Shown piece after piece: positions 1 through 64,000 of a stretch of 64,000 nucleotides of DNA. The stretch is from Candidatus Delongbacteria bacterium. Its GTDB lineage: Bacteria; UBA4055. Positions within the stretch are counted from its first letter, which is position 1. The number at the start of each line of letters is the position of its first letter. The notes beneath the pieces were generated by a model that saw only the letters and a list, made by a program, of their open reading frames with translations, ran no database searches and was not told the DNA's origin. The stretch spans positions 1-64,000 of the forward strand of contig JAFGVM010000024.1 of NCBI GenBank assembly GCA_016937995.1, read 5' to 3'. The position numbers and the translations under genes were made by a program.

Positions 1-77
1 CACTTATCACTTATCACTTATCACTTATCACTTATCACTTATCACTTATCACTTATCACTTACCACTGACCACTTAC
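1..77. repeat. Heptanucleotide tandem array (CACTTAT)
   Basis: Eight perfect copies of CACTTAT run from position 1 to 56, followed by three decayed copies (CACTTAC, CACTGAC, CACTTAC) to 77. The array probably continues left of the window. It ends nine bases from the stop codon of the minus-strand marR gene. It is one of several period-7 arrays in the window, most of which touch the 3' end of a gene. Confidence 0.95.
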
Positions 78-85
78 AACTATCT

Positions 86-568
86 TTAACAGTTATCGCT
101 ACCTGAAAGCTGTGTATCAAGCTTATCGTTATTCTCGATGTTGTCAACCCATATATCGTTTAAAATAGTTACTCCATTCAATATCGCATCAATTTTTTTT
201 TCGGGTACATTTTCGAACATAGTATTGAAATAATTCATAGTAATTTCATAAAGTTCTTTTGATGTTTTTAGGCCTTTCGGTGTCAATGTAACATTAATAC
301 CACGCCTGTCCTTGGGATCCATATCTCTTCGCAATATACCCGCTTCCTCTAAAGATGCTACAATTCTTGTCACTCCCCCTGATGTAATATTCAAGCGTTC
401 AGCCAAATCTTTAACCGATAAAATATCTGCATCAAAATATTGTTTTAAGCAATTTAGTTCTGAACAGGTGACTTTTAATTTTGCTGCGATCTTTTTATCC
501 TTGAATTGACAATTGATCTTCATCATATTCATTATTTGAGATATTATAGCTATTTTATTTTTATCCAT
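86..568 (-). CDS. MarR-family redox-type regulator (paralogue 1)
   Basis: This is a 160-residue winged-helix MarR regulator. The recognition region around SVKDLAERLNITSGGVTRIV and the wing DRRGINVTL are clear. The ATG at 568 is preferred over an upstream in-frame TTG at 625, because that TTG lies inside the gene's own -35 box and the ATG has an AAAGG ribosome site. Four cysteines (residues 20, 35, 40 and the C-terminal residue 160) occur at matching places in the paralogue at 24353-24838, and both proteins end in DNC. This suggests thiol or Fe-S sensing, which is inference. The gene is divergent from the DUF134/DUF5320/ORP-like genes, which it probably regulates together with itself through an overlapping operator. 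Confidence 0.9.
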   Translation of the reverse strand: MDKNKIAIISQIMNMMKINCQFKDKKIAAKLKVTCSELNCLKQYFDADILSVKDLAERLNITSGGVTRIVASLEEAGILRRDMDPKDRRGINVTLTPKGLKTSKELYEITMNYFNTMFENVPEKKIDAILNGVTILNDIWVDNIENNDKLDTQLSGSDNC

Positions 569-596
569 ATTTTGCGCCTTTTTTAATTCACGATGT

Positions 597-625
597 AATT
601 TATTGACACTCTCAACTATTGTCAA
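597..625 (-). promoter_or_regulatory. marR1 promoter with overlapping inverted-repeat operator
   Basis: A TTGACA box (620-625) and TAAATT (597-602) are separated by exactly 17 bases. The spacer ends in TGTCAA, so the pair TTGACA-N11-TGTCAA forms an inverted repeat across the promoter. The promoter of the second marR gene (24865-24893) has the same boxes, spacing and most of the spacer. An autoregulatory MarR site is the simplest reading. Confidence 0.7.
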
Positions 626-688
626 GTGAAATATTTGACATTTTAACTTTGTTTTATTTTCGCCTCTCCGTTTTTTCTCATTTTACAC

Positions 689-717
689 TTGACTTTTGCA
701 CATATGTTCATTATATT
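689..717 (+). promoter_or_regulatory. Sigma-70-type promoter for the DUF134 gene
   Basis: TTGACT (689-694) and TATATT (712-717) are separated by 17 bases, placing the transcript start roughly 15 bases before the ATG at 740. It is divergent from the marR1 promoter, with about 60 bases between the two -35 boxes, so a regulator bound here could affect both directions. Confidence 0.65.
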
Positions 718-739
718 TCTTCTAAACAACGGAGAATGT

Positions 740-1183
740 ATGTCAAGACCTAAAATAAATAGAAGTGTTTTAAAACCACCTATGTTCACTGAATTTAAAC
801 CGGTAGGAGTACCGAGCAGGATACTCTCACAGACATTTTTAAGCTTAGATGAATATGAGGCTTTTAGATTAGCTGATCACTTAGGTTTTGGGCATGAAGA
901 AGCATCTGAAGAAATGAATATTTCACGATCAACTTTTACAAGATTGATAGAACAGGCAAGAAAAAAAGTTGCGGGAATGTTGATCAATGGAAACATTCTA
1001 ACAATCGAAGGCGGGAATATCCATTTCAGAAAAAATACTATCCGCTGTAATTCATGTGGGCATACGTTCATTATAGACATTAATGCAAACATAGTCAAAT
1101 GTCCGGAATGTAATTCTGACAGCTTACAAAACTTTGCAGGAAATTTTGGACATGGCAGATGTTGCAGAGGAAGAAATAGATAA
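740..1183 (+). CDS. DUF134-family protein with C-terminal zinc ribbon
   Basis: A 147-residue protein. The start MSRPKINR with the later segments FKPVGVP, LSLDEYEAFRLAD and ISRSTFTRLIEQARKK is the DUF134 signature, a family with a helix-turn-helix of the sigma-factor region-4 kind. A zinc ribbon follows (Cys103, 106, 121, 124), and the end carries a CC pair and a basic tail. The ATG at 740 with a GGAG ribosome site is chosen over an in-frame start about 17 codons upstream that would begin on the -35 box. DUF134 genes commonly neighbour DUF5320 and COG1433 genes in anaerobes, as here. It is probably a DNA-binding regulator; its target is unknown. Confidence 0.88.
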   Translation: MSRPKINRSVLKPPMFTEFKPVGVPSRILSQTFLSLDEYEAFRLADHLGFGHEEASEEMNISRSTFTRLIEQARKKVAGMLINGNILTIEGGNIHFRKNTIRCNSCGHTFIIDINANIVKCPECNSDSLQNFAGNFGHGRCCRGRNR

Positions 1184-1218
1184 AACTGTGCCATTCGTTT
1201 GACACAAAGGAGGTAAAA

Positions 1219-1527
1219 ATGCCAAGAGGTGACAGAACGGGTCCAAACAGTGAAGGCCCAATGACAGGAAGAAGAATGGGATATTGCGCAGGCAACGATC
1301 GTCCCGGTTATACTGAAAGTAACCAATACTTCGGAAGAGGCGGTGGTGGTTTCAGAAGAAGAGGAGGAAGAGGTTTTGGCGGTGGTTTTGGTTTCCGAGG
1401 TGAAAATTTCAACTCTGATTTCACTACAAATGTATCTGAAAAAACATTGCTGGAAAATGAAATAAGAATTCTTAAAGATCAACTGAGTTCGTTGGAGAAG
1501 AAACTTAGTGAGTCGGGAGATAGATAA
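1219..1527 (+). CDS. DUF5320-family small Gly/Arg-rich protein
   Basis: A 102-residue protein opening MPRGDRTGPNSEGPMTGR followed by GYCAG, the typical N-terminus of DUF5320 proteins. The middle is a Gly/Arg/Phe low-complexity run, and residues from about 75 on (LLENEIRILKDQLSSLEKKL) should form a short coiled coil. A near-perfect AAAGGAGGT ribosome site precedes the ATG, suggesting strong translation. Function is unknown. The family accompanies COG1433 and MinD-ferredoxin genes in anaerobic bacteria and archaea. The next gene starts two bases after its stop codon. Confidence 0.85.
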   Translation: MPRGDRTGPNSEGPMTGRRMGYCAGNDRPGYTESNQYFGRGGGGFRRRGGRGFGGGFGFRGENFNSDFTTNVSEKTLLENEIRILKDQLSSLEKKLSESGDR

Positions 1528-1528
1528 A

Positions 1529-1777
1529 ATGAGTCTTTTTGGCAATGGTAATCGTAGCGGTAGTAGAAGAGGCCAAGGCAGATCCGCCCAGGGTCAAGAT
1601 TTAGGTAAAGGCGGTGGAAAAGGTAGAAATAATGGTAGTGCCTTGGGTACAGGTGGTTCTTGTGCCTGTGCAAAATGCGGTGCTAAAATACCTCACCAGC
1701 AAGGGACACCATGTACTCAGTTAAAATGCCATGAATGCGGGAACACACTGGTCAGAGAAGAATTATTGAATAAGTAA
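1529..1777 (+). CDS. Small zinc-ribbon/rubredoxin-like protein
   Basis: An 82-residue protein. The first 43 residues are Gly/Arg/Ser-rich. The C-terminal half carries six cysteines (45, 47, 50, 62, 67, 70) in a C-x-C-x2-C ... P-C-x4-C-x2-C pattern, which can bind one metal or Fe-S centre. The ATG at 1529 has a GGGAG site and lies one base after the DUF5320 stop codon, so an in-frame GTG at 1508 is less likely. It is co-transcribed with the DUF134 and DUF5320 genes. Function is unknown; it may bind zinc or iron. Confidence 0.8.
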   Translation: MSLFGNGNRSGSRRGQGRSAQGQDLGKGGGKGRNNGSALGTGGSCACAKCGAKIPHQQGTPCTQLKCHECGNTLVREELLNK

Positions 1778-1784
1778 ATAATTT

Positions 1785-1825
1785 AAACCGTCAGTCTTGA
1801 AGGCTGACGGTTTATAATTTTTTCT
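1785..1825 (+). terminator. Rho-independent terminator after the zinc-ribbon gene
   Basis: Perfect arms AAACCGTCAG and CTGACGGTTT lie at the two ends of 1785-1813, followed by a T-rich tract. It ends the DUF134/DUF5320 transcript, so the next gene at 1905 probably has its own promoter or depends on read-through. Confidence 0.85.
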
Positions 1826-1904
1826 TTGTATAAAAGTAAGAGAGTTAATGTCATTGGTTAAGAAATTGATCAGTGGAATTTAAAAAATTATAAAAGGAAA
1901 CAAA

Positions 1905-2267
1905 ATGAAAAAATTATTCGCGGTTCCAACAGAAAACAAAAAGTTATGTGCTCATTTCGGTCATTGCGAGAAATTCGCAATAGTCGAAACTTTTGAAGGT
2001 AAGATCGTAAAAGAAGAATTTGTTGAACCACCTGAGCACCAACCTGGAACATTTCCTAAATTTTTAGCTGATATGGGAGTCAATACTATTATCGCGGGTG
2101 GAATGGGGCAAAAGGCGCAGGATCTCTTCGCAATGAACAATATAGAAGTTTATATGGGTGTTAATTCTGAAGATCCTTCTAAACTGGTTTTAAACTATTT
2201 GAACGATCAGCTTGAAACTGGAGACAATCAGTGTGGACATGGACCTGATCATGTATGTGAACATTAA
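1905..2267 (+). CDS. COG1433 dinitrogenase-cofactor/ORP-like protein 1
   Basis: A 120-residue protein of the NifX/NafY/'orange protein' family (dinitrogenase iron-molybdenum cofactor domain, about residues 2-100). It shows the family's FGHCEKF and GGMGQKAQDLF segments, in which a single RNase-H-like domain binds metal clusters. The C-terminal tail is rich in Cys and His (CGHGPDHVCEH), a likely extra metal site. An AAAGGA ribosome site precedes the start. It heads the group with two MinD-ferredoxin ATPases. No nitrogenase gene is present, so a nitrogenase role is not supported. Confidence 0.87.
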   Translation: MKKLFAVPTENKKLCAHFGHCEKFAIVETFEGKIVKEEFVEPPEHQPGTFPKFLADMGVNTIIAGGMGQKAQDLFAMNNIEVYMGVNSEDPSKLVLNYLNDQLETGDNQCGHGPDHVCEH

Positions 2268-2268
2268 G

Positions 2269-2336
2269 TCAGAAGTTAGAAGTTAGAAGTCAGAAGTTGA
2301 TAACATATCTAAAATCTAAATTCTAAAGTCTAAAAT
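2269..2336. repeat. Two abutting period-7 arrays
   Basis: Starting two bases after the stop codon of the COG1433 gene are GTCAGAA, GTTAGAA, GTTAGAA, GTCAGAA and a decayed copy (2269-2303), followed by CTAAAAT, CTAAATT, CTAAAGT, CTAAAAT (2309-2336). The two units differ in sequence but keep the 7-bp period. They separate the COG1433 gene from the MinD ATPase gene. Confidence 0.9.
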
Positions 2337-2356
2337 AGTATTTGAGGTTAAATATA

Positions 2357-3223
2357 ATGAAAATAGCTATAGCAAGTGGTAAAGGAGGAACTGGAAAAAC
2401 GACACTTTCCACCAACTTAGGAAGCTTTTTAGCTGAAAACAATGATGTCGTTTTAGTAGATCTTGATGTTGAAGAACCTAATTCAGGGTTATTTCTAAAA
2501 AGTACATTGATCAAGAAATATGACAAATTTAGAATGGTGCCTGAATGGGATCTTACAAATTGTACTTTATGTGGAAATTGTCAGAAAGTTTGTAATTTTC
2601 ATGCAGTTATTACTCTGAAAACAAAAGTAATGGTCTTTCCTCAGCTTTGTCACGGATGTTATGCCTGTAGTGAGCTATGTCCGAACAATTCTCTTCCTAT
2701 GAAACAGGAGAAAATGGGAGAACTAAAACATTTCAAAGTTGGAAAGCTTAATTTTGTTGAGAGCAGATTGGATGTCGGTCAGGAACAAGCTGTCCCACTT
2801 ATATCCCAAACGCTTGAATTTGTTGATGAAAAATATACGAAAGAAACAATTAAGTTATATGACTCTCCCCCGGGAACATCTTGTCCGGTGATCGAAGCAA
2901 CTAAAGATGCTGATTTTGTTATCCTCGTAACAGAACCAACGCCCTTTGGATTTCATGACCTGAAACTCGCAATAGATACAATGAGAGTTTTGAAAAAAGA
3001 GATTGGAGTTGTTGTCAATCGTTATGGTATAGGCAATAACGATGTAATTGATTACTGTGAAAAAGAAAATATTCCTGTAATAGCCACTATACCCAATGAT
3101 AGGAAAATTGCAGAACTTTATTCCCGGGGAGAATTATTATACGATAAAATTACTGAAGTAAAAAAAGAATTAGAAAAAATAAGTAAATTTATTTTTGATA
3201 GAAATATCGGAGGTAACAAATGA
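2357..3223 (+). CDS. MinD-superfamily ATPase with inserted ferredoxin domain (1)
   Basis: A 288-residue P-loop ATPase of the Mrp/MinD group (COG1149). The deviant Walker A SGKGGTGKTT is at residues 7-16 and VDLDVEEPN at 35-42. A 2[4Fe-4S] ferredoxin domain is inserted, with cysteines at 69, 72, 75, 79 and 98, 101, 104, 108; the later motif is SPPGTSCPV. The ATG at 2357 (GAGG site nine bases upstream) is preferred over the in-frame TTG at 2342. The family is thought to move electrons or clusters in an ATP-dependent way. The homologous pair in Desulfovibrio belongs to the ORP complex. It overlaps the next gene by four bases (ATGA), so the two products are probably partners. Confidence 0.9.
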   Translation: MKIAIASGKGGTGKTTLSTNLGSFLAENNDVVLVDLDVEEPNSGLFLKSTLIKKYDKFRMVPEWDLTNCTLCGNCQKVCNFHAVITLKTKVMVFPQLCHGCYACSELCPNNSLPMKQEKMGELKHFKVGKLNFVESRLDVGQEQAVPLISQTLEFVDEKYTKETIKLYDSPPGTSCPVIEATKDADFVILVTEPTPFGFHDLKLAIDTMRVLKKEIGVVVNRYGIGNNDVIDYCEKENIPVIATIPNDRKIAELYSRGELLYDKITEVKKELEKISKFIFDRNIGGNK

Positions 3224-4095
3224 AAGAAATTGTAGTAATCTCCGGTAAAGGTGGAACTGGTAAAACATCTATCACTGCTTCTTTTGCGTATTTAGGCGGA
3301 AAAGATGTTGTTGTTGCTGATTGCGATGTCGATGCAGCTGATATGCATCTTCTGATGGAACCAAAAAAGTCTACTGCTGAAGATTTTTATAGTGGTGTTC
3401 TTGCAGAGATAGATCAAAATTTATGTGTTAAATGCGGTAAATGTTCAGAAGTTTGTCGCTGGAATGCAATACCTTGTAAAAATGATGAATATACAGTTAA
3501 CCCATTAGACTGTGAAGGATGTGGATATTGTGCTCGTGTTTGTCCAATGGAAGCTATTAGTATGAATGAGCAAAATGTTGGAGAATGGTTTATATCTGAA
3601 ACAAGAGTAAACAATACCATGATACATGCAAGACTTGGCATCGGCTCTGAAAACTCTGGAAAACTTGTTGCACATGTTAAGAATAAAGCAAAAATGTTAG
3701 CTTTAGAAACTAAAAAAGATTTCATTATTGTCGATGGTTCTCCCGGTATTGGTTGTCCTGTTGTATCATCTCTTTCAGGTGCTCATTTTGTGGTTCTTGT
3801 AACCGAACCTACTGTGGCAGGGCTACACGATCTGAGAAGAGTTTATCAACTTGTAAATAAATTTCAAATTCCTGCAGGATGTATAATTAACAAGGCTGAC
3901 TTGAATAATGAAGTTTCTGATGAAATAAAAGAATTTCTTGATGAGGAAAAAATTGTACATTTAGCTGATCTTCCATATGATGAAAATTTCACTAAGGCTA
4001 TGACACTGGGTAAAACAATAGTAGAATATGATAAAAGTAAGTTAAGAGAAACTCTGACAGATACTTGGAACGAGATAAAAAGAATAGTTATGTAA
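3220..4095 (+). CDS. MinD-superfamily ATPase with inserted ferredoxin domain (2)
   Basis: A 291-residue paralogue of the preceding protein with the same layout. Walker A SGKGGTGKTS is at 8-17, and the eight ferredoxin cysteines fall at exactly the same residue numbers (69, 72, 75, 79, 98, 101, 104, 108). SPGIGCPV follows later. The ATGA overlap with the upstream gene argues for coupled translation and a heterodimer, as proposed for the two ATPases of ORP loci. A run of REP-like hairpins follows before the next COG1433 gene. Confidence 0.9.
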   Translation: MKEIVVISGKGGTGKTSITASFAYLGGKDVVVADCDVDAADMHLLMEPKKSTAEDFYSGVLAEIDQNLCVKCGKCSEVCRWNAIPCKNDEYTVNPLDCEGCGYCARVCPMEAISMNEQNVGEWFISETRVNNTMIHARLGIGSENSGKLVAHVKNKAKMLALETKKDFIIVDGSPGIGCPVVSSLSGAHFVVLVTEPTVAGLHDLRRVYQLVNKFQIPAGCIINKADLNNEVSDEIKEFLDEEKIVHLADLPYDENFTKAMTLGKTIVEYDKSKLRETLTDTWNEIKRIVM

Positions 4096-4221
4096 GGAAC
4101 GCAGGGATGCGTTCCACAGCGTCTCTTTTTTACGACCAGCAAATGGATCTCCGTATTCCCGATAAATCGGGATAAACCGATGCACGAAGATGACAAAATG
4201 TAAGGGCGTTATTTATAACGC
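4096..4221. repeat. Cluster of three REP-like palindromes
   Basis: Three hairpins lie between genes: GGAACGCA/TGCGTTCC (4096-4115), TCCCGAT/ATCGGGA (4157-4172) and GGCGTTA/TAACGCC (4204-4221). The stretch 4140-4195 read on the minus strand starts GTCATCTTCGTGC and ends GAGATCCAT, matching the element at 26785-26813. The first hairpin recurs in opposite orientation at 56778-56797. Confidence 0.8.
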
Positions 4222-4249
4222 CAACTTATTAAAAAAAAGGAGAAATAAA

Positions 4250-4588
4250 ATGAAAATAGCATTTACTACGCAGGGAACTGAATGGGATTCAAAAATGGAT
4301 CCCCGATTTGGTAGAGCAGCCTGGATACTTGTATATGATGAAGATACTGACAAATTCTCATCAATAGACAACTCTGATGTTGCCGGGGAAGCTCACGGAG
4401 CCGGTCCGAGAACAGCGCAAAGATTATTCGAATTTCAACCTGATGTTTTGATCACAGGTAATGGTCCGGGTGGAAATGCGGGTACAGCTCTGAAGGAAGC
4501 AGGAATTGTTTCTTACATAGGAGCCGGAGATATGACTGTTAAAGAAGCTTTTAGTGCTTTTAAGAATAACAGTCTTAAAAAGGCATAA
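4250..4588 (+). CDS. COG1433 dinitrogenase-cofactor/ORP-like protein 2
   Basis: A 112-residue single-domain protein of the NifX/ORP family with MDPRFGRAAWILVYD near the N-terminus and GNGPGGNAGTAL in the second half, both typical of the fold. The ATG at 4250 with an AGGAG site is chosen over an in-frame ATG at 4190, which would run through a repeat hairpin. It sits 64 bases before the CoA-disulfide-reductase-like gene. It probably carries or binds a metal cluster. The second of three family members in the locus. Confidence 0.87.
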   Translation: MKIAFTTQGTEWDSKMDPRFGRAAWILVYDEDTDKFSSIDNSDVAGEAHGAGPRTAQRLFEFQPDVLITGNGPGGNAGTALKEAGIVSYIGAGDMTVKEAFSAFKNNSLKKA

Positions 4589-4652
4589 AAATCAATGAAT
4601 TTAGAAGATGTATATATTCTAAATAGTATAAATAAAATTAGAAGGTAACAAA

Positions 4653-6002
4653 ATGAAGACGGATGTAGTAGTTATAGGCAGTAGCGCAGCCGGAATGGTT
4701 GTAGCTGCAACAGGTAAGAGAGTTCATCCTGAAAAAGATTTTACTGTGGTTACAAAACAACCAAAGACAATGATTCCATGCGGAATTCCATATATCTTTG
4801 GTTCTGTTGAAACCTCGAACAATAATATTCTTCCTGCAGAAAAAGTTTTTGAGCAGGCTGGAATTAAGGTAATACATGATGTGATTACTAAAATTGATCG
4901 AAAAAACAAAACTTGTGAATTAAAAAGCGGGGATAAATTAGAATACGATAAATTGGTCATCGCTACTGGTTCTACACCCCACAAACCTACGTGGCTAAAA
5001 GGACTTGAGAAAAATAATGTTTTCTTTGTTCCAAAGGATAAAATTTATCTTGATGATATGCAGGATCAATTAAAAGATTGTAAAGATATTGTTACGATCG
5101 GTGCAGGCTTCATTGGAGTTGAAATGTCTGATGAACTGAATAAAAACGGTAAGAATGTAACATTGATAGAAAAAATGCCTAATATTCTGGGATTAGCATT
5201 TGACAAAGAAATTTCAGAAAAAGTTGAAAAGATTTTAAAGGAAAGAGGAGTTAATCTTCTGACAGGAATAAGTGTTAAAGAAATTGTAGGATCAGAATCA
5301 GCTGAAGGTGTGCTACTCGATAATGGTGATATTTTAAAAGCAGATGCCATAATTATTTCGATGGGTTACAGACCAGATGTTAAATTAGCTAAAAAAGCAG
5401 ATATTCCGTTAAACGATCAAGGATTTATTCGGGTGGATGAATATATGAGAACTTCAGACCCAGATATTTTTGCTATTGGTGACTGTGCTGAAAAAAGAGA
5501 CTTTGTAACTAGAAAACCAAATCCCGTAATGCTTGCTTCAACTGCTTGTGCGGAAGCTCGTACGGCTGGAATGAATCTATTTAAACTTTCTGTTATTAAA
5601 ACTTTTAGCGGAACTATCTCTATCTTTTCTACAGCTATAGGAAATAGCGGTTTCGGAGTGGCCGGATTAACAGAATCTCAGGCGATTGCTGAAGGATTTG
5701 AAATTGTTACAGGATATGCTGAAGGTATTGACCGACATCCAGGTTCTCTTGCAGATTCACACCAGCAGTGTGTTAAATTGATCGTTGGTAAAGAATCAGG
5801 TGTAATTCTCGGTGGAGAAGCTTGCGGTGGTTTATCAACAGGAGAGCTTGTAAATATGATCGGAATTGTTATTCAAAACAGAATGAATATCAATTCACTA
5901 TTTACTGCTCAAATAGGTACTCACCCACTCCTAACAGCTTCACCTGCAGGATATCCGTTGTTGAAAGCAGTAGAAAATGCATTAATAAAATGGAGAAAGT
6001 AA
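4653..6002 (+). CDS. CoA-disulfide reductase / NAD(P)H-dependent sulfur reductase-like flavoprotein
   Basis: A 449-residue single-cysteine pyridine nucleotide-disulfide oxidoreductase. The FAD motif GSSAAG is at 9-14, the redox-active Cys43 lies in MIPCGIPYIFG, a second dinucleotide motif GAGFIGVE is near 150, the FAD-binding IFAIGDCAE follows, and there is a C-terminal dimerisation domain. The family reduces CoA disulfide, CoA persulfide, polysulfide or oxygen with NAD(P)H. The archaeal CoA-dependent sulfur reductase has this architecture. The C-terminus lacks a rhodanese domain. Its position among Fe-S and cofactor-binding proteins points to sulfur or redox metabolism; the substrate cannot be fixed from sequence. 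Confidence 0.85.
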   Translation: MKTDVVVIGSSAAGMVVAATGKRVHPEKDFTVVTKQPKTMIPCGIPYIFGSVETSNNNILPAEKVFEQAGIKVIHDVITKIDRKNKTCELKSGDKLEYDKLVIATGSTPHKPTWLKGLEKNNVFFVPKDKIYLDDMQDQLKDCKDIVTIGAGFIGVEMSDELNKNGKNVTLIEKMPNILGLAFDKEISEKVEKILKERGVNLLTGISVKEIVGSESAEGVLLDNGDILKADAIIISMGYRPDVKLAKKADIPLNDQGFIRVDEYMRTSDPDIFAIGDCAEKRDFVTRKPNPVMLASTACAEARTAGMNLFKLSVIKTFSGTISIFSTAIGNSGFGVAGLTESQAIAEGFEIVTGYAEGIDRHPGSLADSHQQCVKLIVGKESGVILGGEACGGLSTGELVNMIGIVIQNRMNINSLFTAQIGTHPLLTASPAGYPLLKAVENALIKWRK

Positions 6003-6038
6003 TTATTTAAGATATAATATTTGTAAATCGGAGACTAA

Positions 6039-6434
6039 ATGGAATTAATAACAGCATTTGCAACTGATGACGGTAAATTATTTATGGACAGGCATTTCGG
6101 TGATGCGAAGTACTATGATATTTATAGGATTTCTGCATCTGGTATGGAGCTTATTAAAAGAATTGATAATACCACTGAAGAAGAGGAAGAAGAAATTCAT
6201 GCTGATCCAAGGAAAGCTAAAGACATTTCAGGGTTACTGAAAGAAGAAAATGTACAAGTTGTTGTTTCTAAAGTTTTTGGTCCGAATATTAAAAGGATAA
6301 AGAAAAATTTCGTTTGTGTCGTTATGGAGAAAGAAAAAGAAATTTTTGATAGTATCGCGAAAATGCAAAGTTTTTTTGACATTATTGTTAGGGAATGGGA
6401 AAAAGGTGAAGACAGATTGATCTTTAAAATTTAA
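6039..6434 (+). CDS. COG1433 dinitrogenase-cofactor/ORP-like protein 3
   Basis: A 131-residue NifX/ORP-family protein recognised by the N-terminal MDRHFGDAKYYDIYRI and by VVVSKVFGPNIKRI in the second half. An acidic run of six glutamates (about residues 48-53) and a longer C-terminal helix distinguish it from the other two. It lies 36 bases after the flavoprotein and 13 bases before the CGGC gene, hence the same operon. It is more divergent than the other two family members. Confidence 0.82.
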   Translation: MELITAFATDDGKLFMDRHFGDAKYYDIYRISASGMELIKRIDNTTEEEEEEIHADPRKAKDISGLLKEENVQVVVSKVFGPNIKRIKKNFVCVVMEKEKEIFDSIAKMQSFFDIIVREWEKGEDRLIFKI

Positions 6435-6447
6435 TTCAGGTGACAAA

Positions 6448-6891
6448 ATGAAAACTAAAGTCGGTATTATAATTTGTGACCGGTATAAAAGTTGTGCCGG
6501 TGGAAAATGCTTTAGATCTTTACAGGAAAGAGATGGGGCATTCAGTATTTATCCTAAAGAAGAGGATGTTCAAATAGTTGGATATACTTCTTGCGGTGGT
6601 TGTCCCGGTGGGAATATTGAATATACTCCTGAAGAAATGATCAAGAACGGGGCAAATGTAATTCATCTTGCAACAGGAATGGTTGTCGGATATCCTCCAT
6701 GCCCCTTTATTGATCATTTTAGAAAATTTATTACTGAAAAATATGGAATAAAAGTTATTGTGGGGACTCATCCGATACCTGAGAAATATTATAAGACTCA
6801 TCATGAACTGGGTACATGGAATTCCCCTGAATGGCAGGAGATGATATCTCTTGTTTTACCTGATCAAAAAACCAGATTAAAGTACGATTAA
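6448..6891 (+). CDS. CGGC-domain protein
   Basis: A 147-residue protein of the CGGC family, named for the motif at residues 49-52 here. Further cysteines at 10, 16, 21 and 85 (YPPCPFI) are characteristic of the family, which is expected to bind metal or an Fe-S cluster and is found mainly in anaerobes. The last gene of the locus, followed by a strong terminator. Biochemical role unknown. Confidence 0.85.
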   Translation: MKTKVGIIICDRYKSCAGGKCFRSLQERDGAFSIYPKEEDVQIVGYTSCGGCPGGNIEYTPEEMIKNGANVIHLATGMVVGYPPCPFIDHFRKFITEKYGIKVIVGTHPIPEKYYKTHHELGTWNSPEWQEMISLVLPDQKTRLKYD

Positions 6892-6950
6892 GCTAATCTA
6901 TTAAAATGAATTTGTATTTCAGCAGAAACAAAAATTGATATTTAGTGAAA

Positions 6951-6980
6951 AAAGCCCGAAACATTTCGGGCTTTTTGCTA
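6951..6980. terminator. Bidirectional terminator between convergent genes
   Basis: AAAGCCCGAA and TTCGGGCTTT form a ten-pair stem flanked by A-rich sequence on one side and T-rich on the other. It can therefore stop both the plus-strand redox operon and the minus-strand VCBS-protein operon that ends at 7002. Confidence 0.88.
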
Positions 6981-7001
6981 TTGCAAATATTTTAAAAATA
7001 T

Positions 7002-10000
7002 TTACTTCTCAGAATTTGTAGATTCTATAACCATTCCTTTACTCGAACTACCGGCAGTAACACGATAAAACTTCTTACTATCGCTATGTGGTTCTGACCA
7101 CGAATTTGTCGTAAGTTGTAAACCAACTGCTGTCCAGCTTGCTGGGAATACTGCTTCAGGATCTTCACTGCTGTAAACGGTGTAAACAATACCTTTTGTA
7201 TTGATTGGCATCTCATCCCAAGTCAAGTTCACATTAGCACCATCATCTGTGATGCTGACACCTGAAGGAGGAATAACTGTGATAAAGGACTGGATCGCTG
7301 ACCAGTCTGAAACCTGAGAATCAGCATCAATAGTCTTAATATGGTAATAATATCTGTATCCACCATCTAGAGAGGGAGTTAGCTGAGTAAATGTCTCCCC
7401 TGCTTCAGTTGTATCTGAAAATAAAACAGAGCTGAAAGTATTTACACTGTCAAGTTCGATCGTATATCTAAGATCTTCTGCATGACCGTCAGGATCAGTC
7501 GCATTTCCCCAGCTGATCATAGGAGAACTGTCTGCAATATCATCATTTGCAGGAGAAAATCCTGAAATAGGAGCATTTGGCAATGACCCACCTGTAGTTG
7601 GCTTATATATGAAACTAGCAGGAGTCTCTGAGAATATCGTAAACCTGTTTATTCCAAGATAAACCGGCTTCATTCTCCAGTAGTAAGTTGTATTATTAAC
7701 TAAACTGTCGAACTGACTTAGAGAATTCAAAGCCTGTCCGATGTAGAATGTTTTACCCTCATTTGTGATCTTACTGCCGGAATTCTTATCAAGCAGCATT
7801 GTTTCTTCGATTGGATTTGAAAACTCAGGATCCTCATCTATCTGAATAACATAATAGTCAAGATACTCGGGATATACATATTCCCATTGAAGCATATCAG
7901 CTTCAGTCATTCCATCTTTTGAAGTGATCTCAAGATCTCTTGGTGATGGAATAACGAAAGTCGGTGATGAAGCGAATTCAGAACCTGCAAAAGCATGATC
8001 AATTGCCTGAACTTTCCATGAAACGGTTTTCCCACCCTGAGGTAAGAATGTGTAAAAGCCATTTATATTGTAGAAGGTATTTTGAGAAGCATTTCCTATA
8101 TCAACAACTTTTCTATAGCCATCTGTAAGATCTGACATTCCGGCATTAATACTCTCACCTGTAACTTGTACATCAATGTTGTATGATAATCCGTTTTGAG
8201 GTGTTTCGAGATCTAAAGCAGGATTAAAAGATAATTTTAATGAATCATTTTCAATTTTAGTGATCAATCTACTAGGCTTTGAAGGAATAGTATTTGAAAT
8301 TTCTGAATTGTTTCTATATATCTTAGTAATTCTAACATCAGATTCCGTATTTCCTTCAATTAATATGTCAAGGTCACCATCATTATCATAATCTCCCCAT
8401 AAAGCATGACAACTCCTAATTCCAGTTATGCCTGTATTGATACCATTAAAAACACCTGAATCATTTCTATACACTTTGGATACATAACCACTGCCTGAAT
8501 CACCCGCCAATATTATGTCAAGATCGCCATCGTTATCAAAATCTCCCCAAGCAGCTGAACAAAGGGAAACGCCTGTTAAACCAGCGTTTATGTCGGTAAA
8601 AACACCTGAATTATTTTGATAAATTTCTGAAATACTATATGGATCTGAATTTATACCACCAGCCAACAAAACATCCAAATCACCGTCATTATCATAATCT
8701 CCCCATACTGCAGAACCTATAAATACACCTGCCAATCCTGCTCCAATATCTGTAAATTGTCCTGAATCGTTGCGATATATCTTTGAAATATACTCAGATC
8801 CGGTATTGCCGGTTAATAAAATATCAAGGTCTCCATCATTATCATAATCGCCCCAGTCTACTGAACTTTTAGAAACTTCAATTAAACCTGCATTGATATC
8901 AGTATATGTTCCTGAATCATTACGATATACATTCGAAATCATTCCTGAGTTTGCATATCCTGTCAATAAAATATCAAGATCACCATCATTATCATAATCA
9001 CCCCAGGCAACAGCCCCGACAGTCACATCTTCTAATCCTGCATTGATATCAGTAAATACTCCTGAATCATTACGATAAATTTTTGAAACATCTCCAGACC
9101 CTGTATATCCGGTCAATAAGATATCCAAATCTCCGTCATTATCATAATCGCCCCAAGCTACGGAACTCGCATAAACTCCTTCTAATCCTGCATTTATATC
9201 GTAAAATAATCCCGAATCGTTGCGATAGATTTTTGAAATATCTCCAGACCCTGTATATCCAGTCAATAAAATATCAAGATCACCATCATTATCATAATCA
9301 CCCCATTCAGTTGATCCGGTTGCTCCCATTAAACCCGCTTCGATATCATCAAAAGCTCCTACGAATGTAAATGATTGTTCCGTTCCAAAAACTGATCCAG
9401 CAAATCCGTTATCCACAGCCTGAACACTCCAATAATATGTTCCTGAACGTAGATCATGGATCGTGTATGATGTATTCTGATTAATATTTCCTAAGCTTAC
9501 AACTTTTCTGTAACCGTTGGAAGCATCGCTCATTGAACTTTTTATTTCATCATTTCCGCTTGTTGTACTAATGTAAAGATTATATGATAGTCCATCCTGA
9601 GGAGTTTGTGCATCCGTTGATTTGTTCCAGGTTAGCGTTGCATCAAATCTGTCCGATACTACAGATAATCCTGTCGGTGCGCTTGGAGGAGTATTCTTTG
9701 GTGCAGAATTATTTCTGTATATCTTAGAAATACTCCCTGATCCTCCTGTATCACCGCTTAATAAAATATCCAGGTCGCCGTCATTATCATAATCTCCCCA
9801 GGCAGCAGAACTATACTCAACACCTACTAATCCCGCATTTATATCGGTAAATACTCCTGAATTATTACTATATATTTTAGTATAATAAGAACCTGTTAAC
9901 AAGATATCTAAATCTCCATCGTTATCATAATCTCCCCAAGCAGCTGACCCCTCCCATACTCCTTGTAATACAGCATTTACATCATTAAATATACCTGAAT

Positions 10001-11258
10001 CATTTCTGTAGATTTTTGAAATATAATGAGCAGTTCCTTCATAATAATAACCAGTCAGTAAAATATCAAGATCGCCATCATTATCATAATCTCCCCATGA
10101 AACTGAACCAGAAGAAACACCTGTTAATGCAGCATTGATATCTGAGAAAACTCCGTTATCATTTCTATATACCTTTGAAATATTACCGGAAGTTATACTT
10201 CCTGTAAGCAATAAATCTAAGTCTCCATCATTATCATAATCTCCCCAAGATACTGAGCTATAAACAGCACCTTGTAAACCTGCATTTATATCAAAAAAAC
10301 TACCTGAATCGTTTCTATATATCTTAGTAATCTTACCTTCAGATTCTGTATAACCTGACAGTACTAAATCAAGATCACCATCATTATCATAATCTCCCCA
10401 AGCAACTGATCCGGAAGCAGCTCCTGGTAATCCTGCATTTATATCTGTAAAAATTCCAGAATCGTTTCTATATATTTTAGAGACATATACTGACCCTGTA
10501 TAACCTGACAGTACAACATCAAGATCTCCATCGTTATCATAATCTCCCCAAGAAACTGAACCAGAAGAAACACCTGTTAATGCAGCATTGATATCTGAGA
10601 AAACTCCGTTATCATTTCTATATACCTTTGAAATAAATCCTAAATCAGTTATTCCGGTCAATAAGATATCAAGATCCCCGTCATTATCATAATCTCCCCA
10701 AGCAACTGAGCTATCACTTACATCATCTATTCCAGCTTCTATATCTGTAAAATCTCCAAAATATCCTGTAACTATCACATCATCAATATACCAGTCATCA
10801 CCATCAGTATTAGCATAATTCCATCCTAAATACACATCTTGTCCCATATATGCATCAAGTGATATAGTGACCTGCTGATAAGTATCTTCGGGAGGAAGAT
10901 CTGAATACAGACTTGTCCAATGAATCTTATCTGTAGAAACACAAAAATCATGAACATCAGCATGATAATCATAATCAATATTCTCCCAAAATGTCACTTT
11001 TACAGAATCATATATATCTATAGATATAAGAGGTGTAGTAACCCAGTCATCACTAGTACCCTGACCAGTATGGATCATTGAATATGTTCCTTTATAAGGT
11101 CTGTTCGCACTTTTGGTAAATCCTCCACCAGTTGTTTGAAGTGACCAACCTGTAGGAGGAAAAGTTCCCTCAAAAGTTTCGAATATCAACTTAGAAGTAC
11201 CACTTGCCATTAAAAAAGTCACTGAACTCATCAGTAGTAGTATTAATGTTTTTTTCAT
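7002..11258 (-). CDS. Giant secreted FG-GAP/VCBS-repeat protein
   Basis: A 1418-residue protein with a signal peptide (about 1-18) and then an adhesin-type jelly-roll domain (FETFEGTFPPTGW to WYIDDVIVTG). Seven VCBS/FG-GAP repeats follow, then a fibronectin-III-like segment, seven more repeats and about four Fn3-like segments. Each repeat of about 60 residues carries WGDYDNDGDLD, an Asp-rich calcium loop. No type IX sorting domain, lipobox or C-terminal membrane anchor is visible. It was probably exported to the surface or released. A CGGAG ribosome site precedes the ATG. It is the second gene after 11271-12461 with a 12-base gap, so the two are co-transcribed. Role unknown; calcium-dependent adhesion or glycan binding is inference. 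Confidence 0.88.
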   Translation of the reverse strand: MKKTLILLLMSSVTFLMASGTSKLIFETFEGTFPPTGWSLQTTGGGFTKSANRPYKGTYSMIHTGQGTSDDWVTTPLISIDIYDSVKVTFWENIDYDYHADVHDFCVSTDKIHWTSLYSDLPPEDTYQQVTISLDAYMGQDVYLGWNYANTDGDDWYIDDVIVTGYFGDFTDIEAGIDDVSDSSVAWGDYDNDGDLDILLTGITDLGFISKVYRNDNGVFSDINAALTGVSSGSVSWGDYDNDGDLDVVLSGYTGSVYVSKIYRNDSGIFTDINAGLPGAASGSVAWGDYDNDGDLDLVLSGYTESEGKITKIYRNDSGSFFDINAGLQGAVYSSVSWGDYDNDGDLDLLLTGSITSGNISKVYRNDNGVFSDINAALTGVSSGSVSWGDYDNDGDLDILLTGYYYEGTAHYISKIYRNDSGIFNDVNAVLQGVWEGSAAWGDYDNDGDLDILLTGSYYTKIYSNNSGVFTDINAGLVGVEYSSAAWGDYDNDGDLDILLSGDTGGSGSISKIYRNNSAPKNTPPSAPTGLSVVSDRFDATLTWNKSTDAQTPQDGLSYNLYISTTSGNDEIKSSMSDASNGYRKVVSLGNINQNTSYTIHDLRSGTYYWSVQAVDNGFAGSVFGTEQSFTFVGAFDDIEAGLMGATGSTEWGDYDNDGDLDILLTGYTGSGDISKIYRNDSGLFYDINAGLEGVYASSVAWGDYDNDGDLDILLTGYTGSGDVSKIYRNDSGVFTDINAGLEDVTVGAVAWGDYDNDGDLDILLTGYANSGMISNVYRNDSGTYTDINAGLIEVSKSSVDWGDYDNDGDLDILLTGNTGSEYISKIYRNDSGQFTDIGAGLAGVFIGSAVWGDYDNDGDLDVLLAGGINSDPYSISEIYQNNSGVFTDINAGLTGVSLCSAAWGDFDNDGDLDIILAGDSGSGYVSKVYRNDSGVFNGINTGITGIRSCHALWGDYDNDGDLDILIEGNTESDVRITKIYRNNSEISNTIPSKPSRLITKIENDSLKLSFNPALDLETPQNGLSYNIDVQVTGESINAGMSDLTDGYRKVVDIGNASQNTFYNINGFYTFLPQGGKTVSWKVQAIDHAFAGSEFASSPTFVIPSPRDLEITSKDGMTEADMLQWEYVYPEYLDYYVIQIDEDPEFSNPIEETMLLDKNSGSKITNEGKTFYIGQALNSLSQFDSLVNNTTYYWRMKPVYLGINRFTIFSETPASFIYKPTTGGSLPNAPISGFSPANDDIADSSPMISWGNATDPDGHAEDLRYTIELDSVNTFSSVLFSDTTEAGETFTQLTPSLDGGYRYYYHIKTIDADSQVSDWSAIQSFITVIPPSGVSITDDGANVNLTWDEMPINTKGIVYTVYSSEDPEAVFPASWTAVGLQLTTNSWSEPHSDSKKFYRVTAGSSSKGMVIESTNSEK

Positions 11259-11270
11259 GTCTAGCTCCGA

Positions 11271-12461
11271 TTATTTAATTTCTTCTAGTTCTGTAAGAAT
11301 GTATTCCAGATCTCCAAAAGGAGATGATTTTTCAACTATTGTCTTGGCATATACTCCTGGTTTATCATTTATCATCCAGTATTTCACTTTATCTTCTCCG
11401 TTGAATCCTTCAGTTACCGTACAAGTGAACTTACCTGCCGGAACTTCAACATCCTCTACTCCGATTATCTTGTAGTCATAATCAGTAAGTTTTTCTTCAG
11501 GGAAAAAGATATTGTCGGATTCATTCGATTCATCTTTGATCTTATCTGAGATTTCTGTTGTATCATTTTTTGTTAAACTGAAATTTGTGAAATTAACTCT
11601 ATAATTTTCTTCATCGACAATGACTTTAGAAAGAATAGTACTCTTTTTAAAAGCATTAATTTTTTCTATCAATACTCCTCTGCTATACTTTAAATATTTT
11701 ACACTCTTTAAATAATTTATCATCTCCTGAAGATCGACCCATGGTAAACTAATCTCGCTGATCTGCTCTTCCTCAAAATCCTCGTAAACAAAAGTTAATC
11801 TTTCCAATTCGCCGGCATCTGAATTATCCTTCACTGCATTTAAGACAGTACCTTTGCAATCAATAGTCAATTCTGAAGCAGTAATTTTCATTATATTATT
11901 CTTCCCTTTCAAATAACTGTTAAATCCCAACATTGTAAGAGAATTTTCTTTAGGATCAAAAATCCATGTTCCGTTGGTGGTTGAAGTTTCATTTTCATTG
12001 TAACTTATCATAACAAATTCATCAGGCTCTGTAAATTTCAGCAGATTAGTATATCCGTCATTATCGTTAAACTTCCAAAGACCGAAAAGACCTGATTTTA
12101 AATTATTAAGCTTAATTTTATCCTGATCGATCTTGATGTAAAATAATTTCGCTTCATCTTTAGTCATTATTAACTCAGCATCGGTGTTTTTAATTATTTT
12201 GCTCTCACCGTTAAAATCTTTATCCAATTCAGATTCAGTAATAATACTATTATCTTCTTTATTGAATTTCCATGTACCGGCATCCATACCCATAATGATC
12301 ATTTTTCCGTCGACCTGATATTCTGTAATGTAATAAGGTTCTTGAACATCACCACCTACTTCAGCTTTGGTCATCAACCAGCTTCCAACTATTTTTGCTT
12401 CTTGTGCGTTGATCATGACCGCTAAGATCATTACCGTTAATAGTATTACTGTTTTTTTCAT
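11271..12461 (-). CDS. Secreted protein of unknown function with two lipocalin-like segments
   Basis: A 396-residue protein with a signal peptide ending near residue 19 (AVMINAQEA). Two related segments starting IVGSWLMTKAEV and LFGLWKFNDNDG each continue into DGKMIIMGMDAGTWKF- or TSTTNGTWIFDP-like strands and look like lipocalin-type folds. The C-terminal quarter contains VEDVEVPAGKFTCTV, a motif seen in periplasmic barrels of unknown function. An AAGGATG ribosome site precedes the ATG. It is upstream of and probably co-transcribed with the VCBS protein. I do not recognise a specific family. Confidence 0.75.
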   Translation of the reverse strand: MKKTVILLTVMILAVMINAQEAKIVGSWLMTKAEVGGDVQEPYYITEYQVDGKMIIMGMDAGTWKFNKEDNSIITESELDKDFNGESKIIKNTDAELIMTKDEAKLFYIKIDQDKIKLNNLKSGLFGLWKFNDNDGYTNLLKFTEPDEFVMISYNENETSTTNGTWIFDPKENSLTMLGFNSYLKGKNNIMKITASELTIDCKGTVLNAVKDNSDAGELERLTFVYEDFEEEQISEISLPWVDLQEMINYLKSVKYLKYSRGVLIEKINAFKKSTILSKVIVDEENYRVNFTNFSLTKNDTTEISDKIKDESNESDNIFFPEEKLTDYDYKIIGVEDVEVPAGKFTCTVTEGFNGEDKVKYWMINDKPGVYAKTIVEKSSPFGDLEYILTELEEIK

Positions 12462-12680
12462 TTGTTACATCCTTTTATTAATAATTTTTGAATAATATAA
12501 ATACTTTTATCCCTAAGTCCTGTGACTTTAGTCACAATGTTTAGATTATTTTTTTTAAAATAACACATTTTCATTTTAATCAACATTTCGATAATCACAC
12601 CATCTATCTATATCAATAGGCTGGAGAATATAAGCATATTTATCAATATTAGGAATTGAAAATTTTAGAATAAATGACAT

Positions 12681-12706
12681 AAAAAATAGCCCCAAATGGA
12701 GCTATT
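12681..12706 (-). terminator. Terminator of the Mbx-like operon
   Basis: On the minus strand AATAGCTCC and GGGGCTATT pair with one mismatch around a four-base loop and are followed by six T residues. It lies about 110 bases downstream of the CBS gene, the last gene of the operon; the REP-like hairpins come between. Confidence 0.65.
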
Positions 12707-12717
12707 AGAAGTTAGAT

Positions 12718-12772
12718 GTAGGGGCACAACATCTTGTGCCCGGAAGCGCAAAGGGTTCAAATTGTTGAACCC
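12718..12772. repeat. Double REP-like hairpin in the 357-base gap 12462-12818
   Basis: GGGCACAA/TTGTGCCC (12722-12741) and GGGTTCAA/TTGAACCC (12753-12772) are adjacent perfect hairpins preceded by TGTAG. The gap otherwise holds only the leader of the gene at 12461, the terminator at 12681 and a period-7 array at 12786. I see no gene in it. Confidence 0.8.
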
Positions 12773-12785
12773 GTACATATTATTT

Positions 12786-12820
12786 AATTGTCAATTGCAA
12801 ATTGTCCATTATCAATTTTT
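12786..12820. repeat. Period-7 array at the CBS-gene stop codon
   Basis: Successive units AATTGTC, AATTGCA, AATTGTC, CATTATC, AATTTTT. The last overlaps the stop codon of the minus-strand CBS gene by two bases. Confidence 0.75.
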
Positions 12821-13265
12821 ATATATTGATCCCGTAAGGATTTTGAATATATTCCCTGAGTTCTTTCACTTCAGTCTCTGACTGCTCAAGAACCTGTTTT
12901 AGAACATCACCGATGGATAATATTCCAATTAGCTTTCCATCTTCAACTACAGGAAGATGCCTGACTCTCTTGTTGATCATCACATCCATTGCATAGCTTA
13001 ATCTTTCATCTTTAGTTGCAATGATGAGATCCTCTTTCGGAGTCATAATATCTTTGATCTTCATTGTTTCAGGATGACCGTCACATTTGTAAAGAACATC
13101 TCTCTCAGTTACGATACCCTGAAGTTTTGAACTGCCGTCAGTAACAACTAAAGATCCAACTCTATGTTTTCCGAATAACTCAACCGCTTCTTTTGCAGTA
13201 CTGTTAATATCGATATTAAAAGTCTCTGTACTTTGTTTCTTCTTTAGTAAATCTGTTAATTTCAT
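12819..13265 (-). CDS. CBS-domain pair protein
   Basis: A 148-residue protein consisting of two CBS domains (about 8-65 and 75-135), with GSLVVTDGSSKLQGIVTERD and VRHLPVVEDGKLIGILSIGD as the core motifs. CBS pairs bind adenine nucleotides or NAD and often sense energy state. It follows the flavoprotein gene by 14 bases with an AGGAG ribosome site, so it belongs to the Mbx-like operon and may report nucleotide status to it; that role is inference. Confidence 0.9.
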   Translation of the reverse strand: MKLTDLLKKKQSTETFNIDINSTAKEAVELFGKHRVGSLVVTDGSSKLQGIVTERDVLYKCDGHPETMKIKDIMTPKEDLIIATKDERLSYAMDVMINKRVRHLPVVEDGKLIGILSIGDVLKQVLEQSETEVKELREYIQNPYGINI

Positions 13266-13279
13266 ATCACATCTCCTGT

Positions 13280-15073
13280 TTATTTACTGCTCAAATATTC
13301 ATCTATACCTTTTGCTGCAGTATGACCGTTTGCAATACCGTTGATAACATCAGGACCTTTTATAATATCTCCACCAACGAATAACCAAGGAAGTGATGAT
13401 TGATATTTTTCATTAACAACAATCCTGCCTCTATCGCTGAATTCAAGTTTATCTTTAATAGATTCTAGGTAAGATAAGTCCATACCCTGACCGATTGATT
13501 CAACAACCATATCTGCCGGGAAGAATTTCTTTTGAGCTTCATCAAATTTAGGACTGAATCTTCCTTCTTCATCGAATACTGAAAGACATTTAACAACATT
13601 TAGACCTGTTACTTTACCGTTTTCAATTACAATCTCTTTCGGTCCCCATCCGGGATCAATGATACATTTTTCTTCTCTTGCTTCAACAACCTCTTCCCTG
13701 TCAGCAGGCATAATATCTTCAGTCTCAAGTGAAGTTGCAGTCACATCTACCTTACCATATTTTTTATTCTGCAGTCTTGCTAACGATCTGGTGATATCCA
13801 TCGCAACATTACCACCACCGATAACAACTACTTTTTTATCAACGCGGATCTCATTTCCAAGAGATATCTCTCTCAGAAGATCAGTTGCAAAGTAAACATT
13901 CTCATGTTCAGAACCCGGTATTCTTGTACTTCTACCAAGGTGCAAACCTGTGCCTGAGAAGACCGCATCATAATCTTGTTCAAGTTGTTCTATTGTAATA
14001 TCTTTACCTATACGAACATTATATTCTATCTCGACACCGCAGGATAAAATATAGTTAATATCTTTATCGATCTGGTCGTAAGGAAGACGATATTCAGGAA
14101 TACCGTATCTCATCATTCCACCTGCAGCAGGAAGTGCTTCAAATATCTTAATTGCATATCCCATTCTTGATAAGTAATAAGCAGCTGAAAGGCCTGAAGG
14201 TCCTGAACCTATTATTGCTACTTTTTTACTCTTTGGAGTGATCTCTAAGCCTCGTTCAAGAACTTCTTTATATTTACTCTCAGGAACTTGATCAGCGATA
14301 TATCTTTTTAACCAACGAATAGATAAAGGTTCCCCTTTGTGACCGATCGCACAGACAGTTTCACACCTATGAGTACATATTCTACCACATATCTCCGGCA
14401 ATGGATTAGTTTCATACATTATTCTGAGACCTTCTTCCATATCGTCATTTCTGATAGCTTTGATATATTCAGGGATAGCCATATGAGCAGGACAAGTTGC
14501 AGTACAAAGGCCACAATCAATACATCTGTCCGCTTCCGCTTCCGCCTGTTCTTTAGAATAACCTTTTACGAATTCAATGAATGATTTATCCCTTTCTTCA
14601 GGATGAAGCTCAGCCATGTCAACTCTATCGTAATTGTTAAGATCATAATTTTTAGGTTTAGTCCACCCAAGTTCATTATTATCCCACTCTTTTTTGTCAT
14701 ATCCGGGAATAAATCTGAAAACATCCGGATCAGAATCGATCCAGGTATATTCGTTAGATAAAGTCAGAGAATTTGTCGAACAAACATCAACACATAAAGC
14801 ACACCAGCAACACCTGCCGTAATCAACCATTGGCCTTAATCCACTGTCACCGTCTTTAGTTTCAATACCTTCAACAGGAACCATATCTATAGCAGCATTC
14901 TGACAAATCTCTTCGCATGCTCCACAACCAATACATTTATCCAGCTCGTTTTTGTGGAATCCTCTATATCTTGGAGCACCCGGTCTGTCATTGAACGGAT
15001 CTTTAACAGTAACCGGATCCTTAAATACTTTCTTCCAAGCTAAAAATGGTGATAATACATCTTTTATACTCAT
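13280..15073 (-). CDS. Ferredoxin-GltD/NfnB-type FAD/NAD(P) oxidoreductase subunit
   Basis: A 597-residue fusion. The N-terminus has a NuoI/MbxN-like 2[4Fe-4S] domain (Cys47, 50, 53, 57 and 88, 91, 94, 98). A GltD-type N-terminal domain binds two more clusters (Cys184, 187, 190, 194 and 229, 233, 237, 241). Then come FAD motif GSGPSG at about 289, NAD(P) motif VVVIGGGNVAMD and the closing FVGGDIIKGPDVINGIANG. GltD and NfnB proteins exchange electrons between NAD(P)H and Fe-S clusters. Here the fusion replaces the plain NuoI subunit, so the complex could couple ferredoxin to NAD(P). A GAGG site precedes the ATG. From memory, Thermotoga Mbx loci also carry a GltD-like gene. Confidence 0.9.
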   Translation of the reverse strand: MSIKDVLSPFLAWKKVFKDPVTVKDPFNDRPGAPRYRGFHKNELDKCIGCGACEEICQNAAIDMVPVEGIETKDGDSGLRPMVDYGRCCWCALCVDVCSTNSLTLSNEYTWIDSDPDVFRFIPGYDKKEWDNNELGWTKPKNYDLNNYDRVDMAELHPEERDKSFIEFVKGYSKEQAEAEADRCIDCGLCTATCPAHMAIPEYIKAIRNDDMEEGLRIMYETNPLPEICGRICTHRCETVCAIGHKGEPLSIRWLKRYIADQVPESKYKEVLERGLEITPKSKKVAIIGSGPSGLSAAYYLSRMGYAIKIFEALPAAGGMMRYGIPEYRLPYDQIDKDINYILSCGVEIEYNVRIGKDITIEQLEQDYDAVFSGTGLHLGRSTRIPGSEHENVYFATDLLREISLGNEIRVDKKVVVIGGGNVAMDITRSLARLQNKKYGKVDVTATSLETEDIMPADREEVVEAREEKCIIDPGWGPKEIVIENGKVTGLNVVKCLSVFDEEGRFSPKFDEAQKKFFPADMVVESIGQGMDLSYLESIKDKLEFSDRGRIVVNEKYQSSLPWLFVGGDIIKGPDVINGIANGHTAAKGIDEYLSSK

Positions 15074-15111
15074 GTTAATCCTCTATATAAAAACTTTCTA
15101 TTCTTGGTTTA

Positions 15112-15181
15112 GAGTTTTGAGTTGTTGGTTTTGAGTTATTGGGAACTTATCCTCACAACTCACAACCCGCAACTCACAACT
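15112..15181. repeat. Two facing period-7 arrays inside the Mbx-like operon
   Basis: GAGTTTT, GAGTTGT, TGGTTTT, GAGTTAT (15112-15139) face CACAACT, CACAACC, CGCAACT, CACAACT (15154-15181). The two groups are roughly complementary and could fold into a hairpin in the mRNA. The last unit covers the stop codon of the large-subunit gene. Confidence 0.8.
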
Positions 15182-16358
15182 ATCTCTCAATTTCCGGTGG
15201 GCATGTAGCTAATGATACCATCAACGATGAAACATCTGATATATTAGCGTTTACCAATATTTTTTCAAGTAACACCATTGCTGAATTATAACTTGGTCCT
15301 CTAAGATTTATTCTTCTAGGGTATTCAGTACCGTCAGTTACCATATAGAAACCGTATTCACCTCTGGATGATTCTATTCTTTTGTAAGTTTCACCTTTAG
15401 GTATTTTCCAATGAAGAACATTCGGTGTCTTGGCTCTGATCTCACCTTTTTCCGGCATTTTAGCCATGATCTGCCTTATAAGATCTACTGACGCTTGAAG
15501 ATCATGCCATCTTACCCTTGATCTTGCATAAATATCTGAATCTTTCTCAGTATGAGGTTCAAAGTCTAATTTATCATATTTCAAATACGGATAATCTTTT
15601 CTGACATCTCTCATTATTCCAGCTGCTCTGGCATTAGGACCAACAACACTGTATTTATCGATCCAATCCTTTTCAATTACTCCAACACCTTTTGTTCTCT
15701 TCTTGAAAACAGCATTACTGAACATCAAATTATCTATATCAACGACAAATTCATCAATTTTTTTTAATACTTCTTCCATTCTTTCTTTGAATCCGGAAGG
15801 TAATAGTCCTCTAACTCCACCAGGTGCAATATACATGTGATAAACCCTGCCACCTGTAAGTTCTTCAAATCTGTCCAGCATCAGGTCCCTGATATAAACA
15901 CCCCACTGAACTCCCATTCCAAGACTCATAGTCCCACCTTGTCCGGGAACTCCTCTAAGCAGTATAGTTACTCTTGCCATTTCAAGCACTAATGTTCTTA
16001 GCCATTCTGCCATCTCTGGGACCTCAATACCTCCAAGTTCTTCAACAGATGCAGCAAGCAAATATTCATTAATATCAGGCTCGGGAACGCACATTCTGAT
16101 GCAGATAGGAAAACACTGGATGAATTTTCTTCTTTCCATCAATTTTTCAAAAGCTCTGTACAGATAACCTACATGTGTCTTTGATTTAATAACTTCATCA
16201 CCGGAAACTGTAAGTTCAAGTGCCATATTTCCTGTAACTCCAGGATGGTTCGGCCCTTGCCAGATCTTTACATATTTTTGGGAATCAAGATCGAAATCTA
16301 ATGTTCCGTCATCTTTCATAGTAGGAAATTTTGATCTGTCTTCTTTTATATTGAACAT
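15180..16358 (-). CDS. Mbx/MBS-like large subunit (NuoD/hydrogenase-large-subunit family, no NiFe site)
   Basis: A 392-residue protein of the complex I 49-kDa/[NiFe] group 4 family. The first metal-binding motif reads RMCVPEPD (Cys90, Glu93) and the C-terminal one LATCPPEIER (Cys386, Glu389). In [NiFe] hydrogenases both are CxxC. Here the first Cys of each pair is kept and the second, bridging one is Glu. A hydrogenase is therefore unlikely and a Mbx/MBS-type or other electron-transfer role is favoured. Additional Cys82 and Cys86 lie next to the first motif. An AGAGGA site precedes the ATG. The C-terminus ends at the position where hydrogenases are processed. Confidence 0.85.
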   Translation of the reverse strand: MFNIKEDRSKFPTMKDDGTLDFDLDSQKYVKIWQGPNHPGVTGNMALELTVSGDEVIKSKTHVGYLYRAFEKLMERRKFIQCFPICIRMCVPEPDINEYLLAASVEELGGIEVPEMAEWLRTLVLEMARVTILLRGVPGQGGTMSLGMGVQWGVYIRDLMLDRFEELTGGRVYHMYIAPGGVRGLLPSGFKERMEEVLKKIDEFVVDIDNLMFSNAVFKKRTKGVGVIEKDWIDKYSVVGPNARAAGIMRDVRKDYPYLKYDKLDFEPHTEKDSDIYARSRVRWHDLQASVDLIRQIMAKMPEKGEIRAKTPNVLHWKIPKGETYKRIESSRGEYGFYMVTDGTEYPRRINLRGPSYNSAMVLLEKILVNANISDVSSLMVSLATCPPEIER

Positions 16359-16390
16359 CTACTGTCCTCTAATTTTGTTTTATTATTATG

Positions 16391-16427
16391 TGCTGTGAGA
16401 CGTTGCGGGGCAACGTCTCTACGAGCA
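16391..16427. repeat. GAGACGTTGC palindrome between nuoC-like and nuoD-like genes
   Basis: GAGACGTTGC and GCAACGTCTC pair around GGG (16397-16419), extended by TGCT/AGCA at 16391-16427. Related copies lie at 24326-24353 and 56721-56742. It is inside a single operon and could influence the relative amounts of the two flanking products. Confidence 0.8.
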
Positions 16428-16428
16428 C

Positions 16429-16992
16429 CTAACCCTGATCCGGATACAATTTTGATTTCATGTATTCCTTTGTATCATAACTCTTCCTTCCTTCTCTCGG
16501 GAAGAAATTATCTGTAGCATATTTCAATGTATCAAAATCTCTTCTCATAGGTGGGATATCATCCCAGTCTTCCAGTACAAAATCATCATTAACACCGGGA
16601 CTGCCGGGAAAATCGATGCCGAATAATTCTTTAATTTCTCTCTGATCTGTTTGTGCATGTATCCATAGATGATGAATAGAATCCATAACAGGATTATCTC
16701 TGTCAATATCAACTCGGATAGCAATATCATATTTGTTTACAGGATGATTTAAAATGTATGTCAGCTGAAATTTGTTCTCTTCCAGCCAGTCAACACTTGA
16801 CAGCATTATCAAATGTGTAAAACCTTCAAGCTCTTTCAGATAATTCAGAATATCGACAAGTAATTTTTTCCCGATAGAAAAAAACAGCAGATCATCCCTT
16901 TTCTGAAGAACATCCGTGATCTCATATTTACTTTTTATCTTTTCTAATATTTCATTCATATCTTTTAATCCTATTTTAATTCCTATATCCAT
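16429..16992 (-). CDS. NuoC/30-kDa-like subunit
   Basis: A protein of 187 residues from the ATG at 16992, or 176 residues from the internal ATG at 16959, which has a better-placed AGGA site. The complex1_30kDa signature is clear: WIHAQTDQREIKELFGIDFPG at about 115-135 and PPMRRDF near 150. This subunit tethers the large subunit to the Fe-S arm of complex I-like enzymes. It is separated from the NuoB-like gene by a 130-base spacer containing a long imperfect hairpin. Confidence 0.85.
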   Translation of the reverse strand: MDIGIKIGLKDMNEILEKIKSKYEITDVLQKRDDLLFFSIGKKLLVDILNYLKELEGFTHLIMLSSVDWLEENKFQLTYILNHPVNKYDIAIRVDIDRDNPVMDSIHHLWIHAQTDQREIKELFGIDFPGSPGVNDDFVLEDWDDIPPMRRDFDTLKYATDNFFPREGRKSYDTKEYMKSKLYPDQG

Positions 16993-17018
16993 ATAATCCC
17001 AAAATTGCTTTAAACGAA

Positions 17019-17106
17019 GATTTACAAGGAAGAGTGATATTACTTCGAAATGGAGCTTGGTTAACCCAAGTGACTTGAGAAGGAATTCACTCTGACGAAG
17101 TAAATC
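17019..17106. repeat. Imperfect 88-base hairpin between nuoB-like and nuoC-like genes
   Basis: Outer arms GATTTAC (17019-17025) and GTAAATC (17100-17106), middle arms AGAGTGA (17031-17037) and TCACTCT (17087-17093), and inner arms CTTGG and CCAAG (17056-17070) nest inside one another. I see no coding potential. It may be a small mobile remnant or an mRNA-processing structure. Confidence 0.65.
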
Positions 17107-17122
17107 AAAGTTTAAAAAATTT

Positions 17123-17767
17123 TTACCAGTTGTAATCGGGCATATCCCATCCTTTGATTACCTTCTTTTGATTAGCCTTATACCAGTCAAATCTCTCAGC
17201 ATAATCATTTGCACCTTCGGCTTTACCTGCTCTGATCCTTTTCTTCAGCTCTACAAACCCTGAAAGAATTGCTTCAGGTCTTGGCATACATCCCGTGATA
17301 TAAACATCTACCGGAATATAGTGATCCAGTCTGTTGATAGTATTAAAACTATCATAATACATTCCACCGTTAATCGTACAACTGCCTAATGCTATTATAT
17401 ACTTAGGACCCTGCATTTGCTCATAAGCTCTGATAACTCTTTTCAAAGTTTTCACAGCCAAATATCCTGAAATAATAAACACACCTGCTTGTCTTGGAGT
17501 AGGTCTCATCTGAACACCGTATCTGAACATATCAAATCTTGGAGTTGTCAAAGGCGGTAATTCAATACTACCACACCCTGTTCCCCATCCAAGTACCCAT
17601 AGAGAATTCGATCTTGCCCAGTTGAAGAATTTTTCAAGTAACGGATGTGCAGGCTCCTGAACTTCAGGTCTTTTATCACAAAAGTATTCTTTCATCGGAT
17701 CAACTGTAAATACTTCACCATCAGGTGCGGTTACAGTTCTCTTTTTTAAATCATCCATTCGAGTCAT
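17123..17767 (-). CDS. NuoB/hydrogenase small-subunit-like protein
   Basis: A 214-residue protein of the complex I 20-kDa/[NiFe] small subunit family that carries the terminal [4Fe-4S] cluster. The later ligand motifs ALGSCTINGG and ITGCMPRPEAI are normal. The first motif is GTGCGSIE, with one Cys where complex I has CC and hydrogenases have CxxC, so only three of four expected ligands are evident in place. Cys30 lies in a family-unusual N-terminal extension of about 50 residues and might substitute. A GAGG site precedes the ATG. Confidence 0.88.
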   Translation of the reverse strand: MTRMDDLKKRTVTAPDGEVFTVDPMKEYFCDKRPEVQEPAHPLLEKFFNWARSNSLWVLGWGTGCGSIELPPLTTPRFDMFRYGVQMRPTPRQAGVFIISGYLAVKTLKRVIRAYEQMQGPKYIIALGSCTINGGMYYDSFNTINRLDHYIPVDVYITGCMPRPEAILSGFVELKKRIRAGKAEGANDYAERFDWYKANQKKVIKGWDMPDYNW

Positions 17768-17782
17768 TTATTTAAACCTCTA

Positions 17783-18703
17783 TTAGTTAATATATGTCGC
17801 ATAAATCACACCTAAAACACCAATTACTAAAGGTACTTTCACGAACCATGCCACTGATTGATCTACTCTGTATCTCGGAAATACTACTCCAACGAACACT
17901 GTGGTAAAGTATATGAAGAAAGTTTTTACTATAAATTCTATCCAGTTCGTAGCTCCACCAAAGAATAAATTCATAAAAAGTGCAGATTCTACAATATGAA
18001 GGATAGCTCTGTTGGATTGAAGCATTCCAAGATAAGTAGAGTGATATTCAGTTGGTGGACCGATCGGTATTTCCTGAGGTGCCATTACTACATTAAAAGG
18101 AGCATGTCGCATAATTCCGAGAAAAGATAACATTCCTGCTAGAGTCGCAACGGGATTCTGAAATAATGTCCAGTGAAGGATTCCACCTTGTTGTGCTGCT
18201 ACTATATTATAAACTGATAATGTTTGATATTGAATTGCAATAGCAATTATAGCGAGTGTAAATGAAATCTCAACAGTCGTAAATTGTGCAAGCCCTCTAC
18301 TGATCCCGATAGTAGAATTAGGATGTCCCGCTTCTCCGGCACCTAAAGCCATTCCAAGCATTCCGAAAAATTGGAAGTACATTAGTAATACAATATCACC
18401 TGTGAATGAAAAATTCTTAAAATATATTGAACCGAATATCATAGGCATGAATAAGAAAAGTCCTATTCCGCCACCCAATCTGAAAATTGGTCCAAGATAA
18501 AACATAATACCATGAGTTATTTGTGATCTTTTAGCCAAATTTTTAATAATGTCAAAATATGACTGATATACCGGAATCCCATATCTTCCTGCTACTCTGG
18601 CAACTATCTTCCTCATAACCCCTGACTGAAGAAGCCCGTAGTTAAAAACTATGAATAAACCTAATAGGGAATATAGTATTCTTGATGTAAGTGTCAATTC
18701 CAT
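17783..18703 (-). CDS. NuoH/HyfC/MbhM-like membrane subunit
   Basis: A 306-residue integral membrane protein with about eight hydrophobic segments. SYFDIIKNLAKRS, GAGEAGHPNSTIGI and PQEIPIGPPTEYHS correspond to the quinone-site loops of NuoH and their hydrogenase counterparts, which join the soluble arm to the ion pump. Its first base overlaps the last of the upstream antiporter gene, consistent with coupled translation. Confidence 0.9.
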   Translation of the reverse strand: MELTLTSRILYSLLGLFIVFNYGLLQSGVMRKIVARVAGRYGIPVYQSYFDIIKNLAKRSQITHGIMFYLGPIFRLGGGIGLFLFMPMIFGSIYFKNFSFTGDIVLLMYFQFFGMLGMALGAGEAGHPNSTIGISRGLAQFTTVEISFTLAIIAIAIQYQTLSVYNIVAAQQGGILHWTLFQNPVATLAGMLSFLGIMRHAPFNVVMAPQEIPIGPPTEYHSTYLGMLQSNRAILHIVESALFMNLFFGGATNWIEFIVKTFFIYFTTVFVGVVFPRYRVDQSVAWFVKVPLVIGVLGVIYATYIN

Positions 18704-21700
18704 TAAAATATCCCTCCGTTAAGAATAAAGTAGAAAAATACGACAAAACCGATTATGTGCATAATATATACCTGTGCATTACCGTTATAGAATTTTCTGA
18801 AGAAATCTGAACTCGAATGAAAAAGATCAGTTATAAAATTCCAGAAATTTGTTACTAGTGGCAAGACAAGAAAACCAAGAGCTTTTCTGTAATGTGAGAA
18901 CATATTATATGAAAAATGTGCAGTTTGAGGACTTTCAGGTCTTTCGGCAGAATATACAATGTTGAACATTTCAACTTTTGTTGCTTTCCTGCTTGCAAAT
19001 AATAGGAATCCTAATAAAACAGCGAACATGACACATACTATTATCATTATATAGAACGGATCCCAAACACCGAATAATTTACCATTTACAAAAGTTGATG
19101 CGGCATCACCATTCCAGACAACAGTGTTCTCAGGTAATATTTCTTTAAAATATAAACCTACTTTCTCCAGTATCATCCTTGGTTTTGATGATAAGACCAT
19201 CAGAGTAGCTATTATCAAATATTGAGGTATCAAATACCAAACTGATACTTCTGTCATTTTTCTATGCTTATCTTTTATAGGTCCTAAGAAAATCGAATAT
19301 ATTAGTTTGAAAAGATATAAGAAAGCTACAACTCCAGAGAAGGCAATAATTGCACCCTGGAAATACCATCCTTTTAAGATAAAAGCGTTATAAAGAAGCC
19401 ATTTTCCACCGAATCCTGCCAATGGAGGAACACCTGACAATGCAATTATACCGATAAGAACTGAAATAAAAGACATCGGCATTTTTTTTATCAAACCACC
19501 CATTTCATACATTTTATGAGTTTTGAGTTTTAATACTATCGCACCTACTGCAAGGAATAATAAGGCTTTATACAAGAAATGAGTGATCGAATACCAAATT
19601 GCTGCCAGCCAGCCTACATTTGTCATTATTGCTAGAGCAAATAAGATATAACCTAACTGAGCTATACTTGAATAAGCCAGTAATTTCTTCGCATCTTCCT
19701 GGAATGAAGCTATTAAATTTCCAAGTAAAGCTGTAATTGCTCCTACCCAGCCTAATATGTAAAATAGATTTGAAACATCGTTATTTCTCATTGCTATGAA
19801 TAGAATTATCAGTCCGAATACTCCGGCTTTTAGTAGTACTGCAGAAACCATTGGAGAAACATCACTTTCTGCTTCAGCGTGAGCTCCCGGCAACCAGATA
19901 TGAAGTCCGATAGAAGCAGTTTTTGTCATAAAACCCAGTGCAAGAAGTATAAATACCATAGTTGCATAAATATGAACCTCCGACAATGAAGTTAATAAAA
20001 TACTTCCGGTTTCAGCTCCGGATAAAGCAAATCCGAATAAGATCAGATAAGCACCACCTGCAGAGAATAATATATAACTCAATGCGTGAGACATTGATCT
20101 TTTACCTCTCAGGATCAGGAAGTACGAACCTGCTGTCATTATTTCCCAGGCAAAAAAGAATTGAAAGAAAGTTTCAGCTTCGATCAATCCGATCAGTCCT
20201 ACATACATCATAGCAGCAACAGGATAGAATCCTATTCTCTTCCCTTTTACGCTATAACCGGGAATAAATGTTAATATTCCACCGACTAAGAATATCAAAG
20301 CGAATATCAGCTTTAAAGTATCTAAACCGGGAACAAGTATATATCCATAGTATGATACGGCGATCATAACCAGTGTATTCTTAATATATACTGGTAAGAA
20401 GTCTATTAAGAATAGTATTCCCACAAATGCTAAAGGTATGAAATTAATTGACAGACCAGCATCAAATGATCTGGTAATATAGAACCCTGCGACATAAAGC
20501 AATAGAGTAACAATATAGACCGGATGTAACTGATGTTGAGGTTTTTCTACTTTTTCTTCACTGTCTTCCAGTTTAAGAATGTAACCGAACCATCTGAATA
20601 AATAAAGGACTTCAAGTATCGATGCTAATATCACCAGACTTATCCATAAGAACGATCCATTCTCAGCCAGTATCATTACTAAAGACCATTTTGCGGCTAA
20701 AGATGGAAATGGAGGGAAACCCATCAGTGCTAAGATAAATGTTCCGAACATGAAAATCAGAATAGGATGTTTCTTTATCTTTACCCAGTCTTGAATTTTC
20801 TCAGCTTTTACAATTCCTGACAACCAGAACAAACCTGCTTTAGCTAAGAAATGACTGATAAGTAATCCAAAGAATATTTTCTCAAAATTATCACCGAGTA
20901 TATCTTTTGATGCTATTACAAATACCAATAATCCGATCTGACCTATCGAAGAATAACCTAACAATCTATTCGTACTCTTCTGCATAATTGCGAAAAGGTT
21001 TGATACTACAAAAGTAAGCACACCGATTATAACGATCATCTTTGTTAGATCAATTGATGCTAAAGGAAGTACTTTGTATAGAACAAATAACAAAGCCGTT
21101 GCAGATGTTGCTGAGATCATTGCAGAAATGCCTGTATCAGATCCTTCATAAACATCTAAGGCCCAACCGTTAGCAGGGAAAACTTTTAATTCAATTACAA
21201 CAGAGAATATCAGTATGAATACGCCAACAAATAATATTTGTGATGAACCTGCAGCTGATACAGCAGCGATCATTCCATCTAAGTTCAAAGTTCCTGTTTT
21301 AGAATATATAAGGATTATACCAAGAAGTAAAAATACTGATGCAATCCCACCTGCAATCATATATTTAAATCCTGCAGACAGAGATTTTAATCTTAAGTCC
21401 ATACCTATAAGGATATACGTTGCAATTGATGTAATTTCCAGGAAAACAAAAATATTGAATATATCTCTGGTCAATACTAATCCGTTCATTCCGAGTATGA
21501 AGAGTAAAAATACTACTAATGCCTGAATTCCGTTCTCTGCAAAATATTTAAACGAATAGATCGCTCCAAGTAAAGCACCAAAATTGATCAATGTAATTAG
21601 AACCGCTTCATTTAACCCCATCTGTAAATTGATCGACATCGGAGGTTTAAATCCGGCAGTGAAGATCTGTACAGCTTGTTGACCATCGATCAGAAAAGCT

Positions 21701-21846
21701 GACAACCATTGGTAACTGATCGCAGTAACTGCTATTATTCCTAAAAAGAATATTGTTACTGTTACTTTTATTCCGGCCTTATTTATTGACGGCAATAAAA
21801 ATCCAAGACCTAGTAAGATTGCTATTATATATATTGGATTTACCAT
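18703..21846 (-). CDS. Fused double Mrp/NuoL-type antiporter subunit
   Basis: A 1047-residue membrane protein made of two antiporter-like modules. Module one (about 1-480) has IFNIFVFLEITSIATYI with the conserved TM5 Glu and IELKVFPANGW with the TM7 Lys. Module two (about 490-900) repeats the pattern with FFFAWEIMTAGSYF and TKTASIGLHIWLPGAHAEAE. A long C-terminal tail with further helices follows. In archaeal Mbx two separate genes encode the two antiporter subunits; here they are one polypeptide, with no frameshift or stop between them. It overlaps the mnhC gene by seven bases. Confidence 0.9.
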   Translation of the reverse strand: MVNPIYIIAILLGLGFLLPSINKAGIKVTVTIFFLGIIAVTAISYQWLSAFLIDGQQAVQIFTAGFKPPMSINLQMGLNEAVLITLINFGALLGAIYSFKYFAENGIQALVVFLLFILGMNGLVLTRDIFNIFVFLEITSIATYILIGMDLRLKSLSAGFKYMIAGGIASVFLLLGIILIYSKTGTLNLDGMIAAVSAAGSSQILFVGVFILIFSVVIELKVFPANGWALDVYEGSDTGISAMISATSATALLFVLYKVLPLASIDLTKMIVIIGVLTFVVSNLFAIMQKSTNRLLGYSSIGQIGLLVFVIASKDILGDNFEKIFFGLLISHFLAKAGLFWLSGIVKAEKIQDWVKIKKHPILIFMFGTFILALMGFPPFPSLAAKWSLVMILAENGSFLWISLVILASILEVLYLFRWFGYILKLEDSEEKVEKPQHQLHPVYIVTLLLYVAGFYITRSFDAGLSINFIPLAFVGILFLIDFLPVYIKNTLVMIAVSYYGYILVPGLDTLKLIFALIFLVGGILTFIPGYSVKGKRIGFYPVAAMMYVGLIGLIEAETFFQFFFAWEIMTAGSYFLILRGKRSMSHALSYILFSAGGAYLILFGFALSGAETGSILLTSLSEVHIYATMVFILLALGFMTKTASIGLHIWLPGAHAEAESDVSPMVSAVLLKAGVFGLIILFIAMRNNDVSNLFYILGWVGAITALLGNLIASFQEDAKKLLAYSSIAQLGYILFALAIMTNVGWLAAIWYSITHFLYKALLFLAVGAIVLKLKTHKMYEMGGLIKKMPMSFISVLIGIIALSGVPPLAGFGGKWLLYNAFILKGWYFQGAIIAFSGVVAFLYLFKLIYSIFLGPIKDKHRKMTEVSVWYLIPQYLIIATLMVLSSKPRMILEKVGLYFKEILPENTVVWNGDAASTFVNGKLFGVWDPFYIMIIVCVMFAVLLGFLLFASRKATKVEMFNIVYSAERPESPQTAHFSYNMFSHYRKALGFLVLPLVTNFWNFITDLFHSSSDFFRKFYNGNAQVYIMHIIGFVVFFYFILNGGIF

Positions 21847-22202
21847 TTTAAGTCCTTGTAATCGTTAATTGACAATGATTTCTTCTGTTGGTATAATCTT
21901 ATTACGAAGGTTAGCATCAGAGCATTTACCGCCACGCCAATAACAATAGCTGTAAGAACCAGTGCCTGAGGTACAGGATCAACTATTAACGAAGATGCCT
22001 TGCTAAGCTCTACCGCAGAGTCTAAGATAGGAGCAGTTCTTCCGTCTATAAATCCAAAAGCGACCATCACAAGCTGAACACCTGTCTCTACTATTGCTAA
22101 TCCTAAAATTATCTTTATCATATTCTTTTGGGTCAACATTCCCCAGAAACCTATCAATATGAGAGCAAATCCTGTTATATGAACTATAGTTGTTATATTC
22201 AT
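21840..22202 (-). CDS. MnhC/MrpC-like (NuoK family) subunit
   Basis: A 120-residue protein with three membrane helices. MIKIILGLAIVETGVQLVMV and PQALVLTAIVIGVAVNALML match NuoK/MrpC, the latter with the characteristic ending of helix 3. Its ATG overlaps the stop of the upstream gene (ATGA). Confidence 0.92.
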   Translation of the reverse strand: MNITTIVHITGFALILIGFWGMLTQKNMIKIILGLAIVETGVQLVMVAFGFIDGRTAPILDSAVELSKASSLIVDPVPQALVLTAIVIGVAVNALMLTFVIRLYQQKKSLSINDYKDLKW

Positions 22203-22900
22203 TCAAGCTCCCCCTTCATATTGTCCAATATACTCGCCAGTTCAGTTCCTACTTTCAATCCTACAAGTGTATAGATCAGTGGTATAGTTCCAGCACTTAA
22301 AATAGTTCCAAAAGTTCCAAGTGGTAAAATTCTATTATCCAGGAAGTTATCTGCTCCGAGTATAACGAGACCTAAAACACCGATAAGGACATAGAAGATT
22401 CCCGAAAATGATTCTATTAAAACAAATACTTTATGATTGATCTTAAATGAACTATCTGCCAAGAACATTAACATTACAGCAGATGCTATAGCTGCTCCAC
22501 CCTGAAATCCACCACCAGGTGATAAATGCCCATTTATGAATATATATGCACCAAACATTGTTATTATTGGTACCAACAGTTTTGAACCTGTCTTCAATAT
22601 TTCACTGGCTGCTCTATTCTTTATTCCTGAATCATTTTTCTTTTTCTTTCTTCTGAGTAATAAAGCAATACCAGTTCCTGCCATAAATAATACAGTAACT
22701 TCACCCAGTGTATCTAAGCCTCTATAAGTTACAACAATTGCAGTAACCAGATTCATTGCTCCAAGATCTGATGCTCCCTGTTCTGCATAAGTCTTTGCAA
22801 CACCTGTCAGATCATAATTCGGTGCAACATTCGTCGCTACTTTTAATAATATGAAAAACAGTGATATTACTAATAATAAAGGTATCAGTCTTTTAATCAT
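22199..22900 (-). CDS. MrpA-C-terminal/MrpB-like fused subunit
   Basis: A 233-residue protein from the ATG at 22900 (GGAGGA site); a longer reading from 22936 is less likely. The N-terminal part (to about 90) contains YRGLDTLGEVTVLFMAGTG, typical of the MbhE/MrpA C-terminal segment. The C-terminal part has GHLSPGGGFQGGAAIASA, the MrpB/MbhF signature. In many Mrp systems these are separate genes, so this is a small fusion. It overlaps the preceding gene by eight bases. Confidence 0.88.
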   Translation of the reverse strand: MIKRLIPLLLVISLFFILLKVATNVAPNYDLTGVAKTYAEQGASDLGAMNLVTAIVVTYRGLDTLGEVTVLFMAGTGIALLLRRKKKKNDSGIKNRAASEILKTGSKLLVPIITMFGAYIFINGHLSPGGGFQGGAAIASAVMLMFLADSSFKINHKVFVLIESFSGIFYVLIGVLGLVILGADNFLDNRILPLGTFGTILSAGTIPLIYTLVGLKVGTELASILDNMKGELE

Positions 22901-23150
22901 TTTCTTCCTCCACATCTTTTGTTTTGTGAAGTGCATATAAAAATATCAAAGTAGATAAACCTGCACCGATAGCAGCTTCTGTCATTGCAACATCAGGTGC
23001 CTGCATCAATAGATACAATATACTTGCAAATAAACTTACTACTCCTACTGCGATGATCGAAGATATCAAATCCTTCACATGCATTGCTAATACTGCCGCA
23101 ATGATCATTGCTAAACCCATCAGTATGAAAATGCCTTGTTGTAATTCCAT
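22893..23150 (-). CDS. MbhD/DUF4040-like subunit
   Basis: An 85-residue protein with three hydrophobic segments and the QAPDVAMTEAAIGAG motif of DUF4040 (the MrpA-derived 'hydrogen subunit' MbhD). The ATG at 23150 overlaps the previous stop codon by one base (TGATG), while a TTG one codon earlier is not needed. Confidence 0.88.
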   Translation of the reverse strand: MELQQGIFILMGLAMIIAAVLAMHVKDLISSIIAVGVVSLFASILYLLMQAPDVAMTEAAIGAGLSTLIFLYALHKTKDVEEEND

Positions 23151-23494
23151 CAATCTACCTCCACTTCGGTACTTTCTTTCTCTTTCAGCTTATCAGCTAC
23201 AGAACCTTTTGTCAAAGGAATTCCTTTGAAATGTGCTGCTCTAGCTAATGCATGACTTGAAATAGGATTTGTTAAAGCTATGAACATTATTATTACGAGT
23301 ATCTGACCGATCCATTCGTAATGACAGATTCCGATTCCTAATAATGTTAAAATTGTTCCTAAAGTAGTTGCTTTAGTTCCTGCCTGCATCCTGTTGTAAA
23401 GATCTGGCATTCTAAATACTCCCAAAGCTCCGAGAAATAAGAATATTGAACCTATTAATGTTATTATTGATCCTAAAATTCTGTACCATTCCAT
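23150..23494 (-). CDS. MnhG/MrpG-like subunit
   Basis: A 114-residue protein with three helices and the MrpG motifs GVFRMPDLYNRMQAGTKATT and TNPISSHALARAA. A strong AAGGGGGG ribosome site lies before the ATG, one base after the end of mnhF. Confidence 0.92.
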   Translation of the reverse strand: MEWYRILGSIITLIGSIFLFLGALGVFRMPDLYNRMQAGTKATTLGTILTLLGIGICHYEWIGQILVIIMFIALTNPISSHALARAAHFKGIPLTKGSVADKLKEKESTEVEVD

Positions 23495-23495
23495 T

Positions 23496-23765
23496 TTATA
23501 GCCCCCCTTCTAAATAACGGGCTACTGCGACTACACCTATGAAACTTAAGATAGCATAGACCATTCCTACATCCAGGAATATCACCCTTTCTGACATACA
23601 CGCTATCAGTGTAATTAATGAAATGGAAATCACTGTAAATGTATCCAGCGCTACGACTCTATCTGCCATACTTGGACCTATGATCAGTCTCAGTGTCGCA
23701 AGTATTATCCCTGCTGATACAAAATAAGTTGATATTTGTAATAATATCTCCGGTAAGTTAGCCAA
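23496..23765 (-). CDS. MnhF/MrpF-like subunit
   Basis: An 89-residue protein with three helices and the MrpF motif LIIGPSMADRVVALDTFTV. It starts with TTG directly after a near-perfect GGAGGTGATC ribosome site and overlaps mnhE by eight bases. No usable ATG exists in frame upstream. Confidence 0.92.
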   Translation of the reverse strand: MANLPEILLQISTYFVSAGIILATLRLIIGPSMADRVVALDTFTVISISLITLIACMSERVIFLDVGMVYAILSFIGVVAVARYLEGGL

Positions 23766-24246
23766 AGATCACCTCCAGATATTTTTCGAAATTTGCCACG
23801 ATTTTCTCTGTTGCTGTTTTTTCATCGATATTAGTAACATCGATCCAGTGTATATATAATATATCTTCATCTATATCTACTGTCAAAGTTCCGGGAGTTA
23901 ATGTTATTGAATTTGCCAATATCATTCGACCCATTGCTGATTTCAATTTTGTTTTCACTGTAACTATCCCTGGATTGATAGGGATCTTAGGAGAAACAAC
24001 TCTTCGAGCTACATCGAAATTTGCCTTTATTATTTCAATGAATAGGAATATTACATACCAGATAGAATATATCCACTTTTTGGGAGACAACATTGGTTTG
24101 AACAACGATCTGTTATAGATAATACTGATAACTAAAGCTATGAAGGCAATTATCAATATATTATACAAATCAGTAGTACCTGTCCAAATAAAATAGAACA
24201 ATGTGAGAATCCCCGTCGAAAATATCACCTTTATAATTCTATCCAT
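23758..24246 (-). CDS. MnhE/MrpE-like subunit
   Basis: A 162-residue protein from the ATG at 24246, which has an AGAGGT site. An upstream extension reaches into a repeat element and is not real. Two to three hydrophobic helices are followed by the soluble tail with LANSITLTPGTLTVDI and EDILYIHWIDV, characteristic of MrpE. It is the first antiporter gene of the operon, 106 bases downstream of the second marR. Confidence 0.9.
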   Translation of the reverse strand: MDRIIKVIFSTGILTLFYFIWTGTTDLYNILIIAFIALVISIIYNRSLFKPMLSPKKWIYSIWYVIFLFIEIIKANFDVARRVVSPKIPINPGIVTVKTKLKSAMGRMILANSITLTPGTLTVDIDEDILYIHWIDVTNIDEKTATEKIVANFEKYLEVIFG

Positions 24247-24276
24247 ATATACCTCTAAATCGTTATTTGTTGTTTT

Positions 24277-24353
24277 GTCATTGCGATCCCGATAAATCGG
24301 GAGTGGCAATCTTGTTTTCGTAATTGTAAGACCTTGCAGCGCAACGTCTCTAC
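24277..24353. repeat. Two REP-like elements between marR2 and mnhE
   Basis: GTCATTGCGA...GTGGCAATC (24277-24311) encloses a CCCGATAAATCGGG core. It is followed by GTAAGACCTTGC...GCAACGTCTCTAC (24326-24353), which ends at the stop codon of the marR2 gene. The first shares its outer ends with 28401-28432, the second with 16397-16419. Confidence 0.8.
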
Positions 24354-24838
24354 TAACAATTATCGTTTCCTGACAAATTCTCACTGAATTTTTCTTTGTC
24401 CCTTTGCAACTTTGATGACCACACTTTATTAAGAAGATTTAGACCATTATATATTGTATCCTGATCTTGTTCATTAACTTCATCAAAGAGATCTTTGCAA
24501 TAATTTATGGTTATCTTTTTTAATTCTTTAACAAATACATTTCCTTTATCGGTCAGAGTAACATTTATTCCTCTTCTGTCATCTGGGGCCATATCTCTGC
24601 GCAATAGACCTGCTTCTTCCAAAGCAGCAACGATCCTTGTAACTCCACCGGAAGTTATATTCAATCTCTCGGCCAGATCCTTGACAGATATACTTTCTGA
24701 TTCAAAATACTGCTTCAGACAATTTAATTCAGAGCAAGTAAGATCCATTGATCTTGCAACTTTTTTATCTTTTAATTGACAATAAAGCTTCATTGAGCTT
24801 ATTATGTTTGAAATTTCGTTTACCCGACTTTGATTCAT
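24353..24838 (-). CDS. MarR-family redox-type regulator (paralogue 2)
   Basis: A 161-residue MarR protein closely similar to that at 86-568 over its whole length, including the HTH (SVKDLAERLNITSGGVTRIVA) and the wing. Cysteines 20, 35, 40 and the last residue (161) match the paralogue, and the tail is again DNC. It has an AAGGTG ribosome site. As the first gene ahead of the Mrp/Mbx-like operon and in the same direction, it is the obvious candidate regulator. It is divergent from the sigma-54-type activator. Cysteine-based sensing of sulfur or redox state is inference. Confidence 0.92.
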   Translation of the reverse strand: MNQSRVNEISNIISSMKLYCQLKDKKVARSMDLTCSELNCLKQYFESESISVKDLAERLNITSGGVTRIVAALEEAGLLRRDMAPDDRRGINVTLTDKGNVFVKELKKITINYCKDLFDEVNEQDQDTIYNGLNLLNKVWSSKLQRDKEKFSENLSGNDNC

Positions 24839-24864
24839 TTTAGCACCTTAATTATTTACCAACT

Positions 24865-24893
24865 AATTTATTGATCTGCTCAACAATTGTCAA
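24865..24893 (-). promoter_or_regulatory. marR2/Mbx-operon promoter with operator
   Basis: TTGACA (24888-24893), a 17-base spacer and TAAATT (24865-24870). The stretch from -35 through the spacer shares most bases with the marR1 promoter, including TTGACAAT, GTTGAG and TCAATAAATTA. The conserved segment lies between the core boxes, where a bound MarR would block RNA polymerase. Confidence 0.7.
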
Positions 24894-24941
24894 GTTTTTA
24901 TTTTACTTTTTTTAATTGTTGTTTTGAAAATATTTTCACAC

Positions 24942-24970
24942 TTGTAAAATTCATACTTAAGAATTATATT
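24942..24970 (+). promoter_or_regulatory. Promoter of the sigma-54-type activator gene
   Basis: TTGTAA and TATATT separated by 17 bases, about 42 bases before the ATG at 25013. It is divergent from the marR2 promoter and may be affected by it. Confidence 0.5.
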
Positions 24971-25012
24971 ACATACCTTACTTATCGCGACAATTAAAAT
25001 TAGAGAAACAAC

Positions 25013-26167
25013 ATGGCTCACGATTCATCGAATACAGATTTTGGTAAAAATTTCAATGATCTTGATATAATCGGAAAATCCGAACGTATTAACGAGGTTG
25101 TAACTATAGTGAAAACTATAGCACCAACTGATATTTCTGTACTCATTACAGGTGAAAGTGGAACAGGTAAAGAAGTTTTTGCTAACTTGATCCATAAATT
25201 AAGTCCCAGAAAAAATGAAAAATTCATCCCTATCAACTGTGGAGCCATACCGGAGGGATTAATTGAAAGTGAACTTTTCGGTCATGAAAAAGGATCTTTT
25301 ACAAGTGCATCGGATAAAAGAAAAGGTTATTTTGAGTCTGCTGACAAAGGAACGATCTTTCTTGATGAGATAAGTGAGCTCCCTCTTGCAAGTCAGGTCA
25401 AACTTCTACGTGTTCTGGAGAATGGTTCCTTTATGCGTGTTGGAGGTTCAACGAACATCAATGTTAATGTAAGGATCGTAGCAGCTTCAAACAAAGTTCT
25501 TGCCAGAATGGTGGAAAAAGGTACTTTTAGAGAAGACCTTTATTTCCGTTTAAAAGCTGTTTCGATCGAATTACCTCCATTGAGAGAAAGACTTGAGGAT
25601 ATACCGTTATTTGTAAGTATTTTTTCAAAATTCTCTGCAGAAAAGCACAACCGTAATCAACTTATTTTCGAAATGGATGCTATATCAGAACTTGTAAACC
25701 ATCCCTGGAAAGGTAATATCAGAGAATTGAAAAATTTTGTTGATATGCTCACTGTAATGGAAACAATGAAAGTAATAAACGGTGATACTATTAGAAAATA
25801 TTTCAAAGGTAGGCCGAACTCTTCAAATCTTCCCGTAAAGCTTAATAAATTTGGTGAAGAGAATGAGAGAGAACTTATTTTCAGAACTTTGCTGGAAATC
25901 AAGAACGATCTCAACCAGATCAAAAGGTATATTTTAAAATCAGGTAAAAAAGAAATCATTTCTGACTATTCATATGAAGATGAACTTAATGGTTATTCAG
26001 ATGATAATGTTATTATAACTCCCTACGAACATGGAGACAGTGAGAAAGAGGAAATTATCTCACTTCTGAAAAAATATCGTGGCAACAGAAGAAAGACTGC
26101 TGAAGAGATGAATATATCTGAAAGAACACTTTACCGTAAGATCACTAAACACGGGATCACTTTATGA
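25013..26167 (+). CDS. Sigma-54-interaction-domain activator with altered GAFTGA loop
   Basis: A 384-residue AAA+ enhancer-binding protein without a receiver or GAF domain. The Walker A GESGTGKE is at about 47-54, Walker B GTIFLDEISELP, the arginine-finger region REDLYFRL, and a C-terminal Fis-type helix-turn-helix (NRRKTAEEMNISERTLYRKI). The sigma-54 contact loop reads GSFTSA, not GAFTGA, so its interaction with sigma-54 may be modified. Overlap by four bases (ATGA) with the LptE-like gene, an arrangement seen in Bacteroidota. A region of about 100 residues between the AAA+ domain and the HTH is charged and variable. Confidence 0.9.
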   Translation: MAHDSSNTDFGKNFNDLDIIGKSERINEVVTIVKTIAPTDISVLITGESGTGKEVFANLIHKLSPRKNEKFIPINCGAIPEGLIESELFGHEKGSFTSASDKRKGYFESADKGTIFLDEISELPLASQVKLLRVLENGSFMRVGGSTNINVNVRIVAASNKVLARMVEKGTFREDLYFRLKAVSIELPPLRERLEDIPLFVSIFSKFSAEKHNRNQLIFEMDAISELVNHPWKGNIRELKNFVDMLTVMETMKVINGDTIRKYFKGRPNSSNLPVKLNKFGEENERELIFRTLLEIKNDLNQIKRYILKSGKKEIISDYSYEDELNGYSDDNVIITPYEHGDSEKEEIISLLKKYRGNRRKTAEEMNISERTLYRKITKHGITL

Positions 26168-26664
26168 GATCTGTAATTCCAGTAATAATTTTCATGATCT
26201 TTCTTCAATCGTGCACATACTATTCTTTCACGGGTAAAAGTATTCCGCCTCATGTAAAAACCGTTCAAGTTCTTCTTTTTGATGATAATACAAGCAGGTA
26301 TGATCTATCACTCCCACAGGTCATCAATGAAAAAATACTTTACTACATAGATGATTACAGATTAATGGACATCGATGATTCTAAAGATGCTGACTCTAAG
26401 GTTTTTGGTACTATTCAATTATTCGATGAATCAATAGCATCCCAGACAGATGATGAGGTTGCTCAACAAAGATCTTTGAGAATAAGGTTGTCAATAAGCT
26501 TTTATGATAATATCAAAGAGGAATTTATTGTAAAGGACTATTCAGTAACACATACAGAGAATTATGACGAAAATGGTGGAGATACTGCAAGAGAAGAAGC
26601 ATTTCAAGAGCTAATCGAGAGAATTGGAGAGAACTCAGTAATTGCACTCAGTTCGAATTGGTAG
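26164..26664 (+). CDS. lptE: LptE-like outer-membrane lipoprotein
   Basis: A 166-residue protein with a lipobox (FLQSC, Cys17) and the pattern YSFTGKSIPPHVKTVQVLLFDD, which matches LptE/LptE-like LPS-assembly lipoproteins of FCB bacteria. Such proteins plug the LptD barrel that delivers lipopolysaccharide to the cell surface. It is translationally coupled to the upstream activator. The gene symbol is assigned on fold pattern and context, as the family is poorly conserved. Confidence 0.72.
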   Translation: MRSVIPVIIFMIFLQSCTYYSFTGKSIPPHVKTVQVLLFDDNTSRYDLSLPQVINEKILYYIDDYRLMDIDDSKDADSKVFGTIQLFDESIASQTDDEVAQQRSLRIRLSISFYDNIKEEFIVKDYSVTHTENYDENGGDTAREEAFQELIERIGENSVIALSSNW

Positions 26665-26845
26665 TCATCTGTCACGATGGCATAAGTATTATCACCCTGA
26701 ATTTATTTCAGGGTCTAAACGATTTAAAAGATAGATACTGTCCCGATGTATCGGGATCAGCATGTCAGAACAGTAAATCCAACTGTCATCCTCGTGCTTG
26801 ACACGGGGATCCACTTTTTTATGGATATCCGGATCTAGTCCGAAT
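26665..26845. repeat. Mosaic of REP-like palindromes
   Basis: At least three palindromes lie in tandem: CCCTGAA/TTCAGGG (26695-26713), TCCCGAT/ATCGGGA (26741-26756) and GTCATCCTCGTGC...GGATCCAC (26785-26813), followed by a GGATATCCGGATCTAG stretch. The third shares both ends with the element at 4140-4195. No reading frame of note spans the region. Confidence 0.8.
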
Positions 26846-26882
26846 ATGACAAACATTAACTACATCACAAAGGAGTCAAACC

Positions 26883-27365
26883 ATGCATACAGAAATTGTT
26901 AAATTAGATTTCCCTGAAGATGCAAACATCATCCTGGGCCAATCACATTTTATTAAAACTGTCGAAGATATTTATGAAGCTATGGTAAATACAGTACCAA
27001 ATATAAAGTTCGGTGTTGCTTTCTGTGAAGCTTCAGGTGAATGTCTGGTCAGATATCACGGAAATGATGAAGAACTTACAAAGATAGCTACAGATAATGC
27101 TTATAAAATTTCAGCCGGTCACAGTTTCATAATTGTTATGAGAGATGGTTTCCCGATAAATGTTTTAGGTAGGATCAAAGATGTACCTGAGGTATGCAGG
27201 ATATTCTGTGCAACTGCTAATCCAACCGAAGTGATAATTGCTTCTACTCATCAAGGTCGTGGAATTATGGGAGTTATTGACGGTTTTGCACCAAAGGGTA
27301 TTGAAAAGGAAGATGGGAAAAAATGGCGAAAAGATTTTTTGAGAACTATCGGGTATAAATTATAG
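26883..27365 (+). CDS. Adenosine-specific kinase family (DUF355) protein
   Basis: A 160-residue protein matching the adenosine-specific kinase family (PF04008) along its whole length: [18 protein letters not shown]-like N-terminus, [17 protein letters not shown], and [30 protein letters not shown]. The family is known from archaea and thermophilic bacteria, and its biochemical assignment rests on little evidence. It has an AAAGGAG ribosome site. It stands alone, between the repeat mosaic and a terminator. Confidence 0.88.
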
Positions 27366-27398
27366 TTGTGGGTTATGGATCTTTGGTTGTGAGTTTAG
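27364..27398. repeat. Period-7 array starting at a stop codon
   Basis: Units AGTTGTG, GGTTATG, GATCTTT, GGTTGTG, AGTTTAG start within the TAG stop codon of the adenosine-specific kinase gene. Confidence 0.7.
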
Positions 27399-27423
27399 GT
27401 TGCATTAATGCAACCTTTTTTTA
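27397..27423. terminator. Bidirectional terminator between convergent genes
   Basis: AGGTTGCAT and ATGCAACCT form a perfect nine-pair stem followed by seven T residues, between the kinase-family gene and the end of metF. It serves the plus strand and, less well, the minus strand. Confidence 0.85.
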
Positions 27424-28380
27424 TTAAAAAATCGCTTTAGCTATCTTTTTAATATTCCGACTCATCCCCAAAGTATAATAATGCAACCCCGGAACACCAG
27501 CCTCAGCCAATTCCTTCGACTGCATAATAGCCCATTCAACTCCTACGACTCTGGCTTCTTTATTCGTCTTGCACTTCTTTACCTCAGAAACAAGTTCTTC
27601 AGGTAGATGTATCTTAAAAGTAGGTTCAAGTAAATTAATATCATTTATAGCTGAAATAGGCTTAATGCCAGGTATAATAGGAACAGTGATCCCGATATCT
27701 CTGCAGGCTTTTACAAAATTGAAATAATCTTTATTATCAAAGAACATCTGAGTTACAATATAATCAGCACCTTTCTCAACTTTCATTTTAAGAAATTCAA
27801 GATCAGATTGCATATCCAAAGCTTCTTTATGTATCTCAGGGTAACCCGCAACACCGATGCAGAAATCAGTTTTGATCATATCAAATATTTCTTTTGTGAG
27901 ATATTCACCATTATTCATCTTAACGATCTGCTCAACAAGCTCACTTGCGTTTGAATAACCATTTTTCTCAGGTATAAACTCAGCACTTCTTTTTGAATCA
28001 CCTCTCAATGCAAGTATGTTTTTTACTCCGAGAAAATTGAGATCGATTAAAGTATCTTCAGTTTCATCCTTATTAGTTCCGCCGCAGATCAAATGAGAAA
28101 CGACAGGGATTGTATATTTGTTCTGTATAGCTGCAGCTATAGCTACAGTCCCCGGTCTTTTTCTTATCAGTTTATTTATGACCGAACCGTCATTTTGTGT
28201 GACCTGCATTATTTCTGCCTGATGGTAAGTAATGTTTATATAAGCAGGGTTAAATTCTATGAGAGGATCAATTGAATTATAAAGTTTCTCAATACTATGA
28301 CCTTTCACAGGAGGCAATAACTCAAATGTAAATAACGGTTTTCCGGAATTATTATTATTTATTAGATCGATCACTTTCAT
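27424..28380 (-). CDS. metF: Methylenetetrahydrofolate reductase
   Basis: A 318-residue TIM-barrel flavoprotein that reduces 5,10-methylene- to 5-methyl-tetrahydrofolate. FELLPPVKG, NITYHQAE, ALRGDSKR, GVAGYPEIH and QMFFDNKDYFNFV are MetF landmarks. It lacks the fused zinc-binding domain of some anaerobic enzymes. It is downstream of metH on the same strand, so both steps of the methyl branch are in one operon. An AAGG ribosome site precedes the ATG. Confidence 0.95.
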   Translation of the reverse strand: MKVIDLINNNNSGKPLFTFELLPPVKGHSIEKLYNSIDPLIEFNPAYINITYHQAEIMQVTQNDGSVINKLIRKRPGTVAIAAAIQNKYTIPVVSHLICGGTNKDETEDTLIDLNFLGVKNILALRGDSKRSAEFIPEKNGYSNASELVEQIVKMNNGEYLTKEIFDMIKTDFCIGVAGYPEIHKEALDMQSDLEFLKMKVEKGADYIVTQMFFDNKDYFNFVKACRDIGITVPIIPGIKPISAINDINLLEPTFKIHLPEELVSEVKKCKTNKEARVVGVEWAIMQSKELAEAGVPGLHYYTLGMSRNIKKIAKAIF

Positions 28381-28400
28381 TTTAATGCCTTGTTTTTCTT

Positions 28401-28504
28401 GTCATTGCGAGGATATTTAATCCGTGGCAATCTTTTTTTAAAAGAGGGGACGACTTGAAGGCGTCCCCTACATTTTTAATTATTCATTATCAATTATTAA
28501 TTTA
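28401..28504. repeat. REP-like elements and period-7 array between metH and metF
   Basis: GTCATTGCGA...GTGGCAATC (28401-28432), a GGGGACG/CGTCCCC hairpin (28446-28469, read as TGTAGGGGACGCC on the minus strand), and period-7 units TAATTAT, TCATTAT, CAATTAT, TAATTTA (28477-28504) that cover the metH stop codon. All lie between co-directional genes of one pathway. Confidence 0.8.
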
Positions 28505-31500
28505 TTTTCCCCTTACGGTAAAATATTTTGCTTCTTTATTTGCAAGGTACAATCCACATACAGACGAAACCGGATCCATTGCGTAATTTTCTGTCAATGT
28601 CACACCTAAATTCTCTGTTACACCTAAGAGATCAAATATTTTTCGCTTTTCACTATGGTCTGGACAACTTGGATAACCGTAAGCGGGACGAATTCCCTGC
28701 TCTTTATTTGGGGAATATCCCCATATCTCTGTTCTTATCTTTGTAAAAAGCAACTCTGAGAATGCTTCAACTAATCTATCTGCCAATGTTTGAAGCAATA
28801 GTGCTTTGTAGTTGTCGTTATCAGCCTTAAATTTATTTATCCATTTATCTAAACCTAAGCCCGTAGTGATAACAAATGCACCTATGTAATCTTTTTTATT
28901 TGCATCTACTGGTGCAACAAAGTCAGATAAGCATAAATTCGGTTTGTCAACCAGAAACTGCTGATCCCTTTGATTGCTCAACACTGTTATAACCTTATCT
29001 CTATTCTCATCTTTGAATATTTTAATATCATCTTCATCTGAGTTTGCAGGAAACAACCCGTAAACTGCATCTGCTGTTATCATATTATTTTCAATTATTT
29101 CAGAGAACATTTTATTTGCATCATTGATCAGTTTTGCAGCCTCTTCCCACTTAGCCGGGTCCTGTAGTATTTCAGGATATTTTCCATTTAATTCCCAGGC
29201 ATGCAGAAACTGAGTCCAGTTGATATGTTCTGAAATTTCTTTCAGATCATAATTTCTATGTATTTCAATTCCTAGTGGAGGTGTTTTTATTGAAAAATCA
29301 TCCCAATTTATCTTAAATCTGTTATCTCTTGCTTCTGAGATAGTAATATATTTCTTATCCTGTTTTGAAAAGTAGTTTTCTCTGATATGTTTGTATTTGA
29401 CCGCAAGATCCTGAATATACTTATCTCTGTTAAAAGACATCAGTTCATTTACAACATTCACTGCCTGTGTTGCATCTCTAACATAGACTACAGGAGCATC
29501 ATAAAGTGGATCGATCTTGATTGCTGTATGTATCTGAGAAGTTGCAGCACCACCTATCATCAAAGGTATATTTAAATTTGCTCTTTGTAATTCTGAAGCA
29601 AGGTGTGACATCTCATTTAGAGATGGTGATATTAATCCGCTTAAACCGATAACATCCGGTTGTTCTCTGACAGCAGATTCGATTATCTTATCAGAAGTGA
29701 CCATCACTCCAAGATCAATAATTTCATAGTTGTTACAAGAGAGCACAACTCCTACTATATTCTTCCCAATATCGTGAACATCTCCTTTCACAGTTGCCAT
29801 TAATATCTTACCTGAAGTACTTGACTCCTTTGTTGATGATCTTTCAAGCTCGATCAAAGGAGTTAAATAAGCAACAGCTTTCTTCATAACTCTTGCACTT
29901 TTAATTACTTGTGGAAGGAACATCTTCCCTGTCCTGAACAGATCTCCGACCTTGTTCATACCATCCATCAAAGGTCCTTCTATGACAGCATTGGAATCAT
30001 TTAAACTGTTATATATTTCGTCAAGATCCTCCTCAATATGCTCAGTTATTCCACTTACCACTGAGTGAGCTATTCTATCATTAACTGTAAATGATCTCCA
30101 TTCTTTTATCTTTTCCTCAGCAGAAGCAGCTATGTCAATATTATTGGCATAAGATACAAGCCTTTCAGTAGCATCTTTTCGTTTATTGAGGACAACATCT
30201 TCAACCAGATTTAAAAATTCTACAGGGATATCATCGTAAATAGTGAGAGACTCAGGATTTACGATTCCCATATCAAGACCTGCCTTTATGGCATGATGAA
30301 GAAATACTGAGTGCATCGCTTCCCTGACAACGTTATTTCCTCTAAAAGAGAAAGATAGGTTACTGACCCCGCCACTTACTTTTGAATAAGGAAGATTTTC
30401 TTTTATCCATTTAGTGGCTTCAATGAAATTCACAGCATAATTATTATGTTCTTCCATACCTGTTGCTATTGAAAGTATATTCGGATCAAAAATTATATTT
30501 TCAGGTGGGAATTTTATCTTTTCTGTTAGTAGTTTATATGAACGTTCCGCAATTTTAATTTTTCTTTCATAACTGGCAGCCTGCCCATTTTCATCAAAGA
30601 GCATAACAACTATTGCCGCACCGTAGTTATGGATCTTTTTTGCTCTATCCAAAAATACCTTCTCTCCTTCTTTCAGGCTGATGGAGTTTACTATAGACCT
30701 ACCCTGAACACATTTTAATCCTGCTTCGATCACTGACCACTCGGAAGAATCTATCATTACCGGAAGTCTGGACACTTCATGTTCAGTAGCTAAAAGATTT
30801 AGAAACTCTATCATTTTAGTCTCGGAATCAAGCATTGCATCATCCATGCAGATATCAATGACCTGTGCCCCGCCTTCGACCTGATCCCTGGCTACTGAAA
30901 TGGCTTTTTCATAATTCCCTTTGGTGATCAATTTGAGAAATTTCTTAGATCCTGCAACGTTCGTTCTCTCCCCGATATTAACAAAATTACTTTCATGAGT
31001 AACATTCTGTGTCTCAAGACCGCAATATCTGCTTATTCTATTTTGTTGAGGGATCTTTCGCGGTTTATATTTTTTTGCTACGGATGCTATCTCTTTGATA
31101 TGCTCCGGTCTTGTTCCACAACATCCACCGATTATGTTAACAAATTCATTCTGCATATAGTCTTCGGCAATAGCAGCCATTTCTTTACCGCTTTGGCTGT
31201 AATTACCAAGCTGATCAGGAAATCCTGCGTTAGGGTGAGCGCTAACATAACATTTGGCTATCTTTGACAATTCTTCAACATAAGTTCTAAGCTCTTTGGC
31301 ACCGGTCGAGCAGTTCAGGCCAATGCTGAATAGATTTGCATGTTCAAGTGAATAATAAAATGCATCCAGAGTCTGACCTGCCAGTGTTCTACCTTCTGTC
31401 AGAGTACCTGATACCATTATGGGTAATTCAATATTTTTCTCTGTAAAAATATCAGTAATGACACTTAAGACCGCTTTTGCATTAAGTGTATCAAAAACAG

Positions 31501-32056
31501 TTTCAACAAGCAGAACATCAACACCTCCATCGATCAGTCCCTTTAACTGATCAGAGTATGCTTCCTTCACATCATCGAAAGTAAGATCCCTTTTTATCGG
31601 ATCATCACTTCCGGTCGCGATTGATAATGATTTACTTGAAGGTCCAACCGATCCTGCGACAAATTTACTTTCTCCGGGATTATCTTTGAGATAATTTTCA
31701 ACAGATCTCCTTGCCAATAGAGCAGACTCGTAGTTTATTCTATAACACTGATCCTCTACCTTATATTCAAGCAAAGATATCTTATTGGAATTAAAAGAAT
31801 TTGTTTCAATAATATCAGCACCCGCTGACAAATATTTACTGTGGATCTCACAGATTATTGCTGGCTGAGTGATACTTAAAAGATCATTATTCCCTTTCTG
31901 ATCTATTGGGACATCTGAAAATTCATCTCCACGAAAGTCTGGTTCTGTTAATTTATAAGATTGGATCATTGTTCCCATAGCTCCATCAAGAACAAGGATC
32001 CTTTTCTGTATTTCATCCCTAATATTCATAGACACTGATCTTTTTCGTGACATCAT
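28502..32056 (-). CDS. metH: Cobalamin-dependent methionine synthase
   Basis: A full-length protein of about 1175-1184 residues. The homocysteine domain with zinc ligands GLNCS and GGCCGT (about 20-330), pterin domain, cobalamin cap and binding domain (GDVHDIGKN with the B12-axial His) and C-terminal SAM-reactivation domain ([13 protein letters not shown]) are in order. Two starts are possible: ATG at 32056, which overlaps the upstream lipoprotein gene by 38 bases, or ATG at 32029, which gives the N-terminus [16 protein letters not shown] and is closer to the family norm. Neither has a clear ribosome site. It links one-carbon metabolism to methionine. Confidence 0.95.
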
Positions 32057-33146
32057 TGGTTACATAAAGCCTATTTCCAGAAAGCAGGAATGACTCATCC
32101 CGTCCTACAACATCAAGAATAATTCTGTTCAGAAAGACTCCATCTTTAAAAAGATCAACATAATGAGTAGTTTCATTTTCCGCAGTTCTATTCAGAGAAG
32201 GGAGTGCCCATATACGGTCATATTTATCAACATAAATCATATTTACAGCTTTTTTATAATATGTTTTTGTAGTGTCAACAGGTGAACCACCGATTCTCGA
32301 TATAAATTCGTTCATTTGCCCGACTTCATAAGAATTATAAGGTAATTTTTCATATTCCTTTTCGATGACATACTGCATATTACCTCTCGAATTTTTCACT
32401 TCTATTGAATAACTGTCACTCTCATTATTTGCAATGTAGAAATTTCCATCTTTCTGAAAATAAGTCGTGAACATATCCGGAATGAAAAAATCAGGGTCTT
32501 CAATTGCATATTTGATCTCTTTTATCACTTTTGTAACTTTAAATCTGTCGGATAATATGCATATATCGTTGTTCATATATCTTAAACTGTCGCTTTTATC
32601 TACATACTTAACTGATTGAAATGAAGCTAGATTTGTTTTCCCGTCAGATGTCATATATTGAGGAGTATTCGTACTCATCAGTATTTGAGCACTTATATAT
32701 GTTCCATTAGTTAGATAACGGATAAACCTTCTGGGATTTTCATCATAAACGACCAAAGTATCATACATCAGGGCCATTTCAGTAGGATTAAAAAAATGTT
32801 CAACGTTCTTTCCTTTATTACCGATCAATTTATCAAATTTGCCAGAGTTATTATACTTCTTTATAACCGCTTTCTCTTTATCCAGAACATATATGTTCTC
32901 ATTGTAGTCTGTTATGATCTTAGTTACAGCTTCAAAGCCTGAGCTTGAATCCGGTAAGCTTGGATCAGTACCGTCTATTTCGAACAGTTTAACAGGATCA
33001 ATATTTACCACTTCGGTTCCTTTGGCTTTGTTGTAATAATGTTTTACACCGTTGATTTCTTTAACAGTGTAATTAGGTTCAACAGAACATGACAAAACTA
33101 GCAATAAAGCTATAGCAGAAAAAATTATCAATAGGTTCTTATACAT
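32019..33146 (-). CDS. Six-bladed propeller (NHL/6-blade) lipoprotein
   Basis: A 375-residue protein from the ATG at 33146 (AGGAG site) with a lipobox (LVLSC, Cys20) and repeated strands such as [27 protein letters not shown] and [14 protein letters not shown], consistent with a six-bladed beta-propeller. FCB genomes have many such lipoproteins of unknown function. A second one is at 47314-48480. Its 3' end overlaps the likely metH start, an odd pairing with a metabolic enzyme. Confidence 0.8.
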
Positions 33147-33253
33147 GATCCAACTCCTTTTAATTTTGTTCAAATATATTCAAACTTGCCGATTTTTTCA
33201 AGTAAACAATTATTTAAAGGGTAATACAAGATATTCGGGAAATGGTACAGATC

Positions 33254-36200
33254 TTAAAATTCCATCCTGATCTCTATTCTCAGTTCATGAAACGGTTTAG
33301 TATCATAGGAATAGTATCTACCTGTATAATAAAAATTTCCTTTGATACTTTTGCTGAAGTTATAGTTCGCAGTTGAATTCCAGCTGTAACTCAAACCTTT
33401 ACCCAAACCGCTATTCATCATGTAAGGAATATTTGCAGAATCCGTTGTGATATTGATAATTTTAAATGAGGATCTGATTATACCATTTCTGTGAAATGAA
33501 AATTTTATCGAAGGGTTTAAGCTGACCTCCTGAGTTGTTATCTTTCTTATTAGTTCCTCTTCCAGTCCATATCCAAGATCGAACAAAAGTCTTATTTGCT
33601 TGTTGATATCATAAAAAGTACTGATGTTCAATTTATTCCTGCTCAATTCATCGGTGATAAATCTGGGATTGATCTGATATTTTAAGTAATTGGATCTCTG
33701 AAAGTTCAAATTTATGCTGAGATCAGAAATTTTTGTTCTAAATTCTAATGTTTGATCGGTAATTTCGTCTTTTTCACCAGAGTATACATACTCATTCATA
33801 AGTTTTCGAAGGAATTTTACACTGTAATTAATTCCGGTCGTACCTTTTTTAATAAAATACAGTTTTGTATCAGATTCAATGATCCCGAAAACTGTCGAAT
33901 CATTCTGAAATGTGGGTATTTTCAATAATACGATATCCAAAGGTGTTTCTGTCAGTGACCTTTCTTCAATATTAACATTTTGCTCCAGATCTATCCTGGA
34001 TAACCAGTACATTATGTTATCGTTATTCGCAATATCCGGTATGTCAAAAAAAGTTCTGAGGTTGAATTTTACTCCGGTCGCAGCCTTTGGATCATCTAAA
34101 CTGATTATATAAAAATTATAATTTCCAAATTCATCCGGTATATATTCACCATCAACATACCTGTAATCTCCTGTACCATCCTCAACCTCGTAAAAATGTC
34201 TGATCTTGTTATAGACAAGCGTTCTCTCTGTCTCATAGCCCAAGAATATCCTGTAATTACTCTTATAGTTGTAGTTTGATCTGGCACTGATCAGATTATA
34301 GTAGCTGTCCGAGGAATCTTTAACTGTGTTCGAGACCCAGTTCCACATAACTTCAGATATAAGATTTGTACTGTATCTTCCCTTGTATTCCATCAAATTA
34401 GATATCTGATATTTTTGCTCTTTCCAGGCATGGTCTTGTTCGCTGAAAATATTATACTCGATTCTGTTCTTCAAATTGTGTGAATCATGAGTAAAGTTCG
34501 TCAACAATCCATATTTATCCTCCATACTCCCTGCTGTTAAAGTATCATTAACATTCAACTTCTTTTCTTTACCTGTGAAAGGGGTGATCCTGAATTGAAA
34601 TAGGTCAAAGTAAATACCGGTATAGTATTTTTCTAAAGTATCTTCGTCGGTTCCAGACTTACTTATCCTGTTCGTATAGGCTAATTGGTAACCATACTTT
34701 TTAAAATCCCCCAAAAGGTCTAGATCCGCTTTCTGAGTCTCAATAGCTTCGGATAGTTTGTAGTAGGAAAGATCTATTTTATTATTAAGGAAAGTACCTA
34801 GGGTATGCTCTACAGAAAACATATATTTTTCATAGCTGATAGAATCCTGATCAATATCAATACCGAAATTATCATTAAAATTTGAATCAGATAATCTTTC
34901 AGGAAGAATTAATTTATTATTGTAATATTTTCTTGAAATTGAAAATTTGTATTTACCTGTATTTTTATCAAATATTTTCAGATCTTTAGTTCGTAATGAT
35001 ATCTTTTCGTGATCACCGAAACCGTCAAAATTTACTTTTGAATTCTTTGCCAGCTTGTTTTTTTGATAGCTTGAAGATACTGTTTCAGCTGTAAAAGAAA
35101 AAACTTCTCCTTCGTAATTCAGATTTGCATGCAGTGTGCTTAGATCAGTAGGTAAAGGTAAATGCTTCAATGGTAAGTAATTACCGTTCAAAGGATCGTA
35201 AACGTAGTATACAGTTCCAGTGCTGTCATATTCCATCACATAATCACCAGAATCTTCGAATCTGGAAAATACGATATCATACTCCCCCAGGTCTTTACCT
35301 GTATATTCGTAATATAATGAATCAGGTGAAATATTATAATCCCCTTTGTTCAAACCAAGAAAGGTTATTCCTGAGATATACGAATTATTCAAATCCGTTC
35401 CTGCATCTCTAATTATTTGTATTTCTTCTTCTGTACCATCGAAAGATAATGGATTTTTTTCATCATCGGTCTCGGTATAATAGTCTGTCTGAACAGTTAA
35501 CTTATCGTTTATGAACTTGTTCTCTGAATATATTCCGTAAACATACTTTTTGTAATCCACACTGGTGAACTCGATATCCACTGTTACTTTGTCTCCCTGA
35601 TGGACAGGTCTCAGAGGTGTGAAAAATATCTGATTACTGAAATAATCAATGTAGTAATCCGAACCTTTGATAAGCTTAACACCGTTCAGATAAACATCTT
35701 CACTTCCCGGGATGATCTCTTTCAGATCGATTATGTTATTATCCAGATCATACGGTCCCTGTATACCTTCAAGAACCGTAAGTTCAATACTCTTGTAAGA
35801 AGAACTCTCTGATGAAACAAAAGCATCCAAATTATTACTTTTATAGTTAGTCTTAAACAGCACTCCTGAAAGATCTTTATTGATATCCCCGAACTCACCT
35901 CTTGAGCTGTATTTTAAATTATAATTTCCCATCCTCGAGATAAAGTTAGGATGTTTGAACTGGATATAAATATTATCGATCTCTGATAAGATCTCACTTG
36001 TTCCCTCCTCGGTCATTGCAAGATTATCATCACTCAGAACTGCCTCAGCTTCTAAATTTTCACTCAACTCTCCATTAAGATTTAAATTAAACCCGGATAC
36101 TATGTCCACACCGGAATCAGCATTAAATTTCACACCTCTGTAAATTAAACCTGAGCGCTTCAATTTACTTTCACTCTGTTCATCTTCGGTCACGATAGAG

Positions 36201-36361
36201 AATTCCTCCTGTGACAGTGGGTCATTCAGAATTATCTCTTTGATCTCATACCTGCGGTATATTTTGTCAAAGTCAAGACCTACAACACCGGTGGAATCAT
36301 TTTCACTTGCAATTGCAGATATCAGGTGGAATAAAATATTTAGAATGAATAATCTCTTCAA
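33254..36361 (-). CDS. Large predicted outer-membrane beta-barrel protein
   Basis: A protein of about 1035 residues with an N-terminal signal peptide (about 1-19). The N-terminal 150 residues include NLNLNGELSENLEAEAVLSD and an aromatic-alternating pattern that continues across the protein. The final residues RIEIRMEF end in Phe, as barrel C-termini do. A DVYLNGVKLIKGSDYYIDYF segment suggests a plug or extracellular domain. The start is TTG with an AAGG site. I recognise no named family; FCB genomes contain similar large surface barrels. The propeller lipoprotein lies 107 bases downstream. Confidence 0.7.
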   Translation of the reverse strand: MKRLFILNILFHLISAIASENDSTGVVGLDFDKIYRRYEIKEIILNDPLSQEEFSIVTEDEQSESKLKRSGLIYRGVKFNADSGVDIVSGFNLNLNGELSENLEAEAVLSDDNLAMTEEGTSEILSEIDNIYIQFKHPNFISRMGNYNLKYSSRGEFGDINKDLSGVLFKTNYKSNNLDAFVSSESSSYKSIELTVLEGIQGPYDLDNNIIDLKEIIPGSEDVYLNGVKLIKGSDYYIDYFSNQIFFTPLRPVHQGDKVTVDIEFTSVDYKKYVYGIYSENKFINDKLTVQTDYYTETDDEKNPLSFDGTEEEIQIIRDAGTDLNNSYISGITFLGLNKGDYNISPDSLYYEYTGKDLGEYDIVFSRFEDSGDYVMEYDSTGTVYYVYDPLNGNYLPLKHLPLPTDLSTLHANLNYEGEVFSFTAETVSSSYQKNKLAKNSKVNFDGFGDHEKISLRTKDLKIFDKNTGKYKFSISRKYYNNKLILPERLSDSNFNDNFGIDIDQDSISYEKYMFSVEHTLGTFLNNKIDLSYYKLSEAIETQKADLDLLGDFKKYGYQLAYTNRISKSGTDEDTLEKYYTGIYFDLFQFRITPFTGKEKKLNVNDTLTAGSMEDKYGLLTNFTHDSHNLKNRIEYNIFSEQDHAWKEQKYQISNLMEYKGRYSTNLISEVMWNWVSNTVKDSSDSYYNLISARSNYNYKSNYRIFLGYETERTLVYNKIRHFYEVEDGTGDYRYVDGEYIPDEFGNYNFYIISLDDPKAATGVKFNLRTFFDIPDIANNDNIMYWLSRIDLEQNVNIEERSLTETPLDIVLLKIPTFQNDSTVFGIIESDTKLYFIKKGTTGINYSVKFLRKLMNEYVYSGEKDEITDQTLEFRTKISDLSINLNFQRSNYLKYQINPRFITDELSRNKLNISTFYDINKQIRLLFDLGYGLEEELIRKITTQEVSLNPSIKFSFHRNGIIRSSFKIINITTDSANIPYMMNSGLGKGLSYSWNSTANYNFSKSIKGNFYYTGRYYSYDTKPFHELRIEIRMEF

Positions 36362-36480
36362 ATAAAACCTTGTTAAATTTCATTGATTCTGTCGGTATAG
36401 AGTATAGGAAACCTGTTTTAGTTTTGTATTATTGCCTATTTAACTTACAAAGTTCACGGTTTGTTTGTATATTTAATCCT

Positions 36481-36515
36481 TAATTGTAAATTATCCATTC
36501 CGTATTGTCAATTAT
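36481..36515. repeat. Decayed period-7 array upstream of the 36642 gene
   Basis: TAATTGT, AAATTAT, CCATTCC, GTATTGT, CAATTAT in 7-base register, in the gap (36362-36641) between a minus-strand and a plus-strand gene. Unlike the others it does not touch a stop codon. A weak promoter-like TTGAAC/TAGTAA pair lies at 36563-36590. Confidence 0.55.
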
Positions 36516-36641
36516 TTTAACTTAATTTCTGATTTTAATTTTTCCTTGCTAAAAAAATAAAATTGAACTATTTTTGTCATGGAATAGTAATAGCATTAGC
36601 TACTGGCTCAAAATAATCAATAATGAATTAGAGGAAAAAAC

Positions 36642-37844
36642 ATGTTGAAACGAATATTATTACTGGCATTGATAACTGTTTCTATAGTATCTGCAAAAGT
36701 AAATGTGGGATTTTATTCCTTATCACAATCTTCCGGTAACCCAAACGGACAGTGGATGGGTTATGCTTTGATGGATATTATCACAGATAAGTTTTCTGGG
36801 ATAGAAGGGATCAATATTGTAAGAGATGACGACATCTATGCTTTCTTGAAACAAAATGGTACTCCTTTTGTCAATACCGGCAATATTGCTTCTTTCGATA
36901 CTGTGAAAGAACACTTTAAACTTGATTTCATTGTAACTGGAAGCTATACTCTAAACCCTGATCAAAGCTTACCTGTCAATATCTTAGTTCACAGCTTTCA
37001 AGACACAACTACCTCAAGTCCAATTGTAATACAGGGTTATTCAAATGACCTTTTCACAATAGTTTCATATGTAGTTATGCCTATCGGAAAGAATTTAAAA
37101 ATGGAACTTAATCCTACTCAGGTCGCTAAACTTAAAACTATTGACCTAACTTCAAACAAAGGAAACCTTTCAAATGTTTATAAGGGAAAAATGGCAATGA
37201 GACAAAACCAGCCTCAAATTGCAATGTCTTTCTTTGAAGCAGCTTACAAGGAAAATCCTGAAAGCACTTTAGCAAAAAAACAATTTACTGAAGCTTTGGG
37301 AGCTTCTTACGGAACAGGATTCTTTGCTTTTAACTTAATGGAAGCTGAAGGTGGAAATGTTTCAGGATTCAGAAAACAATTTCTATTATCAAATAAAATA
37401 ATTCAGGGATTCAGTGCTTTCGTAAAAGGATCTAATCTGATTCCTAAGAACGGAGCAACATATTTTGATATAGAATTAAACATTGGAATAGATCTTTCTG
37501 ACTACGCTTATCAAATGGCAAAAACAACTATCCAGAATTTTTCAAGCGGAACAAGTGAGATCGATGATGGAGTCTATAATCCTAATGCTGGTAATATGAC
37601 CAATGAGACTGAAATGTTCGTAAAAAATATTTCAGCTGCAAAAATAGTTGTGACCCTACTGGACAATAAAGGCAATGCAATCTTAGCTTCTGAAAGATCG
37701 TTTGGTACAGCATTTAATTTGACAAATATTGTTACCGTTAAGGACTTTGTTAAAAACACTAACCGTCAGGCAACTATTTATTTCCCTTCTATCGCACGCG
37801 AAGTTGTTAAAAATATTGACAAAGTGGAAGTCACCGTAAAATAG
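36642..37844 (+). CDS. Periplasmic TolB-N/CsgG-like protein
   Basis: A 400-residue protein with a signal peptide (about 1-18). The first 150 residues (NVGFYSLSQSSGN, YALMDIITDKF, LDFIVTGSYTL) resemble the CsgG/TolB N-terminal domain common in FCB surface-export systems, followed by a helical, TPR-like stretch (YKGKMAMRQNQPQIAMSFFEAAY). The C-terminal third is unknown. A TAGAGGA site precedes the ATG, and a strong terminator follows. Function unknown; an outer-membrane assembly or signalling role is inference. Confidence 0.7.
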   Translation: MLKRILLLALITVSIVSAKVNVGFYSLSQSSGNPNGQWMGYALMDIITDKFSGIEGINIVRDDDIYAFLKQNGTPFVNTGNIASFDTVKEHFKLDFIVTGSYTLNPDQSLPVNILVHSFQDTTTSSPIVIQGYSNDLFTIVSYVVMPIGKNLKMELNPTQVAKLKTIDLTSNKGNLSNVYKGKMAMRQNQPQIAMSFFEAAYKENPESTLAKKQFTEALGASYGTGFFAFNLMEAEGGNVSGFRKQFLLSNKIIQGFSAFVKGSNLIPKNGATYFDIELNIGIDLSDYAYQMAKTTIQNFSSGTSEIDDGVYNPNAGNMTNETEMFVKNISAAKIVVTLLDNKGNAILASERSFGTAFNLTNIVTVKDFVKNTNRQATIYFPSIAREVVKNIDKVEVTVK

Positions 37845-37857
37845 TTTTTTATAATCT

Positions 37858-37892
37858 GGACCGTTCATGTTTGTGAACGGTCCTTTTTTTTT
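37858..37892 (+). terminator. Rho-independent terminator
   Basis: GGACCGTTCA and TGAACGGTCC pair perfectly and are followed by nine T residues, 14 bases after the stop codon of the CsgG-like gene. Confidence 0.92.
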
Positions 37893-38091
37893 AGAGTATA
37901 CAATGAAAATCCGTAACTCATCATACTGCAGATCGGTCAAAAAGTCGCGAAGACTGAAAAAAATAAGATATCCTTAAGTATATTCCTCAATTAAATACAC
38001 CTGCAAAAACAAGCAATTTTTCTTTGTTCATTTATATATGATGATCAGAGATTTTCATAAACAATTTTAAATTTAATAAACGGAGTAAAAA

Positions 38092-39627
38092 ATGGCTTTA
38101 GTAATTGATGGTTCAGGATTAACTATTGATAAAGTAGTAAGTGTTGCAAGATTCAATGAAAAAATTGAACTTCACCCTGATGCGATCGAAAGGATCAATG
38201 TTTGTAGAGCAATGCTTGAAAGAAAGATAGATGCTCACGAGATAATGTACGGGGTTAACACAGGTATCGGAGAATTTTCAGAAGTTGTACTGAACGATGA
38301 TCAGGTTCAGGATTTTCAAAAATATTTGATCTATAACCATGCTGCTGGTATAGGTGATCCTGCCCCTATCGAATATGTTCGTGGTGCAATGCTTGGAAGA
38401 GTCAATGTTCATGCTCACGGAAACTCAGGTTGCCGTTTAGTGATAACTCAGACTTTGGTGGATCTATTAAATAAAGGTGTAACTCCATTCGTATGTCAGA
38501 AAGGTTCAGTCGGTGCATCAGGTGACCTTGCTCCAATGTCTCAGGTAGCTCTGCTTATGATGGGTGAAGGAAAAGCTTATTATCAGGGTGAATTAATGCC
38601 TGCAAAAGAAGCAATGGAAAAAGCTGGAATACCTGTTCCCGGTCTTCATGCAAGAGACGGATTGGCAACTATCAATGGATCGAACCTTTTAACTGCAATG
38701 AGCGCTATCTTCTTATATGATGCTAAAAGATGGTTAAAACAGGCTGAAATAGCTGCTGCAATGTCTTTAGAAGCTCTAAAAGCTAATATGAAGCCTTACT
38801 CAAGATTATTACATGAAGTAAGAGGTTTCAGTGGCGCTGTAAGAAGTGCTGAATCGATCAACAAGATAGTTTCAGGTGGTGATCTTAAAGAGCAAAAAGT
38901 AAAATGTAAAGTTCAGGATGCATATTCAATGAGATCTACTCCACAGGTTATCGGTGCTGCTCATGACGCACTTGCATATGCTCAGTCTCAAGTTGAGATC
39001 GAATTGAACGGTGTCGGTGATAATCCTATCTTCTTCCCTGACAAGAATCTTCAACTGTCAGGTGCTAATTTCCAGGGAACTCCTGTTGCGGTCCCAATGG
39101 ACATGGCAGGTTATTGTATCACTATGGTAAGTGTAATGTCTGAGAGAAGAATGAACCGACTTAACAATCCTGCTTTAAGCGTTGGTCTTCCTGCTTTCTT
39201 GACAAAAGGTGCTGGAATGTTCTCAGGTCTTATGCTAAGTCAGTATACAGCTGATATGCAGATCGTAGAGCAAAGGATTCTTTCAGCTCCTGCTTGTATC
39301 CAGTCTATCCCTGCTGCTGCTGATCAGGAAGATTTCGTTTCTATGGGTATGAACACAGCAATCAAGAACTTCCAGATACTTGATAATGCTTATGGTATTC
39401 TTGGTATTGAATTCATGGCAGCTGCACAGGCCCTTGATTTCAGAAAAGAAGAATATTCATTCGGTCACGGAACTCAGAAAGCTAAAGATATAATCAGAAA
39501 GTATGTTGATTTCCTTGATATTGACAGACCTCTTTATGATGATCATACCAATATGAAAGAACTTGTTAAGTCAGGTGAGATCCTTGATGAAGTTGAAAAA
39601 GTTACAGGTGATCTGGCAAAATACTAG
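38092..39627 (+). CDS. hutH: Histidine ammonia-lyase-like aromatic amino acid lyase
   Basis: A 511-residue MIO enzyme: the Ala-Ser-Gly that cyclises to the MIO group is at 142-144 (GSVGASGDLAPM), Tyr53 in MYGVNTGIG and QDAYSMRSTPQ are catalytic-site segments. Asn82-His83 and Glu in QEDFVSMG favour histidine as the substrate, as His and Glu match HAL and not PAL/TAL. Unlike HAL, position 82 is Asn where Ser is usual, and there is NGSN where NGTQ is common. No hutU, hutI or hutG is nearby. The usual family length is about 500. Flanked by strong terminators, hence monocistronic. Confidence 0.75.
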   Translation: MALVIDGSGLTIDKVVSVARFNEKIELHPDAIERINVCRAMLERKIDAHEIMYGVNTGIGEFSEVVLNDDQVQDFQKYLIYNHAAGIGDPAPIEYVRGAMLGRVNVHAHGNSGCRLVITQTLVDLLNKGVTPFVCQKGSVGASGDLAPMSQVALLMMGEGKAYYQGELMPAKEAMEKAGIPVPGLHARDGLATINGSNLLTAMSAIFLYDAKRWLKQAEIAAAMSLEALKANMKPYSRLLHEVRGFSGAVRSAESINKIVSGGDLKEQKVKCKVQDAYSMRSTPQVIGAAHDALAYAQSQVEIELNGVGDNPIFFPDKNLQLSGANFQGTPVAVPMDMAGYCITMVSVMSERRMNRLNNPALSVGLPAFLTKGAGMFSGLMLSQYTADMQIVEQRILSAPACIQSIPAAADQEDFVSMGMNTAIKNFQILDNAYGILGIEFMAAAQALDFRKEEYSFGHGTQKAKDIIRKYVDFLDIDRPLYDDHTNMKELVKSGEILDEVEKVTGDLAKY

Positions 39628-39646
39628 AAAATTATCCTAAAAATAC

Positions 39647-39675
39647 AAAAGCCGCAATTTGCGGCTTTTTTTTTT
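39647..39675 (+). terminator. Rho-independent terminator
   Basis: AAAGCCGCAA and TTGCGGCTTT form a perfect stem followed by a run of T residues shortly after the lyase stop codon. Confidence 0.92.
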
Positions 39676-39785
39676 AATACAATACCTTTTATTATCACTT
39701 ATAAAAAATCATTGCTCACTATATTGGCTTGTTAAAAGAAATTATTTCCTTCCATTTCACCTTAAATTCATTATATTTAATCCTG

Positions 39786-40376
39786 ATGAAAAACGAAACT
39801 CTAAAATATATTATACCAATTATTTTTCTTTATATTGTATGCTTATCTGCTTTATCATTCCCTGATAATACAGGAAAGATCGTATTCAATGAAGATGATA
39901 TGATCGTACGTCTTATTGAGAAAAAAGGCTCAGACATTAAAACTGCTGAGGCATTATTTCTGGTTGATTCGTCACCGATAAAATGCCACAAGATCATTAA
40001 TAACGTTCTTAATTACCCCAGCTTCATGCCTGATATTGAAAAGACCACATTTGTAAAAAAAACTGCCCGGGGTACAGAATACGACTTTGTTTACGATGCT
40101 CCAATATTCGACATAGAATATACTCTGCTGCTGAAAGATTCTCTTAAGAACGGAATTTACCATATTGAGTGGAGTTATATCAAAGGTGAACTGAATGAGA
40201 ATAACGGAAGCTGGGAAATTATGACAAATCCGGAAGACAGCACTGAAACTTTGATCAAGTACAAAATATACCTTGACCCCGGAACTATCCTCCCTGACTG
40301 GCTTATGAACCGGTTAACTGCAGGTTCAATACCAGATATGATCTATTCGATAAGAAAAAAGGTGAAGCAGAAATGA
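39786..40376 (+). CDS. Exported SRPBCC/START-like protein
   Basis: A 196-residue protein from the ATG at 39786 (a longer TTG start is unlikely) with an N-terminal hydrophobic segment of about 20 residues. The rest resembles the SRPBCC (START/polyketide cyclase) lipid-binding fold: NVLNYPSFMPDIEKT, YDFVYDAPIFDIEYT and GSWEIMTNPE. Proteins of this fold bind hydrophobic ligands in a central cavity. Its stop overlaps the start of the adjacent PAP2 gene (ATGA). A lipid-handling partner of the two phosphatases is an inference. Confidence 0.7.
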   Translation: MKNETLKYIIPIIFLYIVCLSALSFPDNTGKIVFNEDDMIVRLIEKKGSDIKTAEALFLVDSSPIKCHKIINNVLNYPSFMPDIEKTTFVKKTARGTEYDFVYDAPIFDIEYTLLLKDSLKNGIYHIEWSYIKGELNENNGSWEIMTNPEDSTETLIKYKIYLDPGTILPDWLMNRLTAGSIPDMIYSIRKKVKQK

Positions 40377-41182
40377 ATTTCAAGACCTTAATTATAACTC
40401 TGATCATTTTCAATTCAGTATATTCCCAGAAAAAAGACCCTTATCTGGATAAATATGCTATGATATCACCTGATTATTACAAGAATTATCTTTTTGATAG
40501 CGGAGATCTTATTATTTCTCCTCTTGACTGGTCTTGGAAAAATTATGCAGTTCTCGGGCTTGTTACAGGTGCAGCTATGATAACTTATAACAATGATGAA
40601 TATATTTCGGATATTTTCCGTTCAAATAAGAACGACATCAATGATAATATCGCTTTTGCAGCAGAAAAACTCGGGAACGGGTTCTATGTTACCGGAGGAT
40701 TGGTAACATCATATTTAGTATCCAACATGATCGATAATGATAGACTAAGAAGAACTTCTTTACTTGCTTTGGAAAGTTTTGCAATTACAGGTATATTCGC
40801 TCAATCATTTAAACATTTGATCCACAGGCACAGACCTTATGAAAATGACGGTCCCTATGAATTCGATGGTCCATCATTTTCAAACAGTTCACTTTCACTT
40901 CCTTCCGGTCACTCAGCAACTGTTTTCTCAACTGCAAAGATCATAAACGGATGCTATAGTGAGAACAAGTTTTTACCGTATATAACTTACCCTTTGGCAT
41001 TTATTACAGCTGTATCAAGGATTTATGACAATAAGCACTGGCCTTCGGATATTCTTCTGGGTGCAGCATTCGGGTATTATTCAGCATCAGTAATTCTCGA
41101 TTCACAGAAAAAGAAAGCTTTTCAGTTTGCTCTGATCCCTTCCACTGAAAATGTAACATTAAACCTCAGCTATAATTTTTAA
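40373..41182 (+). CDS. PAP2-family lipid phosphatase (1)
   Basis: A 269-residue protein with a signal peptide (to about residue 18) and the three PAP2 motifs KHLIHRHRP, SLPSGHSA and SRIYDNKHWPSD. The family removes phosphate from phosphatidic acid, undecaprenyl pyrophosphate or lipid A. The C-terminal segment KKAFQFALIPSTENVTLNLSYNF ends with Phe in a barrel-like pattern, so an outer-membrane or periplasmic location is possible. It overlaps the SRPBCC gene and precedes a second PAP2 gene by three bases. Confidence 0.82.
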   Translation: MNFKTLIITLIIFNSVYSQKKDPYLDKYAMISPDYYKNYLFDSGDLIISPLDWSWKNYAVLGLVTGAAMITYNNDEYISDIFRSNKNDINDNIAFAAEKLGNGFYVTGGLVTSYLVSNMIDNDRLRRTSLLALESFAITGIFAQSFKHLIHRHRPYENDGPYEFDGPSFSNSSLSLPSGHSATVFSTAKIINGCYSENKFLPYITYPLAFITAVSRIYDNKHWPSDILLGAAFGYYSASVILDSQKKKAFQFALIPSTENVTLNLSYNF

Positions 41183-41185
41183 GAT

Positions 41186-42172
41186 ATGAAAAGAGCTTCG
41201 ATAATTCTAATATTCTTTACTGTTTTACTTTCTGGACAACTACTGAAAACAGTTGACAGATCGATGCTTTACAGACTATCCGACAACGAATATTACTCAT
41301 ATAATAAACCCAACTGGGGCACTCCTTTCTCAAATGTTCCTGTTGATTTTGTAAAATTCTATGAAATTGGGTTCACTAAAAAGAATATTCCCGCTATGGT
41401 GCTGATCGGCGTTTCCACTGCTTTTATGATCATTAATGATGAGGACATTCTGGTAAGTGTTCAGGAATTCAGTGAAGATATTGGCCTTGACAGGGAAAAT
41501 AATCTTAAGACCCTGATATCTATCGATGGTAAAAACATATTCCGGGCACCAACAGACCTTAGCTCTTCTTTATATTACATTGGTGACGGATGGTTGCATA
41601 TTTCAATTGCGGCAAGCTTCCTGACTTACGGATCAATAACAAGTGATAACAGAGCACTGCAGACTGCAAGTCAGCTGGCTGAAGGACTGATGACCACAGG
41701 CATAACAACACAATTCCTTAAACATATCACCGGAAGAGAAAGTCCTTCTGTGCGAACTCGGGATGGTGGTAGATGGATACCGTTCCCGAATCAGATCGAT
41801 TATCATGAAAATGTACCTCATTATGATGCTTATCCTTCAGGACATCTGGCTACTGCAATGATGACCTACACCGTTATTCATGAAAATTATCCTGAGTATA
41901 AATTCATTAAACCGTTATCTTATATTGCAATGGGACTTCTATCTTATCAGATGATAAATAACGGGGTTCACTGGATAAGCGATTATCCTCTTTCAATTGG
42001 AATAGGGTATCTTTTCGGGAAAATAGCTGTTGATAGAGGCCGGAGATCTGTAGCTGCAAATGAAATAAATGGTCGAAAGGTCGAAAATGAAGCACATTAT
42101 GGGATAAAATTGTTCCCTTACTTAAGCCCTTATGGTGATCTCGGTATCACTGCCACTTATTCTCTGCATTAG
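41186..42172 (+). CDS. PAP2-family lipid phosphatase (2)
   Basis: A 328-residue paralogue with motifs FLKHITGRESP, YPSGHLATAM and NGVHWISDYPL. Motif three lacks the usual leading Ser-Arg, but the His and Asp are present. The signal peptide ends near GQLL (about residue 19). It was probably produced by duplication of the preceding gene or its ancestor. Substrate cannot be decided. Confidence 0.8.
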   Translation: MKRASIILIFFTVLLSGQLLKTVDRSMLYRLSDNEYYSYNKPNWGTPFSNVPVDFVKFYEIGFTKKNIPAMVLIGVSTAFMIINDEDILVSVQEFSEDIGLDRENNLKTLISIDGKNIFRAPTDLSSSLYYIGDGWLHISIAASFLTYGSITSDNRALQTASQLAEGLMTTGITTQFLKHITGRESPSVRTRDGGRWIPFPNQIDYHENVPHYDAYPSGHLATAMMTYTVIHENYPEYKFIKPLSYIAMGLLSYQMINNGVHWISDYPLSIGIGYLFGKIAVDRGRRSVAANEINGRKVENEAHYGIKLFPYLSPYGDLGITATYSLH

Positions 42173-42187
42173 AATCATCTAAAATTA

Positions 42188-42844
42188 TTAAACCACATCC
42201 CAGATCGGCACTTCTAAAAACTCAGCCAATAAATTCGCATCTTCTCTTAACTTTGCAAGATTTCCATGATCGACCACGTTTATCCTGCTGCTGTCCTTTA
42301 GAACAAGATTCAGTTCATAGCTGTAATAATGACTTTTGTCTGTGTGACAATATTCTGATAATATCTGAATTGCATGAATCTGATCTAGCTCCGAGTGTAC
42401 TTTGATCGAATCAATATTGAAAACTTCTCTGGGACTTTTCCTTCCCTTCCAGAAATATCCCTGATTTTTATCAAAAACTATCGGAGCCGTCATATGCCTG
42501 TACATAAAATAACCTACTATAGTAAAAATAGTTCCAAATATAAATGGAATGATCATAGGGACTTCAAACTCAGTTTTACTAGTACTCATAAATACAGAAA
42601 AACCAATGAGTACACCAAGACCCGCCATGGCAAATACTAATGAAAATATTATTGCTGCTACAGAACCCTTAAATTCATACCTCTGATTTCCATAATTAAT
42701 CAGTTTATGAGTTCTGAAGTTAGACCCACCTCTTTTGGCCGGTCCCCACTCCGTTCTGTCAGCTACAGGATCTGCAAACCTTGAAGGATCAATAATAACT
42801 TTTTCACGACGTCTAAGTAACGCTTGTTTTATCTTTTCAAACAT
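42188..42844 (-). CDS. Two-helix membrane protein with PH-like cytoplasmic tail
   Basis: A 218-residue protein. A charged N-terminus precedes two hydrophobic segments (about 65-85 and 97-113), then a soluble domain ending YSYELNLVLKDSSRINVVDHGNL and LAEFLEVPIWDVV, a pattern of unassigned conserved membrane proteins in Proteobacteria and Bacteroidota. It has an AAGGAG ribosome site. Function unknown. Confidence 0.75.
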   Translation of the reverse strand: MFEKIKQALLRRREKVIIDPSRFADPVADRTEWGPAKRGGSNFRTHKLINYGNQRYEFKGSVAAIIFSLVFAMAGLGVLIGFSVFMSTSKTEFEVPMIIPFIFGTIFTIVGYFMYRHMTAPIVFDKNQGYFWKGRKSPREVFNIDSIKVHSELDQIHAIQILSEYCHTDKSHYYSYELNLVLKDSSRINVVDHGNLAKLREDANLLAEFLEVPIWDVV

Positions 42845-42948
42845 AATTTCTCCTTAAAATTAATGTAATAATTTATCGAACTGAAATAATATATTCTATT
42901 TAGTACTCATAGTCAAAATCATAATAATAAAATTTTCATAAATATATG

Positions 42949-42977
42949 TTGCGTTTATTTATTTCATGATTTATATT
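42949..42977 (+). promoter_or_regulatory. Promoter of rpmB
   Basis: TTGCGT (42949-42954), a 17-base spacer and TATATT (42972-42977). The predicted leader of about 65 bases has a small GC-rich patch (CGCTCGATGGGCTTAG). Confidence 0.6.
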
Positions 42978-43049
42978 ACACGCTCGATGGGCTTAGGCAT
43001 AAATTCCATCCGAAAGGTAATTAATAATTTGAATAAATGAGGTTACAAA

Positions 43050-43280
43050 ATGTCAAAAGTATGTGATATTTGCGGAAAAGGACCTGTTTTCGGTGGTTCT
43101 GTTTGCAGAAGAGGTATGGCAAAGAAAAAAGGTGGTGTTGGTATAAATATCACAGGAAGATCAAAAAGAATGTTCTACCCGAATATTCAGACCGTTAGAG
43201 TTATGCAGGAAGATTCAAGAGTAAAATTAAATGTTTGTACAAGTTGTGTTAAAGCAGGAAAAACAATAGTAGTTAAATAA
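43050..43280 (+). CDS. rpmB: Ribosomal protein bL28, zinc-binding form
   Basis: A 76-residue protein with the L28 core (GRSKRMFYPNIQTVRVMQ) and four cysteines in two CxxC pairs (VCDICG and VCTSCV), the C+ zinc-binding type. It is alone on the plus strand and converges on the acyltransferase gene. Confidence 0.95.
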   Translation: MSKVCDICGKGPVFGGSVCRRGMAKKKGGVGINITGRSKRMFYPNIQTVRVMQEDSRVKLNVCTSCVKAGKTIVVK

Positions 43281-43281
43281 T

Positions 43282-44187
43282 TTATTGCGGTCTTGTTTTA
43301 TATCTTTTATGGATCCACCAGTATTGTGTTGGATCCTTTTTTATTTCAACTTCTATCATCTTTGTGTACCTGGTGACAAGTCTAAGTACTTTTTCATCTT
43401 TATCAATATCCATATTTAAAATATCATCATACTTGACTTCAATAAAGTAATTATCATGCTTTGTAAGATCATCCTTCCTTCTTCTGGTTACCGCAAGTAA
43501 CATGGGAAGTGAATATTTTATGGCCAGAACCGCAGGATTCTGATGAGTTGAGGCAAGTTTACCGAAAAATGGAACGAACATACCTTTTCTTCCTGCATTC
43601 TGATCGGATAGAAGTGCTATAAAATATTTTTCTTTGATCGCTTTTATCAGAGTTCTCATTTCTTTTCTATGTATGACCAAGAAACCTGAATTCTTTCTTG
43701 GAATATCAATTAATTCCTCTGTTAATTTGTTCTTCTGATTTGCAACAACAACAGCTGAGAGCAGACCTATACATGTTCCGTAATGTGCCCCACCTTCAAA
43801 GAATCCGTAATGACCTCCCACAACAATACACGATCTGTCAGTTTTAAGGACTTTATCCACATTTTCTCTACTTTGTTCATCCGTCAAAATATTTTTTAAC
43901 TTTTCTTCTTTGGAAAGGTACATATATTTATAACTTTCGAACATGCTCATAAGTATCTGCTGATACATTTCATTTCTTATCTTTTTTTTAGATAAAATAT
44001 CCATTTCAGGATAAGCAGTGGTAAGATTATCCAAAACCACTTTGTCTCTGACCTTATACAGAAAAGTTATCATCACAGCTAAATATTTTGCACTAAATAC
44101 AACTAATTTTAAAGGTAATACTCTTATCATCCACTGAAATATAAGCATTACATAATATTCAAAATAATGAGAGGTTCTATACTTCAT
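43282..44187 (-). CDS. LpxL/HtrB-family lysophospholipid acyltransferase
   Basis: A protein of about 301 residues from the ATG at 44187 (a GTG six bases upstream is an alternative). The LPLAT catalytic motif is HYGFFE (His-x4-Glu) within VVGGHYGFFEGG, and the segment LSDQNAGRKGMFVPFFGKLA matches the lipid A acyltransferase fold. One N-terminal membrane helix is present. Lipid A late acyltransferase is likely, but some FCB relatives acylate other lipids. The next gene upstream is gcvPA, with a terminator between. Confidence 0.85.
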   Translation of the reverse strand: MKYRTSHYFEYYVMLIFQWMIRVLPLKLVVFSAKYLAVMITFLYKVRDKVVLDNLTTAYPEMDILSKKKIRNEMYQQILMSMFESYKYMYLSKEEKLKNILTDEQSRENVDKVLKTDRSCIVVGGHYGFFEGGAHYGTCIGLLSAVVVANQKNKLTEELIDIPRKNSGFLVIHRKEMRTLIKAIKEKYFIALLSDQNAGRKGMFVPFFGKLASTHQNPAVLAIKYSLPMLLAVTRRRKDDLTKHDNYFIEVKYDDILNMDIDKDEKVLRLVTRYTKMIEVEIKKDPTQYWWIHKRYKTRPQ

Positions 44188-44204
44188 ATTCACCTATAAA
44201 CAAA

Positions 44205-44228
44205 GAGAGCAGGTCGTTACCTGCTCTC
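44205..44228 (-). terminator. Rho-independent terminator after gcvPA
   Basis: Perfect arms GAGAGCAGGT and ACCTGCTCTC around a four-base loop, followed on the minus strand by a T-containing tract. It lies nine bases after the gcvPA stop codon. Confidence 0.85.
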
Positions 44229-44236
44229 CTTAATCC

Positions 44237-45583
44237 TTAAAGTCCGTTCGACACTTCTTTTAAATATTTAACATAATCATCAATTTCTTCTTTGCTTCTT
44301 TTTTCAGTAACAGCGACCAGAAATTCATCATTGTTCATTTTGAAATCCTCTAGAGGGATTCCTGCAAAGATACCTTTTTCCACCATCTGAGCCATCAGTT
44401 TTTTAACCGGGAATTTTGTCTTGACTACAAATTCTTTAAAGAAAGGCTTCTTATATTTAATTTCAAAACCATCCACCTTCGCTATCTCGTTTGCAAGATA
44501 ATGACTTCTCCAGTAACAATTCTCAGCAACCTCTTTCAGACCTTCCTCACCCATTGTACTTAGGTAAATACCCGCTGTTAATGCACAAAGGGCCTGATTA
44601 GAACATATATTTGAGGTAGCTTTATCTCTTCTGATATGCTGCTCTCTGGTTTGCATTGTCAGAACAAATCCTCTTTTACCATCGGTATCTTCAGTAACAC
44701 CTACAACTCTTCCAGGTATTTTTCTCATAAGTTGCTTTGTAGTGGCAAATATGCCTAAGTAAGGACCTCCAAAACCCTGAGGCAGACCCAAACTTTGTCC
44801 CTCTGCAACAACTATATCTGCACCATATTTACCCGGATTTTTGAATAATCCGATACTAATAGGATCAATGGATACAATTAATATCGCTTTATGTGAATGA
44901 ACAAGATCAGCAAGACCTTCCATGTCTTCCAGATTACCATAAAAATTAGGTGTCTGAACGATCACACAAGCAGTTGTATCATCGATCTTATTTTCATAAC
45001 TTTTCAAGAGAACAGTTCCCTCGTTCTCTTCTACGAATTCTATCTTATAATCCATTGAACTTGTAAAAGTTTTAACAACCTCAATATTGGCTGGGTTTAC
45101 TGTGGATGCGATCAATATTTTGGTTCTTTTTGTTTGTCTGCAAGCTAATATAGCAGCTTCAGCCATTGAAGAAGCTCCATCATACATTGATGCGTTGCTA
45201 ACATCCATACCGGTAAGGTTACAGATCATTGTCTGATATTCATAGATCGATTGAAGTGTTCCCTGACTAACTTCAGCCTGATAAGGTGTATAGGCTGTTT
45301 GGAATTCAGGACGACCTGCAATTGTACCTGTTATTGACGGAATGTAATGATCGTAAGATCCACCACCAAGATACGAAGTAATATTTGCAGTATTTAAATT
45401 TTTACCGACTAACCTCCGCATTTCCTTTGTGATCTCATATTCACTTATACCATCAGGTAAATTGATCTTACACTCTTTTTTAAATTCTTCAGGGATATCC
45501 TTAAGTAGATCGTTAAAATTTGAAACTCCGATAGCTTCGAGCATTTCTTTTCTGTCTTTGTCTGTGTTTGAAATATATGGCAT
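44237..45583 (-). CDS. gcvPA: Glycine decarboxylase subunit 1 (P-protein N-terminal half)
   Basis: A 448-residue protein homologous to the N-terminal half of glycine dehydrogenase, the split form found in many anaerobes. MPYISNTDKDRKEMLE, YTPYQAEVSQGTLQ, YDGASSMAEAA and GRPEFQTAYTPYQAE regions are characteristic. It lacks the PLP lysine, which is in GcvPB. It follows gcvH by 28 bases. No gcvPB or gcvT is in the window, so the other parts must be elsewhere. Confidence 0.93.
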   Translation of the reverse strand: MPYISNTDKDRKEMLEAIGVSNFNDLLKDIPEEFKKECKINLPDGISEYEITKEMRRLVGKNLNTANITSYLGGGSYDHYIPSITGTIAGRPEFQTAYTPYQAEVSQGTLQSIYEYQTMICNLTGMDVSNASMYDGASSMAEAAILACRQTKRTKILIASTVNPANIEVVKTFTSSMDYKIEFVEENEGTVLLKSYENKIDDTTACVIVQTPNFYGNLEDMEGLADLVHSHKAILIVSIDPISIGLFKNPGKYGADIVVAEGQSLGLPQGFGGPYLGIFATTKQLMRKIPGRVVGVTEDTDGKRGFVLTMQTREQHIRRDKATSNICSNQALCALTAGIYLSTMGEEGLKEVAENCYWRSHYLANEIAKVDGFEIKYKKPFFKEFVVKTKFPVKKLMAQMVEKGIFAGIPLEDFKMNNDEFLVAVTEKRSKEEIDDYVKYLKEVSNGL

Positions 45584-45611
45584 TTCTATTACCTGCTTTA
45601 TGAATTTTAGA

Positions 45612-45989
45612 CTATCCTATTTTTTCTTCGTAAGCATCTGCTTTCAACAACCCTTCAAGTTCAGAAGTATCAGAAAGTTTGATCTTTACGATCCAACCAC
45701 CTTCGTAACAGTCACTGTTCACTAATTCAGGACTGTCTTCAAGATTTTCATTGATCTCAACAATTTCTCCCGAAACAGGAGAATAAATATCAGAGGCAGC
45801 TTTTACTGCTTCGATAACTCCAATGCTGTCACCTTTTGAAAAAGTATCTCCTACTGCAGGAAGTTCAACGTAAGTAATATCACCTAATTGCTCCTGAGCA
45901 TATTCTGTAACTCCGATTACTGCAACATCACCTTCAACTTTACAATATTCATGATCCTCAGTGTAAAGAAGTCCCTGTGGAAAATTCAT
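45612..45989 (-). CDS. gcvH: Glycine cleavage system H protein
   Basis: A 125-residue lipoyl-domain protein with the lipoylation site at Lys in [12 protein letters not shown] and the C-terminal segment ESVDS-like [10 protein letters not shown]. The H protein carries the methylamine intermediate between P, T and L proteins. It has an AAGGAG ribosome site and is the first gene of the gcvH-gcvPA pair. Confidence 0.95.
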
Positions 45990-46017
45990 TTTTTACTCCT
46001 TAAAAATTAATTTATTA

Positions 46018-47133
46018 TTACTTTGAACCGTAATCACCTAATTCATAGTTATTACCGTCTGACGAATCAAGACCCTTTAATCTTCTTTCAAAATCGGTTG
46101 GTGTTGAAGATGCTTTCAAAGCTTCTTCATAGGATATTAATCCCTTGTCATACAATCTGAATACACTCTGATCGAAAGTATGCATTCCATAAATTGTTTC
46201 ACCTTTTTCAATGGACATTTTAATGTCTGCTGCTTTTTCAGGATCGATTATAGCTTCTTTGATAGTTTCATTTGTTATCAATATTTCTGTTGCAGGAACA
46301 CGGCCGTCACCATCTCTTGTCTGGATCAATCTTTGAGAAACGATCGCTTTTAATGTTACTGCTAAAAGATTTCTGATCTCATTCTGAAGATCACCCGGGA
46401 AGAATGATAGTATCCTGCCAATGGTTTGAGCAGCATCAGTTGTGTGTAAAGTTGTAAATACCAGGTGACCGGTATTTGCAGCTCTTATAGCTGTATACAT
46501 ACTTTCACTGTCCCTTATCTCACCGATCATAATGATATCAGGGTCCTGTCTTAGCAAATATCTTAATGAACCTTCATATGATTCTGTATCACTTCCAACT
46601 TCTCTCTGATGGATAATTGATTTATTATCTCTGAATAAAAACTCGATCGGATCTTCAATAGTTATAATATTTGCTCTTTTATTCTGGTTGACATATTCCA
46701 GCATGGCAGCAATAGTTGTGGATTTACCGGATCCAACCGTTCCTGTTACTATGACCAGACCTCTCTGGTTCATAGACACTTTTTTCAATACATCAGGTAA
46801 ATGTAATTCATCTATGGTCTTAATGTCAAAAGGTATAGCCCTGATAGCGATTGCAATAGTACCTCTTTGCTTATAAACATTTACTCTGAATCGTCCAACT
46901 CCTTTTACACCGAATCCGAAATCGACCTCTTTCTTTTCTGCAAAAACCAACTTTTCCTTTTTACCCATAAGTTCATTTGCGATCGTGATCATTTCATCCA
47001 TATTGACTGATTCCTCACCCCAGTCAATAAGTTCACTGTTAACTCTGAAGATAGGCTTGATACCAACCTTTAAATGAATATCAGATCCACCATTTTCTAA
47101 AAGTGCTGCGAACATTCTATTAAGATCTATCAT
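46018..47133 (-). CDS. pilT: Type IV pilus retraction-type ATPase PilT
   Basis: A 371-residue protein from the ATG at 47133 (GGGAG site). It has the PAS-like N-terminal domain, Walker A VTGTVGSGKST near residue 130, the Asp box and Walker B LRQDPDIIMIGEIRD, and the His box TLHTTDAAQT. The C-terminal acidic tail lacks a PilU-type insertion. The neighbouring genes are unrelated, so its pilus partners lie outside the window. Gliding or twitching is an inference. Confidence 0.92.
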   Translation of the reverse strand: MIDLNRMFAALLENGGSDIHLKVGIKPIFRVNSELIDWGEESVNMDEMITIANELMGKKEKLVFAEKKEVDFGFGVKGVGRFRVNVYKQRGTIAIAIRAIPFDIKTIDELHLPDVLKKVSMNQRGLVIVTGTVGSGKSTTIAAMLEYVNQNKRANIITIEDPIEFLFRDNKSIIHQREVGSDTESYEGSLRYLLRQDPDIIMIGEIRDSESMYTAIRAANTGHLVFTTLHTTDAAQTIGRILSFFPGDLQNEIRNLLAVTLKAIVSQRLIQTRDGDGRVPATEILITNETIKEAIIDPEKAADIKMSIEKGETIYGMHTFDQSVFRLYDKGLISYEEALKASSTPTDFERRLKGLDSSDGNNYELGDYGSK

Positions 47134-47238
47134 ATGGACTCCCAATAAGGTTATTACTTAGAATACTGAATATAAATTCATATTAAACATTAATCAATGA
47201 TATTTTATTAAATTATGCACATAGTTAAAATAAAAAAA

Positions 47239-47258
47239 AGAGCACTTTTTGTGCTCTT
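47239..47258 (-). terminator. Rho-independent terminator after the propeller lipoprotein
   Basis: AAGAGCAC and GTGCTCTT pair and are followed on the minus strand by eight T residues. Confidence 0.85.
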
Positions 47259-47313
47259 AAATTCCACAATTGAACAATTAAAGATCTATGATTCTGAATT
47301 TATACTCCCGTTT

Positions 47314-48480
47314 TTAGAAGTCATATATTTTTACAGAGTTTGATTCCGTATCTGTTGAATAGATTCTGTTACCTTTGATCTGGATCATTCCTGTGATCAT
47401 ATTTCCTTCTGAATCCCTAAGTTCGATAGTATTCTGATATATTCCATCTTTAAATATTTCAAGCTTAACAAGTTCGATATCGTCACCATCTTTGATCTCC
47501 TGTGCTTTTGCCACCCATAACCTTCCTGCGCCATCAAAATACATACCGCTTATAACTTTTTTATAGGTTTCCTCGAATTTTACATCTTTCATAAATTGTT
47601 TCACATTTTCATCACCAAATGACTGTATCCTTTCATTTGCCATCTCAAGTTCTTTCTCGGTATATTTAACTTTTCTGTAAGGAGAGTGTATCTTGTATTT
47701 TTCATTTCCTGACAGATCGTAAGCTACGATCTCAAAATCATCGAGCCCGCTTTTTGCGACGAATATTTCCCTGTCGTTAAAAGCAATTGACGGAAAATCG
47801 TTACCCATTGTCATCATCTTTGACATATCTGTTGGATCAAAATCTATGTCTTTTCCCCAGATCTTTTTCTTCTCATCAAAATTATCGCTCAATATCTTCA
47901 ATGAATTTTTCAGAATGATCTTTCCATCCTTTTGTTCTACCTGGGTAACATAGCTTAAAATATCATCCGATGTCATTACCACAGGCATTGTCATCATACC
48001 TATACCTTTTGACATGGTATTGACCTTTTCGATAAAATTGCCGTCTGTATCGAATACATTAACTGATTGTGTCATCGGATCTGGTACATAGACCTTATTT
48101 TTACCTGCAGCAAAACCAACATTGAACATACTGAATTCACCTGGGCCTTTGCCCTGCTTGCCGAATTTTGTTACGAGCTTACCTTCTGTGTTAAACTTTC
48201 TTATTGAAAAAGTTCCTGCATCACCTGCGTAAATACTTCCATCATCAGATACGCTGATCATCTGTAATCTCTGAAAATTCTCAGTGCTGTCTTCAGCGAT
48301 ATCATTAATCGTGATAATCAGTTCAGGTATAATTTTCAGGTCCGGATCAGCAGGTTCCAACGTATTTTTAAATACTTCTGTTTCACTAGCAACTTTCTTA
48401 TTTTCTGAACTATTTTTGTTACCGTTACTGCAGCTCATAATAAAAGCTATTATGCTTATGACAATTACAATTCTCTTCAT
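47314..48480 (-). CDS. Six-bladed propeller lipoprotein (2)
   Basis: A 388-residue protein with a lipobox (FIMSC, Cys17) and propeller-like blades (AGDAGTFSIRKFNTEGKLVTKFG, DPMTQSVNVFDTDGNFIEKV, DGAGRLWVAKAQ). It is a homologue of the lipoprotein at 32019-33146 in style, though not a close paralogue. Its role is unknown. Bounded by terminators on both sides, so probably monocistronic. Confidence 0.8.
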   Translation of the reverse strand: MKRIVIVISIIAFIMSCSNGNKNSSENKKVASETEVFKNTLEPADPDLKIIPELIITINDIAEDSTENFQRLQMISVSDDGSIYAGDAGTFSIRKFNTEGKLVTKFGKQGKGPGEFSMFNVGFAAGKNKVYVPDPMTQSVNVFDTDGNFIEKVNTMSKGIGMMTMPVVMTSDDILSYVTQVEQKDGKIILKNSLKILSDNFDEKKKIWGKDIDFDPTDMSKMMTMGNDFPSIAFNDREIFVAKSGLDDFEIVAYDLSGNEKYKIHSPYRKVKYTEKELEMANERIQSFGDENVKQFMKDVKFEETYKKVISGMYFDGAGRLWVAKAQEIKDGDDIELVKLEIFKDGIYQNTIELRDSEGNMITGMIQIKGNRIYSTDTESNSVKIYDF

Positions 48481-48600
48481 TTTTTTCCCTGTTTTTTTTA
48501 GGCTTTCAATAAGCTAATAATTCCCGCGTCACAAATCAAGATAATTATGTTTTAAGATCGTGTGTATATTTTATTGCACAGGTCAATAAAATATTATAAA

Positions 48601-48626
48601 AAAAGGCAGAATGATCTCTGCCTTTT
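48601..48626 (-). terminator. Rho-independent terminator after the thioredoxin lipoprotein
   Basis: AAAAGGCAGA and TCTGCCTTTT form a ten-pair stem around ATGATC, followed on the minus strand by a T run. It ends the gene at 48647. Confidence 0.85.
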
Positions 48627-48646
48627 ATCTTAAAAGTTTTCGTCAT

Positions 48647-50131
48647 CTACTCACTCAAAAGTTTGTTCACACTGTCAAGAAGAAGTTTTTTACCTCTGAT
48701 GTTCTTGTATCGAATAATTCCATTCTTATCAACAAGGAATGTTGAAGGAATACCTGAGACCTTGAAATTTGCAACATTAGGATCCTTCCATGCCTGACCA
48801 CTATAAATATGCTTCCACATAATTTTATTTTCGGTAACGTATTTATCAGCATCCTCTTTTGCATTATCAAGGTTTACACCGATAACTTCAAACCCTTTTT
48901 CATTCAATTCTGTATACACTTCTATAACATTCGGCATTTCCATTTTACAAGGGCCACACCATGCTGCCCAGAAGTCGATCAAATAAACTTTACCCGCAAA
49001 AAAATTCTCATCGTATTCTGTCGAGTCTAAAAGTGTACCTGCTAATGATGGAACCTTTTCACCAATGGTCGGTGCACTGTTCTCAATCTCTTTCAGCATG
49101 TTTATATACTTCATTTCTTTGTAAAGATTTTCTGCAAAGATCGCTTCAGTAACTCTGTATGATAAATATCTGTCCCCGGATGAAACATTAACATACTTTT
49201 CCAAAGAGTTCAATCCCTGTTTGATATTACCTAAAGACACCTGTATCTTGGCATCAACATAATCTATCAACGGGTTTAACTCATTATTTGCTTTTGCCTG
49301 ATCGATATAGTTTATAGCCTTGTCCGGCAGATCAAGATCAACATAATACTCTGCTATATCAGAGTTAGTTAAAGCATCAGGATTGTTCTTCATAAAAGTT
49401 TCCATCAGATCCTGAGCTTTTACCTTGTCCTCTTTTTCAATATAATAACTGAAAAGAGCTGCAAAAGCATTGGTATTTGCAGGATTTTTTACAAGAATAA
49501 TGCCGTTCAGCAAAGCAGATTCTTCCGGTTTGTTAAGCATCTTGAAAAGATAGCTTAAAATATCAAAACTGTAATTGTTAGTAGGGTCTTTGATTATTGA
49601 CAGATATATAAGTTTTGCAGGTTTGAAAAGGTCATCTTTCTGACCGTCAAGATAGATCATTGCAAGACCTAAATAGTTGTAAGCGTTCTCTTTGTCCTTC
49701 TTTAACTCACTTACGAAATAATCTTTACCAAGATCAAAACCAAGGCTCATACCGTAAAGGTACTTATTGACAGCGTTCGTACTGTCTTTTTCGTAAGTTT
49801 CATTCGTAAATTTCTTTACTGCATCGTTACCCATTCTGCTCAAAAACTGAAGTTTTACTACTTTGAAAATATATGAGTCAGGATATTTTTCTAATAATGA
49901 GTCCAGGTCCTTATCAAGTTTTGCGTAGTCATCTTTGTAGCTTTCGAAGATAATCTGATCTTCGGGCACGACCATTAATTCTGTGTTTATTTTTGAAAGA
50001 TCTATTTCGATATCACTAAGAAGTTTATCGATATACTGATCTGTTGTTAATGCAGACTCTTTTTTAGAACAACCGATTACCATTGTGATCAACAACAAAG
50101 TAACCAACATTCCTGTTAAAATATTTTTCAT
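48647..50131 (-). CDS. TPR plus TlpA-like thioredoxin lipoprotein
   Basis: A 494-residue protein from the ATG at 50131 (CGGAGA site), with a lipobox (MVIGC, Cys21). A TPR-rich region of about 300 residues leads to a C-terminal TlpA/ResA-like thioredoxin domain with active site WCGPCKME near residue 400 and the cis-proline IPSTFLVDK. Such proteins reduce disulfides or mature cytochromes in the periplasm. The TPR part suggests binding a partner protein. Function is otherwise unassigned. Confidence 0.83.
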   Translation of the reverse strand: MKNILTGMLVTLLLITMVIGCSKKESALTTDQYIDKLLSDIEIDLSKINTELMVVPEDQIIFESYKDDYAKLDKDLDSLLEKYPDSYIFKVVKLQFLSRMGNDAVKKFTNETYEKDSTNAVNKYLYGMSLGFDLGKDYFVSELKKDKENAYNYLGLAMIYLDGQKDDLFKPAKLIYLSIIKDPTNNYSFDILSYLFKMLNKPEESALLNGIILVKNPANTNAFAALFSYYIEKEDKVKAQDLMETFMKNNPDALTNSDIAEYYVDLDLPDKAINYIDQAKANNELNPLIDYVDAKIQVSLGNIKQGLNSLEKYVNVSSGDRYLSYRVTEAIFAENLYKEMKYINMLKEIENSAPTIGEKVPSLAGTLLDSTEYDENFFAGKVYLIDFWAAWCGPCKMEMPNVIEVYTELNEKGFEVIGVNLDNAKEDADKYVTENKIMWKHIYSGQAWKDPNVANFKVSGIPSTFLVDKNGIIRYKNIRGKKLLLDSVNKLLSE

Positions 50132-50338
50132 TTTTTCTCCGATTAATTTTTTCATATTGGCACAATATAAAACAACGTAGCGTATTATACAAAGGAAAAA
50201 GAAGTAAATTAGTGGATAGTGCCCTTCTAAGACAAAAAAATAATTTTATGTTCTTGCCGCAATATTTCTTCTTTTTACCCTTTCTAATCACATATATATT
50301 ATATATATTCTCCTAATAATAAAACTAAGGGGGCAATT

Positions 50339-50494
50339 GTGTCTTATCGTAGAGAAACCATTAAAACTGGTATCAGCTTTGGTTCAGCTTTAGCTATCGC
50401 TATTTCGTTCACAGTTAATAAGTCGATATTATGGGCAATCCTTCACGGAATTTTCTCATGGTTCTATGTGATTTATTATGCGATAGTTTACTAA
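50339..50494 (+). CDS. 51-residue membrane protein (GTG start)
   Basis: A short reading frame with GTG start, a strong AAGGGGG ribosome site five bases upstream and TAA stop. The product begins MSYRRETIKTGISFGSALAI and has two hydrophobic stretches, the second reading WAILHGIFSWFYVIYYAIVY. Polar N-terminus and Trp/Tyr-rich end suggest an inner-membrane protein. It lies 24 bases before the amidase gene. I recall similar small 'HGIFSWFYVIYY'-type proteins of unknown function in other bacteria. The conserved codon frame and strong Shine-Dalgarno support it as a real gene. Confidence 0.75.
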   Translation: MSYRRETIKTGISFGSALAIAISFTVNKSILWAILHGIFSWFYVIYYAIVY

Positions 50495-50517
50495 CATAAC
50501 CCAAGAAGAATCAGTCA

Positions 50518-52467
50518 ATGAAATTTATAAAATTTTTATCCGCTGTAATCTTATTAACAATAGTGTTTCTTTCCTGTACTCCAATGTCAGGAGAAAGACC
50601 TTTCTATAAAAAGAATGAATTAGAGATCCAGAACGATAAGTCCAATGATATTGTCAATCGGAACGGCCGGAACAGTATAGAGAAAGACCTTTTGCTTTCA
50701 CTTAGGGAAGATCCTGAGAATCTTGATATCAAGAAAAAACTTGGACTGCTTTATTATAAAAAAAGCAATTATAAGACTTCCATGAAACTGTTCCAGTCAA
50801 TTTTCAGTAAAGACAGTTCAGTATTCGATATAACATTGTCTCAGAAAAATTTTGACCATTACTATTGCTTCGTATCATCATTAATCAGACTGGGCAAGTA
50901 TAATTCAGCAAGAAAATACCTTTTCAACAACTTGAACGTTGAGCTGTTGAACGAGGAGAACCTTGTAAAATATAACTTCCTTCTGATCGAACTGGATTAT
51001 AAGACAGGTGCTTATTCAAATATTGCCGAGAGAATAAATTCGATACTATCAAAACAGTCTGTCAACAAAGACCTTAAACTCAACCTTTACTATATTCTTG
51101 CTGATTCAGAATTAAAAAGCAATAATCACTTACTCTCTCTAGACAACATTGATTACCTTATCGGGAACGATAAAAACGGTACTTATTTGAAGAAAGCAAA
51201 GAGGTTACTTGACTCAATAGTCAGCAGTTCAACGGATTATTTTCTTAAAGTGTGGCAGGGCAGAATTACTGACACATACCGTCTGATAGCCTCAAAATCG
51301 GAAGCAAATATTAGCTTTAAGAACAAAGTCATGAGAGCTATCAATATCCTGGAAAATTCTTCAGTTTCAGTAGAGACAAAGGTTGAAAATACTGACCGTT
51401 CACAACTTTCTAAGATCAGAATTTATACTGATAAAGATTACACAACGGTAATGTTCGCCTCCAATGATACAATTAACTATGTAAATCCTCCACATTTTGA
51501 TGGTAAAACTCTGACCTTAAAATTGAAGGATAAGGATATTTTCTCAGACAAGAAATCTATCACACCGCCTGAAGGTTCAGGAATAACAAAATTTACATGG
51601 ACTGAAGAAAATAATTTGATCGTATTTAAGATCGAACTTTCCGAAAATTCTGAGATGAGCCTTGAACAACTTTCAGGTTATTTTGAAGAAAAAAAAGACG
51701 CAGATGATAAATTCGCATTAAAATTAAGTATCAAACTTCCTGAGATGAACTATGCTGATGATCTTGATCCTGCATATCAGAACGATGACAGATATACAAT
51801 AGTACTTGATCCTGGACACGGTGGAGATGATTATGGGGCAATGGGTGTGCTAACTAAGGAAAACGGTGAAAAATATTCCGAGAAAGAAATGAACCTTATG
51901 CTTTGTCAGGAATTTAAAAAATATTTGGAAGCGAAAGGTTATCGGGTTTTCCTTACACGTGATAAAGATTATTATCCAAGTCTTCATGAAAGGAACAGGA
52001 TCGCTCAGAACAGGAATGCTGATATGTTCCTGTCTATTCATTTAAACTCAGCGCATAAAAAATATAAGAAATACTGGCAGAGCGACCGTTATTACGGTTG
52101 TGAAATGATCGTAAGGAATACCGAGGGTGTACAACCTCAATTTATAAATTTTGAAAATCTGAGTAAAAATGAATGGCAGAAGAAAAGGTCAAAAGCATTA
52201 AAAGAACACAAAAGACTGTCAACTATTCTTAACAGAACTATCCCCGGAACACTTGATAAACCTTTTAACAAGCAGAGAAAAATAAAATACAAGAACCTGA
52301 GCATCTTCTCCGGAATGACAATACCCCATGCTTTGATAGAAACCGGATTTATAATAAATAACAAAACGGTGAAATATCTTTCATCAGAAAAAGGTCAGGA
52401 GAAACTGTTCCGTGGGATATTGAAGGGAATTGAGGAATACAGAAATACTTCCTTTGCTCAAAAGTAA
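50518..52467 (+). CDS. N-acetylmuramoyl-L-alanine amidase lipoprotein (AmiC-like)
   Basis: A 649-residue protein with a lipobox (FLSC, Cys20). The first 400 residues carry TPR-like helices and a beta-rich AMIN-like part. The last 210 are an Amidase_3 zinc domain: DPGHGGDDYGA with His434, FLSIHLNSA and the catalytic Glu in HALIETGFI. It cuts the peptide stem from peptidoglycan glycans. It overlaps the cinA reading frame only in an upstream TTG version, not in the chosen one. Starts 24 bases after the small membrane-protein gene. Confidence 0.9.
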   Translation: MKFIKFLSAVILLTIVFLSCTPMSGERPFYKKNELEIQNDKSNDIVNRNGRNSIEKDLLLSLREDPENLDIKKKLGLLYYKKSNYKTSMKLFQSIFSKDSSVFDITLSQKNFDHYYCFVSSLIRLGKYNSARKYLFNNLNVELLNEENLVKYNFLLIELDYKTGAYSNIAERINSILSKQSVNKDLKLNLYYILADSELKSNNHLLSLDNIDYLIGNDKNGTYLKKAKRLLDSIVSSSTDYFLKVWQGRITDTYRLIASKSEANISFKNKVMRAINILENSSVSVETKVENTDRSQLSKIRIYTDKDYTTVMFASNDTINYVNPPHFDGKTLTLKLKDKDIFSDKKSITPPEGSGITKFTWTEENNLIVFKIELSENSEMSLEQLSGYFEEKKDADDKFALKLSIKLPEMNYADDLDPAYQNDDRYTIVLDPGHGGDDYGAMGVLTKENGEKYSEKEMNLMLCQEFKKYLEAKGYRVFLTRDKDYYPSLHERNRIAQNRNADMFLSIHLNSAHKKYKKYWQSDRYYGCEMIVRNTEGVQPQFINFENLSKNEWQKKRSKALKEHKRLSTILNRTIPGTLDKPFNKQRKIKYKNLSIFSGMTIPHALIETGFIINNKTVKYLSSEKGQEKLFRGILKGIEEYRNTSFAQK

Positions 52468-52477
52468 TTTAATATTT

Positions 52478-53719
52478 ATGAAAAGTGCTATAATAATAAA
52501 TATCGGGGATGAACTTCTTTCTGGTCATACAGTTAACACCAATGCTTCCTTCATCAGTCTGAAATTATATAATGCCGGTATTATCACTTCTGAGATAAGG
52601 GTCCTACCTGATACTGAGGATGCTTTATTAGACATTATAGCTGAGGTTGTTGGAAATTTCTCAACAATAATAATAAGCGGAGGACTTGGTCCGACCCATG
52701 ATGATAAGACTAAGAGCATTCTTTGTAAATTTTTTGGATCTGAATTAAAATTCAATGATGAAATTTGGGACAATATACGATCTTTGTTCGCCAACAGAAA
52801 TATCAAGATATCAGAGATAAATAAGGAACAGGCATTATTCCCACACAACGCAAAACCGCTAAATAATATTTACGGAACAGCTCCGGGTATTCATTACTCT
52901 GCTAAGGGTTCAGAAATCTTCGCACTGCCTGGAGTACCGACTGAGATGAAAGCAATGATAACCGGTCATGTACTCCCTTTTTTGGTTAAGAGCAACAAGA
53001 ATTATATAGTTTTCAGGGATATCAATACATACAACATTCCGGAAAGCACCCTTTACGAAATATTGTCGTCATACAAGGAATTCCCTTTCGGTACTGAGAT
53101 CGCATTTCTGCCTAAAGGATATGGAGTTACCGTACGGATCAAAGCAATGGGAACCGATAAAGAACTCATTACTCACAAAGTTGATTCCGCAGTTAAAATA
53201 ATTTCTTCAAGGATAGGCAACAATATAATTGGCTATAATATCGAAGAACCTGCATTAAGAGTTTATGAAATTTTGTCGGAAAGAGCTTTGACTATCAGTT
53301 TTGCTGAAAGCTGTACCGGCGGTCTGGTTTCTAAAAAGATCACTGACATACCAGGATCAAGCAGAGTTTTCAAAGAAGGTTTTATAACATATTCAAACGA
53401 CAGTAAATTCAAACAATTATCAGTTAATCCGGTTACTCTATCCCAGAATGGAGCGGTCAGTTATGAAACTGTGGATGAAATGCTTGACGGCTTACTTGCT
53501 GTGACCGAAGCAGATATTGTTTGTGCAATTTCAGGTATAGCCGGTCCGGATGGAGGAACTCCTGAGAAACCGGTGGGTACAATCTATATCGGTTGTGCTC
53601 TTAGAAAGAATAATAAAAGAACTGTTAAACTTCATTCTGTTCTTGGTGACAGAATGTCCATCAGGGAAAGATCAGCAAATAAATTGTTCATACAGGTAAT
53701 AGAACTGCTAACAAAATAA
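52478..53719 (+). CDS. cinA: CinA-like nicotinamide-nucleotide amidase/competence protein
   Basis: A 413-residue protein from the ATG at 52478. An N-terminal MoCF/MoaB-like domain (GDELLSGHTVNTNASF, SGGLGPTHDD) joins a C-terminal pyrophosphatase/amidase domain with the deamidase motif ESCTGGLVSKKIT and ISGIAGPDGGTPEKPVGT. The protein deamidates NMN and processes ADP-ribose in the pyridine nucleotide cycle. It lies between amidase and the LpxH-like gene with short spacings. Confidence 0.92.
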   Translation: MKSAIIINIGDELLSGHTVNTNASFISLKLYNAGIITSEIRVLPDTEDALLDIIAEVVGNFSTIIISGGLGPTHDDKTKSILCKFFGSELKFNDEIWDNIRSLFANRNIKISEINKEQALFPHNAKPLNNIYGTAPGIHYSAKGSEIFALPGVPTEMKAMITGHVLPFLVKSNKNYIVFRDINTYNIPESTLYEILSSYKEFPFGTEIAFLPKGYGVTVRIKAMGTDKELITHKVDSAVKIISSRIGNNIIGYNIEEPALRVYEILSERALTISFAESCTGGLVSKKITDIPGSSRVFKEGFITYSNDSKFKQLSVNPVTLSQNGAVSYETVDEMLDGLLAVTEADIVCAISGIAGPDGGTPEKPVGTIYIGCALRKNNKRTVKLHSVLGDRMSIRERSANKLFIQVIELLTK

Positions 53720-53726
53720 GAGTATT

Positions 53727-54452
53727 ATGAAAAAAATATATTTCATATCAGATGTGCATCTGGCTCTGGACAGAGAGAAAGATACTATTGATAGAAAAAA
53801 TAAACTGCTCTCGTTCCTGGAATACATAGAGGATGAAGCATCAAAGATAGTCTTTGCCGGTGACCTGTTTGATTTCTGGTTTGAATGGTACTATGTTATT
53901 CCCGGATTCCATTTTGATCTCTTTTCTAAATTTAAAGAAATGATAAAAAATGGAATAGAAATTGTTTATCTAACAGGAAATCACGATTTCCATTTAAGTG
54001 ATTTTTTAACCAAAGAAATAGGTATGAACTGTATTGATGAGACTTATACCTTTGAAGTTGGAGAAAAAAAATTCTTTGTCGCACATGGTGACGGTTACGC
54101 TAAAGTGGACTCAGGATACAGGTTCCTTAAAAAGATATTAAGAAGTAAAATTTCAAATTTCCTTTTCAAAACCTTAATCCATCCCGACCTGGGTATTCTG
54201 TTCGCAAAATTAACATCAGGATCAAGCAGAAAATACAGAACTATTGACAGATCAAAATGGAGAGATGAATACCTTGATTTTGCAAAGACCAAATTTATGG
54301 AAAATTTCAATTATGTTATACTGGGACATCTGCATGATCCTGTTATAGAAGAGGTAAATGGTAATTTTTATCTGAACACCGGTGACTGGATCAACCATTT
54401 TTCATATGGAGTCTTTGACGGTGAAGAACTGGAATTGAAATACTATAAATAA
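53727..54452 (+). CDS. LpxH-like UDP-2,3-diacylglucosamine diphosphatase
   Basis: A 241-residue calcineurin-type metallophosphoesterase. The motifs SDVHL, GDLFDFWFEW, GNHDFHL, HGDG and GHLHDP are all present, in the order and spacing of LpxH. LpxH removes UMP from the lipid A precursor. It is seven bases after cinA and precedes the PBP1A gene. Closely related LpxH2/LpxG-type enzymes exist, so the function is probable, not certain. Confidence 0.82.
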   Translation: MKKIYFISDVHLALDREKDTIDRKNKLLSFLEYIEDEASKIVFAGDLFDFWFEWYYVIPGFHFDLFSKFKEMIKNGIEIVYLTGNHDFHLSDFLTKEIGMNCIDETYTFEVGEKKFFVAHGDGYAKVDSGYRFLKKILRSKISNFLFKTLIHPDLGILFAKLTSGSSRKYRTIDRSKWRDEYLDFAKTKFMENFNYVILGHLHDPVIEEVNGNFYLNTGDWINHFSYGVFDGEELELKYYK

Positions 54453-54463
54453 TTATCCCGGCG

Positions 54464-54500
54464 GGATATGACAACATAAACCGCAGGTTTAGATCTGCGG
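54464..54500. repeat. Two small hairpins before the PBP1A gene
   Basis: ATCCCGGCGGGAT (54464-54476) and CCGCAGGTTTAGATCTGCGG (54481-54500). Neither is followed by a T run, so they look like intergenic palindromes and not terminators. Confidence 0.5.
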
Positions 54501-54516
54501 AGATAAAGGAAAAACC

Positions 54517-56709
54517 ATGGCAGTAGAAAAAAAGAAGAAAGTAAATGTAATTAAAGCACTATTGGTAATGTTCTCGGGAGCAATAGTTCTGTCAGCTATA
54601 TCAGTTTTAGCACTCTACATCTATATTTCAAGCCTGATGGCGGATCTACCTGAATTCAAAAAACTTGAAAAATATGAACCAAACCTGATCACTAAATTGT
54701 ATTCTTCAGACGGTGTACTCATTAAAGAGCTATACTCTGAGAATAGAAATCCGGTTGACCTTGATAGTATACCTAAGCATGTAACTCAGGCTTTAATATC
54801 AACTGAGGACAGAGCTTTCGGTGAGCATTGGGGCTTTAATACAAGAAGGACCGTACAGGCGGCCATGATGGCAATTCCCAGAAAGCTTGTAGGTAAAAAT
54901 GTTCATGGTGCTTCTACCATAACACAGCAGCTAGCAAGAAACCTTTACAATGAGATCGGCTTTAAGAAAAATGTTGAAAGAAAGATCAAAGAGCTTCTAA
55001 CATCTATTGAGCTTGAGAAAATGTATTCAAAGAAAGAGATCATGGAGATGTATCTGACCCAGTGTCTTTTTGGAGAAGGAACTTACGGAATTCAGTCTAG
55101 TGCAAAGAGAATGTTCGGTAAAAACGCCTCTGAATTACTTGTTGAGGAATCTGCTCTTTTGATAGCACAATTAAAAGCTCCGGCACACTATAATCCTTTC
55201 AAAAAACCTGAAAATGCTCTTAACAGAAGAAATCTTGTTCTCTACAATATGCTGACAATGGGATATATCGGTGAAGATGAGTACGACTCTGTGAAGCAGT
55301 TACCGATAGTTCTTAATGAAATAACGAGAAAAGAGATCGGCATTGCCCCTTATTTCACTGAGAATATCAGAAAAAAATTGAGGGATATGCAGGATGAATA
55401 TGATTTTGAATATCTCAGGGACGGACTTAAGGTCTATACAACTTTGGATTCAAGGATCCAGGCAATAGCCGACACATGCGTTCAGGCTTATATTCCTATC
55501 GTTACATCAAGTACTAAACAAAGGTTCATAAAAGATACCCGTAAGGGTCTTAAGAAATACGTTCATGCGAATTATGATTCAACAAGATGGAAATTCAAAA
55601 TGAGCGACAGCCTGATGATAGACTCTCTGGTAGAGGCAAAACTTAAACCTCAAATGGCTCTGATGGCCATAAATCCAAAGAACGGTAATATTCTGGCAAT
55701 GGTCGGTGGAACTGACTTTAAAAATCATAAATTCAATACAGCAACTCAGGCATGGAGACAACCCGGTTCGATCTTTAAACCAATAGTATATCTTACCGCT
55801 CTGGATAACGGTTATTCTCCTGCAACAACTTTGATAAATCAGCCTGTTGTAGTTACGATGCCCGATGGTTCAAGATGGCAGCCTGGAAACTATGATAAGA
55901 CCAACATGGGCGGCTATATATCACTGAGAGAAGCTTTAAGACAGTCACTCAACCTTATATCTGTAAGACTGATAATGGAGCTTATTACTCCAAGGGAAGT
56001 TATTACTTACGCAAGAAAACTTGGAATTAATACAAAATATGTTATGGCGTATAATTCAATTGCACTTGGAGCAGGAGCTCTGAGACCGCTGGATATTCTG
56101 ACTGCTTATTCTACCATTGCAAACCGGGGAACACATATCAAACCTCTTGACATTTTAAAGATAGAAGACAAGAACGGAAATACAATTAGAGAATTCCAAC
56201 CTGACAGGAACGTCGCTATTTCAAAGGAAACCGCTTACATGATAACCAACATGATGGAAGATGTTGTTAATGCAAGTGACGGAACCGGTAGAAGACTTAG
56301 ATTCATGTATGATTTTAGAAGACCTGTAGCAGGTAAAACAGGTACGACCAACGATTTTACTGATGCCTGGTTCTGTGGATTTACTCCACAGATAGCAGTA
56401 GTGGTCTGGGTCGGATTGCTGGATCCCGCTTTTAAGCTCGGGAACGGGGCTACTGGTTCTAATACGGCTTTACCTTTGTGGGGAAAATTTATAAAACAGC
56501 TTTATGATGAGATGAACTGGCCCGTTGAAGATTTTCAGGTACCTGAAGGAATTGTTGAAGTAGAGGTTTGCAAAGACAGTATGAAACCTGCCGGTCCTTA
56601 TTGTCCTAGAACATACAAGGAAATATTCAACGAAAAATATATTCCGTCTGAGAAATGTGATATACATACTCCAAGGAATATTGACAGCGACGATTCGGGT
56701 AGATTCTAA
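54517..56709 (+). CDS. mrcA: Class A penicillin-binding protein 1A
   Basis: A 730-residue protein with an N-terminal membrane helix (about 13-38), a GT51 glycosyltransferase domain (TEDRAFGEHWG, Glu97; GASTITQQLARNLY) and a transpeptidase domain with Ser418 in GSIFK, and KTGTT near 607. It polymerises and crosslinks peptidoglycan. The C-terminal tail contains a Cys-rich part (CKDSMKPAGPYCPRTY, EKCD), common in FCB relatives. The gene symbol is a family assignment. Confidence 0.9.
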   Translation: MAVEKKKKVNVIKALLVMFSGAIVLSAISVLALYIYISSLMADLPEFKKLEKYEPNLITKLYSSDGVLIKELYSENRNPVDLDSIPKHVTQALISTEDRAFGEHWGFNTRRTVQAAMMAIPRKLVGKNVHGASTITQQLARNLYNEIGFKKNVERKIKELLTSIELEKMYSKKEIMEMYLTQCLFGEGTYGIQSSAKRMFGKNASELLVEESALLIAQLKAPAHYNPFKKPENALNRRNLVLYNMLTMGYIGEDEYDSVKQLPIVLNEITRKEIGIAPYFTENIRKKLRDMQDEYDFEYLRDGLKVYTTLDSRIQAIADTCVQAYIPIVTSSTKQRFIKDTRKGLKKYVHANYDSTRWKFKMSDSLMIDSLVEAKLKPQMALMAINPKNGNILAMVGGTDFKNHKFNTATQAWRQPGSIFKPIVYLTALDNGYSPATTLINQPVVVTMPDGSRWQPGNYDKTNMGGYISLREALRQSLNLISVRLIMELITPREVITYARKLGINTKYVMAYNSIALGAGALRPLDILTAYSTIANRGTHIKPLDILKIEDKNGNTIREFQPDRNVAISKETAYMITNMMEDVVNASDGTGRRLRFMYDFRRPVAGKTGTTNDFTDAWFCGFTPQIAVVVWVGLLDPAFKLGNGATGSNTALPLWGKFIKQLYDEMNWPVEDFQVPEGIVEVEVCKDSMKPAGPYCPRTYKEIFNEKYIPSEKCDIHTPRNIDSDDSGRF

Positions 56710-56720
56710 TTTTATCCGTT

Positions 56721-56818
56721 GTGAGACGCAAAGTGCTGCGTCAATTCGGAAACCCTTGAAAATTGGACATTCGTAAAGGAACGCATTCCTGCGTTCCCTA
56801 CTGTCCACTAGTCACTAT
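56721..56818. repeat. REP-like elements and period-7 remnant
   Basis: GACGCA/TGCGTC (56725-56742), then GGAACGCA/TGCGTTCC (56778-56797, the same element as at 4096-4115 in the other orientation), then a decayed period-7 tract (CACTAGT, CACTATT) at about 56806-56819 that reaches the stop codon of the next gene. Confidence 0.75.
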
Positions 56819-59800
56819 TTAATAATTACAAATTTCCCGACAAATTCATAATCACTATCCACATCCTGTACGCTGAATAGATATATCCCAGATACTACTG
56901 CCTGATTGTTATCATTTATCAGATTCCAGTAAGCTCCGTTCTCTCCAAACATCCACTGAGCATTTATTCTTGCATTACCATTATGCCCTATAGTTTTTAC
57001 CAGATCCCCAGCTAAAGTATAGATTTTTATAACACAATTCAACGGCAGGTTCATAAACACAATTTTTCTATCCTGCTCAACCCAGTAATCCTGACCGTCA
57101 AAGTTCTCCCATCCTAAATTTTCATAATCTGCATCATCACGATAAGGATTCGGTACAACTATGACTTCCTTTCTTCCTGATATCTTCGTTGGAATGATAG
57201 ATATCCCGTTTATAGCTGGACTGGATTTTAATGCAGGAACTCCGCTCTTCGGTTCACCGTTATCTGAAGCTGTAACCGCAATAAATTTCTCTTTTGCATA
57301 TAGCTGATCATGCAGTATGAACTTATATCTGTGGAATTTTATCATCCGGACAGAATCAGAAATATTTATCTCAACAGAGTCAGGAGAAGATGAGTAGGAA
57401 TACATCTGATTAACGCTATGGTCTGAGTACAATGATGTGTTATCTCCGTAAGGAACAAGCTGCCATATCTTCCCTTCAGAGGAAAAGGTCCGAGGGTAAT
57501 TATCGGGATGAGCTGTCAGGCTGTCTTCGGGAAAAGGAATATCAAAGAATTCTTTATCATCCACAACATTGCTGTAGACATAATTTATTTTATCAACACC
57601 AAATATATCAACATAGTTAATTGAATTGGAATTTGGTGATATCATTATCTGATAACCTTCAAAGTCTTTTCTTCTTGAGAAAGTATCGGTAAAATGCTCA
57701 GGTCCGGATAATCCATAGCTTCCATCGTCTTTTAAATTGAATTCATGTGATGACCATTCAACTATTACATCATTTTTATCATAAGAAATTTTTATCTTGG
57801 GTGAAGGTGGAGGTGGCGGCCCTGTAAAATCAGGCACTCCGTCACCTGTATCTATTTTATCATTACCATAACCGTATCGAACCCATGTTCCCTGTGGTTG
57901 AAGACCATTCAATTTATCATACTTTACCATATATCCATAACCATCACCGTTAAAGGAAGAACCCGTGATACCAAAGATACCTTCAGGATCTTCCGTTTTT
58001 CTTCCAAAAGGTAATAATTCGTCCTCATTATTTGCAGTATTCCCATAAATATCTGTAAATTCTGAAGAGAAAGTCGTGAGTTCAAAATCACCCTCTCCCT
58101 CATCTGCACCTGTATAATTCCTTCCCAGCCACCAGCAGTATGTATCCTCAGATAACATAACATCCGAGAAAAGCCCGTCCTTACCAACATCTTCACCGAA
58201 CCAGCCGTCAGTCTTTGTCGATCCATATTTTGTTACAGGTGTATCGAACATAGGAATATCATATACTCTTTCAGCCCATATAACGTTATTCAGTGCATCA
58301 TACCAGCCTTTATCGTAAAGAGAAACATCCAGACCGTCATCAAGATCGACAATATTCTCATTGGCATAGTTAGGGTCCTGATCCAGAGAAGTATGGAAAT
58401 TTTCATTGACGATAAATGCCAAAGTAAGTTTTAGAGAGTCTCCGTAAGCAAACCGCCATGCTACTTTATCCAAAACTTCATCGACAACACCGTTCCGGTC
58501 AGAATCCTTTGCAACACTTATCGTTGATTCTGTACCTAATGGACCGAATGACAGCAGATATCTTTCATCCATACCGTTCGCAATATCATTTAGATCACTA
58601 ATATCACCGTCGGGAACTTCACCTGCCTGCTCATCACCCGAAACTATCCATTTTTGCCATTTTGCTGCTTGAGCAAACGGAGTATTTTCCATATATGACG
58701 GGTCATTGTACGATCCATTATACACTTCCCTTATCTTCGTCTGATCATAATCGAACTCATCGTTCGACATTACCATATATTTACCACGGTCAGCTATTGG
58801 TCTTCCCTCAGTTCTCCCGTTATACATGAATTGACCTGCATCATTTACAAGACCGTCATAATTTGTATCATCATATCCTTTATGCTTAGGAGTAAGATCA
58901 TAATTCCAGTCAGAATGCAATCCTGTTTTCCAGTGAGGACCCCAGTCCAAACTTTCATCATCAGAGTCATAAACGAATATATTGAATGAATATCTTAATG
59001 AAGGATTAGGATTTCTCAATACTCTAAGAGTTGCTACTCCGGTTGCACCGTCAAGAACAGAACCGGAACCCGGTTCAATAGGATTGTCATAACCACCTGT
59101 ATAATTCCTGCCGTCGTTATCTGCTGACCATGCAAAGTTTAGATCAACAGTTTTTCTATCACTGGTGGCAGGATCAATGTAATTATCCCATTTTTGAATA
59201 AAACCGCATAGATCATCTGCATGCCTCCAGTCCCAGTCTCCACCGATCATACCAATATCAGAATCAACGTACATGCCCATAAAAAAGTCATAAATATCCT
59301 TTCCATCCTGATTTCTATTGTAAAGTGTATAATCTATTATCACGAATTTTTTTGCATAATTGTATGACCATGCATAACTTTTCTGCCTTATTTCAAGACC
59401 CAAAGGAATATGGTCCCTTTTATCATAGTCATCCTGACCGGTATAAGGATCCCGGAGAACGTATTTATCCGTGTACATTGTATTGAACTGCTCCTCTGCT
59501 GTCGCAGCAGGATCATAAACATCCTGGAACAAACAATTGATCTTTCCCTCAACATTGGATGTTTCTCTGATATGCCCTAAAGTTGTCCCGGCCGGATCCT
59601 CCTCGAAATTTATCGGCCACATTTCCCTTGGCATTGGGTCTCCTTGCCATCCCTCATATGAAGTAGATACGAGAGGACCCTGAAAAACAGTTGCATCAAC
59701 ACCGTTAATATTAACAGTTAATGAATCCAGATAACCTCCGCACCACAATGATCCCACCCAGATAAAATTAGTACCTGAACCACCGGGCATTTCTCCCATT

Positions 59801-60051
59801 ACAACAGGTTTACCGGTACATGGATCATCATAATACAACCACGGGTCTCCGAACCAGCCTGAGTTCGATACATTCAACCATAATAATCCTGCTCTGTGAA
59901 CACGGTATTCATGAACCGGTTTAATGGCTTTTAATGAAAGTTCATTCCCGGAAATTACTTTTTTGTCAATGAGTTCAGATCTGTCAGCTACTCCTGACAG
60001 GTTATATATAAAGAATAATAAAAGCAGTATAGTTGTCTTCAAAACATTCAT
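56815..60051 (-). CDS. Giant secreted protein with C-terminal sorting/FlgD-like domain
   Basis: A 1078-residue protein from the ATG at 60051 (GAAGG site), with a signal peptide ending near residue 21. A long beta-rich body with many Trp/Tyr/Gly-Asp turns (WCGGYLDSLTVNINGV, YNRNQDGKDIYDFFMGM) leads to a C-terminal domain with ENFDGQDYWVEQDRKIVFM, CVIKIYTLAGDLVKTI and SGIYLFSVQDVDSDYEFVGK. The last part matches the FlgD-Ig/type IX secretion sorting domain of FCB bacteria. The body resembles no family I can name. Its sorting domain requires a type IX-like system that is not in the window. Confidence 0.75.
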   Translation of the reverse strand: MNVLKTTILLLLFFIYNLSGVADRSELIDKKVISGNELSLKAIKPVHEYRVHRAGLLWLNVSNSGWFGDPWLYYDDPCTGKPVVMGEMPGGSGTNFIWVGSLWCGGYLDSLTVNINGVDATVFQGPLVSTSYEGWQGDPMPREMWPINFEEDPAGTTLGHIRETSNVEGKINCLFQDVYDPAATAEEQFNTMYTDKYVLRDPYTGQDDYDKRDHIPLGLEIRQKSYAWSYNYAKKFVIIDYTLYNRNQDGKDIYDFFMGMYVDSDIGMIGGDWDWRHADDLCGFIQKWDNYIDPATSDRKTVDLNFAWSADNDGRNYTGGYDNPIEPGSGSVLDGATGVATLRVLRNPNPSLRYSFNIFVYDSDDESLDWGPHWKTGLHSDWNYDLTPKHKGYDDTNYDGLVNDAGQFMYNGRTEGRPIADRGKYMVMSNDEFDYDQTKIREVYNGSYNDPSYMENTPFAQAAKWQKWIVSGDEQAGEVPDGDISDLNDIANGMDERYLLSFGPLGTESTISVAKDSDRNGVVDEVLDKVAWRFAYGDSLKLTLAFIVNENFHTSLDQDPNYANENIVDLDDGLDVSLYDKGWYDALNNVIWAERVYDIPMFDTPVTKYGSTKTDGWFGEDVGKDGLFSDVMLSEDTYCWWLGRNYTGADEGEGDFELTTFSSEFTDIYGNTANNEDELLPFGRKTEDPEGIFGITGSSFNGDGYGYMVKYDKLNGLQPQGTWVRYGYGNDKIDTGDGVPDFTGPPPPPSPKIKISYDKNDVIVEWSSHEFNLKDDGSYGLSGPEHFTDTFSRRKDFEGYQIMISPNSNSINYVDIFGVDKINYVYSNVVDDKEFFDIPFPEDSLTAHPDNYPRTFSSEGKIWQLVPYGDNTSLYSDHSVNQMYSYSSSPDSVEINISDSVRMIKFHRYKFILHDQLYAKEKFIAVTASDNGEPKSGVPALKSSPAINGISIIPTKISGRKEVIVVPNPYRDDADYENLGWENFDGQDYWVEQDRKIVFMNLPLNCVIKIYTLAGDLVKTIGHNGNARINAQWMFGENGAYWNLINDNNQAVVSGIYLFSVQDVDSDYEFVGKFVIIK

Positions 60052-60200
60052 AAAATAACCTTCTTCATCTATTATGGTGGGTATATAAACAAATCTATGA
60101 AAACAAAAGAACAATTCAAATTAAAAAATCCATCATGTTAATAGTTGTAAAATAATTATATTAGTTGTATATTTTAAAAAAATATATTGGAATAGTAAAT

Positions 60201-61151
60201 ATGAAAATCAACCCGATTGTTCAAGTAATTAAATATATTTATGCCTCTTTCAGAAAGGATATACGTACAAAGTTCATTTTTTTTATCATCGGTATAATCC
60301 TTTGGTTGAACATAAATCTGGAAAAGGATTTTGAAACTAATATTGTTGTGCCTATTAAGGTCACTAATCTTCCGTCAAATAAAACTCTATTGCATCCCAT
60401 ACCACAGCTTGCCAAGATCAAAGTCCGCTCAAAAGGAAAATCTCTGGTAATGACCGATATTAAGAATTCTTTATACTTTGAGATAGATCTTTCATCGAAC
60501 AAAGATACTGTTATTCAAAGACTGAACTCTGACCTTTTTGTTAATCTTACCTCCAAAGAACTTGAACCTTTATTCATATTCTATCCGCAAGAAGTTGTAG
60601 TAGTTCTCGACGATCTTTTAAAGAAGAAGGTCCCGGTAAAGTGCAATACAAAATACACTCTTGCTCCAGGTTATGTTTTCTCAGGTAAATTTAAACAGGA
60701 TCCTGATTCGATCATAATTTCCGGACCTGAAGAAAAGGTCAGGCTGATAAACAATGTTCAAACCAAACTTGATATATCCGAACAACTTACTACTGATTAT
60801 TCAAAAAATGTAAATCTGATCCTAAGAGATACAAATTCGATCAAATATTCAAGAAAGACAGTTTCTCTGTTCCACAGGATCGTAAGGAAAGGATTCTACA
60901 CTTTCAAAGTACCGGTTAAAATAGTTAACAAACAGCTTAACCAGAATGTTATTGTTAATCCTGTTGCAGTAGAAATTGAGATCTCAGGTCCTGTCAACGA
61001 ACTTCAGAAGATAAATTCGAAGGACTTTGTAATCTTAGCCGATCTTAACAATATCGATGAAATATCCGAAACAGTCCCTCTTACTATCGAAACAGGGATC
61101 GAGCTTGAATGGATAGCAAAAACTAAGGTGGCAAAAATAATCAAATATTAA
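60201..61151 (+). CDS. YbbR/CdaR-like membrane protein
   Basis: A 316-residue protein from the ATG at 60201. One membrane helix (about 22-41) is followed by YbbR domains; VPVKCNTKYTLAPGYVF and PDSIIISGPEEKVRLINN show the core motif. CdaR-type proteins sit next to and regulate the diadenylate cyclase CdaA. No cdaA gene is next to it here, so the partner must be elsewhere. The start is not strongly marked by a ribosome site. Confidence 0.78.
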   Translation: MKINPIVQVIKYIYASFRKDIRTKFIFFIIGIILWLNINLEKDFETNIVVPIKVTNLPSNKTLLHPIPQLAKIKVRSKGKSLVMTDIKNSLYFEIDLSSNKDTVIQRLNSDLFVNLTSKELEPLFIFYPQEVVVVLDDLLKKKVPVKCNTKYTLAPGYVFSGKFKQDPDSIIISGPEEKVRLINNVQTKLDISEQLTTDYSKNVNLILRDTNSIKYSRKTVSLFHRIVRKGFYTFKVPVKIVNKQLNQNVIVNPVAVEIEISGPVNELQKINSKDFVILADLNNIDEISETVPLTIETGIELEWIAKTKVAKIIKY

Positions 61152-61165
61152 ATGTCAATACGGTC

Positions 61166-61194
61166 TTGACATTTGTCAATTTTTTGTTTAACTT
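61166..61194 (+). promoter_or_regulatory. Promoter of the nfeD-floA pair
   Basis: TTGACA (61166-61171), a 17-base spacer and TAACTT (61189-61194). It lies 40 bases before the ATG at 61234, which carries a TTGGAGG site. Confidence 0.6.
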
Positions 61195-61233
61195 ACTGTC
61201 GTATCTAAGTTAGATCTTAATTTTGGAGGTAAT

Positions 61234-62538
61234 ATGAACAAAATATTTACACTGTTTGTAATGATACTTTCTTTTTCGCTTTTCGCAGAAAAGATTTACT
61301 GGGTGAATGTGAGTGGAATGATCGATAATGGGGTTTCAACTTACATTGACAGAAGTATTGTGAGCGCAAAAGCAGATGATGCTGACTACATTATCTTTGA
61401 GATCAATACATTTGGTGGTAGAGTTGATTCTGCAACAAAAATTAAAGACAGTATCATCAATTCGCCTATCCCCACAATTGCATACGTTAACAAAAGAGCG
61501 ATCAGTGCTGGAGCTTTGATCGCATTAAGTTGTAAAACGATCATAATGACTGACGGCAGTTCTATTGGGGCGGCAACTGTAGTTGATGATAAAGGTGAAA
61601 AACAATCGGAAAAAGCACAGTCATACTTCAGGTCCGAGATCGGTTCTACCGCTGAGACAAATGGAAGAAGCAAGGAGATCGCAAGAGCTATGGTGGACGA
61701 GGATATCGAGATAGACAGTGTGATCACGAAAGGAAAATTACTCACTTTAACCTCCAAAGAAGCATTTAAATTATCAATGTGTGATACTATCGTCAAGAAT
61801 ACCGAAGATCTTTACTCTTTCTTGAACATTTCGGATCCCACAGTGATAAAGGTAGAAATGACAATGGCTGACAGGATAGTAAGATTTTTAACAAATCCTA
61901 TCGTCAGTTCATTACTGATGACCCTGGCTTTTTTAGGTTTGATCTTTGAAGTTAAAACAGCTGGTTGGGGTGTGGGTGGAACCGTAGGTATCATAGCACT
62001 TGTTCTCTTCTTCGGATCTCACTACATTTATAACCTAGCAGACCATATTGAGATAATAATCTTCCTTGTAAGTATAATACTGCTGTCACTGGAGGTATTC
62101 GTTATCCCGGGATTCGGAATTGCCGGAATTCTTGGTATCCTGGGAATATTCACTTCATTTTTTCTTACTCTTGTCGGATCAGATCCTTCAGGTGATGAAC
62201 TTATAAATGCCGGAGCTACGCTAAGTGGATCGTTCATTCTGTCAATAGTGGGAATATATATGATGACCAAATATCTGCCTGAGTCCAAATTCCTTGATTT
62301 CATTATAATAAGGAACAAAGAGAAACGCGGTGACGGAGTTAAGAACACCAAACATTTTGAAGAGCTTATAGGTAAGAGCGGTATTGCTACAACAGATCTT
62401 CGGTTAGCAGGTAAGATAAAGATCGACGACACGGTATACCAAGCTGTTTCCAAGCATGAATATATTAACGCAAATGAATCTGTTACGGTCTCAAAAGTAG
62501 AAGGAAATAAAATTTTTGTAATAAAAAAAGAAAATTAA
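61234..62538 (+). CDS. nfeD: NfeD-family membrane serine protease (NfeD1b)
   Basis: A 434-residue protein with an N-terminal signal/anchor, then a ClpP/SppA-like protease domain (FEINTFGGRVDSA, catalytic Ser91 in KRAISAGALIAL, Lys127), several membrane helices (about 215-345) and a C-terminal OB-fold (IGKSGIATTDLRLAGKIKIDD, ANESVTVSKVEGNKIFVI). NfeD proteins accompany stomatin/flotillin proteins, and the next gene is floA, 16 bases downstream. The full-length form with protease domain is typical of NfeD1b. Confidence 0.92.
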   Translation: MNKIFTLFVMILSFSLFAEKIYWVNVSGMIDNGVSTYIDRSIVSAKADDADYIIFEINTFGGRVDSATKIKDSIINSPIPTIAYVNKRAISAGALIALSCKTIIMTDGSSIGAATVVDDKGEKQSEKAQSYFRSEIGSTAETNGRSKEIARAMVDEDIEIDSVITKGKLLTLTSKEAFKLSMCDTIVKNTEDLYSFLNISDPTVIKVEMTMADRIVRFLTNPIVSSLLMTLAFLGLIFEVKTAGWGVGGTVGIIALVLFFGSHYIYNLADHIEIIIFLVSIILLSLEVFVIPGFGIAGILGILGIFTSFFLTLVGSDPSGDELINAGATLSGSFILSIVGIYMMTKYLPESKFLDFIIIRNKEKRGDGVKNTKHFEELIGKSGIATTDLRLAGKIKIDDTVYQAVSKHEYINANESVTVSKVEGNKIFVIKKEN

Positions 62539-62553
62539 ACAAAGGAGAACAAA

Positions 62554-63528
62554 ATGCCAACACCAGTTCTAATTATCATCATTGGCGTAGTTTCACTGAT
62601 CGGTTTCTCGATATTTATTTCATTCGTACCGATCCCGTTGTGGATCAACGCTCTCTTCGCAGGAGTTAAAGTATCTCTTGCATCTCTAGTGGGAATGAGA
62701 TTAAGAAAAGTACCTCCATTCATAATCGTGAATGCCCTGATCACTGCTGTCAAAGCAGGATTGACGTTAACTACTAATGATCTTGAGACACATTATCTTT
62801 CAGGTGGAAATGTTCCGAGAGTTGTTAATGCATTGATCGCAGCTGATAAAGCAAATATCGAACTTGATTTCGGTATGGCCTGCGGTATTGACCTAGCAGG
62901 TAGAAACATTCTTGAAGCAATTCAGACTTCAGTAAACCCGAGAGTTATCGATGCTCCTGTTACAGGCAAGATCGGTGCTGTTGCAAAAGACGGTATCCAG
63001 CTTTTTGCAAAAGCAAGGGTTACTGTAAGAACTAATATCCAGACATTGGTCGGTGGTGCTACAGAAGAGACTATCATTGCCCGTGTTGGTGAAGGTATCG
63101 TTTCTGCTATCGGTTCATCAGAATCCTATAAAGTCGTTCTCGAGAATCCTGACAATATTTCAAAGAAAGTTCTTGCTAGAGGATTAGACGCCGGTACAGC
63201 ATTTGAGATCCTGTCGATTGATATTGCAGACGTTGATGTTGGAAAGAACGTTGGTGCTGAACTTCAAGCTGATCAGGCTACTTCTGACCTGAAAGTTGCA
63301 CAGGCGAAAGCTGAAACAAGAAGAGCTATGGCAGTTGCTGAGGAGCAGGAGATGCAGGCAAGAGTGGTTGAGATGAAATCTAAAGTTGTAGAAGCTGAAG
63401 CTGAAGTTCCAAAAGCTATGGCTCAGGCTTTCAGAGAAGGTAATCTCGGTATCATGGATTATTATAAAATGAAAAATATTCAATCAGATACTAACATGAG
63501 AGATAACATCGCAGATGTTAAAAGTTAG
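62554..63528 (+). CDS. floA: Flotillin-like protein FloA
   Basis: A 324-residue protein with an N-terminal membrane-inserting hairpin (about 1-30) and a SPFH-like body ([56 protein letters not shown]) followed by a coiled coil rich in Glu/Ala ([19 protein letters not shown]). It organises membrane microdomains with NfeD. It has a strong AAAGGAG ribosome site. Confidence 0.93.
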
Positions 63529-63545
63529 GGATCAGTGATATTTCA

Positions 63546-63574
63546 GGTAAGGGTGGAATACCTCTGCCCTTACC
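63546..63574 (+). terminator. Possible terminator/attenuator after floA
   Basis: GGTAAGGG and CCCTTACC pair around TGGAATACCTCTG, followed by a weak T tract (GTCTTGTTT). It may only partially stop transcription into the final gene. Confidence 0.45.
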
Positions 63575-63605
63575 GTCTTGTTTAAACTTATTAGAAGGTT
63601 CTATC

Positions 63606-64000
63606 ATGGAAAAAATAGTAATATTTGTAATAATAATGATCATTTCATCATATTTTTCAAAGAAAAAAAAGCAGGCACAGGTATCGAGACATGAATCCAG
63701 TACTACATTCTATGATAGCAATGGTAATATAATTTCCAAACCTCATACATCATCAAAACAGCAGCATTCATATCCTTCCAAAACGGTAAAATCTAATACT
63801 CAGCAACCTCAAAATATGAGTGAAGCTTTGAACGAACTTAAAAACATTTTCACAAATACAACACAGCAAAAACCTGTTCATAAACCTACTTCGGTATTTG
63901 AGAATTCTGATACGGTTTACGAAGTACATAATCATCCAGTTTCAATTGAAGATAATAATTCAGAGTATTCCGAAAATAAATATCAACAAGTTGAGTCTAA
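63606..64000 (+). CDS. Membrane-anchored Ser/Gln-rich protein (partial, runs off the window)
   Basis: An open reading frame with ATG at 63606 and an AGAAGG ribosome site stays open to the window end (131 codons). The product has an N-terminal helix (about residues 3-17), then a basic KKKKQ patch and a low-complexity, His/Ser/Gln-rich tail with no recognised domain. Placed after floA, it may be a FloA-associated membrane protein. Only the N-terminal part can be seen. Confidence 0.65.
   Translation, partial: MEKIVIFVIIMIISSYFSKKKKQAQVSRHESSTTFYDSNGNIISKPHTSSKQQHSYPSKTVKSNTQQPQNMSEALNELKNIFTNTTQQKPVHKPTSVFENSDTVYEVHNHPVSIEDNNSEYSENKYQQVES

Follow-up and report, generated by a model that had tools for sequence, protein, structure and literature searches.

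What reaction is catalyzed by a complex that joins an Mrp/Mbx-type ion pump to a GltD-type NAD(P) module? The question is raised by an operon in a 64,000-nucleotide stretch of a Candidatus Delongbacteria contig (the window), of which we read gene content, relationships, motifs, a second copy, and a mosaic history from the sequence. From open reading frames and profiles in the window, we found 14 minus-strand genes: a MarR gene, 12 subunit genes, and a CBS gene (Table 1). The initial annotation had the strand, order, and open frames right and counted 13 genes. It had also described overlaps of 1 to 8 bases, which hold from MnhE to NuoH, except for one 1-base gap, but not for the redox genes, which are separated by 14 to 163 bases. 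The MnhE start in the open reading frame list (24384) is too early; the homologue-matching start is 24246, so MnhE does not overlap the marR gene. The MbhE/F gene (22900) and NuoC (16959) probably also have later starts. Since the gene order is identical in dozens of other genomes, a chance arrangement is excluded.

Table 1. Features of the window, with positions on the forward strand
Feature	Position	Strand	Basis or match
(CACTTAT)n array	1..76	+	contig start; otherwise only at end of C36
MarR1, second MarR	86..568	-	alignment, shared operator, contig-end repeat
CTTGACAATAGTTGAG, predicted operator/promoter before MarR1	611..626	-	motif search
CoA-disulfide/CoA-persulfide-reductase-like flavoprotein	4653..6002	+	NCBIfam, PDB
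Two-CBS-domain protein	12819..13265	-	Pfam CBS
NuoI (MbsN) fused to NfnL/GltD-type FAD/NAD(P) module	13280..15073	-	NCBIfam PRK13984, full length
NuoD-like (MbsL)	15180..16358	-	top PDB match 6u8y_L, 292 bits
NuoC-like (MbsK)	16429..16959	-	Pfam Complex1_30kDa
NuoB-like (MbsJ)	17123..17767	-	top PDB match 6u8y_J
NuoH-like (MbsM)	17783..18703	-	top PDB match 6u8y_M
Fused double antiporter	18703..21846	-	6u8y_H on residues 7-310; 6u8y_X on 474-1032
MnhC (MbsG-like)	21840..22202	-	Pfam Oxidored_q2; 94% to second copy
Fused MbhE-MnhB (MbsE-like)	22199..22900	-	top PDB match 6u8y_E, residues 13-242
MbhD (MbsD-like)	22893..23153	-	Pfam MbhD; second copy 99% aa, 97% nt
MnhG (MbsC-like)	23150..23494	-	Pfam PhaG_MnhG; 98% to second copy
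MnhF (MbsB-like)	23496..23765	-	Pfam MrpF_PhaF; 91% to second copy
MnhE (MbsA-like)	23758..24246	-	Pfam MNHE
MarR2, MarR-family regulator, operon head	24353..24838	-	Pfam MarR
CTTGACAATTGTTGAG, MarR2/operon predicted promoter/operator	24879..24894	-	genome-wide motif search

We compared seven proteins, the input, catalytic, and main membrane subunits, with PDB sequences, and for 7/7 the best or best domain-matching hit was Pyrococcus furiosus MBS (6u8y). The membrane arm contains the full Mrp-type set and two antiporter-like H units, the latter as one protein with an MbsH-like N half and an MbsH'-like C half. This complete set, the two H units, and the MBS matches bear out the Mrp/Mbx-type ion pump proposed earlier.

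The catalytic subunits also resemble those of MBS. The NuoD-like subunit keeps two of the four NiFe-binding cysteines that define group 4 [NiFe] hydrogenase large subunits, C90 and C386 (MbsL C85 and C385), found in 78/87 and 67/87 relatives, respectively, which agrees with the earlier statement that there is no NiFe site. Its score is far higher against MbsL (292 bits) than against the hydrogenase subunit MbhL (121 bits), so the grouping with active hydrogenases that would have spoken against the initial annotation was not seen. A [NiFe] hydrogenase identity was rejected, as a PF00374 search for the large subunit had no match in the whole genome. In the alignment, T42 and V91 stand where Nqo4 of respiratory complex I has the quinone-site residues His38 and Tyr87; canonical complex I was likewise rejected, as the only two NuoD homologues in the genome are both MBX. 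The proximal cluster of the NuoB-like subunit would be held by three cysteines, C65, C130, and C160, as by MbsJ C28, C93, and C123; the first two are conserved in 80/80 and the third in 79/80, and Gly62 occupies the MbsJ C25 position.

The flavoprotein was first thought to replace a simple NuoI, but NuoI is retained (residues ~1 to 125) and fused to GltD (~144 to 597). The fusion matches PRK13984 (NF010590) over its full length at 908 to 910 bits, slightly short of the curated threshold of 946. It carries 16 predicted [4Fe-4S] ligands plus C89. Structure prediction with 62 sequences reached a pLDDT of 88 (37 with 7 sequences), and residues 144 to 597 of this model superimpose on the Nfn L subunit (5jfc_L) with a Z score of 46.5 and an rmsd of 1.6; they also resemble the corresponding part of dihydropyrimidine dehydrogenase (DPD). 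The comparison covers the NuoI part poorly, and fold conclusions are confined to the GltD module. With the full-length profile match and the Nfn L-like predicted fold, the earlier assignment of a GltD-type NAD(P) module stands. An extra C229 is present in 75/75 sequences, as is Lys256 at the position of the Glu that ligates the proximal cluster in NfnL. The nucleotide motif is SLE in place of the YRR of NADP(H)-type GltD modules, and YRR is found in the second copy of the operon. In assayed DsrL enzymes, YRR and its replacements track NADP(H) and NAD(H), respectively (PMC7596348), so that we predict from these motifs an NAD(H)-linked window copy and an NADP(H)-linked second copy. Such a pair makes cofactor choice directly testable within one genome.

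The second complete operon is on contig C36 of the same genome and apparently adjoins the contig of the window operon; the (CACTTAT)n array at the start of the window recurs at the C36 end. The window operon is a mosaic of Delongbacteria-type membrane genes, a Bacteroidota-type redox arm, and a tract homogenized with the second copy. Misassembly was rejected as the cause: a second metagenome-assembled genome (MAG) of the genus, G001, has window-type genes that run unbroken from MarR into NuoH on a single contig, and from NuoH to the fusion on another. The mosaic implies that redox and membrane arms can be swapped as modules.

MarR2 has four cysteines that are invariant among six homologues in the alignment, and four Delongbacteria-group relatives also have a MarR gene upstream of the operon. 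The predicted operator CTTGACAATTGTTGAG contains a TTGACA box, and its inverted repeat extends into the -10-like AATAAATTA. An initial guess at a MarR palindrome matched nothing; the actual motif, found afterwards, occurs in the whole genome with 0 mismatches only before MarR2 and before MarR1, which probably leads the paralogous operon of the neighboring contig. Four relatives have a similar motif. CTTGACAATWGTTGAG is a candidate MarR1/MarR2 site. The CBS protein is likely regulatory; a CBS-family gene adjoins the operon in 21/87 loci and was not seen in G001. Between the two operons, flanked by the two MarR genes, is the gene for the CoA-disulfide/persulfide-reductase-like flavoprotein, relatives of which accompany MBX operons in only a few of the 87 loci and whose sequence does not separate an NSR type from related NADH oxidases. 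Its position recalls the co-regulation of mbs and nsr in Thermococcales and Thermotoga maritima (PMC12162507; PMC9431562), and we counted it in favor of a sulfur-linked reaction. The three-cysteine cluster and the missing quinone residues, both matching MBS, were counted likewise.

Our tentative reading, to which we give slightly less than an even chance, is that the operon encodes an NAD(H)-linked, ion-translocating MBX/MBS-type oxidoreductase with an MbsN-GltD input, for which sulfane sulfur (polysulfide) would be the likeliest partner. We infer its cofactor use, electron path, acceptor, direction, and regulation as follows. NAD(H) would meet the FAD of GltD, from which electrons would pass to two [4Fe-4S] clusters in the GltD N-terminal domain, two in the NuoI domain, and the three-cysteine proximal cluster of NuoB. 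Substrate reduction in a chamber between NuoB, NuoD, and NuoH would drive ions through NuoH and both units of the fused antiporter, and MarR may sense redox or sulfur state. Electron flow from NADH to polysulfide yields little energy, so that only weak coupling to ions would be expected if ratios were not favorable.

The initial annotation had placed ferredoxin:NAD(P) oxidoreduction among its best fits. Here ferredoxin would dock at NuoI, electrons would leave to NAD+ or NADP+ at GltD, and ions would be exported. Ferredoxin does supply MBS electrons, the genome has five POR-type gene matches, and in one paper P. furiosus Mbx is called a ferredoxin:NADP+ oxidoreductase (PMC6349859). However, with NAD(P) on the NuoI input side, flow would bypass the proximal cluster by the pump and coupling would need an extra mechanism, while an RnfC gene suggests that the ferredoxin:NAD+ role is already filled; this reaction is thus a poorer fit than an NAD(H)-linked one at the proximal cluster, and we consider it rather unlikely. 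The complex may run backward in hosts from sulfur- or iron-oxidizer genera, and a mainly reverse role, in which an ion gradient pushes electrons from sulfide, persulfide, or another chamber donor to NAD+ to give NADH, would suit the NAD(H)-type motif, which is like that of DsrL-1 of sulfur oxidizers. Some relatives do come from groups with known sulfur or iron oxidation, namely from Thiohalocapsa marina and from MAGs bearing the names Thiorhodovibrio, Sulfuritalea, and Sideroxydans, but the window genome looks fermentative or anaerobic (FeFe hydrogenase, POR-type matches, RnfC), which makes this role improbable here.

The acceptor could instead be a non-sulfur small molecule, possibly reached through a dihydroorotate dehydrogenase (DHODH)-like FMN protein in a DPD-like assembly on an ion pump. 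A PRK07565 DHODH-like gene adjoins the operon in 41/87 loci, and the predicted DPD-like fold would fit, but neighborhood alone does not demonstrate a shared complex, no such gene is beside the window operon, and the only strong match in the genome lies 21 kb away from the second operon on C36; we regard this as very unlikely. Equally unlikely is a further reading in which the two neighboring, co-regulated pumps, one NAD(H)- and the other NADP(H)-linked, with membrane genes kept alike by gene conversion, would draw on one sulfur pool and together balance NADH against NADPH in an ion-coupled system that uses sulfane sulfur as its common carrier.

We counted at least 536 candidate stretches with a gene related to the NuoD-like subunit, and the same gene order occurs in Bacteroidota, Chlorobiota, an Aminicenantes MAG, and Pseudomonadota; cultured hosts include Prolixibacter bellariivorans and T. 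marina. The layout is therefore not peculiar to this lineage, and NCBIfam has a curated model for the fusion. The initial annotation had pointed to a possible precedent, in that a GltD-like gene may also accompany Thermotoga Mbx. Searching an open-access library, we found no paper on a GltD fusion with MBX. New here are the second complete operon, the SLE/YRR split, the mosaic, and the two MarR genes with a shared operator. The operon represents a widespread bacterial relative of MBS and complex I with its own fused NAD(P)H module; if it is an NADH-linked sulfur pump, a compact NAD-coupled complex-I-like machine would be present in several phyla.

Among known systems, PRK13984, named only "putative oxidoreductase", is the full-length counterpart of the fusion, at a score under its cut-off. 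In predicted fold, residues 144 to 597 resemble the NfnI large subunit, GltD, and the N-terminal module of DPD, but differ from Nfn in C229, Lys256, and SLE, and none of the operon genes encodes the NfnS partner of the bifurcating transhydrogenase. DsrL, an NAD(P)H:acceptor oxidoreductase, shares the GltD core, a two-cluster ferredoxin domain, and a motif that tracks cofactor; in DsrL, however, the ferredoxin domain is C-terminal, and the partner is DsrAB, with no ion pump. The 13-subunit MBX of T. maritima is likewise a bacterial MBS homologue and is upregulated with sulfur (PMC9431562). P. furiosus MBS (membrane-bound sulfane reductase, formerly MBX), whose proximal cluster is the proposed site of polysulfide reduction (PMC7684303), shares the subunit set, the two residual NiFe cysteines, the three-cysteine cluster, and the lack of quinone residues, whereas the window operon fuses MbsN to GltD and MbsH to MbsH', has Gly at the MbsJ C25 position, and carries a CBS gene, with MarR taking the place of SurR.

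We found that the minus-strand operon of the window comprises 14 genes (Table). It is genuine and well conserved and encodes a variant of an established type of complex; the surprising aspects are the pairing of NAD- and NADP-type copies and a mosaic history. A complete paralogous operon is present on contig C36 of the same genome, with 47 to 60% identity to the window copy in the redox arm and 49% in the double antiporter, compared with 91 to 99% for MnhF, MnhG, MbhD, and MnhC. One tract shows 92 to 98% DNA identity to this second copy and about 84 to 88% to the corresponding operon of G001, a sister MAG of the genus; these identities indicate recent gene conversion between the two operons.

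Table. Features of the window and of contig C36
Location	Strand	Feature
1-76		(CACTTAT)n array, start of C66 (the window's contig)
86-568		MarR1
689-6891	+	Cluster surrounding a CoA-disulfide-reductase-like gene: PRK04217-like (DUF134-type) protein, MrpORP/NifX-like small proteins, and two MinD-type ATPases carrying ferredoxin-domain insertions
7002-11258	-	1,418-aa protein, likely secreted, with many near-identical WGDYDNDGDLDILLTG repeats (FG-GAP/VCBS-like)
24838-12819	-	Operon, in order: MarR, MnhE, MnhF, MnhG, MbhD, fused MbhE-MnhB, MnhC, fused double antiporter, NuoH-, NuoB-, NuoC-, and NuoD-like, NuoI-GltD fusion, CBS
~23541-22899		Tract of putative gene conversion
26883-27365	+	Adenosine-specific kinase family protein (PF04008)
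C36, L021 15899-16023		(CACTTAT)n array, end of C36, same orientation
C36, 12361-13335		DHODH-like PRK07565 gene, on the contig of the second operon but 21 kb off

The predicted fold of residues 144 to 597 of the NuoI-GltD fusion (model pLDDT, 88) resembles the Nfn large subunit (5jfc_L; Z of 46.5 and rmsd of 1.6 over 438 residues). Among 75 fusion sequences (one contig counted twice), 17 cysteines are invariant. Since the fusion has an extra C229 in place of a Thr of Nfn and Lys256 in place of its Glu cluster ligand, an all-cysteine cluster is predicted in the GltD module. The phosphate-binding YRR motif of Nfn is replaced by SLE; across the same set of 75, S/A/C-L-E occurs in 65 sequences and YRR in 10. 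In assayed DsrL enzymes, NADP(H) use accompanies YRR, whereas NAD(H) use accompanies its replacements (PMC7596348). A single change of motif suffices on the fusion's own tree, whereas the NuoB-C-D tree demands two or more; the NAD(P) module has therefore probably been exchanged or converted. Five Bacteroidota/Chlorobiota operons (L046, L072, L076, L077, and L079) pair a window-type NuoD with a YRR-type fusion and are a second case of such change.

Quick trees, with support as SH-aLRT only, placed the NuoB-C-D of the window, G001, and an Aminicenantes copy within Bacteroidota/Chlorobiota. The small Mrp subunits of the window and G001 instead joined the second copy and other Delongbacteria-group copies (support, 99), and in the antiporter-plus-NuoH tree the window, G001, and Aminicenantes copies adjoined those of the Delongbacteria group. 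Grouping all three with the Delongbacteria-group copies was rejected for NuoB-C-D (AU P = 0.0008), as was grouping the window and G001 with the Aminicenantes copy alone for the small subunits (AU P = 0.025), values that are indicative because the groups were picked after identities were seen.

The layout is more widespread than the initial annotation supposed: a pattern scan based on the NuoD alignment hit at least 584 stretches, at least 536 of which encode a NuoD relative, in several phyla. The best 80 of these relatives are mainly from Bacteroidota and Chlorobiota, plus one Aminicenantes MAG and some Pseudomonadota; the closest named record among the matches listed is Candidatus Delongbacteria MAG GLR157 (94% in NuoD), the basis on which Delongbacteria serves as a group name here. 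Gene order is kept in every relative with a sufficiently long contig. Of 87 loci, 41 (about half) have a DHODH-like protein of the PRK07565 family as a neighbor; a Crp/Fnr-type regulator recurs in 34, a CBS protein in 21, a ferritin-like protein in 10, and a CoA-disulfide-reductase-like flavoprotein in 4.

Since the (CACTTAT)n array was found nowhere else in the genome and has the same orientation at both contig ends, C36 and C66 probably adjoin. MarR1 would then head the second operon, and both operons would share one strand, flanking the MrpORP/NifX-like and MinD-type cluster with its CoA-disulfide/persulfide-reductase-like flavoprotein, a cluster that looks similar to those of the orange-protein type. 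A predicted promoter/operator motif common to both MarR genes lies about 41 bases ahead of each start, with no further match at 0 or 1 mismatch genome-wide (a reversed control gave one); comparable sites precede MarR in four relatives, and four cysteines are invariant in six MarR homologues.

The genome encodes RnfC, an FeFe hydrogenase, a NuoE/NuoF-type pair sharing a contig with a GltD-like protein, and five POR-type matches, which together suggest an anaerobic, fermentative life. By homology, electrons would pass from NAD(H) to FAD, four [4Fe-4S] clusters, the proximal cluster, the chamber, and the membrane arm; the acceptor and direction we infer. The initial annotation proposed either ferredoxin:NAD(P) exchange or sulfane-sulfur reduction. 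The sulfur reading gains from a parallel that supports it without being proof: sulfur-responsive SurR governs mbs and nsr in Thermococcales (PMC12162507), and sulfur raises mbxA and nsr in Thermotoga maritima (PMC9431562). Ferredoxin:NAD(P) exchange ranks second, since it could skip the proximal cluster, making coupling hard to explain.

In a PDB sequence search with seven proteins (six from the operon and a nearby flavoprotein), the Pyrococcus furiosus sulfane reductase MBS (6u8y) was the top match for NuoD, NuoB, NuoH, MbhE-MnhB, and both antiporter halves. Its chain N led the NuoI-type chains for that part of the fusion, and Nfn/GltD entries matching the remainder outscored it overall. The NuoD score was 292 bits against MbsL but 175 against the top-scoring chain of complex I and 121 against MbhL; the genome's two NuoD homologues are both MBX-type. 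The quinone His/Tyr of complex I are absent from the window NuoD, which, like MbsL, retains two of the four NiFe cysteines, residues that MBS catalysis does not require (PMC7684303). The polysulfide site proposed for MBS is the proximal cluster (PMC7684303); the window NuoB has three cluster cysteines and a Gly where MbsJ has C25.
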